Virus record (IMG/VR): IMGVR_UViG_3300046011_005443
Location: 39,121-103,120 of that record
Strand: one strand, 5' to 3'
Length of the DNA: 64,000 nt
Origin: a virus
The notes under the pieces: model-generated
The model's database searches: none
What the model saw: the letters and a program-made list of their open reading frames with translations, nothing else
What the model was told of the DNA's origin: nothing
In this document: piece after piece, positions 1-64,000 of the stretch
Numbering within the stretch: position 1 is the stretch's first letter
Layout: every line of letters starts with the position of its first letter
Made by a program: the position numbers and the translations under genes

Positions 1-3000
1 TCAAAAAACCATTACTAGAGACGCATTAACTAATGCCAAAACAGAAGCACTGGCCAATGTGGGCGGTAACGCAACTGCACAGGCTCGTATTGAAACACTA
101 ATGACCTTAGTAGATGATATCCTTTACGGTGCCACTAATGAAGGCAGTCGTTGTGCCACAGGCAACAGAATGATTGACTATGCTGTGCTGCAATTAGAGA
201 GAAATAGAGATTATATAGTTGCAGAGATTGATGCTTACATCGATTCAACATATACAACTACAGTAACTAATGCCACAGCAGCCACAGATGTGTTTACCTG
301 CACTAGCACTTCCTGGATGAAACGTAATACAGCAGTAAGATTTACAGGAACTGCATTTGGCGGAATTAGCACAGACACTACCTACTATATACAAAACGTT
401 GTAAGTTCAACAACTTTTAAAATTGCTACAACTAGAGATTCAAACACAGCATTTAATATTGCATCAAATGCCACCGGATCTATGACAGTAGCATTGTATT
501 ACAATAGTGCATCGTGCCTGCGAGATGTTGGCACTTATATCGATGCGCTAAAATATGATTTGAAATATCCAGGCAACTACAAATCTAGATACGCAGCTAG
601 ATACTATGCAAATAGTGTAACAGGCAGTTTAGAAGAAGACATGTATTATCTCAGGGATGCCACAGGTCTAAGAGATCAAACACTCGAAGGACTTACTGGT
701 GATCTGTTAGCAGAAAATGAATTCGGTACTTCTAGAGTAAGTGCAGGAGCATATGCTTCGTTGGATCCAGGATGGGGGCCAGAGGATTATCGTACATGGA
801 TTATAACACGTTCACCATATGTGCAGGGGTTGACCACATTGGGCACAGCGGCTGTAGGTCAAAAGATTGATGGCTCACTGCACAACGGTGGTAATGATTC
901 TATAGTTAGCAACGACTTCACCCAGGTAATATCAGATGGTATCGGTGCTTGGATTACTAACAACGGTCGTGCTGAACTTGTTTCAGTGTTTACTTACTAT
1001 GCTCACATTGGATATTTGGCTGAAAATGGCGGACGTATCCGCGGAACAAACGGCAACAATTCATACGGAGATTTTGGTTCTGTAGCAGAAGGGGTTGACA
1101 ACTCTGAAACTGCCGGCACAGCCATAGTTGATAATAGACTGCAATTTGACGCAGAGATCGATCGTGTTATCACTGACGGATCAGCATTGGTGCAATTAGA
1201 ATTCACAAATGCAGGTATTGACTATACAGAAGTCACTTATACACTCACCGGCGGCGGCTCCGGAGCTATAGTCGAAGCAGATGAATTCCGTGATGACGCT
1301 GTGTTTGAAGTTCGAATGTTAGACCTAATTGACGACAGCACTAATGCTCCTGAGGCTGAGGGAAATCTTGGCGGATTTGGTTATATCACAAACTCCAACA
1401 CTGCCCAAGGTGGAACATTGACTTCTGTAACCATAGCTGCCACAGACGGCGAATCTAGTTCTGCTTACATAGGCATGAAGATAGTGCTCACAGGTGGCGC
1501 AGGTGTTGGTCAGTTTGGTATTATCACCACATATAATTCAGGTACAAAAGTAGCTGGGCTGATCAAAGAATCCGACGGTACAGCAGGTTTTGATCATTTA
1601 GTAGCAGGCACAGCAATTATATCTCCAGATGCTTCTTCGACATATATCATTGAACCTAGAGTAACGTTCTCAGCGCCTGGATACACCAGCACAGCTGCCA
1701 CTCTGCCAACCAGCGGAGCCTGGACAGCAGTGAAATATGGCGAAACTGCTGCGGTGTATACTACAGTCACAGGCACATATACAGGCACAGGAGTAGGAGC
1801 CACATTCACCGTGATACGCAATGGATGGAAATATACACCATCAACACAGAGCGCAGGCACAGGATATACCAGACTAGAAACCATAACAATTTTAGGTAAT
1901 AGTCTAGGCGGCACAACTCCTGCCAACGATTTAATAATTACTATTACCGCAGTGAATTCTACCACAGGTGCTATCTTAGATTTTGATCACTCAGGTTACG
2001 GCATAGGTGGCAGATATGTAGCTCTACGCAATGGAGTTACCGCTGGTGCAACATCAGAAGATGGCGTTAATTGGACTTCACAAACTAGCTTGATGCCAAG
2101 CGGAGCGAACTGGTCTGCAATGGCCGCCGGTCTGTTTGACGACAATTCCACAGTGGGCAAGGTCAGCAAATTCGTAGCAGTAGCAGGCACAAGTGCAAAT
2201 ACTACCGGAGCATACAGTAGTGACGGTATTACCTGGTCAGCAACCAGCATGCAGACTTCTGCGGTATGGGTCGATGTGGCCTTCGGTGCACAGAAATTTG
2301 TGGCAGTCAGCAGCGATGTAACCACAGTGAGAATCAGCAATGACGGCGAAACATGGGATCAGACAGGCACATTGACCACGACTGGATTCACAGCCATAGC
2401 CTACGGTAAAAATAGATTTGTTGCAATTAAGAGCGGCACTAATGTTACCAATCATGCCACATCAACCACAGTTACAGGAACATGGACTGCAGGCACATTG
2501 CCGAGTTCGTCAAACTGGAACAGTATCGCCTATGGTAACAACAGATTTGTTGCTATTTCGAGCACCAGCGGCACTGTTGCTGCCTATAGTTTAGACGGTA
2601 TAACTTGGTCATCTAGCACATTACCAGCTACAGCATCGTGGACCAAAGTTACATACGGTCAGGGAGTATTCCTTGCCGTGAGCACAACTACAGCAGCAGC
2701 AACATCGCCAGACGGAGTAACATGGACCACTAGAACTACTTCTACGGCAGCTAGCGGTTTCTCAGCAATCACTTTTGGTAATAGAAATCGCTACGGCCTG
2801 TTTGTAGGTGTAGGTGGCAGCACAGGCACAGTGGCCACTTATATTAGAACCGGAGCCACTGCTAGAGGTCGTGCTAAAGTGGCTGCTGACAAACTGTTCC
2901 AGGTTAATATCACAGAGCCTGGATCGGGATATGCCTCGGCGCCAACAATTACATTCACTGATCCTAATAACACATTTGAATCCCCCGTGACCGTGAGAAC

Positions 3001-3892
3001 CGGCAGCGGTGTGTTAGCTAATCCTAGTTTTGTTAACAGAGGATCGGGTTATGTCACAGGTAGCGGTGAAGTAGACATAGGTGATGGTTATTCCAACCTA
3101 TTCCAACCTGGTTCGTTTGTGGCGCTGAGAAGAATCAGCATTCAACCAGTGCCCGGAGCCAACGTGGTGTTCAGTCATCTACCTGACAGAACTTTTAAGT
3201 TGGTCAACGTGATCACATTCTTGGGTGAAAACGAGGGTGCTTACACAGCATTCTTCCAAATTAGCCCACAACTGACAAGATCAGAAGCTCCGGCAGACGG
3301 AGTTAGTGTTGAAACTAGGATTAGATACAGTCAGGTTAGATTAACTGGACACGATTTCTTGGACATAGGCACAGGCAGTTTCATTGACACTAATTATCCC
3401 GGTGCGCCTAATCAACCTGCTATTCCTGCCAACGAAGCTGTGGACAACGGAGGAGGTCGAGTGTTCTTTACCTCCACAGACCAAGACGGTAACTTCCGTG
3501 TTGGTGATCTGTTTGCTATCGAGCAAAGCACTGGTATTGCTACACTGAATGCAGATGCATTTAACATTAGCGGACTGCAAGAACTTAACTTGGGCAACGT
3601 AACACTAGGCGGCGGTTCAGCTACAATCACTGAATTTTCAACAGATCCATTCTTTACAGCAGATTCGGATAATATTGTGCCCACACAGCGAGCAATCAAA
3701 GCTTATATTGCGGGCCAAATTGGAGGTGGTGGTGCAAGTTTGAACGTGAACTCTATCACAGCAGGTAGTGTGTTTATTAGTTCTAACATTATAACTACTA
3801 CTACTGGCGGCCCAATTAAAATAAATGCTAATTTTGAATTCAGAGGCGGAGTTACCGGAGTTCCCCTGGCATTCAACTACTTTTTGAACTAA
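1..3892 (+). CDS. Large virion/tail-fibre-like protein with beta-propeller repeats (5' end outside window)
   Basis: The reading frame is open from base 2, so the true start lies upstream and at least 1,296 residues are visible. An internal GTG at 59 is not a convincing start. Between about 2000 and 2870 there are six or seven repeats of a [K/R]FVA(I/V) strand followed 12-20 residues later by an Asp-box-like S-x-D-G-x-x-W motif, the pattern of BNR/sialidase-type beta-propellers. The C-terminal part (about 3450-3890) carries DQDGNFRVGDLF and a run of beta-strand and Gly-rich residues, which I associate with structural proteins of T4-like marine phages. The product is probably a baseplate- or fibre-associated virion protein that contacts the host surface. 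The propeller could bind glycan; hydrolase activity is not shown. A late-promoter-like CTAAATAT overlaps its stop codon. Confidence 0.7.
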   Translation, partial: QKTITRDALTNAKTEALANVGGNATAQARIETLMTLVDDILYGATNEGSRCATGNRMIDYAVLQLERNRDYIVAEIDAYIDSTYTTTVTNATAATDVFTCTSTSWMKRNTAVRFTGTAFGGISTDTTYYIQNVVSSTTFKIATTRDSNTAFNIASNATGSMTVALYYNSASCLRDVGTYIDALKYDLKYPGNYKSRYAARYYANSVTGSLEEDMYYLRDATGLRDQTLEGLTGDLLAENEFGTSRVSAGAYASLDPGWGPEDYRTWIITRSPYVQGLTTLGTAAVGQKIDGSLHNGGNDSIVSNDFTQVISDGIGAWITNNGRAELVSVFTYYAHIGYLAENGGRIRGTNGNNSYGDFGSVAEGVDNSETAGTAIVDNRLQFDAEIDRVITDGSALVQLEFTNAGIDYTEVTYTLTGGGSGAIVEADEFRDDAVFEVRMLDLIDDSTNAPEAEGNLGGFGYITNSNTAQGGTLTSVTIAATDGESSSAYIGMKIVLTGGAGVGQFGIITTYNSGTKVAGLIKESDGTAGFDHLVAGTAIISPDASSTYIIEPRVTFSAPGYTSTAATLPTSGAWTAVKYGETAAVYTTVTGTYTGTGVGATFTVIRNGWKYTPSTQSAGTGYTRLETITILGNSLGGTTPANDLIITITAVNSTTGAILDFDHSGYGIGGRYVALRNGVTAGATSEDGVNWTSQTSLMPSGANWSAMAAGLFDDNSTVGKVSKFVAVAGTSANTTGAYSSDGITWSATSMQTSAVWVDVAFGAQKFVAVSSDVTTVRISNDGETWDQTGTLTTTGFTAIAYGKNRFVAIKSGTNVTNHATSTTVTGTWTAGTLPSSSNWNSIAYGNNRFVAISSTSGTVAAYSLDGITWSSSTLPATASWTKVTYGQGVFLAVSTTTAAATSPDGVTWTTRTTSTAASGFSAITFGNRNRYGLFVGVGGSTGTVATYIRTGATARGRAKVAADKLFQVNITEPGSGYASAPTITFTDPNNTFESPVTVRTGSGVLANPSFVNRGSGYVTGSGEVDIGDGYSNLFQPGSFVALRRISIQPVPGANVVFSHLPDRTFKLVNVITFLGENEGAYTAFFQISPQLTRSEAPADGVSVETRIRYSQVRLTGHDFLDIGTGSFIDTNYPGAPNQPAIPANEAVDNGGGRVFFTSTDQDGNFRVGDLFAIEQSTGIATLNADAFNISGLQELNLGNVTLGGGSATITEFSTDPFFTADSDNIVPTQRAIKAYIAGQIGGGGASLNVNSITAGSVFISSNIITTTTGGPIKINANFEFRGGVTGVPLAFNYFLN

Positions 3893-3915
3893 ATATATAC
3901 ATGGAGAAATAAATT

Positions 3916-4236
3916 ATGGCAACAGGAAGATTAGGAACCGCAGATTTATCAGCAGTCACGCTGACAACACTGTATACAGTGCCTGCTACAACATTCACAG
4001 TGGCAACAGTCAGTGTGGTAAATCGTGGTGCAAGTGCAGCACTGATACGAATAGCACTAGCAAGTTCTGCGTCACCCACTGACGCTGAATGGCTGGAATA
4101 TGACGTGAGTCTATCTCCTAAAGGTGTGTTAGAACGCACCGGTATTGTTATGGATGCAGCAAAATTACTGGTAGTTCGTTCCAGTGCTACTGGTGTCAAT
4201 GCAGTGGTCTATGGCATTGAAACTGCAACGGCCTAA
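3916..4236 (+). CDS. Small putative virion protein
   Basis: 106 residues, with GGAGAA seven bases before ATG and a late-promoter-like CTAAATAT at 3890-3897. The sequence alternates hydrophobic and Thr/Ser/Val residues (predicted all-beta) and has no transmembrane segment or catalytic motif. It sits between two large fibre-like genes in the same direction, so a minor structural or trimerising role is plausible. I do not recognise the family. Confidence 0.55.
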   Translation: MATGRLGTADLSAVTLTTLYTVPATTFTVATVSVVNRGASAALIRIALASSASPTDAEWLEYDVSLSPKGVLERTGIVMDAAKLLVVRSSATGVNAVVYGIETATA

Positions 4237-4249
4237 CTAGGAGAATACC

Positions 4250-5152
4250 ATGGGTAGAAAACATACAGCAGGAACAGCAGGCGGCTCAGGAGTTGGTGGT
4301 TTTAATATAGATAACACCACCCTAACTGCTGCTGACGATCTGGACATTACCATAGATCCTGCCGGCACTGGCATATTTAAAATAGCTGGTGATGCACAGC
4401 TACAGGCTCAGGGGGATCTTCGATTTGCAGATTCAGATAGTTCAAACTGGGTGGCGTTTCAAGGCCCAGCTACAGTCTCATCAAATGTAACCTGGACACT
4501 GCCCGGTACAGACGGCACAAACACACAGTTGTTATCAACTAATGGATCAGGTGTGTTAAGTTGGGCCACTGCCGGATTATCTTTAACGGATAATACCTCT
4601 GATGCTGCATCTCACTTTGTGACGTTGACTACATCTACTACAGATACTACTATCACCTCAGTGAGACGTAGTTCTTCAAAATTGACTTTCCAGCCCAGCA
4701 CAGGAACATTAAGTGTCACTGAGTTAAGAGTAGCAGGACTGGCTACAAGTCTCCAAGTAGAAAATGTGCAGACAAGCAGTTATACCTGTGTATTAGAAGA
4801 CGCTGGAAAAGTTGTTACCATGAACAACACCAGCTCAGCAACTATAACCATACCTCCCAATAGCAGTGTGGCGTATCCCATAGGCACAGTGATCAGCATA
4901 GCTAGAATCAACACGGGTAGTGTAGCTCTCACAGCAGGTGCTGGAGTCACACTCACAGGAAATACTGGTACTGGGGCTATGAATGCTAACGAACAATTAT
5001 TTTGTAGAAAACGCAGCACAGACACCTGGTTGGTAGTTCACACCTTGGTCACTGGTTCCGTTAGCGCCACTGGTGGTACAGTCACAACACCCGCCGGATA
5101 TAAACTTCATCAGTTTACATCAACTGGTGCCCAAAGTTTTATTATATCGTAA
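4250..5152 (+). CDS. Fibre-like structural protein
   Basis: 300 residues with a good ribosome site (TAGGAGAA) before ATG. The composition is Thr/Ser/Gly/Ala-rich and beta-like, as in phage fibre shafts. Early segments such as WTLPGTDGTNTQLLSTNGSG resemble the repeat found in many marine phage tail-fibre proteins. The last 20 residues (GYKLHQFTSTGAQSFIIS) resemble the opening of glycine-rich adhesin domains, and the next gene encodes just such a protein. The pair may therefore form shaft and tip. No enzyme motif is seen. Confidence 0.6.
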   Translation: MGRKHTAGTAGGSGVGGFNIDNTTLTAADDLDITIDPAGTGIFKIAGDAQLQAQGDLRFADSDSSNWVAFQGPATVSSNVTWTLPGTDGTNTQLLSTNGSGVLSWATAGLSLTDNTSDAASHFVTLTTSTTDTTITSVRRSSSKLTFQPSTGTLSVTELRVAGLATSLQVENVQTSSYTCVLEDAGKVVTMNNTSSATITIPPNSSVAYPIGTVISIARINTGSVALTAGAGVTLTGNTGTGAMNANEQLFCRKRSTDTWLVVHTLVTGSVSATGGTVTTPAGYKLHQFTSTGAQSFIIS

Positions 5153-5167
5153 GCATAGGAGAAATAT

Positions 5168-6112
5168 ATGCCTTTTATCAGCACAATAAGAAGTCAATCA
5201 AATATTCAACAGCCCGAAAAAGCAATTTCGGAATCTATCTATGAAATCACTGGCGGTGATAAAGTATACACTGCTGGCGGCTATACCATTCACATGTTTA
5301 CCACCGTGGGAGATCATCAGCTAAATGTCAAAGTCAAAGACCAATACAAAAATTCAGCAATGAATTTGGTGAATACCGCCGCTGGTATAACTGTGGAGTA
5401 TCTAGTTATTGGCGGTGGCGGCAGCGGCGGCCAGGGATACAGCACCAACGGCAATGGTGGCGGCGGTGCCGGAGGATACCTATCAGGCACCACACCCCTG
5501 ACAACAGGCACGACGCCAGTTACAGTTGGCACAGGTGGTGGACCTCAACCTTACAATGGCGGTGCAAATGGCGCTTCTAGTAATCTTGGACCTATACAGG
5601 GCATCTATGGAGGTTACGGCGGCTATTATCATGGCTCAGCCGGCCAATACGGTGGAAGTGGTGGCGGAGCAGCCTACGGCTACGGCGCCGGTTCGAGCCA
5701 ACCGGGTCAAGGGTTTCCAGGTAGTCCATACACATATACTTGGTCGGGCGGTGGCGGTGGTGGGTCCAGTCAAGCCGGTCAGAATCATCAAGGTGGACTT
5801 GGTACCAGCAGCTCAATCACTGGCTCTGCATTAGCTCGAGCAGGTGGTGGTGGTGGTGGTGGTAACAGCTCAGAACCAGGTGGAGATGGAGCCAGCGGTG
5901 GCGGTAGAGGTCACGGATCTACTCCAAATTGGGGCTACAGCTACTATTCATACAGTCAAGATCCTCGCGGAGGATGGGGAGTAACTCATGCCTATACAGC
6001 TAATTCCGGATCAGGCGGCGGCGCAGGCTCATACTGGGCTCCAAACATTGGCTGGGGTGCAGGTTCGGGATACGGTGCCAGCGGCCTAGTGGTAGTAAGG
6101 TATCCTAACTAA
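5168..6112 (+). CDS. Glycine-rich tail-fibre tip adhesin
   Basis: 314 residues after TAGGAGAAATAT. Residues 1-75 form an ordered beta region, followed by VEYLVIGGGGSGG and about 200 residues of Gly-rich repeats interrupted by Tyr, Asn and Ser. It closes with GASGLVVVRYP, a typical end of the phage Gly-rich domain. The layout matches Gly-rich adhesins such as the T4-type gp38 receptor-binding tips, where polyglycine sandwiches display variable loops. It probably contacts the host receptor at the distal end of a fibre. It is not a scaffold or collagen protein, because the Gly runs lack the G-X-Y period. The stop codon overlaps the next start (TAATG). Confidence 0.7.
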   Translation: MPFISTIRSQSNIQQPEKAISESIYEITGGDKVYTAGGYTIHMFTTVGDHQLNVKVKDQYKNSAMNLVNTAAGITVEYLVIGGGGSGGQGYSTNGNGGGGAGGYLSGTTPLTTGTTPVTVGTGGGPQPYNGGANGASSNLGPIQGIYGGYGGYYHGSAGQYGGSGGGAAYGYGAGSSQPGQGFPGSPYTYTWSGGGGGGSSQAGQNHQGGLGTSSSITGSALARAGGGGGGGNSSEPGGDGASGGGRGHGSTPNWGYSYYSYSQDPRGGWGVTHAYTANSGSGGGAGSYWAPNIGWGAGSGYGASGLVVVRYPN

Positions 6113-6540
6113 TGGCAATTTTTAAAACCAATCGAGACATATTCACAGCGCCTTGGGAAGATGAATTGTTCAATGAGAATTGGATGGATCATGATGTTCC
6201 TTATGCGCCACCAACTGTGGATTGGAAATATGATAGAGAAATGAGGATCGAGGATGTGGAAATCTGGGAACAGATTTGCTACAAAACCGGAGGCATAGGG
6301 TTATATGCTGCATATCTGCCCTATGCTGAATTTTATATTGTCACAGGAAAATGGATACAGGCAAAACCTGGCAATATTGAATGTTTTTACGGCCCAGGTT
6401 CCATGCAGGCTGCATATCGCAGAGCCAAAGAAGTAGGAATGATAGTTGCTGTAAAAGAAACCTGGGTAGACGATAAAGATCTGTGGTTGCATCAACCTGG
6501 TGGAGCCAAACAGCAAGGCAATGTCACATTGTCTGATTAA
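6112..6540 (+). CDS. Unknown protein, paralogue of the 9979 gene
   Basis: 142 residues with start and upstream stop overlapping as TAATG. The core W-E-x-I-x-x-K-x-G-x-I-G-x-Y-A-A-x-x-P-Y-x-E-F-Y-x-V (residues about 53-79) recurs in the product of the gene at 9979. Both proteins end with a W-V-D motif. It follows the adhesin gene and precedes the convergent oxygenase cluster. The cytosol-like composition lacks a signal peptide or membrane segment. I cannot assign a function; a chaperone or modifier for the fibre tip is only a guess from position. Confidence 0.6.
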   Translation: MAIFKTNRDIFTAPWEDELFNENWMDHDVPYAPPTVDWKYDREMRIEDVEIWEQICYKTGGIGLYAAYLPYAEFYIVTGKWIQAKPGNIECFYGPGSMQAAYRRAKEVGMIVAVKETWVDDKDLWLHQPGGAKQQGNVTLSD

Positions 6541-6548
6541 TTCCGGAA

Positions 6549-7148
6549 CTAGGCATATTCAAAGTTTGCGCTAATGCTAATCCTAAGCTCTTTACTGTAA
6601 TTTTTTTCCACCATGTGTGGAACATTAGATCTAAATATCAAAAGCAAATCGTCTACTGGTTCATACGTACAGGTTTTCCTGCTAGCAAAATTTTCAAGAT
6701 TGCCTTCTACCGGAAGAGTATACATGTCAGTCATGGCTTCTATGCTTCTAAACCGAATTTTTCCACAATTTTCTAACACAGACAGATAGTAACTAACACT
6801 GAAATGAGATCGTGTGTGTTGATGATATTCTTGATAGGCTCCCGGTTCTGCAAGATTAAACCAAAAGTCTTTGCAGTAAAGAGTTTCGATGGGAAGATTA
6901 ATACCGTAGTTTTTACCAAATTCGTGTACCTTGTTTCGAAGCAGCTCAATCAAGGATATAACTATAGTGTCTTGATCAGATCTATAATCATAAAATCCCA
7001 CAGTATTGTAGGTATCACAGGCCCACTTGGTAACAGTATGACCTTGAGTCTGAAAATATATGGTCTTGGCCTTGTTTACAAGATACTGTCTATGTTGAAA
7101 ATTTAATGTATCATTGTAGATCAGTGTGGGGAACCAACCGTCTATCAT
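6549..7148 (-). CDS. 2OG-Fe(II) oxygenase-like protein (TIGR02466 type)
   Basis: 199 residues. A double-stranded beta-helix fits residues about 95-195, with putative iron ligands H109-x-H111 (YHQH), H178 (VPHMV) and a 2-oxoglutarate-binding R189 (ELRISIS). The opening 'WFPTLIY' is typical of the putative 2OG-Fe(II) oxygenase family TIGR02466, which uses HxH where HxD is usual. Such enzymes hydroxylate an unknown substrate using O2 and 2-oxoglutarate. Last gene of a four- or five-gene minus-strand operon: its ATG overlaps the stop of the preceding gene by four bases. The substrate is unknown; position beside fibre genes suggests a virion protein or surface glycan. Confidence 0.75.
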   Translation of the reverse strand: MIDGWFPTLIYNDTLNFQHRQYLVNKAKTIYFQTQGHTVTKWACDTYNTVGFYDYRSDQDTIVISLIELLRNKVHEFGKNYGINLPIETLYCKDFWFNLAEPGAYQEYHQHTRSHFSVSYYLSVLENCGKIRFRSIEAMTDMYTLPVEGNLENFASRKTCTYEPVDDLLLIFRSNVPHMVEKNYSKELRISISANFEYA

Positions 7149-7822
7149 TTGGTGTATTGGATATAGGATTTCTCAGCCACAGCATCACCGGGTTTAGTAG
7201 ATGTTTTATATTCTTTTAGAAGTTCTAGACTAGGGACGGTGCCTAGCATGCCCAAAGAATCACGTTTGTCCCATTTCCATTCTGCATTTGGTCCATGAGC
7301 ATCTACATAATGAAAGAAAGCCTGCACTTGCCAAGCATCTTGACCTTTGTCGAAAGGTTCGCGCCAATGAGGCACATCACATCCTCGATAAATTGCTAGG
7401 TCACCGGGTAGTAGATCCACTCGATTACCATCCATATATATTGACCAAACTTTGTCAGCATCGTAATTGAAATTGAAACACAGAGTTGCAGAAATTTCAC
7501 AACTAGGCCTATCTACATGGGGAGTAAGTGTGTCACCGTTTCTATAAACTCTATAATAGCAATAAGTTGGAAACAGAGAAAAACCCACTGCTTGTTCTAG
7601 CACAGGTTGCAGATGCAACAACATGCTTTCCATTGCAGGATCACAGTATTTTGAATGAGCTTCAGCACACTGAGCTCCGTCGCCCATTAAGGCTTTTTCC
7701 GGAGTGAAATCTTGCATTTCATCAAACAGAGCATATTGAGTGACAAAATCTCTTAGTTCCGTGGAGATTGCGGATCTTAATACTAAGTATTTGTTTTTTT
7801 CAAAAAAGTCTTTATTTTCCAT
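7145..7822 (-). CDS. 2OG-Fe(II) oxygenase-like protein (HxD...H)
   Basis: 225 residues when started at ATG 7822, which is preceded by AAGGAGC at good spacing. A longer in-frame start at 7852 would lie inside the upstream gene and lacks this site. Putative Fe ligands are H102-x-D104 (TPHVDRP) and H152 (DVPHWRE), embedded in 'PGDLAIYRG', the usual strand of the cupin-like core. The sequence resembles phytanoyl/prolyl-hydroxylase-like proteins of marine phages. It overlaps the stop of the upstream gene by 11 bases. Substrate unknown. Confidence 0.75.
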   Translation of the reverse strand: MENKDFFEKNKYLVLRSAISTELRDFVTQYALFDEMQDFTPEKALMGDGAQCAEAHSKYCDPAMESMLLHLQPVLEQAVGFSLFPTYCYYRVYRNGDTLTPHVDRPSCEISATLCFNFNYDADKVWSIYMDGNRVDLLPGDLAIYRGCDVPHWREPFDKGQDAWQVQAFFHYVDAHGPNAEWKWDKRDSLGMLGTVPSLELLKEYKTSTKPGDAVAEKSYIQYTK

Positions 7823-8615
7823 TTGAAGCTCCTTGATGAAAAGGACAACCAAGTGCTTGTTGTTCTATTTTTTCATGCAGTCTTTTTTTGTTATTATAAA
7901 GTTGAGTAGAATCACGATATTCATCTCTTTTCATCACAAATTTATCAATGCCAAATACTCGTTGATATTCGGACTGAGTGACCAAATGATGCACAAGTTT
8001 GATCTTCTTTTCAGTCATAGGGTGCATAATAGCCAGTGGAGTCAACGGCAGTATGGTGCAAGTTTGCAATTCTTTGGTCTGTTTTACAAATAGGTTAATT
8101 TCAGTGGCATGGGTATATTTGTAGTTCACTAAGCCAGGCAATACTGATATAACTCCATGGGTGTCTTGCATATTCCATAACGGTTCAGTCCAAGTAAAAT
8201 TCATGTCTTTTTTAGTTTTAATTGCCCAGGGAGAAATAAGTTTTATATTATGACCATGCTGGCCAGCAAAGCCAGGAAATTGCACACCTGGATGATTAGT
8301 AGGAGTAGAAACGTCCCCGTTAGAACTCACCCATTCCCACTCTTTTTCAGATCCTATGGGATTTACCATCATATTCATTTCAAACCATGAAGGAATAGCT
8401 ATGCCTTTTTTATAGTATTCTATAATTGCGTTACAATGTTTTATGGTTACCAAAGGGGGATCAGAGTCTGGCACTTTTGATGGCAACTGTCTCCACCAAT
8501 CCGGAGCATACTTCATAGCCCAGTCAATTTTAGCGTAGTCGTAGGCATGTGCAAGATGAGTAAAGCAGTCTACTACCACTTCTTCTTGTCTAGTAAAAAA
8601 ATACGGAAATTTCAT
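7812..8615 (-). CDS. Unknown protein of a family also present at 14799 (DUF6065-like)
   Basis: 267 residues, four-base overlap with the preceding gene. The N-terminal half contains DWWRQLP, then 'PSWFEMNMMV'; the second half holds paired beta segments ending in LPLTPLAIMHP. The same order is seen in the 242-residue product at 14799: a Trp-rich lead, IPSDYLLIQTS, then AGTPLAQLIAVP. I consider both to belong to the DUF6065-like group found beside 2OG oxygenases in phages, but this is from memory and unverified. The strand pattern suggests a beta-rich fold, with no clear metal ligands. The C-terminus (CPFHQGASNGK) is short and basic. Confidence 0.55.
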   Translation of the reverse strand: MKFPYFFTRQEEVVVDCFTHLAHAYDYAKIDWAMKYAPDWWRQLPSKVPDSDPPLVTIKHCNAIIEYYKKGIAIPSWFEMNMMVNPIGSEKEWEWVSSNGDVSTPTNHPGVQFPGFAGQHGHNIKLISPWAIKTKKDMNFTWTEPLWNMQDTHGVISVLPGLVNYKYTHATEINLFVKQTKELQTCTILPLTPLAIMHPMTEKKIKLVHHLVTQSEYQRVFGIDKFVMKRDEYRDSTQLYNNKKRLHEKIEQQALGCPFHQGASNGK

Positions 8616-9280
8616 AATAATATTTGTCTCGATGCAGGAATAGGAAAATAATCAGAACTTACTTCTTGAATAAAAAATACCTGTGTAAGTCTGGGCCTGT
8701 TATCATGCCCTGTAAATTTATTTACACCATGATACTGGAATCCGTCATAGGCAACAATTCTATTATAGATATTTTTAAAATTCACAGTTTCTTCAAATAG
8801 ACTGTTGTTTTCCTGTAGCTTTTCATTATAGAAATCAGTTTTAGTTCTATCAAAGTTCAAAAACATATCTTGTTTTTCTTCTAGATTGATCGGTATATCA
8901 AATGGTTTTTTTGGTCTAAACAACGAAGTGCCGCAGCCCGTATCTATACCGGGAGTGAGATATATCACCCCAGCATATGGCTTATAGTCTGCATGAATCC
9001 ATCCTTGATTGATTGATGAGTATTGATCTGGTTCTGCAATTTGGAAGTAGGTTTCCACAGCCCATTTAACACTGTTGGTTTTTTTAAAATCAAAGGTCAG
9101 GGAAAATAGCTTATCGCAGAAATTTTTAAAAAATACAGGATTTACAGAATCTAGGGAAGGTGATCTTTTGCCAGGCCATGGCACATTAGAAGTTGTTTTG
9201 AATTCTAAAGATAACGCAAACTCTCTGATCACATTCGGATCGTTATAAAAATTATCTACACACAGAGAAGGAAAATACAT
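8612..9280 (-). CDS. 2OG-Fe(II) oxygenase-like protein (DUF6445-like)
   Basis: 222 residues. 'WIHADYKPYAGVIYLTP' (residues about 94-110) gives H96-x-D98, followed by a GTSLFR strand; H184 (FQYHGV) and R197 (RPRLTQVFF) complete a 2OG/Fe(II) facial triad and 2OG anchor. The arrangement matches DUF6445-like proteins often found with prolyl-hydroxylase-like genes. It lies one base downstream of the first operon gene (9282-9911) and overlaps the next. Probably a protein or glycan hydroxylase; substrate unknown. Confidence 0.65.
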   Translation of the reverse strand: MYFPSLCVDNFYNDPNVIREFALSLEFKTTSNVPWPGKRSPSLDSVNPVFFKNFCDKLFSLTFDFKKTNSVKWAVETYFQIAEPDQYSSINQGWIHADYKPYAGVIYLTPGIDTGCGTSLFRPKKPFDIPINLEEKQDMFLNFDRTKTDFYNEKLQENNSLFEETVNFKNIYNRIVAYDGFQYHGVNKFTGHDNRPRLTQVFFIQEVSSDYFPIPASRQILL

Positions 9281-9281
9281 A

Positions 9282-9911
9282 TTATATTTCTCTATCCTTG
9301 ATCCACGTTACCATGCTGTATTTTGTGCCAGATGTTATTGGGTGTGCAATGTGTAGATACGCATAGTTGGATGGGAACAAAATTAACATTCCGGGTTCAG
9401 GTTTAATTTTTACGTGAAAATTAGGAAATTCCAACTCACCTCCTTCAAAATTGTCATTTAAATAACACAAGCAAGATATTGCTCTTCCTATAGGAGTTCC
9501 GCCATCATAATGTCCTTTGTATTCTTCGCCTTGATCGTATTTTAACATTTGATAATGTTCGTGCCAAAGACCTTCCTTGATATTAAATCTTTTAGCATAG
9601 GGAATTGATGCTGCTAATAATAACATATAGAACTGATTATGAACATTTTGTAATACAGCATTATTGGTAATTCCTGCTAGATGAGTAACTCCCATCATTT
9701 TGTTTGTTCTGTGTGTTTGATGTGGTCCTTCCTGAGTGGTTTCGGCTCGTTGCCAATGCACTCCGGAATCTGAATTAGAAGCTGCGTTTTCCACCATCTT
9801 GATAGTGTTCTCTGGGTTCGGCCAGGCATTTTCATAAATGGCAATACAACCTGCTATCACAGTGCTTGGCTGTAGTTCCCCAGGAAAAAAATTGTTTATT
9901 ACCACGGTCAT
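9282..9911 (-). CDS. Prolyl-4-hydroxylase-type 2OG-Fe(II) oxygenase
   Basis: 209 residues. The motif Y-K-G-H-Y-D-G-G gives H134 and D136; 'PGMLILFPSNYAYLHIAHP' gives the second His (H187 or H190), and K197 (GTKYSMVTW) takes the place of the 2OG-binding Arg/Lys, as in prolyl 4-hydroxylases. This is the first gene of the minus-strand oxygenase operon. AAGGACAAC precedes ATG, and a TTAAATAG element lies 27 bases further upstream (complement of 9938-9945). It may hydroxylate Pro or Asn in fibre or capsid proteins, but no substrate can be read from sequence. Confidence 0.8.
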   Translation of the reverse strand: MTVVINNFFPGELQPSTVIAGCIAIYENAWPNPENTIKMVENAASNSDSGVHWQRAETTQEGPHQTHRTNKMMGVTHLAGITNNAVLQNVHNQFYMLLLAASIPYAKRFNIKEGLWHEHYQMLKYDQGEEYKGHYDGGTPIGRAISCLCYLNDNFEGGELEFPNFHVKIKPEPGMLILFPSNYAYLHIAHPITSGTKYSMVTWIKDREI

Positions 9912-9937
9912 ATTGTTGTCCTTTTATACGAGCTATG

Positions 9938-9945
9938 CTATTTAA
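9938..9945 (-). promoter_or_regulatory. Late-promoter-like element for the minus-strand oxygenase operon
   Basis: Complement reads TTAAATAG, one or two changes from the T4 late element TATAAATA. The start codon follows after 26 bases with an intervening AAGGA. It is divergent from the plus-strand element at 9965-9972. Confidence 0.4.
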
Positions 9946-9964
9946 GAGAGCAACGGAATTATTT

Positions 9965-9972
9965 CATAAATA
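9965..9972 (+). promoter_or_regulatory. Late promoter element, near-leaderless
   Basis: CATAAATA matches the T4 late consensus at seven of eight bases. ATG of the 9979 gene follows after six bases without room for a ribosome-binding site, so the mRNA should begin at or next to the start codon. Confidence 0.65.
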
Positions 9973-9978
9973 CTGATT

Positions 9979-10323
9979 ATGGCCACCCGTTTTATTTCCA
10001 GCGACGAGATATTCAGTCACAAGTTTTATAAAAATTATTGTCAAAACATCTCGTCTAACAATTTGCAAACTACTGCTACTCCTTGTGTTGCAGATATAAC
10101 AGTTTGGGAAGAAATTTATTTTAAACCAGGTGTAATAGGTGTATACGCTGCCTGGGATCCTTATTGTGAATTCTATTTGGTTTATTATCCTGTGTTAGCG
10201 GAAACAAAGTTCCATTCGTTGACATTTTTTGGAAAAGATGCTTCGAATAGGGTTCAGGAATTTCTTGCAACATATGATATAGATCTTGCTACCAACAATG
10301 TATGGGTAGATGAAATCAACTGA
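9979..10323 (+). CDS. Unknown protein, paralogue of the 6112 gene
   Basis: 114 residues starting at ATG six bases after a CATAAATA late element. Residues about 42-66 (VWEEIYFKPGVIGVYAAWDP and Y-C-E-F-Y) align with the gene at 6112, with the same W-E, K-x-G, I-G-x-Y-A-A and P-Y-x-E-F-Y spacing and a W-V-D ending. The copy is shorter in the middle and N-terminus. Together the two copies bracket the minus-strand oxygenase operon, suggesting duplication or insertion of that operon. Function unknown. Confidence 0.6.
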   Translation: MATRFISSDEIFSHKFYKNYCQNISSNNLQTTATPCVADITVWEEIYFKPGVIGVYAAWDPYCEFYLVYYPVLAETKFHSLTFFGKDASNRVQEFLATYDIDLATNNVWVDEIN

Positions 10324-10552
10324 ATTTCAATGAAAAAGTCATCAGATCTAAACTATTTGAAAACTCAATGCAACTCCAATCTTCAGAAATTGATGATTTA
10401 AATTCTGTTTGCCAGTGATGTCTAATCACAGACTGTAGATCTAAAGACAACTGATCTGTATTATTTTGTTTTTCTATAAGATATTCCACGGCTTTGAGAA
10501 AAACAGGACTCACAGCGCAGTCATCTTGTAGTATTTTGATAGTCAAAGTCAC
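10316..10552 (-). CDS. Small hypothetical protein
   Basis: 78 residues, starting at GTG. An exact TATAAATA on the minus strand (complement of 10557-10564) ends four bases before the start, which is the main reason to accept this gene. It converges on and overlaps the 9979 gene by eight bases. Composition is acidic with no recognisable motif. Function unknown; a chance ORF remains possible. Confidence 0.4.
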   Translation of the reverse strand: MTLTIKILQDDCAVSPVFLKAVEYLIEKQNNTDQLSLDLQSVIRHHWQTEFKSSISEDWSCIEFSNSLDLMTFSLKFS

Positions 10553-10556
10553 TGTT

Positions 10557-10564
10557 TATTTATA
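10557..10564 (-). promoter_or_regulatory. Exact T4-type late promoter element
   Basis: The complement is TATAAATA, identical to the T4 late consensus, placed four bases before a GTG start on the minus strand. Confidence 0.45.
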
Positions 10565-10586
10565 GGTATCCAGTCTGCATTTTTAG

Positions 10587-10594
10587 AATAAATA
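10587..10594 (+). promoter_or_regulatory. Late-promoter-like element before the fibre gene
   Basis: AATAAATA, 24 bases before the ATG at 10619. No strong ribosome site intervenes. Confidence 0.45.
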
Positions 10595-10618
10595 ATAGAC
10601 TAATAACAAAGAATATCA

Positions 10619-12901
10619 ATGGCCAAAATATCCGTATCCGATGCAGTAAGAATAATTCCAAGAGACGCTGAATTTCTGAACAGAAAGTCAGGGCTAAGAG
10701 GTGAAGTTTTTTACGATCAAACAGCTAATACCCTTAGAATTTACAACGGATCATCCACTGGCGGATTAAATTTAGCTAGAGGAGATCTTGCCAATGTGTC
10801 AACCAGTGATTTTAGATCTAAGTCTGTGGTTTCTAAACTGGCTACAGTCACATATCAGGTAACAATCACAGGTCCTCAAGGCGGCGATACAGGCAACAAA
10901 TACAATCTTAACGGTGTTTATCGTCCTATACTGAATTTTGTAGTGGGCTATACCTATGTGTTTGTTCAGGACGATCCTACCAACGTCTACTTTCCTAACG
11001 TCAATGGAACTACAGTAAATCAGCATCCTTTGAATTTTTCCGCAGATAATCTCAGTGGAAACAATGGCGGCGGCACAAGTTATCTTGTAGATGTGCAATA
11101 TTACCTAGATAATGTTAATGTTACACAGGCAGTGTATAACAGTAATATGTTTGCCACAGCCACTGCACGGCAGGTGCGTATCACAGTCACTAATTCTACG
11201 CCAGCTTTGCTCTACTATTGGTGTTGGAATCACTTGGCCATGGGTCAGTCAATAGCAGTAGCAGATCCTGGATCAGGAACCGGTAGCGGAGGCGCACTAA
11301 ATGACTTGAGTGATGTTGTGTTAACAACTCCAACAATTAACCAGGTGTTGAAGTATAACGGCACAAATTGGATTAATGATACAGACTTAGAGTCTAATAG
11401 TTTTGCCACAATAGCAGTAGCAGGGCAAAGCTCAGTGGCTGCGGGCACCCCCACAGATACGCTGACACTAGTGGCAGGCGCAGGTATAACCCTCACAACT
11501 AATGCTGGCACAGATGCCATTACAATTACCAGCACAGCCAGCACAGGCAACATAACATTTGTTGCTAACACCATAGACAGCACAGACAGCACAGCTATCA
11601 CTGTAACTCCTGCTGTAAATTTTGAATCAGATGTGGTAGTAGGCAATGAAATCGTATTTGCAGACGGCACAAGACAGAATACTTCTGCTGTAGGTGTACC
11701 TGGGCCAGTAGGACCGCAAGGGCCAGCAGGAGCTTCGGGAGCAGGTACAGGAGATGTTCTTAGCAGTGGTGGCGGATATGTCGATAATGCTATTGTACGC
11801 TATGACGGTACTACCGGTACTATCATACAAACCAGCTCTGCAACCATATCAGATGCTGGACTACTTACGGCCACTAACTTCAGTGGTGGAGGTTCAGCAC
11901 TTACTTCGTTAAATGCTACGCAGTTGACTTCAGGCACCATACCGGACGCCAGATTTCCGGCTACGTTGCCTGCAGTGAGTGGCGCAAATCTCACAGCACT
12001 TCCTGCAACATTACCAGCGGCCAGCGGGGCTAATCTCACAGCATTAAATGCTACACAACTCACCAGCGGCACAGTACCCATCGGAAGACTCGGGTCGTCA
12101 GGAACACCTAGTGCCAGCACCTACCTTAGAGGCGACAATACATGGGCTACTGTTTCGGGCGGAGGATTAGCATCTGACAGTTTTGCCACTATATCTGTGG
12201 CAGGCCAATCGAATGTTGTAGCAGATTCAGCCACAGACACACTAACACTGGTGGCAGGTACAGGCATTACTATTACCACAGATGCAGGTACAGACACTGT
12301 GACCATTACCAACTCAGGTACTGGCCAAAACACTTTTGAAACAATAGCAGTAGCTGGGCAGAGTTCTGTGGTAGCAGATTCGGCCACTGACACTCTTACT
12401 ATAGCTGCAGGCACAGGGATCTCAATAACCACGGATGCCGGCACAGACACAGTGACAATTACCAGCACAGTCAGCGCAGGCGCCACATCATTCACCGGAC
12501 TAAGTGATCGTGCAGATCTCACCATAGACCAATTTTATCTACAGGCAATAACAAGACTTAATGTCACAAACAACGGAGCTAGTGCTTACAGATTTGACCA
12601 ATATGGCACCACTGACGATCCTACAGTCTATGCCATCAATGGCACCACCATAGCTTTCAATCTCAATGTGACTGGACATCCATTCTTGATACAAGACGGC
12701 GCTGGCGCAAATTATAACACAGGATTGGTACACGTGACCACAGGGGGCACCGTAACTACAGGAGCGTCGGCTCAAGGTCAAACATCGGGCACACTATATT
12801 GGAAGATTCCAGATTCAATTACTGGTAGCTACAGATATCAGTGTAGTGTTCATGCTGCTATGATTGGAACTATTCAGATTAAAAACTTTGCCAGTATTTA
12901 A
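10619..12901 (+). CDS. Tail-fibre protein with collagen-like segment and two cupredoxin-like domains
   Basis: 760 residues. The N-terminus (RNGLRGE-like 'NRKSGLRGEVFYDQTANTLR') is the attachment-type domain of marine T4-like fibres. Residues about 75-215 form a domain with HPLNF and a downstream Y-Y-W-C-x-x-H-x-x-M-G. A second such domain closes the protein (about 650-758) with GHPFLI and Y-x-C-x-x-H-x-x-M-I-G. His followed by C-x2-H-x2-M is the ligand order of plastocyanin-type copper sites. Between them lie Ser/Thr/Ala repeats (three copies of a 'FATI-VAGQS' module) and a short GPVGPQGPAG collagen-like run at about 365-375. It is probably a trimeric fibre; copper binding is inferred only from motif spacing. 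Confidence 0.7.
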   Translation: MAKISVSDAVRIIPRDAEFLNRKSGLRGEVFYDQTANTLRIYNGSSTGGLNLARGDLANVSTSDFRSKSVVSKLATVTYQVTITGPQGGDTGNKYNLNGVYRPILNFVVGYTYVFVQDDPTNVYFPNVNGTTVNQHPLNFSADNLSGNNGGGTSYLVDVQYYLDNVNVTQAVYNSNMFATATARQVRITVTNSTPALLYYWCWNHLAMGQSIAVADPGSGTGSGGALNDLSDVVLTTPTINQVLKYNGTNWINDTDLESNSFATIAVAGQSSVAAGTPTDTLTLVAGAGITLTTNAGTDAITITSTASTGNITFVANTIDSTDSTAITVTPAVNFESDVVVGNEIVFADGTRQNTSAVGVPGPVGPQGPAGASGAGTGDVLSSGGGYVDNAIVRYDGTTGTIIQTSSATISDAGLLTATNFSGGGSALTSLNATQLTSGTIPDARFPATLPAVSGANLTALPATLPAASGANLTALNATQLTSGTVPIGRLGSSGTPSASTYLRGDNTWATVSGGGLASDSFATISVAGQSNVVADSATDTLTLVAGTGITITTDAGTDTVTITNSGTGQNTFETIAVAGQSSVVADSATDTLTIAAGTGISITTDAGTDTVTITSTVSAGATSFTGLSDRADLTIDQFYLQAITRLNVTNNGASAYRFDQYGTTDDPTVYAINGTTIAFNLNVTGHPFLIQDGAGANYNTGLVHVTTGGTVTTGASAQGQTSGTLYWKIPDSITGSYRYQCSVHAAMIGTIQIKNFASI

Positions 12902-12975
12902 TTTTCTTTCAATTCTGACATTATAAATCAAATAGTTGATAATAGCTAATTTATTTTTGAATCTGAAATTATTGA

Positions 12976-12983
12976 ATTAAATA
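12976..12983 (+). promoter_or_regulatory. Late-promoter-like element
   Basis: ATTAAATA, 24 bases before the ATG at 13008, in the 106-base gap after the fibre gene. No terminator is visible in that gap. Confidence 0.4.
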
Positions 12984-13007
12984 CTCGTTTGCAAAGTATA
13001 TGAGATC

Positions 13008-13607
13008 ATGAATCCACAAATTATTCCAATTTTTCCTGCAGCTATCTATAGAATCAATCTTAGAAAGTTATCAGCGGCTGAACGAATTGCATATGACACT
13101 AATACCGTAACCTCTATAAGTAGACAAGGCAATCAGACATCTGTTAATTCAACCCTGCTTGATAGCGATGTATTCTCAGATTTGAAAAACATATTCATGG
13201 AGCATGTACATAATTATGCTCGAGAAGTGATTAAAACAAACTGCCAATTTTATATGACAAATTCCTGGAAAAATCAAAATAAAAAAGGACAACCACACGA
13301 TCTGCACAATCACAGAAATAGCGTGATTTCAGGAGTATACTATGTGAATGTTGCAGACAGTGAAAATTCTATCTGTTTCAACAGGCTAACATCACCGTTT
13401 TTTATGGAGTTTGAGTGCAGCGAACGTACACCATTTAACAGCATAGAATGGCAGATTCCTGTTGAAGATGCAATGTTAATACTTTTTCCTTCCACTCTCT
13501 TTCACAGTGTGCCTGTAAATACCACAAACAACGAACGATTGAGTATTTCTTTTAATACTTTCATCAAAGGTAATTTCAATAATAACACTCTTGTGATCAA
13601 CGCATAG
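13008..13607 (+). CDS. 2OG-Fe(II) oxygenase-like protein (TIGR02466 type)
   Basis: 199 residues. 'IIPIFPAAIY' at the N-terminus is the family signature of TIGR02466. The core holds H100-x-H102 (LHNHRNSVISGVYY), H166 (LFHSVP) and R177 (ERLSISFN), giving the iron and 2OG sites with His in place of the usual Asp. It opens the plus-strand half of the oxygenase island directly after the fibre gene. It resembles the product at 16059 more than those on the minus strand, suggesting tandem duplication. Substrate unknown. Confidence 0.8.
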   Translation: MNPQIIPIFPAAIYRINLRKLSAAERIAYDTNTVTSISRQGNQTSVNSTLLDSDVFSDLKNIFMEHVHNYAREVIKTNCQFYMTNSWKNQNKKGQPHDLHNHRNSVISGVYYVNVADSENSICFNRLTSPFFMEFECSERTPFNSIEWQIPVEDAMLILFPSTLFHSVPVNTTNNERLSISFNTFIKGNFNNNTLVINA

Positions 13608-13615
13608 CATAAATA
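13608..13615 (+). promoter_or_regulatory. Late promoter element
   Basis: CATAAATA immediately after the stop codon of the upstream gene; the rubrerythrin-like gene starts 36 bases later behind a CCGGAG ribosome site. Confidence 0.5.
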
Positions 13616-13651
13616 CACTATATAATTTTACTCATTCCGGAGATCATTTAC

Positions 13652-14182
13652 ATGAACACAGAATTACCAGTCCCAGAGGGATATCAAGAACCATTAATTC
13701 CGCCCCCTGATCTTGATCCAAATACACCGTTGGCTATTCCAGTGGCATTGAATAGCAAGACTGCAGCCAATCTTAAACTGGCGTTTGCTGCCGAGGCACG
13801 ATCTAATGATAGATATCACTATTTTGCTACTGTGGCTGAAAAATATGAAGATGCAAATGCTACAGCTTATTTTAAACAGATTGCCGAAGAAAAACATATG
13901 TTTGCTCAAGGCCATTTAAAAGAAGCTATTTTAGGTGGATTAGGTGATCCAGATACTGGAAAGCCATCAATGCATATTACCCAGGTATTGGAAACTGCAA
14001 TTGCTTCTGAAATGCAAGCATCGGTTGAGCTGTATACAAAATATGCAGATGATGCTCGAGAAGACAAGTTGCCGCATTTAGCAGAGTGGTTTATTGAATT
14101 ATCAAGAAGAGCATCTGCTCATAAAAAATCATTCGAAGACCTGCTGAAATACTACGATCCTGCCCCACCCGACAACGAATAA
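13652..14182 (+). CDS. Rubrerythrin-like four-helix protein without rubredoxin domain
   Basis: 176 residues after CCGGAGATC. A Pro-rich 35-residue lead precedes a ferritin-like bundle: 'AFAAEARSNDRYHYFA' (E48), E79-x-x-H82, E120 with E126, and H157. In rubrerythrin, a diiron peroxidase, these helices supply E, ExxH, E-x2-E and ExxH. Here the second E-x2-E reads E-M-Q-A and the final ExxH reads A-S-A-H, so two carboxylate ligands seem replaced. No C-terminal CxxC rubredoxin is present. It lies between two 2OG oxygenase genes. It could store or deliver iron or scavenge peroxide for these oxygenases, or be catalytically altered. Family assignment is fair; activity is uncertain. Confidence 0.75.
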   Translation: MNTELPVPEGYQEPLIPPPDLDPNTPLAIPVALNSKTAANLKLAFAAEARSNDRYHYFATVAEKYEDANATAYFKQIAEEKHMFAQGHLKEAILGGLGDPDTGKPSMHITQVLETAIASEMQASVELYTKYADDAREDKLPHLAEWFIELSRRASAHKKSFEDLLKYYDPAPPDNE

Positions 14183-14200
14183 GTTATATAATCTGTTCGC

Positions 14201-14755
14201 ATGAATCGAGTAGACTCAACTCTACCAATATTTTTACACCAAGGGTTAAAATCTTATCCAATTGATTGGATGAAGACACAGGTGTTAGCCGCACATCACA
14301 AGGCAGACTACAACACCGGAAATAATTTTCAAATCAACGATTCTTCGGGAGTGTTTCACACCTTATACAAAGATTTTTTTCATATTGCCAACCAGCATTT
14401 TGGTCCACTAGAATTAGATCAAAGAAATCTTGCCAGCTGTTGGGGTTATGTAACGAACAAATTTTTTTACAAAGGTGGCATCCATAATCACCTAAATACC
14501 TGTGTAATTAATGCTGTTTACTATTTGAATATACCCGAGACTGCAGATAGACATCAAGGGTCTCTAAGTTTTTATGATAATAACTTTCATGAAATCTATA
14601 ATATAAGACCCAACGTTGGTGATTTGATTATTTTTCCAGGATATCTTAACCATCAGCCTCATCAATCATTTAGTTTAGATTATAGAGTTTCTATTAACAT
14701 GGAAATTATTTGTCAAAATGTCTGGGGTGTTGACAACAACTCTGTTTTGAGTTAA
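14201..14755 (+). CDS. 2OG-Fe(II) oxygenase-like protein
   Basis: 184 residues. H95-x-H97 (GGIHNHLNT), 'GDLIIFPGYLNHQPHQS' with H151 or H154, and R162 (DYRVSINME) form the expected triad and 2OG anchor of TIGR02466-type proteins. The N-terminal 'LPIFLHQGL' replaces the usual FPTPI segment. A TATAAT at 14187-14192 stands eight bases before ATG but no -35 box is seen, so it may be a chance match. It follows the rubrerythrin-like gene by 18 bases. Confidence 0.7.
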   Translation: MNRVDSTLPIFLHQGLKSYPIDWMKTQVLAAHHKADYNTGNNFQINDSSGVFHTLYKDFFHIANQHFGPLELDQRNLASCWGYVTNKFFYKGGIHNHLNTCVINAVYYLNIPETADRHQGSLSFYDNNFHEIYNIRPNVGDLIIFPGYLNHQPHQSFSLDYRVSINMEIICQNVWGVDNNSVLS

Positions 14756-14762
14756 TGATTGC

Positions 14763-14791
14763 TTGTAAAATCTGTGTTGATGTGTTATAAT
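14763..14791 (+). promoter_or_regulatory. Extended -10 sigma-70 promoter, apparently leaderless
   Basis: TTGTAA (14763-14768), 17 bases, then TGT-TATAAT with the -10 at 14786-14791. ATG of the next gene begins eight bases after the last -10 base (seven between), the usual +1 position, and no ribosome site precedes it. Confidence 0.6.
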
Positions 14792-14798
14792 CAAAGAC

Positions 14799-15527
14799 AT
14801 GACTGCACAAAAGATTATATTTTATCCCACTATACCTGGCATCGATAAGACAATGCCGATTTTATCTGCAGATAAAATCGTGCATAATTGGAAACAGGAA
14901 GCAGCTAGAGAATTTAAAAATCAAAAAAATAATCTCGGGCATGCCATACACAGCATTTCTAATTGTCCCGGAATCAACATCTTACAGAGTCAAGGGTTTG
15001 TAGTGCGAGCATGGCAAGATATCTACGTCAAAGCAGATTCGTCACAGGATAAAATACAGTGGAGAACTCCTATTGATCAAGAAAAAATCAACGGCAGTCC
15101 GGCGATTGAGGAACATCAAGACAGTTTGTTTAAAACATTTCAAAACTGGCCGAATCATTCTAGCCGATCTGTGATAAAATTTATCACTGGCTGGTGCTGT
15201 AAAATTCCCAGTGATTATCTTTTAATACAAACTTCTGTATTCTACGCCGATGAAAATCGATTCACTGCTCTAAGTGGGATTTATTCAAGTGACTACGGAA
15301 TCAATAACATAAATGTTCCGGTATTTTGGCACAACCTCAATGAGGAAACCGTGATCAAAGCTGGCACCCCCCTTGCACAATTAATTGCAGTTCCTAAGAA
15401 TTCCTTGGAATTAGAAATCAGAACTGATATTAGCAAAGAAGAACTAACGATAAATTATATATTGATGAACAATACTTTCGTAAGAAATTACGCTAAGATC
15501 AAATCATATTTTCAGGGAAATCAATAG
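14799..15527 (+). CDS. Unknown protein, family member of the 7812 gene (DUF6065-like)
   Basis: 242 residues with its own sigma-70-type promoter, unlike its neighbours. The first 16 residues (KIIFYPTIPGID) are beta-like, then a Trp-rich region, then 'WCCKIPSDYLLIQTS' and AGTPLAQLIAVP near residue 190. This order parallels the minus-strand protein at 7812-8615. A beta-sandwich is likely and no catalytic motif is obvious. Its stop codon overlaps the next GTG start (TAGTG). Function unknown, but both copies are embedded among 2OG oxygenases. Confidence 0.6.
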   Translation: MTAQKIIFYPTIPGIDKTMPILSADKIVHNWKQEAAREFKNQKNNLGHAIHSISNCPGINILQSQGFVVRAWQDIYVKADSSQDKIQWRTPIDQEKINGSPAIEEHQDSLFKTFQNWPNHSSRSVIKFITGWCCKIPSDYLLIQTSVFYADENRFTALSGIYSSDYGINNINVPVFWHNLNEETVIKAGTPLAQLIAVPKNSLELEIRTDISKEELTINYILMNNTFVRNYAKIKSYFQGNQ

Positions 15528-16048
15528 TGCAAAGTACATTGTTTGAAACAAAATTTTATAGTTATTATATCAATGATTGGGAATCAAAGAAAGAAAAAAT
15601 TTCAAAAAAAATTAATGCAGCGGCATTGGTAAGAAAGCCCGGTCAATTGTTTGCAAGCGATCGAGGTAATAACAGCTATCAGTCTGAGTTTGTTGAAATT
15701 TTTAAGAATGAACTGGCTCTGTTTTCTAATGAAATTAAAGTAGAATCATTAGATATAGGCGACGTATGGACAGTGTCTTATGCAAAAGATGAATTTCATA
15801 TCCCTCATAATCACTCGGGGGTGGGATATTCGGGAATCATCTATTTAGATTACGATGAAACCTTACACAGTCCAACTTATTTTATTAATCCTGTAAATAA
15901 TCCCATAACTGATCAAACAGAGATAAAGAATATTGAAGCCAGTGAAGGATTAATGATTATTGTACCGAGTAATATTTTACATTACACGTTGCCTAATAAT
16001 TCACACACAATCAAAACTATAATTGGCTTTGATTTAAAATTTAGATAA
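15527..16048 (+). CDS. Divergent 2OG-Fe(II) oxygenase-like protein
   Basis: 173 residues, GTG start overlapping the upstream stop. H94-x-H96 (IPHNHSGVGYSGIIYL) and H152 (ILHYTLP) provide the iron ligands. The position of the 2OG-binding Arg is taken by K163 (IKTIIGFD). 'EGLMIIVPSNILH' is the preceding strand. The N-terminus 'LFETKFYSYYI' fits a compact oxygenase. Substrate unknown; a Lys anchor occurs in some prolyl hydroxylases, so activity is not excluded. Confidence 0.6.
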   Translation: MQSTLFETKFYSYYINDWESKKEKISKKINAAALVRKPGQLFASDRGNNSYQSEFVEIFKNELALFSNEIKVESLDIGDVWTVSYAKDEFHIPHNHSGVGYSGIIYLDYDETLHSPTYFINPVNNPITDQTEIKNIEASEGLMIIVPSNILHYTLPNNSHTIKTIIGFDLKFR

Positions 16049-16058
16049 GGCGGTTTCT

Positions 16059-16745
16059 ATGACACATGATGTTATTCCGTTATTTCCAACTCCATTATTT
16101 GTTGCAGAGATACAAGGATTCACCAACGAAGAATTAGAATTTGTAAAACAGTCATCTTTGTATTCTCGATACAAAGATGAACCAGGAAGATGTGTAGGAT
16201 CGGATAGATTTGATATCATACATTTACCTGAAATGTCAAGAGTATGTGATTTTGTGCAAACACAGTTGAATCTATATGCTCGAGAGGTAATGTCTATATC
16301 TAATCAGTTGTTTCCTACTATCAGTTGGTTGAATCGTACCACAACAGGTGCATATCATTATCAACATCATCATGTGAATAGCATTGTCAGCGGAGTTCTA
16401 TATTTCACAGAGGATCCTGCACCTATTGAATTTCACGTAGATAAAAATTGTGTTTGGGGCTCATTAAAGATGTTTCCTATCAAATATAATCAATATAACA
16501 CTCATAGCACCACAGTTGAAATCAAACAAGGAACATTATTGATATTTCCGTCCTACTTAGAACATTCTGTAATGAGATCAATAGCTGACACTGATAGGAT
16601 AAGTTTATCTTTTAACACTTGGGTGAATGGAACAATAGGCCTATTAGATAAGACCAGTTTTTTAAATTTAGATGCTCCAACATTAAAATTTGAGCCCAAA
16701 GACAATTTGAATGTGTTGATAGAACGACAACGATTGCAAAAATGA
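16059..16745 (+). CDS. 2OG-Fe(II) oxygenase-like protein (TIGR02466 type)
   Basis: 228 residues. 'VIPLFPTPLFVAEI' is the family's N-terminal signature. Q-H103-H-H105 (HHHVNSIVSGVLYF), H179 (YLEHSVM) and R190 (DRISLSFNTW) form the metal and 2OG sites. It is about 30 residues longer than the 13008 product, at the C-terminus, where no motif is seen. Its stop overlaps the next ATG by four bases, so translation is probably coupled. Substrate unknown. Confidence 0.8.
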   Translation: MTHDVIPLFPTPLFVAEIQGFTNEELEFVKQSSLYSRYKDEPGRCVGSDRFDIIHLPEMSRVCDFVQTQLNLYAREVMSISNQLFPTISWLNRTTTGAYHYQHHHVNSIVSGVLYFTEDPAPIEFHVDKNCVWGSLKMFPIKYNQYNTHSTTVEIKQGTLLIFPSYLEHSVMRSIADTDRISLSFNTWVNGTIGLLDKTSFLNLDAPTLKFEPKDNLNVLIERQRLQK

Positions 16746-17269
16746 TTAAACAGTATAACAAATTCACAGACGAATGGTTGCATTCTATAGTTAAAGAACA
16801 AGTATTAAATCCGATGTTAGATTGGAATTTTCCAAGTTATGCAACCGGTGAAATCGATTTAGAAAAGGCGGCATTTGGTAAGTTAACATTTAATAAACAA
16901 CAAAACATCAATAATTGGAACAGAGTAGAATCATTGACCTATGTTCTTGATCGATGGTTAGATCAAAATAAAGAATGGTTTAAAATTGATTTTTTAAATC
17001 ACTGTATGATAAATTTTTACACTGCTGGTCAGGTCACTGCCTGGCATAATGATAACTCTTATAAATTACCTGGAACATATAGTTTACTTTATTATGTAGA
17101 TGATAGCAATGGCGGGACTGAATTTGAACATCAAAAATGTTTCCACAAAGAAAACACAGGCATATTTTTTGATTCTAATCTAAGTCATAGACCGATTGCG
17201 TCAACTAAACCTAGACGTATAAGTGTAAGTTGGGTTCTAAAAGGAACAATTTTGCACAATGCTCAATAA
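16742..17269 (+). CDS. 2OG-Fe(II) oxygenase-like protein (prolyl-hydroxylase type)
   Basis: 175 residues. H102-x-D104 (AWHNDNS), 'YSLLYYVDDSNGGTEFEH', H149 (LSHRPI) and R159 (PRRISVSW) give a complete HxD...H...R set as in prolyl 4-hydroxylase-like proteins. It is the last oxygenase of the plus-strand run and faces the convergent minus-strand gene at 17277-17555 with seven bases between. No terminator is visible there. Substrate unknown. Confidence 0.75.
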   Translation: MIKQYNKFTDEWLHSIVKEQVLNPMLDWNFPSYATGEIDLEKAAFGKLTFNKQQNINNWNRVESLTYVLDRWLDQNKEWFKIDFLNHCMINFYTAGQVTAWHNDNSYKLPGTYSLLYYVDDSNGGTEFEHQKCFHKENTGIFFDSNLSHRPIASTKPRRISVSWVLKGTILHNAQ

Positions 17270-17276
17270 ATTTTGT

Positions 17277-17555
17277 TTAGTTTTTTTGTGCCTGTGACCA
17301 GTCTCTGATTCTAGTTTCTAATTTTTTTCTTATAGCTGTGATATCTTGTTTCATTTCACTGCCCATGGTAGGTAGCTGACGACTGTAGATCATTTCCATA
17401 TGCATGCTATCTAATTTTTTTATTTCTGCAACAAGTTTATTCAATAGTTGTTGAGATTCTTGTTTAGCTGCACCATCAGGCATTGTGTCGATGGCTGTGC
17501 GATATCGCTCATAATCTTCCTGGAATCTACTAGATTTTTGTAACAGACTTGACAT
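17277..17555 (-). CDS. Small helical protein next to neck genes
   Basis: 92 residues, heavily charged and predicted largely alpha-helical with a coiled-coil-like middle (heptads around residues 30-60). It overlaps the preceding minus-strand gene by 26 bases and belongs to the gp14-gp15 transcription unit. This suggests a late or assembly role. I do not recognise the family by name. Confidence 0.6.
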   Translation of the reverse strand: MSSLLQKSSRFQEDYERYRTAIDTMPDGAAKQESQQLLNKLVAEIKKLDSMHMEMIYSRQLPTMGSEMKQDITAIRKKLETRIRDWSQAQKN

Positions 17556-17925
17556 TTTCTAACTCCAATATGGTTTCTATTTTCACACGTATTACTTGAT
17601 TATTTAATGTAGTTCTCAATCCCGAGTGTAGTTGTTTGGGAAGGCAATCTAAATCAGCCCAGCATACAGTCTTTGACGCCATAGTCAAAAACTCTTGATC
17701 GACCACGCACACATAGGTGCCATACTCAAACCCGCGATCTTCAGATAGATACAGTTCGATAGGAACTATACGCCCCTGTGCGTATTGAGTTAACAATGCG
17801 TCTGCATCCTCTAGAAGACTGTTATTGCGTTGAAAGGTAGGCACAGTCCATCGCTCATCATCTAAGATTAGAAATATGCGACCTGTGGTTTTAGCTAAAA
17901 ATAATAATCCGGCACGCTGTTGCAT
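17530..17925 (-). CDS. Nudix-fold-like protein lacking the Nudix box
   Basis: 131 residues from ATG 17925, eight bases after the gp15 stop; a longer GTG start at 17961 would overlap gp15. 'AGLLFLAKTTGRIFLIL' matches the first strands of Nudix hydrolases (AAG-x-LF--TGR-LL). The expected GX5EX7REUXEEXGU box is absent: the equivalent region reads 'WTVPTFQRNNSLLEDADALL'. It is therefore probably a non-catalytic Nudix relative. Downstream strands and WADLDCLP fit the fold's end. Its place in the neck operon suggests a structural or assembly role. Confidence 0.5.
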   Translation of the reverse strand: MQQRAGLLFLAKTTGRIFLILDDERWTVPTFQRNNSLLEDADALLTQYAQGRIVPIELYLSEDRGFEYGTYVCVVDQEFLTMASKTVCWADLDCLPKQLHSGLRTTLNNQVIRVKIETILELENVKSVTKI

Positions 17926-17933
17926 GCAGATAC

Positions 17934-19511
17934 TTATCCGCCCACTGTCTTGAAGTTCCACTCTCCTGGCAGATATTCACCTTCAAATGCTTTGAGCCAT
18001 TGAGTGCCATCCCATTTGTATTTGATGCCTGTGCGGATATTTTGAATATGTGTGGGTGAGAAATCTTCACCTGCAATAGCTGCATCTTCCAATGTATGAT
18101 CTTCAGGATTCCAAATTGTGGCCCAGGTTTGCCCAGTCCACTCTACAATAGAGTTGGCTGTGATCACAGGATCCGTGCCGTCTTGATTTTCCCATGATGA
18201 ATCGTTATTACTAGGATCACGCCAGGCCTGCGGACCTCTATATGGTATGTTTGTGCTGTCTGCAGGATTAGAAGGAAGGTTAATGTAACCTCCACGATTC
18301 TCACTGTTGTTGACATCGTCTAACATCAAGAATCTTAAACCTACTGGTATCTGCGAGTATGATCCATAGACTTCTAACGGATTATACTTGTAAGGATCTA
18401 TGATAGCATCTACCGTGCCTCTAGCAGCTATGCCGGGGATACTACTGGCAATGTCGTCATTGGCAGGATATGTGTCTGCATCTAAAGTCACCGTGAGAAC
18501 AGTCTGGTCTAGAGGATTGATCACAAACGTGCCCACAATCTCATAGCCACTGGCTTTTTTGAACCATATCTCACTGCCCGGCACATAGCCGCCTTGTATC
18601 TCTAGAATCTTTGACCACTCTACCGGTTCGCCATTTTTAAATTCTTTCTGACTCAGCCCCAATGACTGCACAGCATCTAATGGATTCACGAGTGTGAGAT
18701 CATATTGATTATCATTGACTGTTCCTGTGTTAGATTTGAACAGTAACACTCGATAATTACCATAAGTTTTAGTAACTAGGGTCATACTGGATTGAGAAGT
18801 GTTGTATATTAGATCTGAAAGATCCATCACATCGCCCTGTTCTGTGAACACATTGGCTATTATGCTTTGAACTATGCCTAGTTTTTTGACCTTGGCCGGT
18901 GGTGATATATACACAGGCATTTCAAAATCAAGACTGCAGATGTCTATATCTGATTCTGCGCCTTGAGGTATTGTCCTACTGGAAAAATTAGTGCCGGTTA
19001 GATACATGGCGCTGAGACTGGTCCAGTCTATATAATTGTCAGTGGTCTGTAGTTCTAAACTGGGATTAAACAGCACTAATATCTGTTCCAACAACTGTAA
19101 TTTTTGATCGGTGTTGGATGTCCATATATCAGCTTTCATGGTCAGTTTGAATGGAGTAGGCATGAGCCTTTCAACAGTGTAATTGCCGCCCTGTGCGCCC
19201 GAATATTCTCTTGTGCCACTGGCGTCTGTGAATCTGCGTTCTCTCACATGTATCTTAGACACGAATGTGGGATCACTGAGCCTGTTAGTATCCATCTCAA
19301 TGCCTGTGATATAACAAGCTATTCTCGGCACCGTAGGCATTTTGTTTTCAGAATTATCTTTGATAATGCTGGCTACCTGTCTGGTCAAATCGCCATACAT
19401 TACAGGAATCTGTCGTTGTTCGCCATCGCCTGCTTGATATTTAAATCCAATGAACACACGCATGAACTGCGTGACATACCGTCGTATCTGTCCGTCGTAG
19501 TGAAAATCCAT
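17934..19511 (-). CDS. 15: Tail-sheath stabiliser and completion protein gp15, extended
   Basis: 525 residues against about 272 for T4 gp15. The N-terminal half aligns by eye with T4 gp15: 'GQIRRYVTQFMRVF' to FRRYATLMGDLF, 'MPTPFKLTMKADIWT' to PSPIKMIYELSIFT, 'LLEQILVLFNPSLE' to IVEQILPYFQPHF, and the MPVYISPPA strand. gp15 forms the hexameric terminator at the head-proximal end of the tail. The extra 250 C-terminal residues end with 'IKYKWDGTQWLKAFEGEYLP', a Trp-rich beta module shared with gp14 and gp18 here. It overlaps gp14 as TAATG. Confidence 0.85.
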   Translation of the reverse strand: MDFHYDGQIRRYVTQFMRVFIGFKYQAGDGEQRQIPVMYGDLTRQVASIIKDNSENKMPTVPRIACYITGIEMDTNRLSDPTFVSKIHVRERRFTDASGTREYSGAQGGNYTVERLMPTPFKLTMKADIWTSNTDQKLQLLEQILVLFNPSLELQTTDNYIDWTSLSAMYLTGTNFSSRTIPQGAESDIDICSLDFEMPVYISPPAKVKKLGIVQSIIANVFTEQGDVMDLSDLIYNTSQSSMTLVTKTYGNYRVLLFKSNTGTVNDNQYDLTLVNPLDAVQSLGLSQKEFKNGEPVEWSKILEIQGGYVPGSEIWFKKASGYEIVGTFVINPLDQTVLTVTLDADTYPANDDIASSIPGIAARGTVDAIIDPYKYNPLEVYGSYSQIPVGLRFLMLDDVNNSENRGGYINLPSNPADSTNIPYRGPQAWRDPSNNDSSWENQDGTDPVITANSIVEWTGQTWATIWNPEDHTLEDAAIAGEDFSPTHIQNIRTGIKYKWDGTQWLKAFEGEYLPGEWNFKTVGG

Positions 19512-20902
19512 TATAGGTCTGCCTCAGGTCTTAGAGCCTTGCTGAGACTCTGCTTTTCTTTAACTGTGTGACCGTCTATGGTGTTCACAGTGGGATTGTT
19601 TATGAATGTAGATTTTTGTGTCTGACGCACATCTTTGTCTGCAAAAGGTTCGCCGGCTGCTACATCACTGGCTCCAAGATTGCTCATAGTCGTGCGCACA
19701 TTGTCTTCAAACTTGCGCCATCTTACTCCGTCAAATCTAAACAGTCTGTTAGGAAGATAATCTGTTCGCAGTGCAAATTGTCCATTAACAGGATTGTTTG
19801 GAAAAGAAATGCCTGCGGTAAATGGAGCACCGTTAGGAGGTAAACCGTCTTTGGTTAGATAACCTTCATAGCCATCACCATCCGCCGGTAATATCACCGA
19901 GCTAGCAGTCTGACCAACAAATATTGGATTACCATCTGAGTCAAATTGGGGAACTCCATTTTCATCAGTGGCTTGTGTAGCTGCGTCAACAGTCACCAAC
20001 GATGCATCTACACTGGCTAATTCTGCGGTACCGTCGTTGGTTCTCTGTAGAGTATAATACTTGCTGGTATCGTAACCGCTGCGTGGTGCGTCTGCTTCTG
20101 CTTGATCTAACACCGCGGCAGTGATCTGCATTTCTTTTTCATAGGTACTGATCACATCTCGCAATGTATCTGCCAATGCATAATAGGTATTATTAGGCGG
20201 AGCCACACCAGTGACTTCTTGTATGACTTGATATTTTTTGCCATTGTCGGCTAATACAACATCGCCGGGATAGTAAGTTATGGTTGAATTATAAGTGCCT
20301 TTGAAGAATTCTCGGTCTGCAATGTCGTCTAGAATCTGTTTGAATTCTTGACTGTCTACTAATGGTTTGCACTTGGCACGATATAAATGTGGATACCATG
20401 TGGCTGAAAATCCTTCCGCTGCTCTACTAACTTCTTCAATCACAAAGAAACGTTTCAAGGCAAAAGTTAAATCATTCAAAGCGTATTCGTCTTTGAGATG
20501 CGGCAGTTCTATCACATCCCCTGCTATAATTTTACGACCTAGTTTTTCTACAGTATCGGTGATATGGAATGTGATAAAAATAGTGTCATTCTGTAGGAAC
20601 AGGCCAAACTGGCTGAGATTAAAATCGATATCAGATATATTGTATACACCGCGCATGACATAAACATCAGGATCATATTTGCGATCTCGATTTTCTAAAA
20701 ATAACAGATCCTGTATGTTTGCTACGTTATCAGTGGCGTAGGTAGGAGTGCTAGGACTATCGCCTTGTATGGCCGTGCCAGGACCTATATATCTGTGCAC
20801 CAGCACATCTGTGCCGCCAACTTGGAACATTTCCCAGGCGGTTTTATCAATAAAGCGGAAATCGTTGCCCTTTTCGGGCCGGTATAAACTGAGTCTTGGC
20901 AT
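19511..20902 (-). CDS. 14: Neck protein gp14, extended
   Basis: 463 residues from ATG 20902 (MPRLSLYRPEKGNDFRFIDK), an N-terminus typical of gp14 in marine T4-like phages; an ATG six bases upstream is also possible. T4 gp14 is 256 residues. The gp13-gp14 complex caps the portal and joins head to tail. Conserved-looking parts are 'YNISDIDFNLSQFGLFLQND' and the following oxygen-rich loops. The C-terminal extension carries 'RLFRFDGVRWRKFEDNVR', a surface-type Trp module. A GGTAAATA late-like element lies seven bases before ATG. Unlike T4, this gene is divergent from gene 13. Confidence 0.8.
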   Translation of the reverse strand: MPRLSLYRPEKGNDFRFIDKTAWEMFQVGGTDVLVHRYIGPGTAIQGDSPSTPTYATDNVANIQDLLFLENRDRKYDPDVYVMRGVYNISDIDFNLSQFGLFLQNDTIFITFHITDTVEKLGRKIIAGDVIELPHLKDEYALNDLTFALKRFFVIEEVSRAAEGFSATWYPHLYRAKCKPLVDSQEFKQILDDIADREFFKGTYNSTITYYPGDVVLADNGKKYQVIQEVTGVAPPNNTYYALADTLRDVISTYEKEMQITAAVLDQAEADAPRSGYDTSKYYTLQRTNDGTAELASVDASLVTVDAATQATDENGVPQFDSDGNPIFVGQTASSVILPADGDGYEGYLTKDGLPPNGAPFTAGISFPNNPVNGQFALRTDYLPNRLFRFDGVRWRKFEDNVRTTMSNLGASDVAAGEPFADKDVRQTQKSTFINNPTVNTIDGHTVKEKQSLSKALRPEADL

Positions 20903-20909
20903 AGTCATA

Positions 20910-20917
20910 TATTTACC
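20910..20917 (-). promoter_or_regulatory. Late-promoter-like element for gp14-gp15
   Basis: The complement is GGTAAATA, seven bases before ATG 20902. It is weaker than the divergent element at 20923-20930. Confidence 0.35.
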
Positions 20918-20922
20918 GCTAC

Positions 20923-20930
20923 GATAAATA
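20923..20930 (+). promoter_or_regulatory. Late promoter element, leaderless geometry
   Basis: GATAAATA followed by CTCGT and then ATG of gene 13. In T4 the element spans about -13 to -6, so the start codon coincides with +1. Confidence 0.7.
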
Positions 20931-20935
20931 CTCGT

Positions 20936-21694
20936 ATGAGCACATCAGATCAAGCCAAAAATTCCGTATACAACTACTGCAAAACCATGCTAGGCGATGG
21001 TATGGTAGATGTAGAACTAGATCCCATCCACTACGACACAGCACTTAATCGTGCTCTAGCAGTTTTCCGTCAGCGTAGCGACAACGCTGTGGAAGAAAGT
21101 TATGCGTTTTTAACCCTCACAGAAAGCACCAACGAATATATCCTGCCCAAAGAAATACAGCAGGTTCGACAGATATTCCGCAGATCGGTGGGATCAAGAA
21201 CGGGTAATGGAACGGGTGGAACGGTGTTTGAGCCATTTAACTTGGCCTATGCCAATACCTATTTGTTGAGTTCAACGAATATGGGCGGCTTGCTAACCTA
21301 TGAACTGTTTGCACAGTATCAAGAATTGGTAGGCAAGATGTTTGGTTCATTTATTAACTACACATGGCATCCACAGAGTCACAAGCTGATCATACATCAA
21401 CGTCCTCGCGGCGAAGAATCTGTGATGTTGCAGGTATACAATAGCCGACCTGACTTTGTGATTATTGATGATGTGTATTCCGGACAGTGGATCAAAGACT
21501 ATGCGTTAGCCAACTGCAAAATGATGCTAGGACAGGCTCGAAGCAAGTTTGGACAGATCGCAGGTCCGCAGGGTGGTACTCAACTCAATGGTACAGCACT
21601 GATCACAGAAGGTCAAACTGAGATGGAAAAACTCACCGACGATCTGATGAAATTGGTTCCCGGCGGCAGCGGATATACCTGGATAACTGGTTGA
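20936..21694 (+). CDS. 13: Neck protein gp13
   Basis: 252 residues. 'YDTALNRALAVFRQRSDNAVEESY' (split here to key parts) near the N-terminus, 'NEYILPKEIQQVRQIFRR', 'HKLIIHQRPRGEE' and the 'DYALANCKMMLGQARSKFG' helix are typical of gp13 in T4-like marine phages. gp13 forms a decameric ring below the portal and, with gp14, completes the head. It is transcribed from a late element exactly five bases before ATG. It is separated in orientation from gp14 and gp15, an arrangement not seen in T4. Confidence 0.85.
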   Translation: MSTSDQAKNSVYNYCKTMLGDGMVDVELDPIHYDTALNRALAVFRQRSDNAVEESYAFLTLTESTNEYILPKEIQQVRQIFRRSVGSRTGNGTGGTVFEPFNLAYANTYLLSSTNMGGLLTYELFAQYQELVGKMFGSFINYTWHPQSHKLIIHQRPRGEESVMLQVYNSRPDFVIIDDVYSGQWIKDYALANCKMMLGQARSKFGQIAGPQGGTQLNGTALITEGQTEMEKLTDDLMKLVPGGSGYTWITG

Positions 21695-21719
21695 CCTTAT
21701 AACTAATCTATATTATAAT
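21691..21719 (+). promoter_or_regulatory. Near-consensus sigma-70 promoter
   Basis: TTGACC (21691-21696), 17 bases, TATAAT (21714-21719). The -35 box includes the stop codon of gene 13. A 20-base leader with AAGGGG follows before ATG 21740. Likely an early promoter for the dNMP kinase gene. Confidence 0.75.
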
Positions 21720-21739
21720 TGTTCTAAAGGGGACAATTT

Positions 21740-22396
21740 ATGATTATAGGTGTATGCGGTTTCATAGGCTCGGGCAAAGACACTGTAGCCGACTATCTAG
21801 TTAATTTTCACGAATTTCGCAGAGAAAGTTTTGCTTCAACACTCAAAGATGCCGTGGCCAGCGTGTTTGGCTGGGATCGAACCATGCTGGAAGGGCGCAC
21901 AGCACAGGCTCGAGAATGGCGTGAACAAGTAGATCCTTGGTGGGCAGCACGTTTAGACATGCCCACATTAACTCCTAGATGGGTTCTACAATACTGGGGA
22001 ACAGAAGTCTGTCGTAGGTCGTTCCACGACGACATATGGATTGCTTCATTAGAAAACAAACTGCGTCTCAGCAAAGATCATATTGTAATTTCAGACTGCC
22101 GTTTCCCCAATGAAATTAAATCAATTAAAGATGCAGGCGGCCAAATTGTTTGGGTGCAGCGTGGTGAGTTGCCTGACTGGTATGAGGATGCTATCAGCGC
22201 CAATCAAGGCAATAATGTAGGGCTAAACGCCATGAAGATGCGTAAAATACATGCATCGGAATGGGCATGGCTGGGCAGTGATTTTGACAAGATCATCGAC
22301 AACAATGGCAGCATCGATGAACTTTACGAGCAGAGTGCAAACCTAGTAGTCAGCAATAAGATCGCCTTGCCTCCAAGTTATACCCTCTTTGCCTAA
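21740..22396 (+). CDS. 1: Deoxynucleoside monophosphate kinase (T4 gene 1 type)
   Basis: 218 residues behind AAGGGG. A Walker A loop G-F-I-G-S-G-K-D-T lies at residues 7-15, followed by 'DYLVNFHEF' and 'TLKDAV', typical of phage dNMP kinases. 'RWVLQYWGTEVCR' and 'HIVISDCRFPNE' match the substrate-binding and Walker-B-like parts of T4 gp1, which phosphorylates dTMP, dGMP and 5-hydroxymethyl-dCMP. It supplies dNDPs for phage DNA synthesis. It has its own sigma-70-type promoter among late genes. Its 3' end overlaps the convergent gene at 22343 by 54 bases. Confidence 0.9.
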   Translation: MIIGVCGFIGSGKDTVADYLVNFHEFRRESFASTLKDAVASVFGWDRTMLEGRTAQAREWREQVDPWWAARLDMPTLTPRWVLQYWGTEVCRRSFHDDIWIASLENKLRLSKDHIVISDCRFPNEIKSIKDAGGQIVWVQRGELPDWYEDAISANQGNNVGLNAMKMRKIHASEWAWLGSDFDKIIDNNGSIDELYEQSANLVVSNKIALPPSYTLFA

Positions 22397-22681
22397 GATA
22401 GCAGCGCAGTTCAAGCACACGGTTTTGAGATTTGAGGGTCTGCAGTTGTTGAGATTTTCATCTACATGAAACACTCGAAATACTTCGGCGTGTTGAGATC
22501 GAAACCCGCATTTTTCACACACGGGTTTGGGTTTGTATCCTGCTCGTTGCCAACGTGGAACATGAGCACTTGCACCGTGTGCTAGACAGATTTCACACAG
22601 TGTTCTGTAATAGGCACGAGTGTCTTTGTAGTAATTAATGGCTCTAGGTCGCTGTGCGCAGGCCTTGCATAGTGGTCGCAT
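22343..22681 (-). CDS. Degenerate HNH-like zinc protein
   Basis: 112 residues with four C-x2-C pairs (C5-x2-C8, C33-x2-C36, C55-x2-C58, C88-x2-C91 approximately), indicating two zinc-binding sites. 'VFHVDENLNNCRPSNLKTVC' copies the HNH pattern H-H-x-D-x-N-N-x-x-x-N-L-x-x-L-C, but the first His is Phe and the final C-x-x-C is followed by Ala instead of His. Catalysis is therefore doubtful; DNA or RNA binding is plausible. A GGTAAATA element (complement of 22686-22693) ends four bases before ATG. Related proteins occur in T4-like cyanophages, as I recall. Confidence 0.65.
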   Translation of the reverse strand: MRPLCKACAQRPRAINYYKDTRAYYRTLCEICLAHGASAHVPRWQRAGYKPKPVCEKCGFRSQHAEVFRVFHVDENLNNCRPSNLKTVCLNCAAILGKEGITWRQGDLIADY

Positions 22682-22745
22682 TTGATATTTACCCTTTTAG
22701 ACCCCTTTTGTTCGGTGCCTAACTTGCTGTTTTTGGAATAGTATG

Positions 22746-22753
22746 CTAAATAT
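22746..22753 (+). promoter_or_regulatory. Late-promoter-like element for the sheath gene
   Basis: CTAAATAT, followed by a 32-base leader with a strong CCAGGAGAA ribosome site. The sheath gene is thus expressed with a normal leader, unlike several neighbours. Confidence 0.45.
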
Positions 22754-22785
22754 TATGAGCAACTATTACCAGGAGAATAGGCGAT

Positions 22786-25700
22786 ATGGCACTAACATCA
22801 CCAGGCGTACAAGTTACGGTAATCGACGAGAGTTTTTATACACCAGCAGAACCTGGTACGGTTCCTCTTATCGTCGTAGCTACAGCCCAAGATAAAACAA
22901 ACGGAGCTGGAACAAACACAGCTTCAGCAACAACCAAAGCAAATGCTGGCAAGGCATTTAAAATTACGAGTCAGAGAGATCTCACAGATCTTTTTGGGAT
23001 TCCGTTCTTTGAACAGACAGCGAGTTCAACTCCTATCCATGGTTCAGAGCGCAACGAATATGGACTATTAGCAGCCTATAGTTTGCTAGGTGTAAGCAAC
23101 GCGGCATTTATTGTTCGAGCTGATGTAGATCTAGACCAACTCGCAGCAGAAGTAGATGCCCCGGGAGCGAACCCTGTAAACGGCAAATGGTGGATGGACA
23201 CACAGGCCACAACTTGGGGTATCCAAGAGTGGAACAGTGCCGCAGCATCAACAGCCGGCGGACAGAAATTTACTAACAAAGTACCGTTAGTGCTAACAGA
23301 TGCAGACAGTCCTTCTAAAATTGAAAACAATGCTCCTAAAACATCTGTAGGACAGATCGGAGATTATGCAGTAGTATTTCAAACTGTAGGTGAAGCTGCT
23401 GCATATACAACTGCAAATGACTTGGCAAGAATATATTACAAGTCTCCAGGCAATGGCGGGGTAAGTGCCGGCGGCACACCAGTTGATGCAGGCGAATGGG
23501 TATTGATAGGTTCCAATGCGTGGAAAGCCAGCTGGCCAGTAGCAGTAAGTAACACATACTCGGGAACACTGTCGGGCACTTTATTCGTTAACGCCCAACA
23601 AATTACTGCAGGAACTTTAACACAAATCGCAAACAACATCAATTCACCCGGTATCGTGGGTGTAACAGCAAAGATGTTGGGTAATAAGTTATACATCTAT
23701 TCCGATGGTAGATCATTAGGAGAAAACACTAATGTTGAAGTTGGAGACAGTGCATTGTCTGCTGATGGACAGATAAAGTTAGAAAATGGCACAGCAAGCT
23801 GGAGCACCATTGGCATTGACACCGGATTATACCTCAGCCCTAAACTGCAACAATCACCGCACACAGATGTGCCGACTTACAAGCGCAGTGATAACCCAAC
23901 CTCATTGCAGGGATATGCTACAGGGTCTGTATGGATTAAAACCACAGAGCCAAACAACGGCGCTAGATGGAGAGCCAAGCAGTGGAGTTCAGCTACATTA
24001 TCGTGGGTAGCATCAGAAGCTCCTATATATGCATCTACCAATGCTGCACTTTACTATCTAGATCGCAGTGGAGGTGGTGCTAACATCTCAGCAGATACAG
24101 TGTTTGTACAGAGCAATGCACAAGAACACAGTGGATTTGACGCAACTCCAGACACAGCTGAATTCCGTATGTGGTATAGACATATAGGTATAGGTCAGGG
24201 CACCAGCATTACATCCAACATTATCAAAAGTGGAACCTTTACCGCTGCTTCTACTAGAACATTTACCTTGGCTGAAAGCATAGTAGGACAGTTGGCTCTA
24301 GATGCTGCCAAAACCATTACTTTGTCAACAGCCGCGGGAAATGCGCCTACAGGCGACAACAGCGATGCAGACAAGTTTGCTGCTGCTATCAACGCAGCCG
24401 GCTTCACAAACATCGAAGCCTCTGTGGTGCAGATTACCCTAACACAGAGCAGATTGGTAATTACTCACAATGACGGTGGCGATTTTAGACTCACAGACAG
24501 CACAGGTAATCCATTGTCGACTCTATTCACTCCATACAACATCAAGACCAGAGCTGGCACAGAAAACTTCTACAATATTTCATTGGGTAGTGGTGCTGCA
24601 GGCGCAGAAGATCTTGCTGCAGGTGCTGCACAAGACTATCTAGCTTCAGGTTATCAGCCGTTAGCCGCACAAGATCCAAGATTCTCAGCCAGTCCAGATG
24701 CTCCATTGAATGAAGCAGCAGATCAACAACTATGGTACAATCCTAACTTTGCTGATGTTGACATTATGGTTCATAATGGCAACACATGGGTGGGATATAG
24801 ACACAGCACAGCACCATATTTTAATCAAACTGACGACACAGCGTTGACAAAGAGAACCGGTTACTTACCAATAGTAGCTGCCAGCAATCCATATGTGTCA
24901 GGCGTTACTGTCACAGGTGATTTGTGGATCAGCACAGCTGATCTAGAAAACTTCCCAACAATTTATAGATACAACAGCAATTTGACCGACATCGGTGATG
25001 TTACACTGCGTTGGGAATTGGTTGATAAGACAGATCAAACCACAGAAGAAGGTGTGCTGTTTGCAGATGCTCGTCAAGGTACAAGTGGTGGTACAGCTAC
25101 TACAGCACCTAGTGATGACATTGCCGACTTGATTACCAACAACTTCCTAGACCCAGATGCTCCAGATCCAGCACTATATCCAAAAGGTATGTTGCTGTGG
25201 AATCTAAGACGTAGCGGCGGCAACGTTAAGCAATATCGCAACAACTATATTGATACTGCTACAGATAATCCACGCACAAGCCAATCTGGCGGTACTAATA
25301 ACGGTGACCCATTTGTTAGCGGTTCAGGCCAAACTATGGAAAGCTACTATCCAGATCGTTGGGTTACAGCGTCAGGCAACAACGAAGACGGATCAGGCAG
25401 TTTTGGTCGCAAAGCACAACGCAAGGTAGTTACACAGGCCTTGAAGTCGGTGATTGACACAAGTCAAGAGATCCGTGATGAAGAACGCAGAAACTTCAAC
25501 ATCATAGCTTGCCCAGGATATCCAGAAACAATGAGCAATCTAGTTAATCTTAACATTGACAGAGGTATCACAGCATTTGTCATAGGTGATACTCCATTGA
25601 GATTGCCTGCAGATGCTACATCATTGAACAACTGGGGAACTAATGCAGAATTAGTCACAGACAACGGCGATGACGGCATTGTAACCTATGATGAATACTT

Positions 25701-26340
25701 GGCTACATACTATCCAAATGGATTTACCACTGACCTAAGTGGTTCTAATGCAGTGGTTCCAGCAAGTCACATGATGCTGAAGACTATCGCACTCAGCGAT
25801 AATGTCAGCTTCCCATGGTTTGCACCAGCAGGAACACGTCGTGGCGGTATTACAAATGCCACAGCAGTGGGTTATATTGATGCTGCCACAGGTGAGTTCC
25901 AAACTGTAGCACTCAACGAAGGCCAACGTGATACACTATATGAATTAAAGGTCAATCCAATTCCATTCTTCAACGGAGTAGGACTTGTGGCTTACGGTCA
26001 AAAGACTCGTGCAAGAAATGCATCAGCACTAGATCGTATCAACGTAGCACGATTGGTAGTATATCTACGTAGCCAGTTGAACAAGTTGGCTCGTCCATAT
26101 TTGTTCGAACCCAACGACAAGATTACCAGAGATGAAATCAAACAAGCGGCAGAAAGCCTATTGTTGGAATTGGTAGGCTTGAGAGCAATCTACGACTTTG
26201 CGGTTGTGTGTGATGAAAGCAATAATACTCCGTCTCGTATCGATCGCAACGAACTTTATGTTGATATCGCCATAGAGCCAGTGAAAGCCATTGAGTTCAT
26301 TTACATTCCATTGCGTATCAAGAACACAGGAGAAATTTAA
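22786..26340 (+). CDS. 18: Tail sheath protein gp18, greatly enlarged
   Basis: 1,184 residues, against 659 in T4. 'MALTSPGVQVTVIDESFY' and the C-terminal 'RNELYVDIAIEPVKAIEFIY' are hallmarks of T4-type sheath proteins; the C-terminal third includes 'FNIIACPGYPET' and 'FPWFAPAGTRRGG', also conserved in sheath cores. The sheath contracts to drive the tube through the envelope. The central region (about residues 120-850) is an insertion with several Gly-x-x-W...W beta modules such as 'GDLWISTAD' and 'GSVWIKTTEP', probably displayed outside. A strong AGGAGAA site precedes ATG. It is followed by gp19 after two bases. Confidence 0.9.
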   Translation: MALTSPGVQVTVIDESFYTPAEPGTVPLIVVATAQDKTNGAGTNTASATTKANAGKAFKITSQRDLTDLFGIPFFEQTASSTPIHGSERNEYGLLAAYSLLGVSNAAFIVRADVDLDQLAAEVDAPGANPVNGKWWMDTQATTWGIQEWNSAAASTAGGQKFTNKVPLVLTDADSPSKIENNAPKTSVGQIGDYAVVFQTVGEAAAYTTANDLARIYYKSPGNGGVSAGGTPVDAGEWVLIGSNAWKASWPVAVSNTYSGTLSGTLFVNAQQITAGTLTQIANNINSPGIVGVTAKMLGNKLYIYSDGRSLGENTNVEVGDSALSADGQIKLENGTASWSTIGIDTGLYLSPKLQQSPHTDVPTYKRSDNPTSLQGYATGSVWIKTTEPNNGARWRAKQWSSATLSWVASEAPIYASTNAALYYLDRSGGGANISADTVFVQSNAQEHSGFDATPDTAEFRMWYRHIGIGQGTSITSNIIKSGTFTAASTRTFTLAESIVGQLALDAAKTITLSTAAGNAPTGDNSDADKFAAAINAAGFTNIEASVVQITLTQSRLVITHNDGGDFRLTDSTGNPLSTLFTPYNIKTRAGTENFYNISLGSGAAGAEDLAAGAAQDYLASGYQPLAAQDPRFSASPDAPLNEAADQQLWYNPNFADVDIMVHNGNTWVGYRHSTAPYFNQTDDTALTKRTGYLPIVAASNPYVSGVTVTGDLWISTADLENFPTIYRYNSNLTDIGDVTLRWELVDKTDQTTEEGVLFADARQGTSGGTATTAPSDDIADLITNNFLDPDAPDPALYPKGMLLWNLRRSGGNVKQYRNNYIDTATDNPRTSQSGGTNNGDPFVSGSGQTMESYYPDRWVTASGNNEDGSGSFGRKAQRKVVTQALKSVIDTSQEIRDEERRNFNIIACPGYPETMSNLVNLNIDRGITAFVIGDTPLRLPADATSLNNWGTNAELVTDNGDDGIVTYDEYLATYYPNGFTTDLSGSNAVVPASHMMLKTIALSDNVSFPWFAPAGTRRGGITNATAVGYIDAATGEFQTVALNEGQRDTLYELKVNPIPFFNGVGLVAYGQKTRARNASALDRINVARLVVYLRSQLNKLARPYLFEPNDKITRDEIKQAAESLLLELVGLRAIYDFAVVCDESNNTPSRIDRNELYVDIAIEPVKAIEFIYIPLRIKNTGEI

Positions 26341-26342
26341 AA

Positions 26343-26993
26343 ATGGCAATTACATCGCTTAATAACATTGGTATTCCAACTACCAACGCAGCTGGCAGCA
26401 CTCAAGTGCTGTTGATGCCAAAATTAAAATATCGCTTCAGAGTTACACTGTTGGGATTTGGAGTTACCGCAGCCACTGAACTTACCAAACAGGTGCAAGA
26501 TGTTACTAGACCCAAAGTGGCGTTTGAAGAAATGACGCTGGATGTCTATAACTCCAAAGTTAAATTGGCTGGCAGACACACATTAGAACCAATTACATTA
26601 ACATTGCGTGATGATGCTAGTGGTCAAGTTCAGAAAATGGTAGGACAGCAGATCCAGAAACAGTTTGACTTCATGGAACAGGCTTCAGCACGTTCAGGTA
26701 TTGACTACAAATTTACCACACGCATAGAAGTTCTTGACGGGGGCAACGGATTGTTAGTGCCGAGCACTTTAGAAACATTTGAACTATATGGATGTTTCAT
26801 TCAAAATGCAGACTACGGTGATGCAAACTACAGCACCAATGAGCATATGACTGTAGCATTGTCGATTGTTTACGATAATCTATCACAGTTTGCAGCTGGT
26901 GCGGCAGCAGTAAGCCCAATAGGTGGTATTGGCGCAGCAGTAGGAAGAACTATTGGTGCAGCTACTACAGGCGCTTCTACAGCACAAGGTTAA
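26343..26993 (+). CDS. 19: Tail tube protein gp19
   Basis: 216 residues. 'MPKLKYRFRVTLLGFG', 'TRPKVAFEEMTLDVYNSKVK', 'LEPITLTLRDDA' and 'FELYGCFIQNADYGD' are the characteristic segments of T4-type tube protein, whose hexameric rings form the DNA conduit. T4 gp19 is 163 residues; the extra length is a Gly/Ala-rich C-terminus after residue 180. It is co-transcribed with the sheath gene and followed by a strong terminator. Confidence 0.9.
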   Translation: MAITSLNNIGIPTTNAAGSTQVLLMPKLKYRFRVTLLGFGVTAATELTKQVQDVTRPKVAFEEMTLDVYNSKVKLAGRHTLEPITLTLRDDASGQVQKMVGQQIQKQFDFMEQASARSGIDYKFTTRIEVLDGGNGLLVPSTLETFELYGCFIQNADYGDANYSTNEHMTVALSIVYDNLSQFAAGAAAVSPIGGIGAAVGRTIGAATTGASTAQG

Positions 26994-27008
26994 TAGTAAT
27001 ATTAGCTC

Positions 27009-27039
27009 AAAAAGCCCGACTAAAAATCGGGCTTTTTTT
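27009..27039 (+). terminator. Intrinsic terminator after gp19
   Basis: Inverted repeat AAAAAGCCCGA / TCGGGCTTTTT with a seven-base loop (27020-27026) and a run of seven T. It ends the gp18-gp19 unit and would also work on the opposite strand. Confidence 0.9.
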
Positions 27040-27043
27040 GTGG

Positions 27044-27051
27044 CATAAATA
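27044..27051 (+). promoter_or_regulatory. Late promoter element, leaderless geometry
   Basis: CATAAATA, then TTTGT, then ATG at 27057. The element sits directly after the terminator. Confidence 0.7.
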
Positions 27052-27056
27052 TTTGT

Positions 27057-28145
27057 ATGGCAAATAAATTCACAAGATATCTATCAGAATTCGGTTCCGG
27101 CTTGATTGAGGGTGTGACCAAACCCAAAGGTCAAATGAGTAATTATCGCCACGCTACTAGATTGTTTATTGACAACAATCTACGATTAAGCCCAAAAACC
27201 AAATTCCTGTTTTATGTATATTTCGAAATGGATAATTCAGTGCGAGGCATGTCACCATTCAGTGCCAAACACAAGAACGAAGCAGGGTTATTGGTCAAGA
27301 GTGCCGATCTTCCGAAATTTAATTTTGATTCTGTAATAAAGAATCAATACAATCGAAAAAAGATCGTATATAAACAGATAAATTATGATCCAGTAAACAT
27401 CAACATGCACGATGACAGCAACAATGTTATAAGTGCCATGTGGGCTTTGTATTATGGCTACTACATCGGCGATAGGCATAATCCCAACGCTGCCTACGAA
27501 TCCAATCATTATAGAGCCACTGGTACTAACAAAGACAATTTTCGATATGGCCTAGACAATGACAAGAGTGTGGATTTTTTTAAATCTGTAACTATCTATA
27601 CCATGAGTCGTAGACGATTTGTCGGTTACACATTAGTAAACCCCCGAATCAAATCATGGAGCCATGGCGGTATGGATTACTCTGCCAGCGAATTCAACGA
27701 AAGCACCATGACCTTGGAATACGAAGCGGTGCGATACAGCACAGGCAATGTGTCTGTGGGAACACCTAAAGGATTTGCAACCTTGCATTATGACACTGTG
27801 CCAAGTCCACTGAGTGTGGCAGGTGGAGGTGTTGCCACACTAACGGGCGAGGGTGGTGTGCTAGATGGGCTTGAACAGATTTTTGGTGATGTTGGAACAG
27901 GCGCTGCCTTTAACACGCCCGGAGGTTTTATAGGCACCTTGGCCAAAACTTTTAACACCTACAAAAATTTCAATAATCTCAGCAAAGAGCAATTGGCTAG
28001 CGAAGCCATTAACATACTAAGTAACCCAGGAAATATTTCAACAGCAATTGATAAGGTCAGCGGAGTTGTCGGAACTGTGTTTCCTAAAAGTGCTACAACA
28101 GAAGCTACTACTAATGCTAGACAACGCAATATCACAGGTAATTAA
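27057..28145 (+). CDS. Tail-tube-like baseplate or tail protein
   Basis: 362 residues. 'FLFYVYFEMD', 'SADLPKFNFDSVIKNQYNRK', 'YDPVNINMHDD', 'ALYYGYY' and 'SWSHGGMDYSASEFNESTM' follow the order of the tube fold shared by gp19, gp48 and gp54. A Gly-rich C-terminal tail extends from about residue 250. It may be the baseplate tube initiator or a tube-capping protein (T4 gp54 is 320 residues, gp48 364). No single identity can be fixed by eye. The 5-base spacing from late element to ATG predicts a leaderless transcript. Confidence 0.6.
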   Translation: MANKFTRYLSEFGSGLIEGVTKPKGQMSNYRHATRLFIDNNLRLSPKTKFLFYVYFEMDNSVRGMSPFSAKHKNEAGLLVKSADLPKFNFDSVIKNQYNRKKIVYKQINYDPVNINMHDDSNNVISAMWALYYGYYIGDRHNPNAAYESNHYRATGTNKDNFRYGLDNDKSVDFFKSVTIYTMSRRRFVGYTLVNPRIKSWSHGGMDYSASEFNESTMTLEYEAVRYSTGNVSVGTPKGFATLHYDTVPSPLSVAGGGVATLTGEGGVLDGLEQIFGDVGTGAAFNTPGGFIGTLAKTFNTYKNFNNLSKEQLASEAINILSNPGNISTAIDKVSGVVGTVFPKSATTEATTNARQRNITGN

Positions 28146-28147
28146 CC

Positions 28148-28513
28148 ATGGCTACAAACTTACCATCACAGACCATTGAAGACAGCGCCGCTGCTACCAA
28201 ATTGTATTTTGAAAACTATGGCGAATCTGCTCTAGAGTTTCCCTCCAACGATGTCTCTGCCGCAGTGAGCTTTTTTCAACAGGCTGGATTTGATCTTGAT
28301 GCTGCCTCAACTTCTGCAGCAGTGGTACTAAGACAGGCCAAGCTCGACAATACACCTATTTTTCAAATCTTAGATACACTAAAGAATTTTCCAGGAGTTT
28401 CATTGAGCCAGATAGTTGCAGAAATACTTAACAACAATCGCGTGCCTACATCTATATTGGGATATAGAACTCAAAACGTCGATAACAATAAGACTAGAAA
28501 TATCGCTGCCTAA
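28148..28513 (+). CDS. Small helical protein between tube-like gene and gp4
   Basis: 121 residues, two bases after the upstream stop. Residues 25-95 look like amphipathic helices (VSAAVSFFQQAGFDLDAA, ILDTLKNFPGVSL). The last residues are basic. The stop overlaps the start of gp4 (TAATG). Similar small genes accompany gp4 in marine T4-like phages, but I cannot name this one. A virion or assembly role is inferred from context. Confidence 0.6.
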   Translation: MATNLPSQTIEDSAAATKLYFENYGESALEFPSNDVSAAVSFFQQAGFDLDAASTSAAVVLRQAKLDNTPIFQILDTLKNFPGVSLSQIVAEILNNNRVPTSILGYRTQNVDNNKTRNIAA

Positions 28514-28953
28514 TGTCTAAATTTGCACAGGGACGATTTGAAATGAAAAATCCCGACAAGTATGTCGGCAAGAAAATACCATTGGCTCGTAGTTCATGGG
28601 AATTTGTGTTCATGCGCATGTTGGATGAGCATCAAGGTGTAGAAAATTGGGCCAGCGAAAGCATACAGATACCGTATAGAGATCCCTTGACGGGCAAATA
28701 CACAATATATGTGCCTGATTTCTTTGTGGTCTACAAGGACAAAACTGGTAAGAAACATGCAGAAGTTGTTGAAGTAAAACCGCAGAGTCAAACACTAAGA
28801 GAGTCGGTGGGCAAAAGCCGATACAACCAAGAGCAATATATTAAAAACATGGCCAAATGGGAAGCTGCCACAGCTTGGTGCAAACAGCAGGGCCTTAGAT
28901 TCAGGGTGGTCAATGAAGGTGATATTTTCCATCAAGGATCAAAAAGAAAATGA
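28513..28953 (+). CDS. 4: Head completion protein gp4 (TnsA-nuclease-like)
   Basis: 146 residues. 'FEMKNPDKYVGKKIPLARSS' then WEFVFMRMLDEH, 'ESIQIPYRDPLTGKYTIYVP'-DFF and 'AEVVEVKPQSQT' match T4 gp4 (also called gp50/65). The PD...E-x-K pattern (PDFF, EVKP) is that of a TnsA-like PD-(D/E)xK nuclease fold. gp4 completes DNA-filled heads before tails attach. The stop overlaps the next start as ATGATG. Confidence 0.85.
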   Translation: MSKFAQGRFEMKNPDKYVGKKIPLARSSWEFVFMRMLDEHQGVENWASESIQIPYRDPLTGKYTIYVPDFFVVYKDKTGKKHAEVVEVKPQSQTLRESVGKSRYNQEQYIKNMAKWEAATAWCKQQGLRFRVVNEGDIFHQGSKRK

Positions 28954-29528
28954 TGCATTATTCACAGGTTGGTCAAGATATCTTTGCGCTTCAAATTTGC
29001 AATCACAAATCATATGTAGAAATTGGTGCAGCAGATCCTATAAAACTGAGTAATACGTTTTTGTTAGAAAAACAGGGCTGGTCGGGTATTAGTTTAGAAC
29101 TTAATGCAGATTTTAAAGCAGACTGGTCTAACATCAGGGGTAATTCTTGCTATTATACAGACGCAGTTAATTACAAGTATAATTTAAAAGATCGAATAGG
29201 ATATTTGAGTTGTGACATTAATCCTCCAGAATTAACATTGCAGGCACTTAAAAATGTAATCAATCAGGGTATTGTTTTTGACTGTATAACTTTTGAACAT
29301 GACGATTATTGGCGAGAAGAAAAAGGATTTTTGGAAACATGTAATTCTGCAAAAGAATATCTAGATAGCAAAGGATACAAAGTTGCAGTAAATAATGTGT
29401 TTGCTATTAGAAGAAGAAAATCTTGGACAGGTGAATGTCATTTTGAAACCTGGTATGTGAATAAAGATATAGAATTTAAAACTGTAGAATATAGAGACTG
29501 GGTTAAAACACAGATAAGTATGATATGA
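28950..29528 (+). CDS. FkbM-like methyltransferase
   Basis: 192 residues. 'YSQVGQDIFAL' then 'YVEIGAADPIKLSNTFLLEK' is the SAM-binding start of FkbM-family enzymes (S-Q-x-x-Q-D, E-I-G), and 'GWSGISLELNADF' follows the usual G-W-x-G-x-x-x-E pattern. 'FDCITFEHDDYW' occupies the place of the family's D-x-x-x-I-D/E-x-E-G strand, here with H-D-D. FkbM enzymes methylate hydroxyls of sugars or polyketides. It is inserted between head-completion and terminase genes with four-base overlaps on both sides, an unusual place for it. Confidence 0.75.
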   Translation: MMHYSQVGQDIFALQICNHKSYVEIGAADPIKLSNTFLLEKQGWSGISLELNADFKADWSNIRGNSCYYTDAVNYKYNLKDRIGYLSCDINPPELTLQALKNVINQGIVFDCITFEHDDYWREEKGFLETCNSAKEYLDSKGYKVAVNNVFAIRRRKSWTGECHFETWYVNKDIEFKTVEYRDWVKTQISMI

Positions 29529-29995
29529 CGAAAAAATTAGAAGAACTATTTGATTTAGAATCTCAAGCCGAGCCTACAGCACCACCACCGCCTGTGCATG
29601 AAGAAATTAACAGTCTCGATGATCAGTATCAAGCAGTGCAAAAGATCGTGCAAACACTGCCACATATACAAGAACTAGAAAATCTTGATGAGCAAGAACT
29701 AGACAATCTTGCCAAAAAAGCAGAACAAGCCTACGACGATCTCATGGACCTTGGTATGAACGTGGAAGTGAGATATTCGGGTAGGATATTTGAAGTAGCT
29801 AGCTCAATGATGGGCAATGCTATCACTGCCAAAAGCAACAAGATAGAAAAGAAACTCAAAGCTGTAGATCTACAGCTGAAAAAACTAAAAATAGACAACG
29901 ATGCTGGGGTAGATCCCAACAACGTGATAAATGGACAGGGCTATGTGATCACCGATCGCAACGAACTGCTGAAAAAATTAAGCGGAAAAGCATAA
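29525..29995 (+). CDS. 16: Terminase small subunit gp16
   Basis: 156 residues. An acidic, Pro-rich N-terminus is followed by helices including 'FEVASSMMGNAITAKSNKIE', comparable to T4 gp16 MEVFATLMGQMTTTNREI, and a C-terminal 'NGQGYVITDRNELLKKL' comparable to the ATVFMGSPTELMDE segment. gp16 rings recognise DNA and stimulate gp17. Overlaps the upstream methyltransferase by four bases. It is separated from gp17 by three other genes, whereas in T4 they are adjacent. Confidence 0.75.
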   Translation: MTKKLEELFDLESQAEPTAPPPPVHEEINSLDDQYQAVQKIVQTLPHIQELENLDEQELDNLAKKAEQAYDDLMDLGMNVEVRYSGRIFEVASSMMGNAITAKSNKIEKKLKAVDLQLKKLKIDNDAGVDPNNVINGQGYVITDRNELLKKLSGKA

Positions 29996-29998
29996 ATA
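29991..29998 (+). promoter_or_regulatory. Late promoter element, leaderless geometry
   Basis: CATAAATA overlapping the gp16 stop codon (gCATAAataa context), then CTCAT and ATG at 30004. Confidence 0.7.
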
Positions 29999-30003
29999 CT
30001 CAT

Positions 30004-30600
30004 ATGAAAACTTTTAAAGAATATCTCGTCGAAAACAAAAAAATTTACAGCTTTAAGATCAAAGTTGCGGGCGATGTTCCTGAAAAATTCCAAGAAGCAC
30101 TAAAGTCACGCCTGGACAGCTGCAAGGTTATGACCTTTGAAAAGCTGTCAACAACACCTATACAAAAATTGCCCTTAGATTTTCCAGGCAAAGAAAACAT
30201 GCAGGTTACTATATATGAAGTGATCTGCGAATATCCTACAACACCGCCTGAAATTGCTACTCATGTCAAAGCCATGGGCATTGATGAAGATTGTTTCCGT
30301 GTTAGAAACAGTGGCGAGCCTACAGAAGCAGATCAGGTATTACTGGACGATGAACCCAGCGGTGAAGCCATGTTGGATGAACAAGATTTAGACAAAGGCA
30401 CAGGAAAAATCAAACACAAAGATTATTTTGGTGATGATTTTAACAAAGGGTTTCTTAAAGATTTAAGCAAAACAGCCAAGCAGAGAACCAAAGATGGATT
30501 TGCTGCTGAATATAAAATACCCAAGCAAAAAACAGACAAAGCTGGATCTATGAGTCCAATGTCAACTGCTGGCAAACAAGATCCACGCAAAGGAAATTAA
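30004..30600 (+). CDS. Probable internal head protein with capsid-targeting-like N-terminus
   Basis: 198 residues. The first ten residues, MKTFKEYLVE, closely resemble the T4 capsid-targeting sequence MKTYQEFIAE of internal proteins and Alt. The Y-L-V-E|N junction fits the gp21 protease rule (I/L)-x-E. T4 targeting sequences carry proteins into the prohead scaffold and are then removed. After this comes a mixed alpha-beta domain (about 14-110, 'YSFKIKVAGDVPEKFQEAL') and a hydrophilic, Lys-rich tail that could bind DNA. An internal or injected protein is therefore likely; its action in the cell is unknown. Confidence 0.6.
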   Translation: MKTFKEYLVENKKIYSFKIKVAGDVPEKFQEALKSRLDSCKVMTFEKLSTTPIQKLPLDFPGKENMQVTIYEVICEYPTTPPEIATHVKAMGIDEDCFRVRNSGEPTEADQVLLDDEPSGEAMLDEQDLDKGTGKIKHKDYFGDDFNKGFLKDLSKTAKQRTKDGFAAEYKIPKQKTDKAGSMSPMSTAGKQDPRKGN

Positions 30601-30602
30601 CT

Positions 30603-31280
30603 ATGAACTTTCAAGAACTAATGGCAAAGATGCAGGAATTAGACAGGCCCGCCACAGAAGCCTGTGGTGACTCACCTATGCCAATGAGCATGCCATCGAT
30701 GCCAGAGAAACCAGACACACCGCCACCAAGCATGAGTTTAAATCTCAATGCACAAGGCATGGACAACATCGAAGAACTAATGAAGCTGATGACCAAAGTT
30801 AATCCAGACATGATTAATCAGCCAGCACCGATGAATTCTATCAGCATCGAACCTATGGACAAGCCTATGGGCGGACTACCTCCATTGAAAATGCTGCCAG
30901 ACATGGACAGCGATTATGATAACAGCGGAGATCTTGATGCACACGAAAAAGATCACGCAGATGAAAAACCCTTGATCAAAACTCTAGATCAAGACGACGA
31001 CGGTGACCATGACATGGATGATCATGACATGGAAAAGAAAAAAGACAAAGAAGAAGCATTTGGTAATTCACTAAACGGATCAGAGACAGAATATGCAGGT
31101 ATTGACGCTGCTATCCCGGACGGGAATGATCTAAACAAGCCTAAGAAAAGCTTCAGTGGCAAACCATATCGCGGTGACAACCCTATGGCAGCTGGCGCTT
31201 ACGAAAGCAAAGAACAACTACGTGCTAGTATACGAGAAGAACTGCTTCAAAGATTGTCAGAAGCTAAAGGAGCAAAATAA
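30603..31280 (+). CDS. Acidic head-associated protein with EF-hand-like loop
   Basis: 225 residues, two bases after the upstream stop. Residues 1-90 are rich in Met and Pro. Near residue 103 stands D-Y-D-N-S-G-D-L-D-A-H-E, which satisfies every position of a 12-residue EF-hand calcium loop. A second, weaker loop D-Q-D-D-D-G-D-H follows about 25 residues later. The C-terminus (LRASIREELLQRLSEAKGAK) is a basic amphipathic helix. Such acidic proteins in this position could be scaffold or core components; calcium binding is inferred. The stop overlaps the next start (TAATG). Confidence 0.55.
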   Translation: MNFQELMAKMQELDRPATEACGDSPMPMSMPSMPEKPDTPPPSMSLNLNAQGMDNIEELMKLMTKVNPDMINQPAPMNSISIEPMDKPMGGLPPLKMLPDMDSDYDNSGDLDAHEKDHADEKPLIKTLDQDDDGDHDMDDHDMEKKKDKEEAFGNSLNGSETEYAGIDAAIPDGNDLNKPKKSFSGKPYRGDNPMAAGAYESKEQLRASIREELLQRLSEAKGAK

Positions 31281-31924
31281 TGTCAGGATTTAAAATTTCA
31301 ACTGAGTCGCTAAGACCAGAATTTTATCAAGTGGTAATCACATTGTCTGGTGGTGCAGGAACATATCCTACAGCAGATGGCAACGATAACGGAGCGGTAT
31401 GCCCACAAGATCACAGTGCATTTACAACCAAACCAACTACATTAGCCATTGGTCGTCGTGTAGCCAGAGCTCATCAACGTTTCTTAGCCATTATCGAAAA
31501 TCTACAAAAATATGCTGATGCACAGATTCAAGACGTGCAGTTTACCAGTGCTGGTGCAACGGTGGCAGACAACCAGGCAACAGCAGTGACTTTTACAGTG
31601 AGATATGATCGTGCAGGTGCAGCAGGTGCAGGCACAGCAGACGGCGTATTGGGCGGCACAAGAGCAGAAATTGGAACACCATTCCAATTTACAGCTACCA
31701 CAGACGGTACAATTACAGTTGATACAACAGCCAAAGCTCTACGCTATCAAATTGGTCAGGCCATTGGCAGAACCAATCACGTTAAAAGCATGAGAGTGTT
31801 TGATGGCAGTCAAGGTGCTGAAATACAAGAATCTTTGACTGTTACGTTGCCCGACTCACTTGCGGACATTTACAAAGACGTGGCCGTAACCCTTGTTGAT
31901 GCAGCAGAAACCATAGACAGTTAA
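31280..31924 (+). CDS. Putative virion structural protein
   Basis: 214 residues, AAGGAG upstream. Predicted all-beta with an N-terminal helix (GRRVARAHQRFLAIIENLQK). It ends 19 bases before a strong terminator. Composition (Thr, Ala, Val-rich; no Cys catalytic pair) is that of a capsid or tail component. I do not recognise the family. Confidence 0.5.
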   Translation: MSGFKISTESLRPEFYQVVITLSGGAGTYPTADGNDNGAVCPQDHSAFTTKPTTLAIGRRVARAHQRFLAIIENLQKYADAQIQDVQFTSAGATVADNQATAVTFTVRYDRAGAAGAGTADGVLGGTRAEIGTPFQFTATTDGTITVDTTAKALRYQIGQAIGRTNHVKSMRVFDGSQGAEIQESLTVTLPDSLADIYKDVAVTLVDAAETIDS

Positions 31925-31940
31925 TATAAACTAATAAATC

Positions 31941-31968
31941 AAATAGGCTCTTCGGAGCCTATTTTTTT
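31941..31968 (+). terminator. Intrinsic terminator with TTCG tetraloop
   Basis: Ten-base perfect stem AAATAGGCTC / GAGCCTATTT closed by TTCG and followed by T-rich sequence. Confidence 0.95.
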
Positions 31969-31969
31969 C

Positions 31970-31977
31970 ATTAAATA
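31970..31977 (+). promoter_or_regulatory. Late promoter element, leaderless geometry
   Basis: ATTAAATA directly after the terminator's T tract, then AACAT and the ATG of the terminase gene. Confidence 0.65.
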
Positions 31978-31982
31978 AACAT

Positions 31983-33569
31983 ATGTCAAAATCCTTAGAC
32001 GGCAATCTAATTAAGAAAGCCCATGCACAGATACGCTATAATCTCGACGAAGTCAAGCATCTAGAAGCTTGTATGGATCCAGTAACCGGTCCGCTATACT
32101 TTGCTAAAAACTTTATCAAGATACAACACCCTACTAGAGGATCAATACCATTTGAGCCCTACGGGTTTCAAGAATTGTTGATTGACGCATATCACACAAA
32201 CAAAGAATGCATAGCCATGTTGCCGCGCCAGATGGGTAAGACTACATGTGCAGTGGCATACCTGTTGTGGTATACACAGTTTATGCCAGATGTGCAGGTA
32301 TTGATAGCGGCACACAAGTATGAAGGTGCTCGAGACATCATGGATCGTTATAGATACGCCTATGAAAATTTACCCGACTTTATTCGAGCTGGAGTGTATT
32401 CATACAACAGAAACACCATTGAATACGACAACGGATCACGTATACAAGCAACTACTACCACAGAAAACACAGGTCGTGGTAAATCTCTTTCTCTAATCTA
32501 TTGCGATGAGTTTGCATTCGTGCAGCCGCCGGAAAAAGCCAAAGAATTCTGGACAGCATTATCACCTACGCTGGCCACAGGCGGTAAAGCTATTATCACA
32601 TCAACTCCTAACAGTGACGAAGATCAATTTGCTATGATTTGGTTAGAAGCCAACAAACGGTTTGACGACTTCGGCAATGAAACTAAACTAGGAGTCAACG
32701 GTTTCTTCCCCTTCTTCGCACACTGGAAGGAACATCCAGACAGGGATGACGAGTGGGCTAGATTAGAACGTGCCAAGATTGGCGAAGAACGGTTCCGTAG
32801 AGAGTTTGAATGCGAGTTCTTGATCTATGACGAAACTTTAATCAACTCTGTGAAGTTGGTTGAACTTGCAGGTTCAGACCCTATGATGAACATGGGGCAG
32901 ACTCGTTGGTATAAAGATATAAATCCCAAAGCCACATATCTAATAGCTTTAGATCCCAGCCTAGGCACAGGTGGTGACTACGGAGCCATCCAAGTCTACG
33001 AAATGCCTGAAATGATACAAGTAGCAGAGTGGCATCACAATACCACGCCTGTGCAGCAACAGGTCAGAGTCTTGAGAGAAATACTAAAATACATACATGA
33101 CAGAGGCGAAGAACGAGGCGGTGCACCTATCATGTATTACAGTGTTGAAAATAATACAATAGGTGAATCTGCTCTGATAGTTATCAACGATATAGGCGAA
33201 GAAAACTTTCATGGACTGTTTCTTAGTGAGCCCATCCGCAAAGGACACATACGCAAGTTCCGTAAAGGATTTAATACCACGCACAGAAGTAAAATATCTG
33301 CTTGCAGTCAACTAAAAAACATGATCGAAAATCACAAGATGACTATCAACAGCAAACCGTTGATATCTGAGCTAAAAACATATATTGCTTCAGGGCTGGG
33401 TTTTAAAGCCAAGAGTGGAGAACATGACGATTTAGTCAGTTCAACACTGTTAATCATGCGCATGGCAGATGTGTTAGCGGACTGGGATCCGCAGATCTAC
33501 GATAAAATGACAGAAAAAATCACCGATGAATCCATGCCTATGCCGATCTTTGTCAGTATGGGTCTTTGA
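31983..33569 (+). CDS. 17: Terminase large subunit gp17
   Basis: 528 residues (T4: 610). The ATPase half has Walker A 'LPRQMGKTT' at residues 80-88, Walker B 'LIYCDEFAF' near 171-178 and motif III 'ITSTPN' near 206. The RNase H-like nuclease half has 'ALDPSLGTGGDYGA' (D near 323) and 'EHDDLVSS' near 480. It cuts concatemeric DNA and pumps it through the portal. It starts five bases after a late element without a ribosome site. Confidence 0.95.
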   Translation: MSKSLDGNLIKKAHAQIRYNLDEVKHLEACMDPVTGPLYFAKNFIKIQHPTRGSIPFEPYGFQELLIDAYHTNKECIAMLPRQMGKTTCAVAYLLWYTQFMPDVQVLIAAHKYEGARDIMDRYRYAYENLPDFIRAGVYSYNRNTIEYDNGSRIQATTTTENTGRGKSLSLIYCDEFAFVQPPEKAKEFWTALSPTLATGGKAIITSTPNSDEDQFAMIWLEANKRFDDFGNETKLGVNGFFPFFAHWKEHPDRDDEWARLERAKIGEERFRREFECEFLIYDETLINSVKLVELAGSDPMMNMGQTRWYKDINPKATYLIALDPSLGTGGDYGAIQVYEMPEMIQVAEWHHNTTPVQQQVRVLREILKYIHDRGEERGGAPIMYYSVENNTIGESALIVINDIGEENFHGLFLSEPIRKGHIRKFRKGFNTTHRSKISACSQLKNMIENHKMTINSKPLISELKTYIASGLGFKAKSGEHDDLVSSTLLIMRMADVLADWDPQIYDKMTEKITDESMPMPIFVSMGL

Positions 33570-33575
33570 TAAATA
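33568..33575 (+). promoter_or_regulatory. Late promoter element, leaderless geometry
   Basis: GATAAATA overlaps the gp17 stop codon (TGATAAATA); TACTT and then ATG 33581 follow. Confidence 0.7.
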
Positions 33576-33580
33576 TACTT

Positions 33581-35473
33581 ATGGACGCAACAAACAACAT
33601 AGCCACCGATTTATTCTACAAAGTACGCAGCCGCTTCTCTGGGCTGAAATTAGGTGCCGAAACCGGTGAGATAACCATCAATCCGGAACAGGCAAGATTC
33701 TTTGATTTTGACTACACAGAAGGCCAGAATCCCATAGGGCATGTCAGCATCAGTCTTGCTGAACCCAACTCCATGAAAGTGTATTTTTCCAATGGAATTA
33801 CCGAAGGCATGGATGATGGACAAAAAACAAATTGGTACGGATTCTTAAAAGAACTGCGTCAATTTGCCAAACGCAGATTATTGAGTTTTGACACCAGAGA
33901 CATTGCCAAAGACAATCTTGACAAACGAGATTATCAATTCCTTAGTCAGAACGCACAACCTAAACCACAGACAAATACGATACAAAAACCAGTTGGAGAA
34001 AGCACAATGAGTGAAAACATAATGAGCGAAAGCTCAATGTATGGTAGCAAAACAATGAGCTATCAAAAATTAATGGACACACGTTTGATCATTAAACATA
34101 ATCAAGCAGTGATGGATGACACACAACCAGGTTCTAGAACCAGAAATATCGGTGCCTTGTTTGTAGAAAATCAAGACGGTGAAAGATTCAAATATCCATT
34201 TATTCATCTAGCTGGTGCTAGAGCCATGCAGCGCCATGTGGCCAATGGCGGCCTGCCTTACGATGATCTAGGCAAAAGTATTACGCAAATGAGCGAAGAA
34301 ATTGCACAGTTGAAAAGTTTTGGTAACTATGTGGTCCGTAACGATCTAATGAATTCCGAAACCAACTCAGTGGTCGAAAGAAGCACAGAATATCTAAATC
34401 ATCTTAGAGAACAGATCAAGGCATTGAGCAAACAAAGTCACTACGAGGCTTACAGAGAATCATTCCAGGCAAACCCCAACGAGGAAATACCTCAAGACGT
34501 GGTAGAAGATTTTAAACAAAAATTCACAGTCAGATCGTTTAAAGAAGATATTGCAACTGTGTTTCCGGTCTTATACAGACTAATGAAAGAAGGAAGCACT
34601 ATAGGCTATGACGACATAGTCGCTATGACACAAGAAGAAATCAACAACGAAGACCTTACAGTTGAAACAGAAGACAATGACCCATTTGCTCAATTTGAAA
34701 ATTGGGTAATGGCACTAGGCGAAGAAAGTGCGGTAACCAGTGAAGATCCTGAAGAGCAGGCAGCAGCATTACAGGGACTACAAGAACTTGTAGGACAACA
34801 CTTCCCAGCAGGTGTCGATGGAACCAACGCCATTGAAAGTCTTAAAGGATTAATCGAAGATCCAGAATTGTATAAAAGAATCAAAGAACAGGCAGCACAA
34901 GATCCAGATGCATGTGTAAGACCATTGGTCAAAGATTGGTTGGAATTCAATGCACCTGAAACACTAGAACAGTTGGATTTTGGCGATATGGTAGATGACC
35001 CGGAAGCGACCCAGGGAGTTGATCAAACTGCTCCGGAAGCGGAACCAGCACCAGTTGATCCAGCGGCAGCGGTTGCGCCTGCACAAGAGCCATTGCCGCG
35101 AGAAGCTGTGGATCCCGACAATCCAAGAGACTACGAAAGACCAGCAGTAGATAGAAAAAAAGCAGGCCAGTCACCGTTAACTATGAAAGATGTAGAATAC
35201 AAAGACGACAAACCCAAACGTGATTTTGAAAAGAGAAAAGAAAGATTAAACACCGAAGAGTTAGCAGAGTTTATCACATCATTTTATGATCGTGACACAG
35301 GCACATTTCCCAAAGGCCCAGAAGGTGTTGCTATTATGGTAGGCAAGAAGTTTGGCGAACAGGCAGAACAAGTTGCTCGTAAATTTGTAGAACGTATGGC
35401 ACCACAGCAGAGTACCGATCAAAATCCAGAACTTCAAGAACTATCACGCATTAGAGAATTAGCAGGCTATTAA
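33581..35473 (+). CDS. Large acidic protein of unknown function downstream of terminase
   Basis: 630 residues from ATG 33581; a TTG at 33566 inside gp17 is a less likely start because the late element lies between. Residues 1-125 ('FYKVRSRFSGLKLGAETG') look ordered. The middle is helical. Residues about 465-540 are a Pro/Ala/Glu linker and the C-terminus ends 'PELQELSRIRELAGY', a motif I have seen at the ends of proteins in marine T4-like phages. No enzyme signature. A virion or scaffold-related role is guessed from its place and its late element. Confidence 0.55.
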   Translation: MDATNNIATDLFYKVRSRFSGLKLGAETGEITINPEQARFFDFDYTEGQNPIGHVSISLAEPNSMKVYFSNGITEGMDDGQKTNWYGFLKELRQFAKRRLLSFDTRDIAKDNLDKRDYQFLSQNAQPKPQTNTIQKPVGESTMSENIMSESSMYGSKTMSYQKLMDTRLIIKHNQAVMDDTQPGSRTRNIGALFVENQDGERFKYPFIHLAGARAMQRHVANGGLPYDDLGKSITQMSEEIAQLKSFGNYVVRNDLMNSETNSVVERSTEYLNHLREQIKALSKQSHYEAYRESFQANPNEEIPQDVVEDFKQKFTVRSFKEDIATVFPVLYRLMKEGSTIGYDDIVAMTQEEINNEDLTVETEDNDPFAQFENWVMALGEESAVTSEDPEEQAAALQGLQELVGQHFPAGVDGTNAIESLKGLIEDPELYKRIKEQAAQDPDACVRPLVKDWLEFNAPETLEQLDFGDMVDDPEATQGVDQTAPEAEPAPVDPAAAVAPAQEPLPREAVDPDNPRDYERPAVDRKKAGQSPLTMKDVEYKDDKPKRDFEKRKERLNTEELAEFITSFYDRDTGTFPKGPEGVAIMVGKKFGEQAEQVARKFVERMAPQQSTDQNPELQELSRIRELAGY

Positions 35474-35494
35474 AAGTTTCGTCGCAGTTAGATT

Positions 35495-35519
35495 GGGCAC
35501 TTAGGTGCCCTTTCTTTTT
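35495..35519 (+). terminator. Intrinsic terminator
   Basis: Stem GGGCAC / GTGCCC with loop TTAG and tail TTTCTTTTT, 20 bases after the preceding stop codon. The following 105 bases up to 35625 hold no gene; a weak TATATATAC (-10-like) and an AAAGGAAAC ribosome site are the only visible signals. Confidence 0.85.
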
Positions 35520-35625
35520 GGCGAAATGAAATCAAACTTTTATGTAAACGTTTAGTCTTATTAAAGCGTTATATATATACGTAGGGAATATTCTTTGCGT
35601 AAAACAACCTAAAGGAAACTTTAAA

Positions 35626-35823
35626 ATGAAATCAGTAATCGCAATCATTGTATCAGCATTTGCAGTATCAGCATTTGCACAAGCACCTGCTGCACCTGCT
35701 AAGAAAGAAGAAGCTAAACCAGCTGCATCTGCTCCTGCAAAGGCAGCAACGCCTGCAAAAAGTGAACCTGCTAAGAAAGAGCCAGCTAAAGCAGACGCAA
35801 AAGCCGCTACTCCAGCGAAGTAA
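35626..35823 (+). CDS. Small secreted Ala/Pro/Lys-rich protein (host-like)
   Basis: 65 residues behind AAAGGAAAC. A clear Sec signal peptide: K2, hydrophobic residues 4-14, and A-F-A|Q cleavage after residue 18. The mature part consists almost wholly of A, P, K, E, D and S with repeats of APAK and KKEPAK. Short exported proteins of this type are frequent, as I recall, in Burkholderiales and Methylophilales. It is bounded by terminators. A role in the periplasm is inferred. It may instead be read through into the downstream frame by +1 frameshifting (see the next entry). Confidence 0.6.
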   Translation: MKSVIAIIVSAFAVSAFAQAPAAPAKKEEAKPAASAPAKAATPAKSEPAKKEPAKADAKAATPAK

Positions 35824-35998
35824 TTTCGGGTTAGACGATAGTGACTTCGTTGTTGATGATGAAGTCACATTTGGTCGTAATCTAAAGGCTCGAGACTTTG
35901 GTAAGGTAGTTGATGATGACTTATCAGAGTATGTAAAATTTAGATTATGGCTAGCTAGGCAACGAGCCATGGCAGCATATAAGAAAAAGTGGGCCTGA
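35822..35998 (+). pseudogene. Orphan 3' coding segment without a start codon (frame +1 to the secreted protein)
   Basis: Beginning within the stop codon of the 35626 gene but shifted +1, 58 codons encode an acidic peptide ending 'VKFRLWLARQRAMAAYKKKW'. This ending resembles small conserved proteins of T4-like cyanophages (D-D-L-x-x-x-V-x-x-R-L-x-x-A-R-x-x-A). No ATG, GTG or TTG occurs in frame after 35822. The open frame continues upstream only as an L/Q/H-rich shadow of the secreted gene, from ATG 35648. Possibilities are a gene truncated by the neighbour's insertion, a programmed +1 shift at AAG-TAA, or an assembly indel. Confidence 0.5.
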
Positions 35999-36012
35999 CC
36001 CGCTTTTTCTTT
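35984..36012 (+). terminator. Intrinsic terminator overlapping a stop codon
   Basis: AAAAAGTGGG / CCCGCTTTTT (one G-U pair) with loop CCTGA that contains the stop TGA, followed by CTTTT. Confidence 0.8.
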
Positions 36013-36046
36013 TGGTAAGATAAATCAAAAAATACGTAGATAATCG

Positions 36047-36075
36047 TTGACCTTGATAAATAAAAAGCGCATAAT
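36047..36075 (+). promoter_or_regulatory. Sigma-70 promoter overlapping a late-type element (gp32)
   Basis: TTGACC (36047-36052), 17 bases, CATAAT (36070-36075). A GATAAATA (36055-36062) lies within the spacer, so the same region could serve both early host-type and late phage-type transcription. A 57-base leader with AAGGAGG precedes the gene. Confidence 0.65.
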
Positions 36076-36132
36076 AAAACATGTGCATAAGGCATATAAA
36101 CATTTTAGGCATAACACAAGGAGGCATTTAAA

Positions 36133-37101
36133 ATGGCAACATTATCAGAAATCCGTGCTAAACTTCAAGAAGCACAATCAAAGTCCACAGGACAATCCAC
36201 TGGCGGTGGAGACAACGCAATTTACCCACACTGGAATATGCAAGAAGGCAAAGAAGCCGTTGTACGTTTCTTACCTGATGGCAATCCTAACAACACATTC
36301 TTCTGGGTAGAACGTGCGATGATCAAATTGCCATTCGCTGGCATCAAAGGTGAAACAGACAGCAGAGCAGTGCAGGTACAAGTTCCCTGTGTGGAAATGT
36401 ATAACGACGGCACAGCATGTCCAATCCTATCAGAAGTGCGTGGTTGGTTTAAAGATAAATCATTGGAAGAAATGGGTCGTAAATATTGGAAAAAGCGTTC
36501 ATACATTTTCCAAGGCTTTGTGGTTGAAGATCCACTCAAGGAAGATAAACTTCCAGACAACCCTATCCGTAGATTTATTATCGGACCTCAGATCTATGCT
36601 ATCATCCGTTCAGCGTTGATGGATCCGGAATTGGATGAGTTGCCAACAGACTATCTGAAAGGTCTCGACTTCCGTATTGCCAAGACATCAAAAGGTGGCT
36701 TTGCTGACTACTCTACATCAAAGTGGAGCCGACGTGAGCGTTCACTGACAGATGTTGAATCAGCGGCAGTAGAGTCACATGGTCTTTTTGATCTCAGCGG
36801 CTTCTTGCCAAAGAAACCCACTGATGTTGAACTTAAAGTCATGAAAGAAATGTTTGAAGCTTCTGTAGATGGTGAAGCCTATGACATGGAACGTTGGGGA
36901 CAATATTTTAAACCAGCAGGCATGAGCCAAGCCACTGGTGATCCTAATAGACCAACGGCTGTTGCTGCTCCTATTGCAGATGCAGATGACGAACCAGCTC
37001 CTGTAGTTAAGGCCGCTCCAGCAGCCGCTCCGGCAGCTTCAACAGAATCTGCTAGTCGTGCGCAAGACATTCTTGCCATGATTCGCAATCGTCAGAAGTA
37101 A
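36133..37101 (+). CDS. 32: Single-stranded DNA-binding protein gp32
   Basis: 322 residues (T4: 301) behind the strongest ribosome site in the window, AAGGAGG. The basic N-terminal LAST-like region, the core 'AVVRFLPDGNPNNTFFWVER', 'YWKKRSYIFQGFVVEDPL', 'IIGPQIYAII' and 'DFRIAKTSKGGFADY' match gp32 of T4-like phages. An acidic, Ala/Pro-rich linker leads to a C-terminal helix, as needed to recruit UvsY and polymerase. Of the T4 zinc ligands (H, C, C, C) only C86 and C96 are apparent, so the metal site is altered or absent. It is flanked by its own promoter and terminator. Confidence 0.92.
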   Translation: MATLSEIRAKLQEAQSKSTGQSTGGGDNAIYPHWNMQEGKEAVVRFLPDGNPNNTFFWVERAMIKLPFAGIKGETDSRAVQVQVPCVEMYNDGTACPILSEVRGWFKDKSLEEMGRKYWKKRSYIFQGFVVEDPLKEDKLPDNPIRRFIIGPQIYAIIRSALMDPELDELPTDYLKGLDFRIAKTSKGGFADYSTSKWSRRERSLTDVESAAVESHGLFDLSGFLPKKPTDVELKVMKEMFEASVDGEAYDMERWGQYFKPAGMSQATGDPNRPTAVAAPIADADDEPAPVVKAAPAAAPAASTESASRAQDILAMIRNRQK

Positions 37102-37114
37102 TTAGACTAAACAT

Positions 37115-37143
37115 AGAGTGCGAGGCAATCTCGCACTCTCTTT
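37115..37143 (+). terminator. Intrinsic terminator after gp32
   Basis: Ten-base stem AGAGTGCGAG / CTCGCACTCT with loop GCAAT and a short T-rich tail. Confidence 0.85.
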
Positions 37144-37162
37144 CATTTCTAGGAAAATAATA

Positions 37163-37354
37163 ATGGCAAAACTAACTAAATTAACAAAAGTGAGCGAATC
37201 AATCACGATCAATCGTTATGATAATGCTTGGATGGTTGAAATTAGCGGGCGTGATAAAAAAGAAGAATGGAAGAATTCTAAAACAGTCTGCAACACAGAA
37301 GAAGAATTAATTGCGTTAATCAAAGAATACAACGCAATGGACCTGGACAATTAA
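37163..37354 (+). CDS. Small conserved protein between gp32 and UvsX
   Basis: 63 residues from ATG 37163, preceded by AGGAAAA. The sequence has an N-terminal Lys/Thr-rich strand then 'YDNAWMVEISGRDKKEEWKN' and an acidic C-terminal helix. It lies one base from UvsX, so the two are probably co-translated. Similar short genes stand before uvsX in marine T4-like phages, but I know of no function. Confidence 0.65.
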   Translation: MAKLTKLTKVSESITINRYDNAWMVEISGRDKKEEWKNSKTVCNTEEELIALIKEYNAMDLDN

Positions 37355-37355
37355 T

Positions 37356-38435
37356 ATGGCAAAAGCATTTGATATTTCTAAATTTAGAAAGTCAATTACT
37401 AAATCTATTGACGGTTTAAGTATTGGCTTTAACGACCCAACTGATTGGGTCAGTACAAACAACTATGCATTAAATTATCTTATTAGCGGAGACTTTAAAC
37501 GTGGTATTCCGCTAGGTAAAGTTACAGTATTTGCAGGCGAAAGTGGCGCAGGTAAGAGTTTTATCTGTTCAGGCAATCTAGTTAAGAATGCACAAGCACA
37601 AGGTATCTTTCCGATCTTGATTGATACAGAAAATGCGCTTGACGAGAAATGGTTACACGCACTTGAAGTTGATACAAGTCCAGATAAGTTGTTGAAACTT
37701 AACATGGCCATGATTGACGATGTGGCAAAAACTATTACAGAATTTGTTGCAGAATACAAGACAATGCCAGAAGACGAGCGTCCTAAAGTATTGTTCATCA
37801 TTGACAGTCTTGGAATGTTACTGACTCCCACTGATGTTAACCAGTTTCAAGCCGGGGATCTCAAAGGTGACATGGGCCGTAAACCTAAAGCACTCACAGC
37901 ACTGGTTCGTAATTGTGTAAACATGTTTGGTAGTCTAGGTATTGGTCTAGTCGCAACCAATCACACATACGCAAGCCAAGACATGTTTGATCCAGACGAC
38001 AAGATCAGTGGCGGTCAAGGCTTTATCTACGCCAGTTCAATCGTGGTTGCCATGCGTAAATTGAAACTGAAACTCGATGCTGATGGCAACAAGACCACAA
38101 CTGTGCAAGGTATTCGTGCTGCTTGTAAGATCATGAAAACTCGTTATGCAAAGCCGTTTGAAAGTGTGCAGGTCGAGATTCCTTATGAAACAGGTATGAG
38201 TCCATATAGTGGATTAGTCGACCTGTTCGAAGCCAAAGGCATGCTCAAGAAAGAAGGTAACAGCCTTGTCTACACTACCAAAGACGGCGAGATCATCAAG
38301 CAGTTCCGCAAGGCTTGGGAACGTAATGAGAAAGACGGCCTAGACATTGCCATGGAAGATATTTCCAAACATGGTGAAATTTCCACATCTGAGATAACTA
38401 CTACAGTTGAACCAGACTTGGAGGAAGCACAATGA
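37356..38435 (+). CDS. uvsX: RecA-like recombinase UvsX
   Basis: 359 residues (T4: 391). Walker A 'GESGAGKS' near residues 60-67, 'ILIDTENAL' near 88-96, Walker B 'VLFIIDSLGML' near 147-157 and 'GLVATNHTY' near 200-208 match UvsX. It forms presynaptic filaments for recombination-dependent replication and repair. UvsY, its mediator, is encoded two genes downstream and gp32 upstream, forming the complete recombination set. The stop overlaps the next start by four bases. Confidence 0.95.
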   Translation: MAKAFDISKFRKSITKSIDGLSIGFNDPTDWVSTNNYALNYLISGDFKRGIPLGKVTVFAGESGAGKSFICSGNLVKNAQAQGIFPILIDTENALDEKWLHALEVDTSPDKLLKLNMAMIDDVAKTITEFVAEYKTMPEDERPKVLFIIDSLGMLLTPTDVNQFQAGDLKGDMGRKPKALTALVRNCVNMFGSLGIGLVATNHTYASQDMFDPDDKISGGQGFIYASSIVVAMRKLKLKLDADGNKTTTVQGIRAACKIMKTRYAKPFESVQVEIPYETGMSPYSGLVDLFEAKGMLKKEGNSLVYTTKDGEIIKQFRKAWERNEKDGLDIAMEDISKHGEISTSEITTTVEPDLEEAQ

Positions 38436-38665
38436 AAGAAGATTTAATCGCTGACCTGTGGCACGTGGTAATTGGACATATTCCTGAAAAACAAAGACCG
38501 GATGTGGCCACTGATTTTGTAAACACATTGCTTGACTACGGTATCAAAGAAAGTGTGTTAGACAGTTTGCAAGGAGTAGATCCTTTTCTTGACGAAGCTA
38601 TCACATACGCCATCGACGGTGAAGAGATCGAAGAAGATGTAGACAGCTACGACGAAGAGGAATAA
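38432..38665 (+). CDS. Small acidic protein between UvsX and UvsY
   Basis: 77 residues, ATGA overlap with uvsX. The N-terminal half (LWHVVIGHIPEKQRPDVATD) is helical and the last 20 residues are nearly all acidic. It is one base from uvsY. The constant neighbours suggest a role with the recombination proteins, but no domain is recognisable. Confidence 0.65.
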   Translation: MKEDLIADLWHVVIGHIPEKQRPDVATDFVNTLLDYGIKESVLDSLQGVDPFLDEAITYAIDGEEIEEDVDSYDEEE

Positions 38666-39121
38666 ATGAATTGGTACGACAAGGTTAGTAAAGATATAAG
38701 CAACATTCCAGATGCTGCGGCCTATTATGAAGCTGAGTTAATCGAAGCAAAACAAGATGTCCGCATAGCGGGTAACATCGAGAAGGCAAGTTCGCAGATG
38801 CCCGGCATTGTGGAAGAACGCTTTAATCAACTTCAAGAAATTGAAGGTATCCTTGAATACTTAAATATTGAACTTCGTAGACTTCGCAGTCAACATTTTC
38901 GCAAGTATCTCGAAAATTATCAACGAGCTTTATCTTCAAGGGACTGTGAAAAGTTCGTTGAAGGTGAAGCTGACGTTGTAGACTTTGAAAAAATTATCAA
39001 CGATTTCGCTCTTCTACGCAACAAATGGCTGGGCATTATCAAAGCACTTGACCAAAAACAATGGCATCTCAGCAACATTGTTAAACTACGAGTATCTGGA
39101 CTAGAAGACGCCAGTCTTTAA
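38666..39121 (+). CDS. uvsY: Recombination mediator UvsY
   Basis: 151 residues (T4: 137). All-helical with 'YYEAELIEAKQDVRIAGNIE' and 'MPGIVEERFNQLQEIEGILE', then an acidic middle and 'LRNKWLGIIKALDQKQWHLS'. This mirrors T4 UvsY, whose heptamer loads UvsX onto gp32-coated DNA. Assignment rests on fold-like pattern plus the uvsX-x-uvsY order. Confidence 0.8.
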   Translation: MNWYDKVSKDISNIPDAAAYYEAELIEAKQDVRIAGNIEKASSQMPGIVEERFNQLQEIEGILEYLNIELRRLRSQHFRKYLENYQRALSSRDCEKFVEGEADVVDFEKIINDFALLRNKWLGIIKALDQKQWHLSNIVKLRVSGLEDASL

Positions 39122-39137
39122 ATACTAGATAATATAC

Positions 39138-39153
39138 GCAGATAAATATCTGC
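39138..39153 (+). promoter_or_regulatory. Late promoter element inside a perfect inverted repeat
   Basis: GCAGATAAATATCTGC is a 16-base perfect palindrome containing GATAAATA at 39141-39148. ATG follows immediately at 39154, five bases after the element, giving the leaderless geometry. The repeat would form a hairpin only if transcribed from upstream. Confidence 0.65.
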
Positions 39154-39915
39154 ATGAAAATCGTTTTAATTACTGGTGGATTTGATCCCCTACATTCCGG
39201 GCACATTGCCTACTTCAAAGCTGCAAAAACTCTAGGAGACATGTTAATTGTTGGATTAAATTCTGACGATTGGCTTGTCCGTAAAAAAGGCGCGGCCTTT
39301 ATGCCGTGGAACGAACGACTGTGCATCATCAATAATCTATCGATGGTTGACGAAGTTTATACCTTTAATGACGATGACGGATCAGCAAAACATTTTATTC
39401 AACAAGTGCGAGCACATTATCCCGATGCCAAACTGATATTTGCCAATGGCGGCGATAGGACCAAAGATAACATTCCAGAGATGGATGTTGTAGATTCCAA
39501 TTTGTCATTTGTATTTGGTGTGGGCGGCGAAAATAAAATGAATTCTAGTTCGTGGATTCTTCAAGAATGGAAGGCTCCTAAGACCGGTAGGGCCTGGGGA
39601 TACTATCGTGTCTTGCATGAACAAGGTCAAGAAGTCAAAGTCAAAGAACTTACGGTATTACCTAAAACCTGTCTCAGCATGCAACGCCATCAAAATCGAG
39701 CAGAACATTGGTTCGTGTCTGAAGGCATCGCTACAGTCTATACTGTTGACCAATCTACAGACATGGATCTGCTAGGTGAATTTACTCGATTTCAACATAT
39801 ACACATCAACAAGCATCAATGGCATAAGTTATGCAACGAAACCGATCAGCCTCTGAAAGTTGTAGAAATACAATACGGAGATCAGTGCATAGAAGAGGAT
39901 ATAGAAAGAAAATGA
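39154..39915 (+). CDS. Nucleotidyltransferase-cupin fusion (sugar-nucleotide enzyme)
   Basis: 253 residues. Residues 1-140 are a cytidylyltransferase-fold domain like the RfaE/HldE C-terminal part: 'LITGGFDPLHSGHIAYF' holds the H14-S-G-H17 motif, then 'VGLNSDDWLVRKKG' and 'MPWNERL'. Residues about 148-245 are a cupin like the C-terminal mannose-6-phosphate isomerase domain of ManC-type proteins: W-G-Y-Y, 'KELTVLPKTCLSMQRHQNRA'-EHW, then 'QHIHINKHQWHKL'. HldE joins this transferase to a kinase, and ManC joins this cupin to a different transferase, so the combination is unusual. It heads the glycan gene run (ATGA overlap with the next gene). Confidence 0.75.
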   Translation: MKIVLITGGFDPLHSGHIAYFKAAKTLGDMLIVGLNSDDWLVRKKGAAFMPWNERLCIINNLSMVDEVYTFNDDDGSAKHFIQQVRAHYPDAKLIFANGGDRTKDNIPEMDVVDSNLSFVFGVGGENKMNSSSWILQEWKAPKTGRAWGYYRVLHEQGQEVKVKELTVLPKTCLSMQRHQNRAEHWFVSEGIATVYTVDQSTDMDLLGEFTRFQHIHINKHQWHKLCNETDQPLKVVEIQYGDQCIEEDIERK

Positions 39916-40592
39916 TTCCAATTTTTATTGGGTATGATCCCCGAGAAGCCATAGCATACCATGTGTGTTCAAACAGTATTATTAGACATTCTAGTCATCC
40001 AGTGAGTATTAACCCGTTGGCATTGAACATATTAAAAGACTACGAAGAAAAACACACCGACGGTAGTAATCATTTTATCTACAGTCGCTTCCTTGTTCCA
40101 CACTTAATGCAATATAAAGGTTGGGCAATATTCATGGACGGCGATATGTTATTGCGTGACGACATTGAAAAACTATGGGCATTAAGAGATAATTCAAAAG
40201 CAGTTATGGTTGTTAAACACGACTACAAAACTAAAATGTCTGAAAAGTATCTTGGTGCCAAGAACGAAGACTATCCTTGTAAAAATTGGTCTAGTGTGAT
40301 ACTTTGGAACTGTGGGCACCCTGCCAATGCTGTGGTTACTCCGGAGTTTATACAAAATGCCACTGGAGCACAGGTACATAGATTTACATGGCTTACTGAC
40401 GACTTAGTCGGCGAACTTCCAGTAGAATGGAACTGGCTGGATATTGAATACGAGTGGAACCCTCAAGCAAAATTAGTTCACTATACCCTAGGAACACCTT
40501 GCTTCCATGAATTTTCAGACCAGGGTGATTTCTCCAACGAATGGCATAGAGAAAAAATTTACGTAGATTATTGTCTACAGCACGGTCTATGA
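39912..40592 (+). CDS. Glycosyltransferase (GT8-like, GT-A fold)
   Basis: 226 residues from ATG 39912, which overlaps the previous stop. 'IPIFIGYDPREAIAYHVCSN' and 'FIYSRFLVPHLMQYKGWAIF' lead to the metal-binding D-G-D of 'FMDGDMLLRDDIEKLW'. This is the pattern of GT8-like transferases that use Mn and a UDP-sugar. 'NWLDIEYEW' and 'LVHYTLGTPCFHEF' end the catalytic half. Sugar and acceptor unknown. It belongs to the surface-glycan gene run. Confidence 0.75.
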   Translation: MIPIFIGYDPREAIAYHVCSNSIIRHSSHPVSINPLALNILKDYEEKHTDGSNHFIYSRFLVPHLMQYKGWAIFMDGDMLLRDDIEKLWALRDNSKAVMVVKHDYKTKMSEKYLGAKNEDYPCKNWSSVILWNCGHPANAVVTPEFIQNATGAQVHRFTWLTDDLVGELPVEWNWLDIEYEWNPQAKLVHYTLGTPCFHEFSDQGDFSNEWHREKIYVDYCLQHGL

Positions 40593-41383
40593 TCTTTTTA
40601 AGCAAAGACGGCAAAGATCCATATATTAACATGTTTGCACAGGGGTGCAACACTAGAACAACTTCAACTGAAGATTTTAATTACAACGACAGTATTGATC
40701 CTATTGTATTAAGAGGTATACTTAAGAAAAAGTGGATACACCAATGTTGGGAAGATAGTCGTGATTTCTATTATATAGACACGGGATATTTTGGCAATGA
40801 GAGAACTGATTCAAATCCCAATGGTTGGAAAAATTGGCATCGTATAGTAAAGAACAATCTACAACATGGCGAGATCGTGCCAAGAAAAGATGATAGATTT
40901 AAACATTTTAATAAAAAGTTTCAGCCCTGGAAGAAAGATGGAAGAAAGATACTAGTAGCGAAACCAGATGAAAAACCCATGCGATTCTATGACTACAATC
41001 TAGATATTTGGTTAGAACATACAGTAAATGAAATAAAAAAATACACAGATAGACCTGTGGTAGTTAGAGAGCGGGCACCTAAAAGATTAGATAGAACAGT
41101 TAACGATACACTAGAACAGGCCCTCAATGATGATGTATTTGCATTAGTTACATTCAACAGTGTAGCAGCTACAGAAGCTGTATTCCTTGGAATACCTGCA
41201 TTTACTCTAGCACCGGCTAATGCAGCTAGTCCTGTTAGTTTGCAGGATCTATCTAAAATAAACGAACCTTACTATCCCGACCAAGATAAATTATATGCGT
41301 GGGCCTGTCATTTGTCATACGGGCAGTTTCATAATTCAGAATTGAGAAACGGCAAAGCCATGGAGATGTTATTAACATTATGA
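40589..41383 (+). CDS. Putative GT-B-type glycosyltransferase, paralogue 1
   Basis: 264 residues from ATG 40589. 'RDFYYIDTGYFGNE', 'NWHRIVKNNLQH', 'GRKILVAKPDE', 'YDYNLDIWLEHTVNEIKKYT', 'ALVTFNSVAATEAVFLGIPA' and 'WACHLSYGQF' define a family with four more copies downstream. The layout (strand, dimension of the nucleotide-binding half, a conserved N-S-x-A-x-E near the GIPA turn) resembles the nucleotide-binding domain of GT-B glycosyltransferases or capsule polysaccharide-export-like proteins. The acceptor is unknown. Confidence 0.6.
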   Translation: MIFLSKDGKDPYINMFAQGCNTRTTSTEDFNYNDSIDPIVLRGILKKKWIHQCWEDSRDFYYIDTGYFGNERTDSNPNGWKNWHRIVKNNLQHGEIVPRKDDRFKHFNKKFQPWKKDGRKILVAKPDEKPMRFYDYNLDIWLEHTVNEIKKYTDRPVVVRERAPKRLDRTVNDTLEQALNDDVFALVTFNSVAATEAVFLGIPAFTLAPANAASPVSLQDLSKINEPYYPDQDKLYAWACHLSYGQFHNSELRNGKAMEMLLTL

Positions 41384-42150
41384 AAGAACTATCTTTAGAA
41401 GAATCTCTGGTCGTAGGGTCGAATCATTTTTGTACTACGGATATGTCCAACATTGATAACCCTATGGTTGTTCGTGGGGTAACAAGCAAAAGCGAAATAG
41501 TAGAGTGCAAAAAGACGAACAGAGATTTTTATTACATAGATACTGGTTATGTAGGTAATTTTCCAAGTGTAGGAAACAAGTCAGGTAAAAAATGGTGGCA
41601 CCGAATTGTAAAAAATGATCTACAACATATTACCCCTCAATCAGTTCCCGCCGATCGATGGATCAATCTTCTTAACCAAGATCCTAGATTGAGTTGGAAA
41701 GGCTGGAAACCTTTTAATAAAAAGATATTATTGGTATTGCCGAATCCCAAAGCCTGTAGATATTTTGATATTGATTGTGATACATGGATTAAAGAAACTA
41801 CTGAAAAAATAAAAACATATTCTAATTTGCCGATTGAAATCAGGGCGAAAGGATCAAGAAGTGAAAGGGGACATGGATATTCAATTTACGACGCATTTAA
41901 TTCTGGAGTTTACGCCACGGTGTCATTCAACAGCATAGCATCATTGGAAAGTGTGCTATACGGCATCCCGGCATTTGTTTCGGTGCCTTGCGCAGCCAGC
42001 ACTCTGGCATCTACCGATCTATCCACACTCGGAAATCCATTCAAACCTTCGACAGAAAATATAACCGAAATGTGTAAGACCTTGGCGTATGGCCAGTTCA
42101 CCCAAGAAGAAATTACCAACGGTACAGCCTGGAAAATATTAAATCAATGA
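41380..42150 (+). CDS. Putative GT-B-type glycosyltransferase, paralogue 2
   Basis: 256 residues, overlapping the previous gene by four bases. It shares with paralogue 1 'NRDFYYIDTGYVGN', 'WWHRIVKNDLQH', 'KKILLVLPNPKA', 'YFDIDCDTWIKETTEKIKTY', 'ATVSFNSIASLESVLYGIPA' and 'LAYGQFTQEEITNGTAW'. It is the closest copy to paralogue 1 and probably arose by tandem duplication. The N-terminal 25 residues are unique. Catalytic role inferred from family only. Confidence 0.6.
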   Translation: MKELSLEESLVVGSNHFCTTDMSNIDNPMVVRGVTSKSEIVECKKTNRDFYYIDTGYVGNFPSVGNKSGKKWWHRIVKNDLQHITPQSVPADRWINLLNQDPRLSWKGWKPFNKKILLVLPNPKACRYFDIDCDTWIKETTEKIKTYSNLPIEIRAKGSRSERGHGYSIYDAFNSGVYATVSFNSIASLESVLYGIPAFVSVPCAASTLASTDLSTLGNPFKPSTENITEMCKTLAYGQFTQEEITNGTAWKILNQ

Positions 42151-43241
42151 AATTACTAGTAAACGACAAAGAACTTGCACACTATCTTATCAGTCTGATA
42201 GATTTAAAAGATCATTGCGCACACATTGAGTTAGATGAGCGTAAAACTGCAGAAGCTATACACTTTATCATCGAAAAAAGAGATCATCATAAATTTGATA
42301 TTGAAAAATTCCGTGATAAGTTTAAAGAAAAACTATGGCGGGGAGTCTCTGCGGATGCTATAGAATGGCGCAGTAAAGTCAACACAGTTTTAGAAAATTA
42401 CAGAAAAAATTATTTCGGCCAAATACACAAAAAGGCTGAATACGTGATAGAAAAATTAGGTGCTGAAAATATCATTGACGCCTATATGAATAGTGATCAA
42501 CAATATTTTATCAAAACCGTTGGACTACAAATTGATCCCACAGCAACTATGATTCGTCGCAGAGATTTCTTGAACAGCGCAGAAGACTGTCTATTACGAA
42601 ACACAGTAGGCAATGAAAATATCATTGTAGATAAAATTGATAATCATCTTCCGTTCTGGTTCATAGATAGCGGGTATACTAATTTTGTTGAATCTAATAA
42701 AAAATGGCATAGGCTTACAAGAAATCACCTGCATTTTAATAATCAATTTGTTGCACCTGCAGATAGATTGAAAAATTTCACAGAATTTCCTAGACCTTGG
42801 CGTAACACTGGCAAAAAAATATTAGTGGTAGAGCCCGGCGAGTTTGCAGCCAGCATCATGCATGTAGATGTGGAATCTTGGACCAAACAAATCGTCGATG
42901 AACTGAAAAAACACACAGATAGACCTATAGAAATTAGATCTAAAACTAATAAGAAAACACGCACTAGTCTTTATCAAACACTGCTAGATGGAGACTACTA
43001 TTGCACGGTTAGTATCAATTCAAACAGTGCTGTGGAATCTATCTGGGCAGGCATTCCTGCTATCACTCTTGACAAACATGTTAGTAACTCTGTTACTAGA
43101 AATAATCTAGCACAGATCAATGATTTATATTATGGCCCGCTTGGCGATTGGCTAGCATGGCTTAGTTATTGTCAGTTTACCTACAATGAACTCATGGACG
43201 GAACTGCATACAATATAGTAAAGGAATATCACAGTGTCTAA
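42147..43241 (+). CDS. Putative GT-B-type glycosyltransferase, paralogue 3 with N-terminal extension
   Basis: 364 residues, four-base overlap upstream. Residues 1-140 are an added charged, helical domain ('LIDLKDHCAHIELDERKTAE') absent from the other copies. The conserved part begins at 'LPFWFIDSGYTNF' and continues 'KWHRLTRNHLHF', 'GKKILVVEPGEF', 'VDVESWTKQIVDELKKHT', 'CTVSINSNSAVESIWAGIPA' and 'WLSYCQFTYNELMDGTAY'. The extension could be an acceptor- or partner-binding module. Confidence 0.6.
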   Translation: MKLLVNDKELAHYLISLIDLKDHCAHIELDERKTAEAIHFIIEKRDHHKFDIEKFRDKFKEKLWRGVSADAIEWRSKVNTVLENYRKNYFGQIHKKAEYVIEKLGAENIIDAYMNSDQQYFIKTVGLQIDPTATMIRRRDFLNSAEDCLLRNTVGNENIIVDKIDNHLPFWFIDSGYTNFVESNKKWHRLTRNHLHFNNQFVAPADRLKNFTEFPRPWRNTGKKILVVEPGEFAASIMHVDVESWTKQIVDELKKHTDRPIEIRSKTNKKTRTSLYQTLLDGDYYCTVSINSNSAVESIWAGIPAITLDKHVSNSVTRNNLAQINDLYYGPLGDWLAWLSYCQFTYNELMDGTAYNIVKEYHSV

Positions 43242-44160
43242 CATCACCGCTGTGGCCTATTATGGTGGAATCCCGCCTACAAACAAGAATCCAGAAAAAC
43301 CTTTGATCTTGGATAATTTTTTGCAGGGAGTGAAATCGTCCGGGGATCATGCCATTGCACACACTGGGATGAATGCTGTGCCTTGTGATGTAGCATTGAT
43401 ACAGGGGTTTGTTCACGAACATGGTAAATCGGCTCCTCATCTTCAATTGAGACAAGATGCCGTTGCATTGCAGAAAGAAAACAATCGGAGAAGTTTAATC
43501 GTAGACAGCAATTTGTTTTTATATGCTGATCCGAATAATACCAAAACCTATCTGAGATACAGTTTTGATGGAGTTTTTCCTACTACTGGATTTTACTTTG
43601 ATCGAGATATCGATCCTGGACGTTGGCAAAAAATTAGTCACGATTTACGCATAAGTTTGCAGCCTTGGAGAACACAGGGAGAGCACATATTGATTTGCCT
43701 ACAGCGACACGGTGGGTGGAGCATGGGTGGGCTAGATGTTCAGACATGGTTAGATCAAACTATTGCACAAATTAGACAGCATAGTAGAAAACGTCAGATT
43801 GTTGTTCGAACACACCCCGGAGATAAAAAAATTAAATCAATTTTAAAAATTTACGGCAAAGGTGTACGATTAAGTGTTAATGAAAGATTAGTCGACGATT
43901 TAAGAGGTGCATGGGCCACAGTAGTATACAACAGTAGTCCAAGCGTGGCTAGTATTATTGAAGGAGTTCCGGCATTTCTTACAGATCATAATCCACAGCG
44001 TAGTCAAAGTTACCAAGTAGCGAATACAGATTTAAGTCGATTAGAAAATCCCGAGATGCCCGAGAGAAAATCATGGATTGAACAGATATCTATGTGCCAT
44101 TGGAATTTTAATGAACTTCGATCCGGAGAAGCTTGGCAATTTTTCAAACAGTATCTCTAA
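43234..44160 (+). CDS. Putative GT-B-type glycosyltransferase, paralogue 4
   Basis: 308 residues from GTG 43234 with AAGGAA upstream, overlapping paralogue 3. It has an N-terminal half ('MSNITAVAYYGGIPPTNKNP') not seen in copies 1-3 that may form the first Rossmann-like domain of a complete GT-B. The shared part reads 'HILICLQRHGGWSM', 'LDVQTWLDQTIAQIRQHS', 'RQIVVRTHPGD', 'ATVVYNSSPSVASIIEGVPA' and 'SMCHWNFNELRSGEAW'. It ends against the convergent gene at 44157 with a four-base overlap of stops. Confidence 0.6.
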   Translation: MSNITAVAYYGGIPPTNKNPEKPLILDNFLQGVKSSGDHAIAHTGMNAVPCDVALIQGFVHEHGKSAPHLQLRQDAVALQKENNRRSLIVDSNLFLYADPNNTKTYLRYSFDGVFPTTGFYFDRDIDPGRWQKISHDLRISLQPWRTQGEHILICLQRHGGWSMGGLDVQTWLDQTIAQIRQHSRKRQIVVRTHPGDKKIKSILKIYGKGVRLSVNERLVDDLRGAWATVVYNSSPSVASIIEGVPAFLTDHNPQRSQSYQVANTDLSRLENPEMPERKSWIEQISMCHWNFNELRSGEAWQFFKQYL

Positions 44161-44990
44161 CGCCAATACGCTTCTGTTCTTTGAACTTTTAGATCTTCAG
44201 GTTTACTACGACCTAATTTCTTTCTACCACCCTTGAGGTGATCCAGCCATGCGCCCCATTGGCTATTAATTAATGGGTGTCCTTCGCCCGACGTCATTCC
44301 TGGTGCTGGACGTAGGTCATGCAAGTGTGCTGCCCAATCTAGTTGTCGCATCTGCGGAAATTTTACTCGTACCGCATCAAACACAAAACTGTCATGCCAC
44401 TCAGCTAACTGAAAAATTCCTTGTTCGGCTTGATCATAGACTCTTTGAAATTCTTTGAGAAAAAGTTGAATGTTAGGCGATCGTAGATTCATTGCATACA
44501 AACCACACTCTGAATATTTGCCCCTTCGACCCAGATAGCACAGCTCACTATCAGTGGGAATCATCTTGTATAGATCGGTCATGGTGATAGGACTGTGGCA
44601 AATAGTATCTGCATCCATCCATATTAAAATATCCGCATCTGTTTCTTTGACACAATCAAATATGGCATAAACTTTATGTGCAAATCTCACAGCATGCCAT
44701 TTGAATCCTTTGCCTGAATCTTTTCTTAGAGATCTCACAGGATCCGCCGACACATCGCCGTTGGCCTTAGGCACATCTTTCCATGTGTTTTTAAAAGTCA
44801 TTAGTTCTGCAACTTCTTCTAGACGTTTCAGTGTGACACGACTGTGATCACGGATCGCAGGGTTGCACTTTTCGGGATATAAATGAAGTATGACCTCAGT
44901 AGGCCAGTTCTCGCAGAAGGTGTTGATCATACGCTGTGCATATTTGTTAAGTCCGTCTTCGTGAAAGGTTGTTACTACTGCTATTTTCAT
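44157..44990 (-). CDS. Glycosyltransferase with DxD motif
   Basis: 277 residues from ATG 44990, which overlaps the upstream stop; a longer in-frame start at 45041 is inside the upstream gene. 'MKIAVVTTFHEDGLNKYAQR' opens a GT-A-like domain and 'DADILIWMDADTICHSPITM' holds the D-A-D metal site. 'CYLGRRGKYSECGLYAMNLR' and 'FQLAEWHDSFVFDAVR' follow the GT-A order. The sugar donor is unknown. It is the only glycosyltransferase on the minus strand in this run. Confidence 0.75.
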   Translation of the reverse strand: MKIAVVTTFHEDGLNKYAQRMINTFCENWPTEVILHLYPEKCNPAIRDHSRVTLKRLEEVAELMTFKNTWKDVPKANGDVSADPVRSLRKDSGKGFKWHAVRFAHKVYAIFDCVKETDADILIWMDADTICHSPITMTDLYKMIPTDSELCYLGRRGKYSECGLYAMNLRSPNIQLFLKEFQRVYDQAEQGIFQLAEWHDSFVFDAVRVKFPQMRQLDWAAHLHDLRPAPGMTSGEGHPLINSQWGAWLDHLKGGRKKLGRSKPEDLKVQRTEAYWR

Positions 44991-45385
44991 TGTTGTTTTT
45001 CCCATACGTGAAATGCTCCTTGGAGACTGGTGCATCGCCACCCTGAATCGTATAACGGCGTTGATAGATCCCTAGGCAAAGCGTCGCCGCCTTCAATGAA
45101 TATCAACGAATTATTTTTCTTCCAAAATGTTTGCAGACTTTCTAATTTAGAGATGTGTTTGATGTCAAAAAATACTGCCCTGACATTTACAATGCTATCT
45201 AATCTGTCAATGCTTTGTCTATAAATGAGATTTTTTGCTTTTAGTTCTGTGTTGTCTTCGTTCACAACAAAAATTGTTGAATATAAGTCTAACAGTTGTT
45301 CTAATTGACCAAATGCGGCACCAATTACCAACGCATTGTCTGCGTTTTTTGACAATTTACTCAGTCTTTTTTTAATCTTATTCAT
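44987..45385 (-). CDS. Small Rossmann-like protein, possible methyltransferase remnant
   Basis: 132 residues. After a basic start (NKIKKRLSKLSKN), 'ALVIGAAFGQLEQLLDLYST'-IFVVNED resembles a SAM-binding G-x-G strand-loop-helix and an acidic strand-2 end. 'NVRAVFFDIKHI' and 'SLIFIEGGDALPRDLS' could be strands 4 and 5. The usual methyltransferase C-terminal strands are short or absent. Co-transcribed with the glycosyltransferase gene downstream (ATGA overlap). Confidence 0.5.
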   Translation of the reverse strand: MNKIKKRLSKLSKNADNALVIGAAFGQLEQLLDLYSTIFVVNEDNTELKAKNLIYRQSIDRLDSIVNVRAVFFDIKHISKLESLQTFWKKNNSLIFIEGGDALPRDLSTPLYDSGWRCTSLQGAFHVWEKQQ

Positions 45386-45389
45386 GATC

Positions 45390-45397
45390 TATAAATA
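45390..45397 (+). promoter_or_regulatory. Exact T4-type late promoter element (rightward)
   Basis: TATAAATA, identical to the T4 consensus, 38 bases before the ATG at 45436. It faces a leftward GATAAATA at 45422-45429, so the two divergent transcripts would overlap. Confidence 0.65.
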
Positions 45398-45421
45398 TAT
45401 GGCAGTATTAACTACGTAGAT

Positions 45422-45429
45422 TATTTATC
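45422..45429 (-). promoter_or_regulatory. Late promoter element (leftward)
   Basis: The complement is GATAAATA, 36 bases before the ATG of the minus-strand gene at 45385. Confidence 0.5.
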
Positions 45430-45435
45430 AACATT

Positions 45436-46260
45436 ATGCGCTTCAAATTATATCGAGAATACGGTGCGTTAAACAGTCCTCCTGTGTTTGACGCTCTAGA
45501 ACAAGGTTTAAAACAACTAGGGCATACCATTGTGCATGACAACGAAGACGTGTCTGTGATTTGGTCTGTGCTATGGGCCGGTAGAATGCGTTCAAATAAA
45601 ACAATCTACGAACAGTGTCGACAATCAGGCAAATCTGTGATGATCATAGAAGTAGGAAATCTGAAAAGAGGCGAAACTTGGCGCATCAGTCTCGACCATA
45701 TCAACAATCTTGGCAGATTCGGCAACGATATCAATCTCGATCCAACTAGACCTGAAAAATTAGGTGTTAAATTGCAGCCAATTGCCACCACACGTCGTGG
45801 CGAAATATTAATAGCCTGCCAACATCAAGAAAGTCTACAATGGCAAGGAATGCCTGCCATGAAAGACTGGGTAGCAGACACCATTGGAAAAATAAAACAA
45901 CATACTCATAGAAGAATCCGTGTGAGATATCATCCTCGGTCAGCATTTCCGTTCAAGCAATCTGGGGTGGAGGTAGAAAGACCCGTGCTTATACCCGATA
46001 CCTATGACAGTTTTGATATTTTTTACAATTATCATTGCGTGATCAACCATAACAGCGGACCAGCTATTCAAGCAGCCATAAATGGTGTTCCTATAATGTG
46101 TGATTCGTCTAGTCTAGCTGCAGATCTCAGCATCAAATGGTCAGAATTAGACAGTCCCTATGTGCCAGACAGAACTGAATGGTTTTTAAAACTATGTCAC
46201 ACCGAGTGGACCGTGGACGAAATACGTCAAGGCATACCAATTTCTAGATTATTCAGTTGA
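45436..46260 (+). CDS. Putative GT-B-type glycosyltransferase, paralogue 5
   Basis: 274 residues. An N-terminal half ('MRFKLYREYGALNSPPVFDA'-LEQGL, 'VSVIWSVLWAGRM') resembles the first domain of GT-B enzymes. The second matches the other four copies: 'GEILIACQHQES', 'MKDWVADTIGKIKQHT', 'RRIRVRYHPRSAF', 'CVINHNSGPAIQAAINGVPI' and 'KLCHTEWTVDEIRQG'. 'VRYHPR' and 'NHNSGPA' are typical donor-binding positions. It is separated from the others by the minus-strand pair. Its stop codon lies within the -35 box of the following promoter. Confidence 0.6.
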   Translation: MRFKLYREYGALNSPPVFDALEQGLKQLGHTIVHDNEDVSVIWSVLWAGRMRSNKTIYEQCRQSGKSVMIIEVGNLKRGETWRISLDHINNLGRFGNDINLDPTRPEKLGVKLQPIATTRRGEILIACQHQESLQWQGMPAMKDWVADTIGKIKQHTHRRIRVRYHPRSAFPFKQSGVEVERPVLIPDTYDSFDIFYNYHCVINHNSGPAIQAAINGVPIMCDSSSLAADLSIKWSELDSPYVPDRTEWFLKLCHTEWTVDEIRQGIPISRLFS

Positions 46261-46285
46261 CAACCAGAAATCAAGGCTGTATACT
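46257..46285 (+). promoter_or_regulatory. Consensus sigma-70 promoter, leaderless geometry
   Basis: TTGACA (46257-46262, containing the upstream gene's stop), exactly 17 bases, TATACT (46280-46285), then six bases to ATG 46292. The start codon is at the expected +1. Confidence 0.85.
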
Positions 46286-46291
46286 TGAATA

Positions 46292-47476
46292 ATGTTACCA
46301 TCAGAATTTGCCGAAGACATATTTGTTGAGTTTTATAAACTTGTTGCTCAACAAAAAATCTCCATACAAGGTCAAGATTTTTCACCCATCTCAAGTTTTC
46401 ATGAAAAAATTATCAACAGCGGTGAGCTGACCAAAAATCAGGCGAATTTTCTCATAAAATTATTGGAAAAATACAAGATTGTATCTGCTCAGGCAGGTTT
46501 TGATTATAGGTCGCAACTACAAGATCTCAAATGGCGCAAGCCGTTTAGAGTGTTGGATCTCAGTAAAAAAATATATGTAGAACTGCGTGAAAACAAACTG
46601 GAAATTTGTCTAAAATTTCCGTATCAGCTGAAAAAAGAATTTGAAGATGAGATTGAACGTCGAGAAACTCTTTACGCTTACAGCTTTTGGGATCCCGATG
46701 ATAAGGTAAGACGCTTAGATTTGTATCAGTATAACTTAATCACATTATATGAATTTGTCTGTAAGCATAATTTTGAAATTGACGATACTTTTATGAACGT
46801 GTTGTCGGATGTAGAAGAAATTTGGCAAAATTCTGAGGATGCTACACCTTACAGCGAAGTTGATATAAATGGCGTTCAATTGAAAAACGCCAGTGACGAA
46901 ACAGCGGAGTGGTGGCAAAGTAATAAAACTAGTAACATCAGCAAAGATTTGTTATTAGCTAAAAGTATGGGGTTTTTATACCAAGAAAAACCACATACTT
47001 TAGTGGAAAAAATCGCAGCCAGCCAAGAAAACAGCTTCTGGTTGAAAACCAATCAAGATTTTTTTGAGTTATCTAAATCTTTTTCCGGACAAATATGTAT
47101 ATTGCTAGATCGAAGCAGCGCCACATTGCCGTGGCTGCAAAGTTTTGTAGCCGATGCTGAAAAAAGTGGAGTTGATCGTGAAGAAATCAAGGTGTGTTTT
47201 AGAGAAAACAAAGAATCCACTACTGGGCTGAATGACTGGATCAAGGTTGCAGGAGTTGGCGGCAAAGTCGAAACTGGTAGGATATTAATTTTTGAATCAA
47301 AGCCGGCTAAGTGGTTGTTTAAGACAAGCAATGATGTTACACTAGTAGTAACAAATAACATTTTCCCACCAACAAATACCATGGCACGGGATTGGTTTAT
47401 GTGTCATCCCTGTGTGATATATCTTGGTGATACTAGACCAACAGAAACCAAAGGACAAAAAATTGTTGAACTGTAA
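46292..47476 (+). CDS. Unknown protein upstream of UvsW
   Basis: 394 residues with a perfect -35 and a start codon at the predicted +1. Mostly helical in residues 1-230, then a beta-alpha part ('GQICILLDRSSATLPWLQSF', 'KVETGRILIFES', 'DVTLVVTNNIFPPTNTMARD'). 'MCHPCVIYLGDTRP' is near the end. No catalytic motif is clear. T4-like marine phages often carry an unnamed gene at this site, so a role in replication or recombination with UvsW is possible. It overlaps UvsW's likely start by 11 bases. Confidence 0.65.
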   Translation: MLPSEFAEDIFVEFYKLVAQQKISIQGQDFSPISSFHEKIINSGELTKNQANFLIKLLEKYKIVSAQAGFDYRSQLQDLKWRKPFRVLDLSKKIYVELRENKLEICLKFPYQLKKEFEDEIERRETLYAYSFWDPDDKVRRLDLYQYNLITLYEFVCKHNFEIDDTFMNVLSDVEEIWQNSEDATPYSEVDINGVQLKNASDETAEWWQSNKTSNISKDLLLAKSMGFLYQEKPHTLVEKIAASQENSFWLKTNQDFFELSKSFSGQICILLDRSSATLPWLQSFVADAEKSGVDREEIKVCFRENKESTTGLNDWIKVAGVGGKVETGRILIFESKPAKWLFKTSNDVTLVVTNNIFPPTNTMARDWFMCHPCVIYLGDTRPTETKGQKIVEL

Positions 47477-48917
47477 GTTAACAATCAAAGACGAAGTAAA
47501 CATCAAGGTAGAAGGGCTACGAGTTGAAACACGACGGAAAATTGTCAATAAATTAAAGTTCGATTTACCTTATGCCCGACACATGCCGGCCTATAAACTA
47601 GGACGTTGGGACGGAACTAAAACTTATTTTAACATTGGCGGCAGTGGATATCTTGCACACCTTGATGTGATTCTAGCAGTAATTGATGATGAAGGTTATG
47701 ACATCGAAGTCGAAGATCTTAGACCGCATCAGGAATTAAAATTTGCTGCTATCGATGAAAATTACTGGGCCGACAAAGGCAAAGTCTGGCCCAAAGGACA
47801 TCAACAGGCAGGAGAACCTATTGTTCTAAGAGACTATCAGTATGAGGTAATCAACAAGTTTTTAGAGAATCCTCAGGCCTTGCAAGAAGTAGCCACTGGT
47901 GCTGGAAAAACAATTACCACAGCAACTTTAAGCCATCTATGCGAACCTTATGGTCGCACAATGGTAGTTGTTCCTAATAAATCGTTGGTGGTTCAAACTG
48001 AAGAAGATTACAAGAACCTAGGCCTGGATGTTGGTGTTTACTTCGGAGATAGAAAAGAATTAGGTAAGACACATACCATATGCACCTGGCAAAGTTTGAA
48101 TGTGTTAGACAAGAAAAGCTATGACAACGACACCATGACATTGGCAGAATTCTGTGAAGGAGTCTGCGCGATCATTGTTGACGAAGTGCATCAAGCCAAG
48201 GCAGAAGTATTGACCAAACTACTGACACAAAACTTTCGTAACTGTGCCATACGCTGGGGACTCACCGGAACTGTGCCTAAAGAACAGTGGGAGTTTCAAG
48301 GTATATTGGCCAGTATAGGTCCTGTGATAAATCAAGTATCTGCGTATGATTTACAGGAAAAAGGTGTGTTAGCACAATTGAATATCAATGTGTTACAGAC
48401 CACAGATGTGCAGGTGTTTAATTCATTCCAGGACGAATACTCATTTCTTGTCACAGACGATAATCGGCTACAATGGATCGCCGGTAAGATCACTGCGTTA
48501 TCTGCTACCGGTAATACTCTGGTGTTAATTAACAGAATCGATACAGGAAAAAAATTAATTGACTTAATACCAGAGGCAGTGTTTGTCAGCGGCGGTATGA
48601 AACTCGATGATCGCAAGGAAGAATATGATGAAATTAAAACAAGTGATGGCAAGATTATTTTGGCGACTTATGGTGTGGCCGCTGTGGGTATTAATATTCC
48701 ACGTATTTTTAATTTGGTTCTTCTTGAACCCGGAAAGAGCTTTGTCCGTGTTATACAAAGCATTGGGCGAGGCATTAGAAAAGCAGAAGACAAAGATCAC
48801 GTAGAGATCTGGGATATTACCAGCACCTGCAAATATGCCAAGCGGCACCTAACAGAAAGAAAAAAGTTTTATAAAGAGGCCAAATACCCCTTTACCATTA
48901 CCAAGGTTAATATATGA
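47466..48917 (+). CDS. uvsW: RNA-DNA and DNA helicase UvsW
   Basis: 483 residues if begun at TTG 47466 (giving MNCKLTIKDEVN, like the N-termini of cyanophage UvsW); another TTG at 47424 is less likely. Walker A 'ATGAGKT' near residue 143, motif II 'VDEVHQ' near 238, motif III 'GLTGTVPK', and motif VI 'QSIGRGIRKAED' near 430 define a superfamily 2 helicase. T4 UvsW unwinds R-loops and drives branch migration, switching replication from origin to recombination mode. Start choice uncertain. Confidence 0.9.
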   Translation: MNCKLTIKDEVNIKVEGLRVETRRKIVNKLKFDLPYARHMPAYKLGRWDGTKTYFNIGGSGYLAHLDVILAVIDDEGYDIEVEDLRPHQELKFAAIDENYWADKGKVWPKGHQQAGEPIVLRDYQYEVINKFLENPQALQEVATGAGKTITTATLSHLCEPYGRTMVVVPNKSLVVQTEEDYKNLGLDVGVYFGDRKELGKTHTICTWQSLNVLDKKSYDNDTMTLAEFCEGVCAIIVDEVHQAKAEVLTKLLTQNFRNCAIRWGLTGTVPKEQWEFQGILASIGPVINQVSAYDLQEKGVLAQLNINVLQTTDVQVFNSFQDEYSFLVTDDNRLQWIAGKITALSATGNTLVLINRIDTGKKLIDLIPEAVFVSGGMKLDDRKEEYDEIKTSDGKIILATYGVAAVGINIPRIFNLVLLEPGKSFVRVIQSIGRGIRKAEDKDHVEIWDITSTCKYAKRHLTERKKFYKEAKYPFTITKVNI

Positions 48918-49555
48918 TACATCCTCTTGAACCTACTCAGTTTTCTGAAAACACATTTAACTGGGATTTTTACGATACTGATTTTTTCTTTAGCCCAGAT
49001 GGCACACAAGAATTCCCTAATCACCATTGTAAAAAAACGTGGGTAGCTAGTCTTCCTTTTATTACAGAAAAAAGAAATGCTATAGATGTTGGTTGTAGAG
49101 ACGGCGAATATACAAGATATCTTCACAAAGATTTTAATCATGTTTTTTGTTTTGATTATCGAAGAAGAAAATTATTTCATAAAAATGTTGACCTATCTAA
49201 AATTACACATTTTAAATGTGCGTTGGGTGAAGAACATAAAATTATAAAGGTAAGCGGTGGTGGAAGTATAACTGCTGGAAAAGTACCGCAAGAAAAGTGG
49301 TATGATGAACAGCTATACACTATAGATGAATTTAATTTTTCAGATATTGATTATATTAAAATTGATGTAGACGGATACGAATTAAATGTTTTACAAGGTG
49401 CAGTTAACACCATTAAAAAATACAATCCTCTGTTGGTTGTAGAACAAGAAAACAGTGATACTAGAGCAATTGATTTCTGTAAGATCAATTTTAACTATGA
49501 CATTTTAGCATGGGATGCTGATCACCGAAACGTAATACTAGGAAAATTAAAATGA
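48914..49555 (+). CDS. FkbM-like methyltransferase
   Basis: 213 residues, ATGA overlap with uvsW. 'NAIDVGCRDGEYTRYLHKDF' is motif I, 'VFCFDYRRRK' motif II, and 'DIDYIKIDVDGYELNVLQGA' is the family's D-x-x-K-I-D-x-x-G-x-E motif, followed by 'PLLVVEQE'. FkbM enzymes O-methylate sugars. It is a more canonical member than the one at 28950. It begins a new surface-modification run immediately behind a replication gene. Confidence 0.85.
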   Translation: MIHPLEPTQFSENTFNWDFYDTDFFFSPDGTQEFPNHHCKKTWVASLPFITEKRNAIDVGCRDGEYTRYLHKDFNHVFCFDYRRRKLFHKNVDLSKITHFKCALGEEHKIIKVSGGGSITAGKVPQEKWYDEQLYTIDEFNFSDIDYIKIDVDGYELNVLQGAVNTIKKYNPLLVVEQENSDTRAIDFCKINFNYDILAWDADHRNVILGKLK

Positions 49556-50058
49556 GAATACTCACACTAAACAATGAAGCATTTGATCTAAACGAATTGC
49601 CGGATCAAGTAGACGAAGATACAAGATTTTCGGTGCTGGATAATTCAAATCCACAGGATCCAGATTTTTATTTCATGCCTTTGATATTTTTAGAATCGTT
49701 TAATTCACCGGCTATAGTGCTGAACATAGGAGGCTATGAAGTGCAAATGCCTTTGGATTGGTGCATGGTAGTAGGTGACAAAGATTGTGGGCTTGATCCC
49801 GAAGTGTTACCGTTGACTAGTATCAATGAGCGTGGATTTGACGCACTAGTGTTTAATCCGATCAAAGGCTTTAGAGCAGAATATATGCCTATAGAAATTG
49901 TTAATATCTATCAGGATGTGCGTTGGTATTTTCCTAAGATGAAAAACGGACAATTATTAACTGTGCCGCTCAGCGAGGAGGTCAATCCACCTTGCGTGTT
50001 CTTTGTCAAAGAAGTTTCAAGACAAAGCGAAGTTTTGCAATTACATAAATTGATCTGA
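49552..50058 (+). CDS. Unknown protein of about 170 residues
   Basis: 168 residues. 'YFMPLIFLESFNSPAIVLNI' then 'YEVQMPLDWCMVVGDKDCG' and 'VNIYQDVRWYFPKMKNGQLL' are regions I expect to be conserved in T4-like marine phages. The pattern is beta-rich. There is no signal peptide or metal motif. It overlaps the methyltransferase by four bases. I cannot name it; a small virion or regulator protein is possible. Confidence 0.55.
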   Translation: MRILTLNNEAFDLNELPDQVDEDTRFSVLDNSNPQDPDFYFMPLIFLESFNSPAIVLNIGGYEVQMPLDWCMVVGDKDCGLDPEVLPLTSINERGFDALVFNPIKGFRAEYMPIEIVNIYQDVRWYFPKMKNGQLLTVPLSEEVNPPCVFFVKEVSRQSEVLQLHKLI

Positions 50059-50065
50059 TTAAATA
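50058..50065 (+). promoter_or_regulatory. Late-promoter-like element
   Basis: ATTAAATA overlapping the upstream stop, followed by a leader with TAAGGAGA before ATG 50085. Confidence 0.45.
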
Positions 50066-50084
50066 CACACATTAAGGAGATAGC

Positions 50085-50429
50085 ATGAAAGCAGGAAAAG
50101 TATGGGGACAGACAGAATTGTTAGAAGCCAACGGTGTATTAGAATTTCATCGTATTGAAGCCAACGCCGGTGGAGTATGTTCTAAGCATAAACACAAATA
50201 CAAGTGGAATGGATTCTTTGTCGAGTCCGGTGAAATGATTATTCGTGTATGGAAAGGCAATTATGATCTCGTAGACGAAACTTTGTTAAAGGCAGGCGAA
50301 TATACAAAGGTTGCTCCGGGCGAATATCATCAATTTGAAGCAGTCACAGACTGTGTAGCATTTGAATTATATTGGGCAGAATTTGATCACGATGACATTG
50401 AGCGTGAAACTGTGGGGTATTCAAAATGA
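50085..50429 (+). CDS. Cupin-domain protein
   Basis: 114 residues behind AAGGAGA. 'CSKHKHKYKWNGFFVESGEM' supplies the first cupin motif (H-x-H-x(3,4)-E-like), and 'LKAGEYTKVAPGEYHQFEA' the second, with a final His. Proteins like this occur in many T4-like marine phages, sometimes near sugar genes. They are small metal-binding cupins that may isomerise or epimerise a sugar nucleotide. Overlaps the next gene by four bases. Confidence 0.75.
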   Translation: MKAGKVWGQTELLEANGVLEFHRIEANAGGVCSKHKHKYKWNGFFVESGEMIIRVWKGNYDLVDETLLKAGEYTKVAPGEYHQFEAVTDCVAFELYWAEFDHDDIERETVGYSK

Positions 50430-51025
50430 CAAAACAGTGGTTAGGCAGTGGCGGGCTCTGGGAAACAGAATTATATCAAAGCCACAAGAAAGAAAATTTT
50501 GAAATTCTAGATAAATTCTTAGGCAGCGCACCAATGAAGATTTTAGATATTGGCTGCGGGCTTGCTTGGGAATCGAGAATGTTCAATGAAAAATATAATT
50601 CCGAGCTGTGGTTGTTAGACGGCGATACTAAAGATAACGACTCTAAATCTCCCGAAGCATCAACTGGAAAATATAATAAGACAGCTAACGATTTCTTATT
50701 CTATCATCCATTGTCAGAGGTAGACGCAGAATTAAAAAAATTAGGCACTAAAAAATATCATTTAATTGATTGCAATAATATTAATATTCCAGAAGATGTT
50801 AAATTTGATTTGATTACGTCGTGGGTGTCTTGTGGTTTTCACTATCCTGTAAACACTTATAAAGATTTGATATTAAAACATTCACATGCAAATACGAGAA
50901 TTATAATGGATTTGCGAGTGATATACAAAAAGACTAATATGCCCGAGCAAGAAGACGGCGTAGAAATTGTTAATGTGATTAATCAACGAAACAAATATAT
51001 AATGGCTGAGGTAAAACTATCATGA
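50426..51025 (+). CDS. SAM-dependent methyltransferase
   Basis: 199 residues. 'MKILDIGCGLAWESRMFNEK' is motif I (D-I-G-C-G), 'ELWLLDGDT' motif II, 'KFDLITSWVSCGFHYPVNTY' the motif IV region. Class I methyltransferase fold. The target is unknown; context among glycosyl genes suggests a sugar or lipid acceptor. Confidence 0.75.
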   Translation: MTKQWLGSGGLWETELYQSHKKENFEILDKFLGSAPMKILDIGCGLAWESRMFNEKYNSELWLLDGDTKDNDSKSPEASTGKYNKTANDFLFYHPLSEVDAELKKLGTKKYHLIDCNNINIPEDVKFDLITSWVSCGFHYPVNTYKDLILKHSHANTRIIMDLRVIYKKTNMPEQEDGVEIVNVINQRNKYIMAEVKLS

Positions 51026-51792
51026 TATCAATAGTAATGGCATATTATAATCGATTAGAATTATTAAGACATACTCTAAAAACATTTATTCAAAGTCGGG
51101 AAAAAGACTTTGAAGTAATAATTGTAGATGATTTTAGCAATTTAGAAAACAGTTTAGATACTGTTCCTAGTGAATTTCCGTCGCTGAATATTAAAATAAT
51201 TAAAATGTCAGATCGAGGATCTAAGACTTGGTTTAATCCCTGTGTGCCGTATAATGTTGGATTCCGTGAAAGTTCTGGTGACAAAATTATTATTCAAAAT
51301 CCAGAGTGCTGTCATCAAGGCGATGTAATCTCATATGTGAATCAAACATTAACTGATGACAATTATCTAACCTTTCATTGCTGGGCATGTAACAAAGGCG
51401 ATGTAAGAATTCTACATCAAGGCGGTACAATAGATGTAGGCGGAACAAAATCTAGTAAAACAAAATGGGTTAATCATAGTGTTCACCATCCAGTGGGATA
51501 TCACTATACCTCGGCAATTACTAGGAAGAACTTGTGTGAATTAAATGGTTTTGACGAAGAATTTGCTTTCGGTCATAGTTATGATGACGACGAATTTTTA
51601 CAAAGAATTAAAAATAAAAAATTAAATGTAACGTTTGTTGAAGCACCGTATGTTATACATCAATGGCACCCTAAAATGTATAATAACCCGCTGGCGCCGC
51701 CAGCAACTGTTAATAATCAACAATTACTTGCCAAATTGCAAGCATCTGTTCCCCCCACTATTAGAGCTAATAATAAGGACAATATTAAATGA
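51022..51792 (+). CDS. Family 2 glycosyltransferase
   Basis: 256 residues. 'MISIVMAYYNRLELLRHTLK' and 'FEVIIVDDFSN' give the GT2 nucleotide-binding start with the D-D motif. 'CVPYNVGFRESSGDKIIIQN' follows, then 'LNGFDEEFAFGHSYDDDEFL', a typical GT2 acceptor-side E-D-x-E-like motif. Makes a glycosidic bond from a nucleotide sugar to an unknown acceptor, probably a surface glycan. Overlaps both neighbours by four bases. Confidence 0.85.
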   Translation: MISIVMAYYNRLELLRHTLKTFIQSREKDFEVIIVDDFSNLENSLDTVPSEFPSLNIKIIKMSDRGSKTWFNPCVPYNVGFRESSGDKIIIQNPECCHQGDVISYVNQTLTDDNYLTFHCWACNKGDVRILHQGGTIDVGGTKSSKTKWVNHSVHHPVGYHYTSAITRKNLCELNGFDEEFAFGHSYDDDEFLQRIKNKKLNVTFVEAPYVIHQWHPKMYNNPLAPPATVNNQQLLAKLQASVPPTIRANNKDNIK

Positions 51793-52322
51793 AACACAAT
51801 ATAAACGGAAAACGAGCTTCATCGAACGACGAGCTAATGAGATATCTACACTCCGTTGTTAAAGAAGGAGATTCTATTTTAGATCTCGGATGCGGTCCGA
51901 AATTATATTCAGATCCATTTAAAGACAGATGTAGCAAAATTATCACAATTGATGCATGGGAGTCAGTGAATCCAGATTTTGTAGCAGACCTAGAAACTGT
52001 TGATCTAAACACCTTATTAGGCGGTGAGAAATTTGATTATGTTTTAATGATAGATTTTATCGAACACCTTGATAAAGATGCAGGCATTCGTCTTTTAGAT
52101 TCTGTGAAAACTCTTACCACTAAAAAAATTGTATTATTGACTCCGTTAGAAGAAATTTGGGATGATAATCATAAAAATGTAAATGATCCAAGATTATGGT
52201 GCTATGGTAATACTTTTGACATACATAAAAGTCTTTGGCATAAAGAAGATTTTACAGACTGGACACCATTAGACTTACCTAGTCTTTGCCATTATTTTGT
52301 TGGGGTATTTCCAAATGACTAA
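51789..52322 (+). CDS. SAM-dependent methyltransferase
   Basis: 177 residues. 'DSILDLGCGPKLYSDPFKDR' is motif I, 'KIITIDAWES' motif II, 'FDYVLMIDFIEHLDKDAG' the central D-x-I-E-H motif of type 11 methyltransferases, and 'KKIVLLTPLEE' the following strand. It overlaps the 2-epimerase gene downstream by eight bases. Target unknown. Confidence 0.8.
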   Translation: MKHNINGKRASSNDELMRYLHSVVKEGDSILDLGCGPKLYSDPFKDRCSKIITIDAWESVNPDFVADLETVDLNTLLGGEKFDYVLMIDFIEHLDKDAGIRLLDSVKTLTTKKIVLLTPLEEIWDDNHKNVNDPRLWCYGNTFDIHKSLWHKEDFTDWTPLDLPSLCHYFVGVFPND

Positions 52323-53388
52323 GGTTCTAACAATTTTAGGAACAAGACCTGAGATTATAAGACTATCTAGAATTATTCCTAAACTTGATAACATTGTTGA
52401 TCATAAAATATTGCATACCGGTCAAAATTATGATAAAAATTTAAATGATGTATTCTTCAAAGAATTGAGTTTAAGAAACCCAGATTATGTAATTGACAAT
52501 AAATCTGTATCCTTTGCAGAACAAATTGGTAATACATTTGTAGGTGTTGAAAAATTTGTAAACGAATTTAAGCCTGATAAAGTTTTGATATTGGGCGACA
52601 CCAATTCAGGCCTAGCAGCAATTATATGTGAAAGATTAGGCATTCCGGTCTATCATATGGAAGCTGGCAATCGTTGTTATGATCTTAAAGTTCCTGAAGA
52701 AAAGAATAGAAAAATTATTGATGCCGTGTCTAGTATAAATTTACCTTATACTGAGTTAAGCCGTCAAAATTTATTGCGTGAAGGTGCTGCAAACAACAAA
52801 GTATTTGTCACGGGGAATCCAATTAAAGAAGTAATAGATTTTTATGCAAATGAAATAGACAGTTCTCCTATATTATCAGCACTTAATCTTGAAAAAAATA
52901 ACTACATTATAGCCACAGCGCATCGAGCAGAAAATGTTGATGTTAACGATCGGTTGATTAATATTTTTGAAAGTTTTGAAGAAATATCTAAAGAATATAA
53001 GATAGTGTTTAGTTGTCATCCTAGAACCAAACAAAAATTAGCAAAGTTTAATATTTTAGTTGATAATCCAAACATTATAATAACGGAACCTTTGGGGTTT
53101 TTTGATTTTGTCAACTTAGAAAAAAATGCACATATGGCAATTAGCGATTCAGGAACGGTTCAAGAAGAAATGTGTTTATTCGGTATACCAACAATTACCA
53201 TTAGAGATACAACAGAAAGACCAGAAACAGTTTGGTGCGGCTCTAACGTAATTAGCGGCTTGGATAAAGAAAATATTGTTGCCTGCTTTAACAGAATGAA
53301 GTCAGCTGACAGGAACTGGAAAATACCTGAAGAGTACAATCAAAATAATGTATCAGACGTAGTTGTTAACATACTACTGTCGAACTAA
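52315..53388 (+). CDS. Non-hydrolysing UDP-N-acetyl-sugar 2-epimerase (WecB/WbjD/CapG type)
   Basis: 357 residues from ATG 52315. 'VLTILGTRPEIIRLSRIIPK', 'LHTGQNYDKNLNDVFFKEL', 'GDTNSGLAAI', 'YHMEAGNRCYDLKVPEEKNR' and 'ATAHRAENVD' show the catalytic Asp, two Glu and His of non-hydrolysing 2-epimerases. The G-N-R-C-[FY]-D and 'PEEKNR' pair is typical of the CapG/WbjD/WbvD branch that acts on 6-deoxy-L-HexNAc nucleotides. With the dehydratase at 54146 and reductase at 55135 it completes a three-step route to UDP-L-FucNAc or UDP-L-QuiNAc. Confidence 0.9.
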   Translation: MTKVLTILGTRPEIIRLSRIIPKLDNIVDHKILHTGQNYDKNLNDVFFKELSLRNPDYVIDNKSVSFAEQIGNTFVGVEKFVNEFKPDKVLILGDTNSGLAAIICERLGIPVYHMEAGNRCYDLKVPEEKNRKIIDAVSSINLPYTELSRQNLLREGAANNKVFVTGNPIKEVIDFYANEIDSSPILSALNLEKNNYIIATAHRAENVDVNDRLINIFESFEEISKEYKIVFSCHPRTKQKLAKFNILVDNPNIIITEPLGFFDFVNLEKNAHMAISDSGTVQEEMCLFGIPTITIRDTTERPETVWCGSNVISGLDKENIVACFNRMKSADRNWKIPEEYNQNNVSDVVVNILLSN

Positions 53389-53397
53389 GGACAATTG

Positions 53398-54153
53398 ATG
53401 AAAAAGAAATATGTAGAATTTGACAAATTTGATCTAGAAGATCTTTCTAACGAATTTCAATCTAAGCAACCGTTTAACTATATTGCTATAGATGATTTTT
53501 TTACAGAAAAAGTTATTAATGAAACACTAACTGACTTCAACAATGAAAATTTTGAAAGTTGGGACAAGCGTAATCACGATAAGATTCAAATTAAATGGCG
53601 TAGTGATTGGAAAGACGATAGTGATGTTCCTGCTAACACATTGGATTTAATTAATTTTTTAAATGGTGGAACATTTTTAAGATTCTTATCTAAGCTAACT
53701 GGAATTAATGGGCTTATTCCTGATCCCTATCTAACAGGCGGCGGATTTAACCAGATCAATACAGGCGGCACACTAGCAGTACACGCAGACGGCAACTGGC
53801 ACGATCTAATGGGAGTACACAGAAGATTAAATGTTATCCTATACTTAAACGATAATTGGCAAGAAGAATGGGGAGGCCATTTAGAAATGTGGTCTAGAAC
53901 CCCCGACAACAAACCAGGAGTATGCGTTGATAAAATTAGTCCATTACTTAACAGACTGGTTGTATTTAGAACTGACGATTTTAGTTTTCACGGTCATCCT
54001 ACTCCGTTAAAATGCCCCGAAGATAGAAGTCGTAGATCATTAATTTTGTATTACTATACAAATACAAGACCTGCAGAGGAAGTGGAATCTTTGGATAACA
54101 AACATAGAGCATTATTCCACAACCCAGATGACATCGGAGTAAAATATGAATGA
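53398..54153 (+). CDS. 2OG-Fe(II) oxygenase inside the sugar-nucleotide cluster
   Basis: 251 residues from ATG 53398, nine bases after the 2-epimerase stop. 'LAVHADGNWHDLMGVHRRLN' holds H129-x-D131, 'FSFHGHP' the second His (198 or 200), and R212/R213 the 2OG anchor, with 'VILYLNDNWQEEWGGHLEMW' between them, as in prolyl hydroxylase-like enzymes. It sits between two sugar enzymes, so it could act on a sugar or glycan-carrying protein. Overlaps the dehydratase gene by eight bases. Confidence 0.8.
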   Translation: MKKKYVEFDKFDLEDLSNEFQSKQPFNYIAIDDFFTEKVINETLTDFNNENFESWDKRNHDKIQIKWRSDWKDDSDVPANTLDLINFLNGGTFLRFLSKLTGINGLIPDPYLTGGGFNQINTGGTLAVHADGNWHDLMGVHRRLNVILYLNDNWQEEWGGHLEMWSRTPDNKPGVCVDKISPLLNRLVVFRTDDFSFHGHPTPLKCPEDRSRRSLILYYYTNTRPAEEVESLDNKHRALFHNPDDIGVKYE

Positions 54154-55138
54154 TAGTATTTTTGACAACGCACGAATTTTAATTACAGGCGGCACTGGCT
54201 CGTGGGGGCAAACACTGACTCGATTAATGCTTGAAAAACACAACCCTAAAGAAATTATTATTTTTTCAAGAGGTGAACTTCAGCAGGTATTAATGCAACG
54301 TAAGTTTAAAAATCTCAATATCAAATACATCATAGGAGATGTTAGAGACTACGAAGCAGTTAAGTTTGCTACTAAGAATGTTGATTATATTTTTCACATG
54401 GCTGCTCTTAAACACGTACCTATCTGCGAAGATCAACCTCAGGAAGCTATTAAAACAAATGTAATAGGTACAACAAATGTTGTTAATGCTGCGATTGAAA
54501 ATCGTGTTAAAAAAGTCATCGATGTATCCACCGACAAGGCAGTTGAGCCATTGAACTTATACGGAATGACTAAAGCTGTGGGTGAAAAGTTGATTATTCA
54601 AGCCAACGATCTAACCGATCATACTAGATTTGTCTGTGTACGTGGAGGCAATGTTATGGGATCTAATGGCAGTGTTATTCCATACTTTATAGAACAGATC
54701 CGTAACGGTGGACCGGTTACTATCACTGATCTAAGAATGACTCGATTCTTCTTAACACTCGAAGAAGCTATTGGTTTACTATTTAAAGCTGCCGAAGAAA
54801 GTATAGGTGGTGAAACATTTGTAATGAATATGCCAGCGGCATACATCAAAGATATCGCAGACATTTTGATAGATGTCTACGGCGATGCAGAAATTACAGA
54901 GATGGGGAGTAAACCCGGTGAAAAATTAGATGAGATGCTGATATCAAAACACGAAGCAGTAATGTCATACAAATATGACGATGCATATTTTGTGATACTA
55001 CCATTTAATCCTAAACAAACATTAATAGACAAGTATAGCAGCTTAGAGAAGTTTTCAGAAGAAGAGTTTAGTTCTAAAACATTTATTATGCAACGCAATG
55101 CCATTAAAGAAATGCTTAAGAAAGGCAATTTTATATGA
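54146..55138 (+). CDS. Inverting UDP-GlcNAc 4,6-dehydratase (PseB/CapE type)
   Basis: 330 residues. N-terminal 'ILITGGTGSWGQTLTRLMLE' binds NAD(P); 'YIFHMAALKHVPICE' and 'VSTDKAVEPLNLYGMTKAVG' give the S-T-D-K and Y-x3-K catalytic motifs; 'ITDLRMTRFFLTLEEAI' and 'KPGEKLDEML' are hallmarks of PseB/CapE-like dehydratases. It would convert UDP-GlcNAc to a 4-keto-6-deoxy-L-sugar. Together with its neighbours it most resembles the WbjB/CapE and WbvB step for UDP-L-FucNAc or UDP-L-QuiNAc. The start overlaps the oxygenase gene. Confidence 0.85.
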   Translation: MNDSIFDNARILITGGTGSWGQTLTRLMLEKHNPKEIIIFSRGELQQVLMQRKFKNLNIKYIIGDVRDYEAVKFATKNVDYIFHMAALKHVPICEDQPQEAIKTNVIGTTNVVNAAIENRVKKVIDVSTDKAVEPLNLYGMTKAVGEKLIIQANDLTDHTRFVCVRGGNVMGSNGSVIPYFIEQIRNGGPVTITDLRMTRFFLTLEEAIGLLFKAAEESIGGETFVMNMPAAYIKDIADILIDVYGDAEITEMGSKPGEKLDEMLISKHEAVMSYKYDDAYFVILPFNPKQTLIDKYSSLEKFSEEEFSSKTFIMQRNAIKEMLKKGNFI

Positions 55139-55950
55139 AAATCTTAGTAGTTGGCAGTAACGGTATGGCCGGTCATGTTATCACTCGATATCTCAAACAA
55201 CAAGGCCACGATGTAAGCACACTGGCAAGATCTAATGCAGATCTTATTATAGATGTTGAGAATTTTGCAGAAATACAACGCCTCGGTGAAGTTACAAATA
55301 TTTTTGACTTTGTGATCAATTGTGTGGGATTGTTAGTTAAAGATAGTAACGATCGTCCGGATCGTGCTGCATTGATCAATGGTTGGTTTCCACACTTTTT
55401 AGAACATACCTTTTTAAAAAGCAAAACACGAGTGGTTCACTTATCAACTGATTGTGTGTTTGATGGCAAGAAAGGAAACTATGTTGAATTAGATACACAC
55501 ACCGAAACTAACTTGTATGGCAAGTCGAAATCTCTAGGTGAAATTAACAACGATAAAGACGTTACTTTTAGAATGAGTATCATCGGACCTGAAATAAAAT
55601 CAAATGGCACAGGACTCTTTAATTGGATTGTCAATAATTCTGCAAGTGAATTGCAAGGATGGAACAATGCTTGGTGGAACGGCATCACTACCTTACAGTT
55701 GGCAAAATGCATTGATCAATACATGCAAACTCCGGTAATTACGGGAGTGTATCATCTTGTTAACAATGATAATAAGATTAACAAATATGACTTGTTGTGT
55801 AAAATAAACGATATATTTGCTCTTAACAAAACCATTATACAAACACAAGGTCCAAAGCCCGTAAACAAAATCTTAATTGACACACGTAAATTATTAGAGT
55901 TTAATATTTCCGATTACGATCAAATGCTTATTGAATTAAAAAATCTATGA
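55135..55950 (+). CDS. RmlD-like 4-keto-sugar reductase (WbvR/CapF type)
   Basis: 271 residues, ATGA overlap with the dehydratase gene. 'MKILVVGSNGMAGHVITRYL' is the Rossmann start; 'VVHLSTDCVFDGKKGNYVEL' and 'NLYGKSKSLGE' hold the S-T-D and Y-x3-K motifs of RmlD-like reductases. It lacks the extra C-terminal cupin of CapF (about 370 residues), so it is nearer to WbvR. Expected step: reduction of the 4-keto-6-deoxy intermediate before 2-epimerisation. It ends just before a GT8-like gene that could use the resulting sugar. Confidence 0.85.
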   Translation: MKILVVGSNGMAGHVITRYLKQQGHDVSTLARSNADLIIDVENFAEIQRLGEVTNIFDFVINCVGLLVKDSNDRPDRAALINGWFPHFLEHTFLKSKTRVVHLSTDCVFDGKKGNYVELDTHTETNLYGKSKSLGEINNDKDVTFRMSIIGPEIKSNGTGLFNWIVNNSASELQGWNNAWWNGITTLQLAKCIDQYMQTPVITGVYHLVNNDNKINKYDLLCKINDIFALNKTIIQTQGPKPVNKILIDTRKLLEFNISDYDQMLIELKNL

Positions 55951-56630
55951 TTCTTCCTTCTTTGAATATACCGGCTCGATTAACGGGTAACTTTTTTTAT
56001 TTTGCGGCAGATTCAAAATATTTTGATCTATATGGTAAAGCACTGGCCTTAAGTTTACTACAACATGCGCCGTGGGCAAAAGTTCATGTTCACTTGTATA
56101 ATCCAACAGACAAACAACTAGAATGGTGTTCTCAAAAAAATATAAGTTACACCAACGAATTACTAGATGTTGATGATAAAGAATTTAATACCCTATGTGC
56201 CTGCATTCGATTTATACGAATTCCGGAAATATTTGATCCAGCTGCAAAAATTATAAGTTTTGATTGTGATGTGATTGCCAATAAAACAATTCCATTAATT
56301 AAATTTTTAGAGGCAACTAACATTAGTAAAATTACTATTAGAAAAGGTGGCAAATCGTTAGCCAGTGCAATATCGTTTGGAGATGATGATTTTAGAAATA
56401 CTTATAGCACTAGATTACAAGAAAGTTTCAAACAAGGAAACATTTATTGGTTTTTAGATCAAGATATATTAGATGCTATGATGATAGAAAAATCAATACC
56501 TCGATTAAGTTCTGAATGGACCGGTACAAAAATGACCCCCGAACGAATGATATGGACTGCTAAAGGATCTAGAAAACATGAAAACGAACAGTATGTAAAC
56601 TTATTAAATTTTTATAATTCGCAGGTATAA
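55947..56630 (+). CDS. GT8-like glycosyltransferase
   Basis: 227 residues. 'FYFAADSKYFDLYGKALALS' and 'AKIISFDCDVIANKTIPL' (D-C-D metal site) match GT8-like enzymes. 'WFLDQDILDAMM' is the usual downstream D-Q motif. It follows the nucleotide-sugar genes with a four-base overlap and is the likely user of their product. Related to the 59054 gene. No signal peptide; acceptor unknown. Confidence 0.75.
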   Translation: MILPSLNIPARLTGNFFYFAADSKYFDLYGKALALSLLQHAPWAKVHVHLYNPTDKQLEWCSQKNISYTNELLDVDDKEFNTLCACIRFIRIPEIFDPAAKIISFDCDVIANKTIPLIKFLEATNISKITIRKGGKSLASAISFGDDDFRNTYSTRLQESFKQGNIYWFLDQDILDAMMIEKSIPRLSSEWTGTKMTPERMIWTAKGSRKHENEQYVNLLNFYNSQV

Positions 56631-56635
56631 AAAGG

Positions 56636-56664
56636 TTAGCAGGGTTCGAAATTTGTGTTAAAAT
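56636..56664 (+). promoter_or_regulatory. Possible sigma-70 promoter with extended -10
   Basis: TTAGCA (56636-56641), 17 bases, TGT-TAAAAT (-10 at 56659-56664), followed by a 19-base leader with TTAGGAAA before ATG 56684. Weaker than the other sigma-70 promoters in the window. Confidence 0.4.
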
Positions 56665-56683
56665 TTATAGATTAGGAAATAAA

Positions 56684-56944
56684 ATGGGAAAATTAACACC
56701 AAGTGCTACATATATCTACGAACGCAACGGCGAAGAAATCTATGCCAGAGAAGTTGGTAAATTAGAACGAACGATGATTGGAAAATATATCGACCCATTT
56801 AACGAAAATATAACCATCAATTATGAGTTAGAAAATACTTGGAAAGATATTTTAAGAGAATCTCGGACGAATCCCACTTTACAAGAAGCCCTAGAACGTG
56901 TTAAAATATTGTATCACTTGAGCAAAGACCATGGCCAAAAATAA
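56684..56944 (+). CDS. Small conserved protein upstream of gp62
   Basis: 86 residues. 'SATYIYERNGEEIYAREVGK' resembles the start of a short protein encoded beside replication genes in T4-like marine phages. The rest is helical and acidic-basic mixed. It overlaps gp62 by 14 bases, so translation is probably coupled. Function unknown. Confidence 0.65.
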   Translation: MGKLTPSATYIYERNGEEIYAREVGKLERTMIGKYIDPFNENITINYELENTWKDILRESRTNPTLQEALERVKILYHLSKDHGQK

Positions 56945-57410
56945 ACACGTAGATCTATTCAAAGATATCATACCCTGTGTTGATCAGGGAATCAAAGAAC
57001 TCTGGGACGCTGCCACAGAAGAAGGCCGAAAAGAAATCAAAGGAGATCTGTGGAATCTCAACAGATATATCAGCAGTGTATCGGGCTCTGATAGAGAAAT
57101 ACAAGAACACTATCTGCTCACTGTAAATCAATACTACAACAAAAACTGGGCCAACATTAGCCAACACCCTAAACTGCAATGGCTGACATTAGTGGCTTGC
57201 AGTCACGAATCTAAAGCCAAACAGTTTCATGAATGGATTCCTCTGAAAAAAGAAAAGAACAGGAAAGAAGAATTTCTTGCCACGATATTTCCAACTATGA
57301 AAAGGGCAGACATTGCTACACTTGCAGCCATCACTACAGATCGAGAAATCAAAGACTATTGTCAAACCCTTGGATGGGACAAAAAAGAAGTCAATGCAAT
57401 TAAATTTTAA
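56931..57410 (+). CDS. 62: Clamp loader small subunit gp62
   Basis: 159 residues (T4: 187). 'ELWDAATEEGRKEIKGDLWN'-LNRYISSV, 'EHYLLTVNQYYNKNW', 'HPKLQWLTLVACSHES' and 'LAAITTDREIKDYCQTLGW' follow gp62 of cyanophages as I remember it. All-helical. With gp44 it loads the gp45 clamp for replication and late transcription. gp44 and gp45 are not within this window. Overlaps the next gene by 17 bases. Confidence 0.7.
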   Translation: MAKNKHVDLFKDIIPCVDQGIKELWDAATEEGRKEIKGDLWNLNRYISSVSGSDREIQEHYLLTVNQYYNKNWANISQHPKLQWLTLVACSHESKAKQFHEWIPLKKEKNRKEEFLATIFPTMKRADIATLAAITTDREIKDYCQTLGWDKKEVNAIKF

Positions 57411-58077
57411 GTGCGAACATTGCAATAAATTATTTGCCAAAGAAAAAACTTTGGTAGTGCATATTTGTGAACAAAAGCGTCGCCATCTTAGCCGCAATGA
57501 AAAACATGTGCTAATGGGATTGTTGACATTCCAAAGATTCTATCAGCTCACACAAAAAGCACAACAGCCCAAGACCTTTGAAGAGTTTGCCACTTCTAGT
57601 TTCTATACAGCCTTTGTGAAATTTGGCAGTTTCTTGGTTAATACAGCGCCTATATATCCTGAGCGATTTGTAGACTACGTGGTCAAGAGCGGAGTTAAAC
57701 TAGATCATTGGTGCAGAGATGAATTGTATCAAAGCTATATCGCAGATTTAATCAAAGTAGAGCCTGCTGATGGTGCCATACAACGCAGTATCATGACCAT
57801 GATGTCATGGGCGGAATCAAACTCTGCAGCATGGGAACATTATTTTGCCTATGTAAATCTAAACAGAGCCACTCATGATATCAAAGAAGGATTAGTAAGT
57901 CCTTGGATGATATTGAATACTCGATCAGGCAAAGAAATGTTGACCCGCATGAACGATGAACAATTAGAAATCATCGGGCCTATGATAGATCCTCAGTTTT
58001 GGTTGCGTAGATTTAAAGCTCTGCCAGCAGATCATGAATTAGTAAAAGATGTCATCAAGGAGGCCAAAATACTGTGA
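57394..58077 (+). CDS. Zinc-finger-start protein of unknown function
   Basis: 227 residues from ATG 57394 inside gp62. Residues 5-31 carry C7-x2-C10, H23, C25 and H31, resembling a variant C2H2 finger. The rest (VLMGLLTFQRFYQLTQ onward) is helical with 'FVKFGSFLVN' and 'WCRDELYQSYIADLI'. Probably a nucleic-acid-associated protein; the family appears in T4-like marine phages next to gp62. No enzymatic motif. Confidence 0.65.
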   Translation: MQLNFKCEHCNKLFAKEKTLVVHICEQKRRHLSRNEKHVLMGLLTFQRFYQLTQKAQQPKTFEEFATSSFYTAFVKFGSFLVNTAPIYPERFVDYVVKSGVKLDHWCRDELYQSYIADLIKVEPADGAIQRSIMTMMSWAESNSAAWEHYFAYVNLNRATHDIKEGLVSPWMILNTRSGKEMLTRMNDEQLEIIGPMIDPQFWLRRFKALPADHELVKDVIKEAKIL

Positions 58078-58271
58078 CTGAAGAAAACAAACAAGAATTA
58101 ATTTCTAGTGATGACATAGATATAGAAGTAATGACTACAGAAGAAGATAGTGAACACTGTGTATATGTTAAATTTTCAAACTTTGCAGATGAAGAATCTG
58201 CAGAAGAATATGCAGCATTTTTAGCAGAGACACTTCCGTTGTTGCTATTCGAAACAACAAGGATGCAGTAA
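58074..58271 (+). CDS. Small acidic protein
   Basis: 65 residues from GTG 58074 overlapping the previous stop. 18 Asp/Glu residues; 'VYVKFSNFADEESAEEYAAF' suggests a small alpha-beta domain. Stop overlaps the next ATG by one base. Part of the gp62-DnaE-like run, function unknown. Confidence 0.6.
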   Translation: MTEENKQELISSDDIDIEVMTTEEDSEHCVYVKFSNFADEESAEEYAAFLAETLPLLLFETTRMQ

Positions 58272-58483
58272 TGTCAAGACAACTCATAGACGGAACCACA
58301 GTTCAAGAATACAATACGGCAGTAGAATTAACAATTACAACTAAATGCCCAGAGAAATGGTTGTTGGTTGATAGAGAGACTGGCGAGATATATACTCCTT
58401 ACACCACACCCGGGCCTAGACAGTGGAAGAAGATAGACTATGCTACATGGACTCCACCCGCAGAGATCAAAAACAATGCCTGA
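58271..58483 (+). CDS. Small conserved protein
   Basis: 70 residues. 'PEKWLLVDRETGEIYTPY' then a Gly/Pro/Trp turn and 'YATWTPPAEI'. A beta-hairpin-like protein that resembles small genes found beside replication genes in T4-like phages. Overlaps the DnaE-like gene by eight bases. Confidence 0.6.
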   Translation: MSRQLIDGTTVQEYNTAVELTITTKCPEKWLLVDRETGEIYTPYTTPGPRQWKKIDYATWTPPAEIKNNA

Positions 58484-59054
58484 TATCGACATAGACTTTG
58501 TAGACAGAGCCCATGCTCTAAAGTTATTCAAGCATGTGCCAGCCAGCCGTGTTGACAACGAAACTCTGACCAAACACAACACCGGTGTGTATTTACATAG
58601 TGTTCCAATGAATGCTGAGAAAGCTGTGTGCAGTATACCATACGATCATGCAGCAGCCGAAGAATATTTCAAGATTGATTTTTTAAATGTTGGCATTTAC
58701 AAAGGTGTTCGAGATGAGGCGCACCTTATTCAACTCATGGAGACTGAGCCATTATGGGATCTACTACAAGACGAAGAGTTTATCCAGAATCTGTTTCATG
58801 TGAACGGTCATGGATCTATACTAAGAAAGATGGAACCAAAATCTATCGAACAACTAGCAGCCGTTTTAGCGATGATCCGACCAGCGAAACGTTATCTGAT
58901 TGGGAAAGAATGGACCACGGTGATGACGGAAGTTTGGACGAAACCCGACAATGAAGAATATTTCTTCAAACAATCGCATGCCACTGCCTATGCTGTAGCT
59001 ATTGTGGTGCAGATGAATTTGATCTGTGAGCAGATCAGTTACGGGTATAGTTAA
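58476..59054 (+). CDS. Miniature DNA polymerase III alpha (DnaE)-like protein
   Basis: 192 residues, whereas DnaE has about 1,160. Blocks of the DnaE catalytic core occur in the same order: MPDIDIDF (residues 1-8; the two catalytic Asp of MPDFDVDF), 'KHNTGVYL' (33-40), KIDFLNV (66-72; the third Asp of KFDFLGL), 'LWDLLQDEEFIQNLF' with 'RKMEPKSIEQLAAVLAMIRP' (to 126; as FQLES...FEDMIALVALFRPGP), and 'YFFKQSHATAYA' (152-163; as GFNKSHSAAYA). The PHP, most of the fingers, and the beta-binding and OB domains are missing. I recall similar proteins in T4-like cyanophages. Polymerase activity is unlikely; role unknown. Confidence 0.75.
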   Translation: MPDIDIDFVDRAHALKLFKHVPASRVDNETLTKHNTGVYLHSVPMNAEKAVCSIPYDHAAAEEYFKIDFLNVGIYKGVRDEAHLIQLMETEPLWDLLQDEEFIQNLFHVNGHGSILRKMEPKSIEQLAAVLAMIRPAKRYLIGKEWTTVMTEVWTKPDNEEYFFKQSHATAYAVAIVVQMNLICEQISYGYS

Positions 59055-59815
59055 TGTTTTTTCAAGATGTAGAATTAATTTCTAGACCAAACGGTAGAGA
59101 AAAAGTAATTTTTCAATGTGATGAGAATTATTTTATAAATTATGGAATTTATAATTTATTTTCTTGCGACAATCACGGTCACGACGTTCATTTACATTTA
59201 ATAAATCCTTCCGATTTACTACTTGAGCAAATTAAAAATTTAAAATTATCAATCGATCTTTCAATTAGTAAAGAGAAGTTAACAACTACAAATATTAATT
59301 TTTATAAACTAAAAAGTTATTATTTTTGTTCGAGATATTTTATTTCTAATCTATTGTTCGAACAAAATTTAATTTCTAAAGCATACATAGTAGACGCAGA
59401 TATTATTTTTAATGAAAGAATAAATTTTGACAATAGCGTAGAGTTGGGTATTCTATATTATCCACAGTATGATACTTTGTGGAAGAAAACCGGAGCTAAT
59501 TTTCTTTATGTTACTGACAAAAGAAAAAACTTTATAAAAAATATTGTAAATTTATACAACGAAAAAATTCAACATATTCCGTTTGAAACTATTACCGAAA
59601 ATATGGAAAAACTGCAAAGAGCGAATATGTATGGATTAGATCAGGTCTGCATGTCGGAACTAATAACTCAAGAACACGATTTTTTTAATTTGTGCAATTT
59701 AGAAAATTTTGTAACTAAAAAGCAAGATTCTAAGATTTGGTCTCTAACAGGTCCTTGGAAAAAGAATCCCGATATAAAAAAATTATTAGAAAAACAAGTT
59801 AACCGATCTTTCTAA
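59054..59815 (+). CDS. GT8-like glycosyltransferase, AT-rich
   Basis: 253 residues, overlapping the upstream stop by one base (TAATG). 'VIFQCDENYFINYGIYNLFS', 'AYIVDADIIFNERINFDNSV' (D-A-D metal site) and 'YGLDQVCMSEL' form the GT8-like order found also at 55947. Codon use is markedly AT-rich compared with the preceding replication genes, a sign of later acquisition. It ends against a convergent gene. Sugar and acceptor unknown. Confidence 0.7.
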   Translation: MFFQDVELISRPNGREKVIFQCDENYFINYGIYNLFSCDNHGHDVHLHLINPSDLLLEQIKNLKLSIDLSISKEKLTTTNINFYKLKSYYFCSRYFISNLLFEQNLISKAYIVDADIIFNERINFDNSVELGILYYPQYDTLWKKTGANFLYVTDKRKNFIKNIVNLYNEKIQHIPFETITENMEKLQRANMYGLDQVCMSELITQEHDFFNLCNLENFVTKKQDSKIWSLTGPWKKNPDIKKLLEKQVNRSF

Positions 59816-60170
59816 CTAGAGTAATCGACTTACGCTTGATTCGTTTGACAATAATGTCATTTAAACTAGTGCAGGGACCGTGCATGAGTTTGACATCTTT
59901 AGTTGAAAAATTTCTAATTACGTATCGAAATTCAATGATTTCTCTGGCCAAGAAAATGTTGATAGGAATTTGCCTGTTCGACTCCCACCACCAGGCTTCG
60001 CCTAGTTCTAGAAATCGCTGTTTTTCCTCGTCTGTTTTTATCATAGAATAGTCATACATACTAGTGACTTGAGCATCTTGGTTAATAATGATGCCCACAT
60101 ATTCATGGTTAACATGCACTATAACACTGATAAAGGGAAAATTTTCTTGTAGGTTAGTTGTTATTCTCAT
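59799..60170 (-). CDS. Hypothetical protein on the opposite strand
   Basis: 123 residues. 'FPFISVIVHVNHEYVGIIIN' is a beta start; 'QRFLELGEAWWWESNRQIPI' is a Trp-rich helix; the C-terminus is basic. The 3' end overlaps the convergent GT8-like gene by 17 bases. No clear promoter element on this strand. Function unknown. Confidence 0.6.
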   Translation of the reverse strand: MRITTNLQENFPFISVIVHVNHEYVGIIINQDAQVTSMYDYSMIKTDEEKQRFLELGEAWWWESNRQIPINIFLAREIIEFRYVIRNFSTKDVKLMHGPCTSLNDIIVKRIKRKSITLVRKIG

Positions 60171-60172
60171 TC

Positions 60173-60180
60173 GATAAATA
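60173..60180 (+). promoter_or_regulatory. Late promoter element
   Basis: GATAAATA, 21 bases before the ATG at 60202, with an AAAGG in the leader. Marks the following gene as late in contrast to the early gp61 unit after it. Confidence 0.55.
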
Positions 60181-60201
60181 CTGCTAAAGGTCCGTTAGTG
60201 T

Positions 60202-61284
60202 ATGCAATTTAATCCTGTTTATTTATATGTCAACAAACTCGATGTATTTACCACCCCGGCGGACACTTGGTCAACTGAGAGGTATCGCAGAGTGTATAAC
60301 AGAAATCTAAAAATATTTCGAGGTGTTGATAATCGCATTGACATCCAAGTTCGTAATAGTGATCAAAAGGCCAGCAACATTGCGGGCAGCACTTTGGTAT
60401 TTAATCTCGTCAGTCAAGACACTAAAGATTTAGTGCTACAAAAAGACTTCACTGCTATGGATCTTGCTACCGGCAAGGTCACTGTGATTGTTACTGCCGA
60501 CGAACTGCTGGATCTTAATACAGGATTCTATAACTACAGCATAGTCAAAGAAGTTCGATCTACAGTAGACAGCACAGACTATATAGTAAATTCTAAAATG
60601 CCTTTATATATGGACAGCCAATATGATACTATAGGCACCTTAGAAATCACTGGCGATGTATACGGCGGGGTAGCAGACAGTGTAATAGTAGACACATTTA
60701 ATTATACCAATCCTTTCACTCAAGGTGCCACTGATCCTCAACCATTTTACACCAGTGCTATTATAGATGCTCGTCCTAAAACATCGCCAGCCTATCCTAT
60801 TCACACATTTCAATTTTACTCTACTAATTACAAAGGCACAGTAGAGATACAGGCCAGTTTAGACGATCAAGGAGCCACACCAAGAGAGACTAAATGGATC
60901 ACAGTGTCTACCGTGGATCTTGATACCGAACAGTATAAAAACGTCACAGGCAAGTATAATTGGTTTAGAATCAAACACACTCCAGGCGAAATTTCCAGCG
61001 TCGCAAGATTTACCATAGCTCAAACTCTTCTACTAACATATAATGTTACTATTGGTGAGATTGGCAAAGGTTATGATGTAGGTGATATTATTGTCATCAC
61101 AGGTAATAAATTGGGTGGAGAATTGGGAACCAATGATCTCACTATCACGGTTTCTGCTGTTAATGCAGACGGCGGCATTACTGGATTTACATATACCGGC
61201 CTTTCATATAATGGAGTCAAAACATTTGTGTTAAATGACTCTAATATTCCTGTTGGAACCATTGACAAGATACTGTATAGATAG
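60202..61284 (+). CDS. Virion structural protein with Ig-like N-terminus
   Basis: 360 residues. Residues 20-140 contain an Ig-like set of strands as in phage baseplate upper proteins ('RGVDNRIDIQVRNSDQKASN', 'VTVIVTADELLDLNTGFYNY'). The middle holds 'TFQFYSTNYKGTVEIQASLD'. Residues about 290-345 include 'GKGYDVGDIIVITGNKLGG' and N-D-L-T-I-T-V, a module shared with the gene at 1-3892. Late element upstream and no enzyme motif, so a baseplate or fibre-attachment protein is likely. Confidence 0.65.
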   Translation: MQFNPVYLYVNKLDVFTTPADTWSTERYRRVYNRNLKIFRGVDNRIDIQVRNSDQKASNIAGSTLVFNLVSQDTKDLVLQKDFTAMDLATGKVTVIVTADELLDLNTGFYNYSIVKEVRSTVDSTDYIVNSKMPLYMDSQYDTIGTLEITGDVYGGVADSVIVDTFNYTNPFTQGATDPQPFYTSAIIDARPKTSPAYPIHTFQFYSTNYKGTVEIQASLDDQGATPRETKWITVSTVDLDTEQYKNVTGKYNWFRIKHTPGEISSVARFTIAQTLLLTYNVTIGEIGKGYDVGDIIVITGNKLGGELGTNDLTITVSAVNADGGITGFTYTGLSYNGVKTFVLNDSNIPVGTIDKILYR

Positions 61285-61290
61285 TATACT
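61262..61290 (+). promoter_or_regulatory. Consensus sigma-70 promoter, leaderless geometry
   Basis: TTGACA (61262-61267), 17 bases, TATACT (61285-61290), six bases, ATG 61297. The design is identical to the promoter at 46257-46285, and it lies inside the end of the upstream gene. Confidence 0.85.
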
Positions 61291-61296
61291 TGTAGT

Positions 61297-62316
61297 ATGA
61301 CTCTTGTCGTTGATAAATTTCGAACACTGCTCCCACCTCGTGCTAAATCGAGCCCATCAGGATGGACATCATTCAATGCACCCTGCTGTCAACATCGAGG
61401 GCATAGTCCTGATACTCGCAAACGTGCCGGCATAAGATTTGACGGTGATGGTGTAATCTATAACTGTTTCAATTGCAAATTTACCACAGGGTGGCAACCT
61501 GGTAGCACCATAGGCGAAAAGATGAAAACGCTGTGCAGATGGTTAGGCGCCAGCGAAGACACTATTAAAGAACTAGTGTTCGAAGCCATGAGAACAGAAG
61601 GCGATGATTACCGCCCAGAACACCAGGAAATCAAGCTAGAATTCACAGACAAACAATTACCAGAGGGTGCAATGCCTTTGTTAGAATGGCTAGATGCTAA
61701 ATTAACTACTGAAGAAGAGCAAAAGTTAGTAGAAGTTGTTGAATATGTAGTTAGTAGAGGATACGATCCCACTAGCGAAAACTTCTACTGGAGTCCCGCA
61801 CCAGGATATGTTGATAGAGTAATTATTCCCTTTAGGTGGCAAGGACGTATTGTAGGTAATACTGCAAGAAAAGTAACTGCCGGAAAACCTAAATATCTAT
61901 CAGATCAGCATCCTCATTTTGTTTTCAATTTTGATCAACAAAAAGAAAATCAGAAGTATATATTTGTGTGTGAAGGCCCGTTTGATGCCTTGGCCATTGA
62001 CGGTGTAGCCCTTCTTACCAACGAGATTGCCGAACAACAAAGTAGAATAATTAACAGTCTAGGTGCAGAAGTTATTGTGATCCCAGACCAAGATCGAGCA
62101 GGATTGGTGTTGTATGATCGTGCAGCAGAACTTGGTTGGTCAGTGGCTATACCAAATTGGGATGCCGATGTCAAAGATGTAGCAGATGCAGTATATCGTT
62201 ATGGGAAGTTATTTGTGCTTGTAGATGCAATAAAAACAGCACAACAAGGACAGATTAAAATTAACATGGCCAAGAAACAACAAGAACATAAATTAGAAAG
62301 GTTAGAAAATGTTTAA
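61297..62316 (+). CDS. 61: DNA primase gp61
   Basis: 339 residues (T4: 342). The N-terminal zinc ribbon has C30-C31-x-H33 and C57-x2-C60. The TOPRIM half has 'IFVCEGPFDALAIDG' near 222-236 and 'VIVIPDQDRAG' near 260-270. gp61 makes RNA primers with helicase gp41, whose probable gene starts at 63909. Perfect consensus -35 upstream and start codon at predicted +1. Overlaps the next small gene by eight bases. Confidence 0.92.
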   Translation: MTLVVDKFRTLLPPRAKSSPSGWTSFNAPCCQHRGHSPDTRKRAGIRFDGDGVIYNCFNCKFTTGWQPGSTIGEKMKTLCRWLGASEDTIKELVFEAMRTEGDDYRPEHQEIKLEFTDKQLPEGAMPLLEWLDAKLTTEEEQKLVEVVEYVVSRGYDPTSENFYWSPAPGYVDRVIIPFRWQGRIVGNTARKVTAGKPKYLSDQHPHFVFNFDQQKENQKYIFVCEGPFDALAIDGVALLTNEIAEQQSRIINSLGAEVIVIPDQDRAGLVLYDRAAELGWSVAIPNWDADVKDVADAVYRYGKLFVLVDAIKTAQQGQIKINMAKKQQEHKLERLENV

Positions 62317-62425
62317 AAAAATTATAGATTTTCTGCTCTACCCTTGGAACAGATATCAAGAACACCGAAGATTCAAACGTAGATTAAAAGAGCTACGTAA
62401 ACGTGATCCTTTTATCTACAAATGA
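62309..62425 (+). CDS. Small basic protein with N-terminal hydrophobic segment
   Basis: 38 residues, too short for most gene finders, overlapping gp61 and the next gene (ATGA). 'MFKKIIDFLLYPWNRYQEHR' followed by RFKRRLKEL and a C-terminal RDPFIYK. I recall nearly identical short proteins in T4-like cyanophages, ending in the same RDPFIYK. The amphipathic start could attach to membrane. Function unknown. Confidence 0.7.
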   Translation: MFKKIIDFLLYPWNRYQEHRRFKRRLKELRKRDPFIYK

Positions 62426-63891
62426 TTACCTGGGGAATTTCTGCCGCTAGTCACAACGCTGCATTAGCAGTGTTTGAAGACGACAAATTGATTTTCGCTA
62501 GTGAAAGCGAAAGATTCAGCGGAATAAAAAACGATGCCGATCTAGATCAAAAACTAGTAGATCATGCACGAACGTTTGGCGAGCCTGATCTTGTGTGTTG
62601 GTATGAACGTCCTTGGTTAAAAACCCTAAGACAGCTCACTGCCGGGCAAGGATGGCAGAATAATAATGTAAAAGATTATCTTAGAAAGTTTAACATTCGA
62701 GCACCAATCAAAACTTTTGGACATCATCAAACACATGCCGCCGCAGGATATTATACCAGCGAATTTGACAATGCCTGTGTGCTAGTAATCGATGCCATTG
62801 GTGAATTTGAATGCCTAACACAATGGGATGCTGTTGGTAATAACTTACATAAACGGTATAGTCTAGAATATCCAAATAGTCTAGGATTGTTTTATTCCGC
62901 AATGACACAACGCTGCGGACTAAAACCCAACGAAGAAGAATATATCTTAATGGGCATGGCAGCATTGGGAAATCCAAAAAGATTTCTCAGAGATCTACTA
63001 GATGATTTTGTTAGTTTACCCAATGACGATTATGAGCATGTTTACAGGATCAAACAAAATCTACATCGTGGATGCACATGGTGGCGACCTGAATTAACAA
63101 CACAGCAAGATTTTTACGATATAGCAGCAGCCACACAAGCTGTGTATGAAATGGCATTTGAGAGAGCGTTGCAGCAGGCCGTAAGATCTAGTTCAAGTAG
63201 AAATCTAGTGTTGATGGGCGGTTGCGCTCTAAACTGTGCAGCTAATCCCATAGCCTACAAATATTTTGATCGAGTTTGGATCATGCCTGCACCCGGCGAC
63301 AGTGGCAGCAGTATTGGTGCAGTATTGGCACATAAGAAAAAACACATAGAATGGACTGGTCCGTATTTGGGATATGACATGGGGTATATCTCCAGCAACG
63401 AAGATATCGTGACACATTTACTCGAATACAAGATGTGTGGTCTTGCTCGAGGCCCTGCAGAGTTTGGGCCCAGAGCGTTGGGTAACCGCAGTTTGATAGC
63501 CGATCCACGTGGTTCGGAAATCAAGGTCGCAATTAACCAGATAAAGCATCGTGAGCAGTTCAGACCCTTCGCTCCTGCAATATTAGAAGAATTCGCAAAT
63601 CAGTACTTTAAAATGCCAACAGAATCAACGACTTACATGCAATATATTTCGCCTTGTTTGAAATCTGAGTCTTTTCCGGCCATAGTGCATCTAGACAATA
63701 CCAGCCGTGTGCAGACGGTTAATAAGACTGATAATCCTCAGTTCCGCGCCTTGTTAGAGCTTTGGTATGCAAAGACTGGTTGTCCTATGTTGTTGAATAC
63801 CAGCCTAAACATCAAAGGCAAGCCTATGGTTAATGATGCTGCTGATGCAGAAAGCTGGACCCAACTGCATGGTTTACCTGTGTTCAACTAG
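62422..63891 (+). CDS. Carbamoyltransferase (NodU/CmcH family)
   Basis: 489 residues. N-terminal 'WGISAASHNAALAVFEDDKL' and 'GHHQTHAAAGYYTSEFDNA' (H101, H102, H105) and 'VLVIDAIGEFE' match the YrdC-fold/Kae1-like domain of NodU-type enzymes. 'LVLMGGCALNCAANP' and 'RGPAEFGPRALGNRSLIADP' are donor-site motifs, and 'FRPFAPAILEE' and 'LNTSLNIKGKPM' are in the C-terminal domain. These enzymes move carbamoyl groups onto sugar hydroxyls. Such genes occur in T4-like cyanophages. Substrate may be a phage- or host-made sugar. Confidence 0.9.
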   Translation: MITWGISAASHNAALAVFEDDKLIFASESERFSGIKNDADLDQKLVDHARTFGEPDLVCWYERPWLKTLRQLTAGQGWQNNNVKDYLRKFNIRAPIKTFGHHQTHAAAGYYTSEFDNACVLVIDAIGEFECLTQWDAVGNNLHKRYSLEYPNSLGLFYSAMTQRCGLKPNEEEYILMGMAALGNPKRFLRDLLDDFVSLPNDDYEHVYRIKQNLHRGCTWWRPELTTQQDFYDIAAATQAVYEMAFERALQQAVRSSSSRNLVLMGGCALNCAANPIAYKYFDRVWIMPAPGDSGSSIGAVLAHKKKHIEWTGPYLGYDMGYISSNEDIVTHLLEYKMCGLARGPAEFGPRALGNRSLIADPRGSEIKVAINQIKHREQFRPFAPAILEEFANQYFKMPTESTTYMQYISPCLKSESFPAIVHLDNTSRVQTVNKTDNPQFRALLELWYAKTGCPMLLNTSLNIKGKPMVNDAADAESWTQLHGLPVFN

Positions 63892-63901
63892 AGTGTATAA
63901 T
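63873..63901 (+). promoter_or_regulatory. Sigma-70 promoter, leaderless geometry
   Basis: TTTACC (63873-63878), 17 bases, TATAAT (63896-63901), seven bases, ATG 63909. Overlaps the end of the carbamoyltransferase gene. Confidence 0.65.
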
Positions 63902-63908
63902 ATAATAT

Positions 63909-64000
63909 ATGATAAAAACATACGATTACGAAGTGCAAAAATTATATCTTGAACTCATGCTGGCAGATGCAGAAGTATTTGTTCGATGTCAAGGTATTTT
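63909..64000 (+). CDS. 41: Probable start of replicative helicase gp41 (truncated by window end)
   Basis: Only 30 codons are visible: MIKTYDYEVQ, then KLYLELMLADAEVFVRCQ. The phrase Q-K-L-Y-L-E-L-M-L-x-D-A-E-x-x-V-R-x-Q resembles the start of helicase gp41 in marine T4-like phages, and gp61 lies just upstream. The Walker motifs would be beyond the window, so the call is tentative. Sigma-70-type promoter directly before ATG. Confidence 0.5.
   Translation, partial: MIKTYDYEVQKLYLELMLADAEVFVRCQGI

Follow-up and report, generated by a model that had tools for sequence, protein, structure and literature searches.

A large tailed phage carries nine distinct oxygenase-type genes wrapped round its tail-fibre genes, in 10.7 kb of the 64-kb stretch of DNA analyzed here (64,000 nucleotides; hereafter the window). 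The position of this island beside fibre genes is recurrent, and its enzyme-class purity is high. Our leading explanation, to which we give a little less than even weight, is that the island is a late-expressed oxidative tailoring module for tail-fibre/adhesin proteins, and similar islands in many related phages, often with tryptophan halogenases, suggest that the phages' attachment proteins undergo chemical modification by phage-encoded enzymes. The initial annotation had recognized nine oxygenase-like genes within 10.7 kb, and all nine open reading frames were found in place. Its figure of about 10 kb spent on hydroxylases was too high, as the nine genes sum to ~5.5 kb of that span. Its suggestion of an organized modification system gained support from the island position, class purity, late-promoter-like motifs and a low-divergence block shared with the fibres, with fibre proteins as the likeliest target only.

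The window opens on the plus strand with a tail fibre protein gene (59..3892; PHROG 9851 tail fiber, E 8e-72), followed by three small plus-strand genes taken as fibre/adhesin-like. Two of these (3916-4236 and 4250-5152) were so assigned from position alone, and the third (5168-6112) encodes a Gly-rich product by composition (28% Gly) that matches PF21722 (31.8 bits, cut-off 24.3). Next comes W (6112..6540, plus), a small protein recurring at island edges and recognized by its own profile, for which no match was found in Pfam (E 0.1), PHROG or NCBIfam (E 0.01). The left array lies on the minus strand and comprises oxygenase A (6549..7148; PF13759/TIGR02466, HxH..H..R), oxygenase B (7145..7822; HxD..H), whose start is probably the ATG at 7822 as read from the sequence, a PHROG 7084 protein (7812..8615), a DUF6445 protein that is oxygenase-like (8612..9280; HxD..H..R) and a prolyl 4-hydroxylase-like oxygenase (9282..9911; HxD..H..K). 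A second W-family gene (9979..10323, plus; ATAAATA at 9966) precedes the baseplate/fibre gene (10619..12901, plus; PHROG 677, 708). The right array, on the plus strand, contains oxygenase 1 (13008..13607; PF13759/TIGR02466, HxH..H..R), a rubrerythrin-like protein (13652..14182), oxygenase 2 (14201..14755; PF13759, HxH..H..R), a second PHROG 7084 protein (14799..15527), oxygenase 3 (15527..16048; PF13759, HxH..H..K), oxygenase 4 (16059..16745; PF13759, HxH..H..R) and oxygenase 5 (16742..17269; PF13640-like, HxD..H..R). Beyond it, a conserved minus-strand flank (17277..20908) includes small genes y and z, a gp15-like sheath stabilizer (17934-19511) and a virion structural protein (19511-20908) whose gp14-like assignment follows from its position. 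The tenth oxygenase reported earlier is present at 53395..54153 (plus) and scores above the PF13640 cut-off; it lies within a sugar/glycan-type gene cluster and probably does not belong to the island.

The nine island genes fall into five divergent types, at least three having been proposed in the initial annotation, whose DUF6445 and prolyl-hydroxylase-like assignments were confirmed. PF13759 was above cut-off in 6549, 13008, 14201, 15527 and 16059; the narrower TIGR02466 label (NCBIfam cut-off 62.5 bits) held for 13008 (73.4 bits) and 6549 (72.0 bits) only, with 16059 (50.5), 15527 (28.5) and 14201 (27.3 bits) below it. PF13640 was above its 27-bit cut-off in 9282 (58.5 bits) and 53395, and 16742 fell under it (24.9 bits, E 4e-5). 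The 8612 product matched DUF6445 (PF20043) at 51.4 bits against a cut-off of 24. No Pfam match was obtained for 7145, and its predicted structure (pLDDT 88.9) has the 2OG-oxygenase fold with the expected double-stranded beta-helix, matching 4j25 (E 1e-11, Z 16-17); its nearest folds include a P. putida hydroxylase solved with EF-Tu. The PHROG labels of 7145, 'ferrochelatase', and of 16742, 'DNA endonuclease V', were taken as misannotations; the 7145 model clearly matches 2OG oxygenases, and no ferrochelatase was among the matches listed. Tet/JBP DNA hydroxylase gave a single match below cut-off (E 0.065, 12.9 of 34.9 bits) and was set aside. Searches of solved structures with the 7145, PHROG 7084 and DUF6445 type profiles returned nothing useful.

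Metal-binding residues were conserved across homologues of every type, in two forms. The HxD/E..H facial triad is present in the 7145 type (HxD..H in 38/38 homologues), the 8612 type (HxD..H..R in 9/9), the 16742 type (HxD..H..R in 59/59) and the 9282 type (first His 60/61, D/E 61/61, distal His 61/61, K/R 61/61). The PF13759 set lacks it: HxH..H..R/K was found in 81/81 homologues, the second His aligning at the Asp position in the profile alignment. Since these five members have an invariant HxH in place of HxD, they are not certain to act as hydroxylases. By sequence the set is related to solved 2rg4 and 3bvc (E 3e-29 and 2e-27). All nine oxygenases evolve under purifying selection, with dN/dS of 0.04-0.22 in the comparisons listed. 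In one alignment of all ten oxygenases pairwise identity was 11-26%, which rules out recent tandem duplication as the source of the array.

The remaining island proteins were partly reassigned. Both proteins previously called DUF6065-like (7812 and 14799) belong to PHROG 7084, and neither has a DUF6065 match in Pfam or NCBIfam. The predicted structure of 14799 resembles the dUTPase fold (Z 11.3, rmsd 2.4 over 120 residues), and its sequence scores 14.9 bits against Pfam dUTPase, under the 22-bit cut-off. The rubrerythrin-like call was upheld by PF02915 (43.5 bits, cut-off 22.8), with a score under the NCBIfam equivalog cut-off (46.3 of 200 bits). The cupredoxin-like character claimed for fibre 10619 rests on two C-x2-H-x2-M motifs, which are present, and finds no match in Pfam. 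The same protein contains one collagen-like stretch of 15 residues, GVPGPVGPQGPAGAS.

The left array, the right array and the fibre all begin at late-promoter-like motifs: TTAAATA at 9939..9945 (minus) ahead of the left array, ATAAATA at 10588..10594 (plus) ahead of the fibre, TTAAATA at 12977..12983 (plus) ahead of 13008, and ATAAATA at 13609..13615 (plus) ahead of 13652 and the remainder of the right array. Of 27 occurrences of such a motif, which was chosen after looking through upstream sequences, 18 stood no more than 60 bp ahead of a gene on their own strand versus 0.9 expected, or 17/27 without a gene whose start was shifted from 33566 to 33578 once the motif was seen there. Other words in the same test gave 0/30 and 2/40. 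On the opposite strand, 6 of 27 late-like motifs also fell in such upstream stretches, and the motif precedes non-virion genes too, e.g. 39154. Among relatives, the first island gene has the motif in 23/41 loci (6.8 expected from shuffles; 14/41 on the reverse strand), and internal island genes have it in 24/213 cases. The exact T4 late promoter, TATAAATA, showed no enrichment in the window (3 matches, 5.3 expected), nor did TATAAAT (18 versus 21.4) or ATAAATA (14 versus 21.5) in number. The late-like motifs are hence enriched in position only.

A profile of the 9282 gene retrieved 72 loci, with the gene present in the ORF calls of 71, and removal of near-duplicates left 43 non-redundant loci (L109, 29% identical, was retained). 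Their operons hold 272 genes, including 174 oxygenase, 44 tryptophan-halogenase-like and 20 PHROG-7084-type genes (dUTPase-fold family). Both flanks were visible, with two or more genes on each side, in 25/43 loci, and 24 of these 25 had, within four genes, a fibre gene or one with a Gly-rich product (150 residues or longer, 18% Gly or more); neck or sheath-stabilizer genes were near the island in 13, about half. A control drawn from one phage lineage gave 0/58 five-gene windows and is weak, no gene in those stretches having been classed as fibre although large structural-looking genes are visible by eye in L127. A halogenase-like gene occurs in 28/43 loci, and 10 of 25 chosen records were without one; matches in the chosen records were at E 1e-81 or better, and the family also matches in 5/14 control genomes. 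A relative of 281,658 bases has the same array and at least 14 oxygenase genes, 9 of which fall within ~10.7 kb, the 7145 and DUF6445 types being counted inside the array only. No halogenase was found in the window record or in this relative, so that the array persists without halogenase in the window lineage. In HTVC033P and HTVC023P, oxygenases lie near annotated tail genes. Fibres and oxygenases of the window share one low-dS block, with a step between the right array and gene y; the capsid side has a low-dS block too, and the shared block could be plain hitchhiking.

High oxygenase numbers are known from other phages, with published 2OG-oxygenase counts of 24 in cyanophage S-SCSM1 and 10 in S-CREM1. 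The count as such does not stand out among T4-like aquatic phages, judging by PMC9602691, PMC9964418 and PMC9146016; the last describes nine copies in S-SZBM1 as scattered over the genome. An oxygenase array beside fibre genes was not described in the literature searched. Like S-SCSM1 and S-CREM1, the window has many divergent PF13759/PF13640 genes, and in S-CREM1 a Trp halogenase, a PHROG-7084-like gene and a gene with a collagen-like annotation are followed by an unbroken row of eight genes annotated as 2OG and one as JmjC. In contrast to both, the window array surrounds a fibre that has cupredoxin-like motifs, and whereas their published reading is host metabolism, the window record and the 281-kb relative lack psbA and halogenase. 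In pelagiphages HTVC008M and Mosig EXVC030M, as in the window, a run of oxygenases that includes the 7145 type separates tail genes (annotated as baseplate or fibre) from neck genes. These are smaller phages with other tail genes; a second cluster is present in HTVC008M, and Mosig adds genes annotated as haem oxygenase and PcyA. The best sequence relatives of 9282, a prolyl 4-hydroxylase-like candidate enzyme judging by its sequence, are solved prolyl 4-hydroxylases (E 2e-11), namely 3itq/5hv0 from B. anthracis and 5c5t of chlorella virus PBCV-1; the fibre adjacent to 9282 has a single short collagen-like stretch. Gkotsi et al. in 2019 reportedly characterized a marine viral FAD halogenase, VirX1, from a phage, a likeness to the halogenase-bearing islands that does not extend to the window lineage.

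Several observations speak for other roles. The classical substrate of Trp halogenases is free tryptophan, and some oxygenases sit in glycan-type clusters, which counts against fibre tailoring: 53395 in the window's sugar-type cluster (~39-57 kb), one at 234 kb in the 281-kb relative, and some in S-SCSM2R. Small-molecule or glycan tailoring, to decorate the capsule or to make a halogenated secondary metabolite, would fit these facts, and Iyer et al. 2021 (PMC7824862) predict for the S-SSM6a cluster, which shares halogenase and 2OG oxygenases with the related islands, that it makes a metabolite or decorates polysaccharide; halogenases, some carbamoyltransferases and oxygenases co-occur there as in our loci. 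We regard this as unlikely, if worth serious weight, because some 22 kb separate the sugar cluster from the nine-gene array, whose neighbours are fibre and neck genes, because carbamoyltransferases make up only 3/272 run genes, and because the window lineage keeps its array without halogenase. The gap between neck and fibre might instead be an insertion hot spot that gathers useful genes with no functional tie to fibres, as the shuffling of gene content from locus to locus would allow, along with a joint dS block that hitchhiking can produce. A wide mix of gene classes would be expected at a neutral hot spot, however, and five labelled classes cover 244/272 run genes (each run picked to hold one oxygenase, same-strand neck-type genes trimmed before counting), making this rather improbable.

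Hydroxylation of host translation factors, ribosome or regulators to steer infection is comparably doubtful. The predicted fold of 7145 is close to that of the EF-Tu-bound hydroxylase, and 7145-type and 9282-type genes are adjacent in several contigs of a bacterial genome collection, where the 7145 type had a halogenase in 2/80 loci and no clear functional context (best 80 of 89). Against this stand the late-like motifs, the conserved place by fibre and neck genes, and the nine divergent enzymes, more than one host target needs. Least probable, and indeed very unlikely, is a metabolic or DNA-repair role. Lowering of 2-oxoglutarate to affect nitrogen signalling (NtcA) was proposed for cyanophages (Sullivan et al. 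2010, PMC3037559), and repair was proposed by others from genes near uvsX/Y/W (PMC9146016). Yet related arrays occur in SAR11 phages, psbA was absent from 6/6 records searched (fragments, the window record and 281-kb relative included), the array with its late-like motif lies by fibre genes and not repair genes, and burning 2-oxoglutarate needs no set of many divergent enzymes under purifying selection.

Under fibre tailoring, the enzymes would be made together with the fibre chains and draw on host 2-oxoglutarate, O2 and Fe(II). Residues would be hydroxylated before or during fibre folding, prolines by 9282 and others by the remaining enzymes, each oxygenase perhaps acting at a separate site, given how divergent the ten are, and fibre stability or receptor binding would be altered. 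Rubrerythrin may shield the Fe(II) enzymes from peroxide, and halogenases of related lineages may put halogen on aromatic residues. More loosely held, as a possibility rather than an expectation, is the wider proposal of a dedicated tail-fibre maturation island common to aquatic phages, T4-like ones and others. Such an island would act post-translationally on the attachment apparatus, hydroxylating adhesin residues and, in many lineages, halogenating them as well, and would be inherited and swapped with the fibres as one cassette; PF13759 would be a three-histidine variant of the oxygenase fold. Oxygenases of the 2OG type are common and unexplained in aquatic phages, where they are usually counted among the host-metabolism genes; the conserved place by fibre and neck genes, the late-like promoters and the exchange block common with the fibres make fibre modification testable. 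Were it borne out, phage host range would gain a chemical layer and phage tryptophan halogenases a native role.

As to substrate, ORFs with at least five G-x-y triplets were found in only 3/43 loci, so that the 15-residue stretch of the window fibre is not the rule, and collagen was rejected as a general substrate. A link between halogenase and tryptophan was likewise rejected, and both results weigh against fibre tailoring, Gly-rich proteins having 0.69% Trp with and 0.74% without halogenase (p 0.83; 21 and 8 loci). In the same loci Tyr (p 0.81) and Pro (p 0.61) did not differ, and Gly content did at p 0.03, uncorrected.

Pfam placed five of the nine oxygenase-type genes of the island (left array, 6549-9911, minus strand; right array, 13008-17269, plus strand) in PF13759 above the cut-off, with one gene above and one below the cut-off for PF13640 and one in DUF6445. 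The gene at 7145-7822 had PHROG matches only, labelled "ferrochelatase" (PHROG 2954), yet AlphaFold, run on 34 sequences, gave a model (mean pLDDT 88.9) that resembled 2OG oxygenases, in agreement with the initial annotation, and matched PHD2 (Z 16.4), SnoN (Z 17.0) and, at E 1e-11 and Z 16.5, the P. putida prolyl hydroxylase. Metal residues were kept within each homologue set of the nine genes. The five PF13759 proteins had HxH instead of HxD in 81 of 81 homologues; hhalign set the second His opposite the Asp of the prolyl-hydroxylase set, and HxH was visible in the alignment with 2rg4 and 3bvc, solved but uncharacterised relatives. No characterised 2OG hydroxylase is known to carry an HxH-type triad, so these five are described here as oxygenase-family proteins with putative catalytic activity. 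The ten oxygenases of the window, including the tenth at 53395, were mutually 11-26% identical in one alignment. All nine array genes are under purifying selection, with dN/dS of 0.04-0.22 in the comparisons listed with relatives 83-94% identical. Misfitting PHROG labels were also found on 16742-17269 ("DNA endonuclease V", 274), and the oxygenase-type gene 8612-9280 bears "minor coat protein" (1644); all three names recur in RefSeq phage records.

The rubrerythrin-like protein interspersed among these genes was borne out by Pfam. The two proteins initially called DUF6065-like both match PHROG 7084, and neither matched a Pfam or NCBIfam model of the former name. The model of the 14799 product (27 sequences, pLDDT 76) resembled dUTPase/dCTP deaminase, with E 8e-5 in Foldseek and a Z of 11.3 across 120 residues; the protein's Pfam dUTPase score was under the cut-off. 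In the fibre between the arrays (10619-12901), a single collagen-like stretch of 15 residues occurs along with two C-x2-H-x2-M motifs. Genes 6112 and 9979, handled as a single small family, recur at island edges.

A profile search with the 9282 type gave 72 viral loci, or 43 after removal of near-duplicates. The same-strand runs around the 9282 type, trimmed of neck-type genes, comprised 272 genes: 174 oxygenase types (43 of them present by construction, since each run was picked to hold one), 44 tryptophan-halogenase-like, 20 of the PHROG 7084 type, 3 carbamoyltransferases, 3 of one unnamed family and 28 without class. Halogenase-like genes occurred in 28 of the 43 runs. PF04820 was found in all six halogenase-like proteins tested, which are also the seeds of the halogenase profile, and in 15 of 25 records searched; it was absent from the other ten, including the window's record, a 281-kb relative and a 357-kb record. 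Three close relatives (L015, L016 and L020) kept the left array at 58-73% identity; the right array had no match in the contigs of L015 and L020 (G010 and G014), though the fibre end is present there. L017 and L018 have the 9282 type close to a gp15-like gene, and the window's fibre was not found there. Some contigs carry a chaperonin GroEL gene at the edge of the island (L079, 4409-6001, PF00118; L091, 5085-6674), and the GroEL profile matched eight ORFs over all loci. One Maricaulis-binned contig, whose gene content looks phage-like by eye, orders a Gly-rich fibre-like gene, then 9282-, 7145-, PF13759-, 16742- and PF13759-type genes (L172, 725-5697; L174). Another, binned with Porticoccaceae and T4-like by eye (L156, 9212-19973), holds genes of the 9282, 7145 and DUF6445 types, plus two that are halogenase-like and two of the PF13759 type. 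In a SAR11 single-cell contig (L203, 6308-11106), adjacent 7145- and 9282-type genes come after repeats that look fibre-like by eye; the same adjacent pair is seen in L131, L132, L146 and L207.

In 25 loci, each flank showed two or more genes; 24 of these have a fibre homologue or a Gly-rich protein no more than four genes from an island edge, 13 have neck or sheath-stabiliser genes, and 12 have both. Applied as a control to 58 five-gene windows from other parts of this phage and its relative, the fibre measure gave 0; no gene in those windows qualified at all, so the control shows only that these genes are not ubiquitous. Similar settings are found in the cultured phages HTVC008M (five such genes, minus strand, flanked by tail genes annotated as baseplate on one side and neck genes on the other, with a second cluster as well), Mosig (a run between tail-fibre and neck annotations), HTVC033P and HTVC023P (oxygenases together with a 7145 homologue, close to genes with tail annotations), and Syn9 and S-CREM1 (long halogenase-bearing runs, downstream of genes annotated as tail-fibre assembly or collagen-like). 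Several cases count against an exclusive fibre setting: S-SCSM2R has oxygenases inside a glycosyltransferase cluster, the window's tenth lies inside a sugar-type cluster, and further oxygenases occur outside the array of the 281-kb relative. That cluster (39154-57000) includes a nucleotidyltransferase with an MPI domain and an FkbM methyltransferase (Pfam), with glycosyltransferase- and epimerase-like genes by eye; a carbamoyltransferase lies at 62422. Outside its array, the 281-kb relative has four further oxygenases and a fifth equivalent to the window's tenth; by eye, one of the four is near apparent radical SAM and sugar genes, another is surrounded by large structural-looking genes, and the remaining two are in other settings. 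At L128 (2177-12561) of this relative, apparent radical SAM genes (CxxxCxxC in sequence) lie around an oxygenase.

Against four contigs (G006-G009), dS was 0.24-1.04 from the upstream fibre (59-3892) through the array, except for fibre 10619 (1.2-1.8) and a single G008 comparison in which 16059 was paired with a paralogue (2.2). In the three contigs reaching the far side, dS was 1.5-2.8 in gp13, gp14 (19511-20908), gp15 (17934-19511) and two small genes of the minus-strand flank (17277-20908). The step fell between 17,269 and 17,277 in one contig and could be placed at 16,745-17,277 in the other two, since both lack 16742. Sheath matches gave 2.0 over a long match in G006 and, contrary to the step, 0.7 over 53 codons in G007. 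The fibres and oxygenases therefore share a recent history distinct from that of the neck genes, a pattern that hitchhiking could also produce. The capsid side has a low-dS block as well. A capsid-side gene of L111 (3209-4375; 388 aa, by eye a capsid protein) shares 88-89% identity with three relatives at dS of about 0.7, as against 36-54% for the fibre-like genes next to it, indicating a second mosaic block.

The word [AT]TAAATA, picked after inspection of upstream sequences, has 27 occurrences in the window; 18 fall in the 60 bases ahead of a same-strand gene vs 0.9 expected under uniform placement (17 without one gene whose start was adjusted by hand). The opposite strand of such stretches had 6, and the comparison words ATAAAAT and AAAATAA gave 0 of 30 and 2 of 40. 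It precedes the left array (9939, minus strand), the fibre (10588), 13008 (at 12977), and 13652 together with the genes that follow in the right array (13609); gp13, the tail tube gene 27057, the terminase and some non-virion genes also have it. In relatives it stands before 23 of 41 first island genes vs 6.8 expected from shuffles (13 of the 23 between -25 and -36; reverse strand, 14 of 41) and before 24 of 213 internal genes. By its resemblance to the T4 late element, it is a candidate late promoter.

A dedicated module that would modify fibre or adhesin proteins late in infection is the best-fitting reading, short of proof, given where the island lies, how pure it is in enzyme classes, its timing and the block it shares with the fibres. 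Two direct predictions failed: collagen repeats occurred in just 3 of 43 loci, and Trp content did not track halogenases. Large gene numbers per phage are already published, with 24 2OG oxygenase genes reported in S-SCSM1 (PMC9602691), 10 in S-CREM1 (PMC9964418), and 9, described as scattered, in S-SZBM1 (PMC9146016); among 16 earlier cyanophages, 14 have such genes, and a role involving NtcA was put forward (PMC3037559). Also published are a remark tying a viral prolyl 4-hydroxylase to collagen in tail fibres (PMC9301287), and an interpretation of the S-SSM6a halogenase/2OG cluster as metabolite or polysaccharide tailoring (PMC7824862). Within the literature searched, mostly outside subscription journals, no description was found of a neck-fibre island, nor any proposal of fibre modification by the whole set. 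The S-SCSM1 virion list names three non-structural proteins, none an oxygenase, with 13 more of the 45 detected of unknown function (PMC9602691); it fits enzymes acting before assembly and says little.

The window is part (bases 39,121-103,120) of a 103,120-base IMG/VR virus record with T4-like virion and replication genes (gp13-type head-tail adaptor, gp15-like sheath stabiliser, tail sheath, tail tube, ssDNA-binding protein); one further structural protein is taken as gp14-like from its gene place. A typical marine cyanophage is unlikely, because a photosystem reaction-centre gene was found in 0 of 6 records, possibly fragments (the window's, the 281-kb relative and four other island records). 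The large terminase shares 54% identity with its closest counterparts, those of PA5oct-like Pseudomonas jumbo phages. The 281-kb relative (281,658 bases) has the array and flanking fibres at 99-100% protein identity. The tail sheath is long (1184 aa, 22786-26340; PHROG 10581, E 5e-221).
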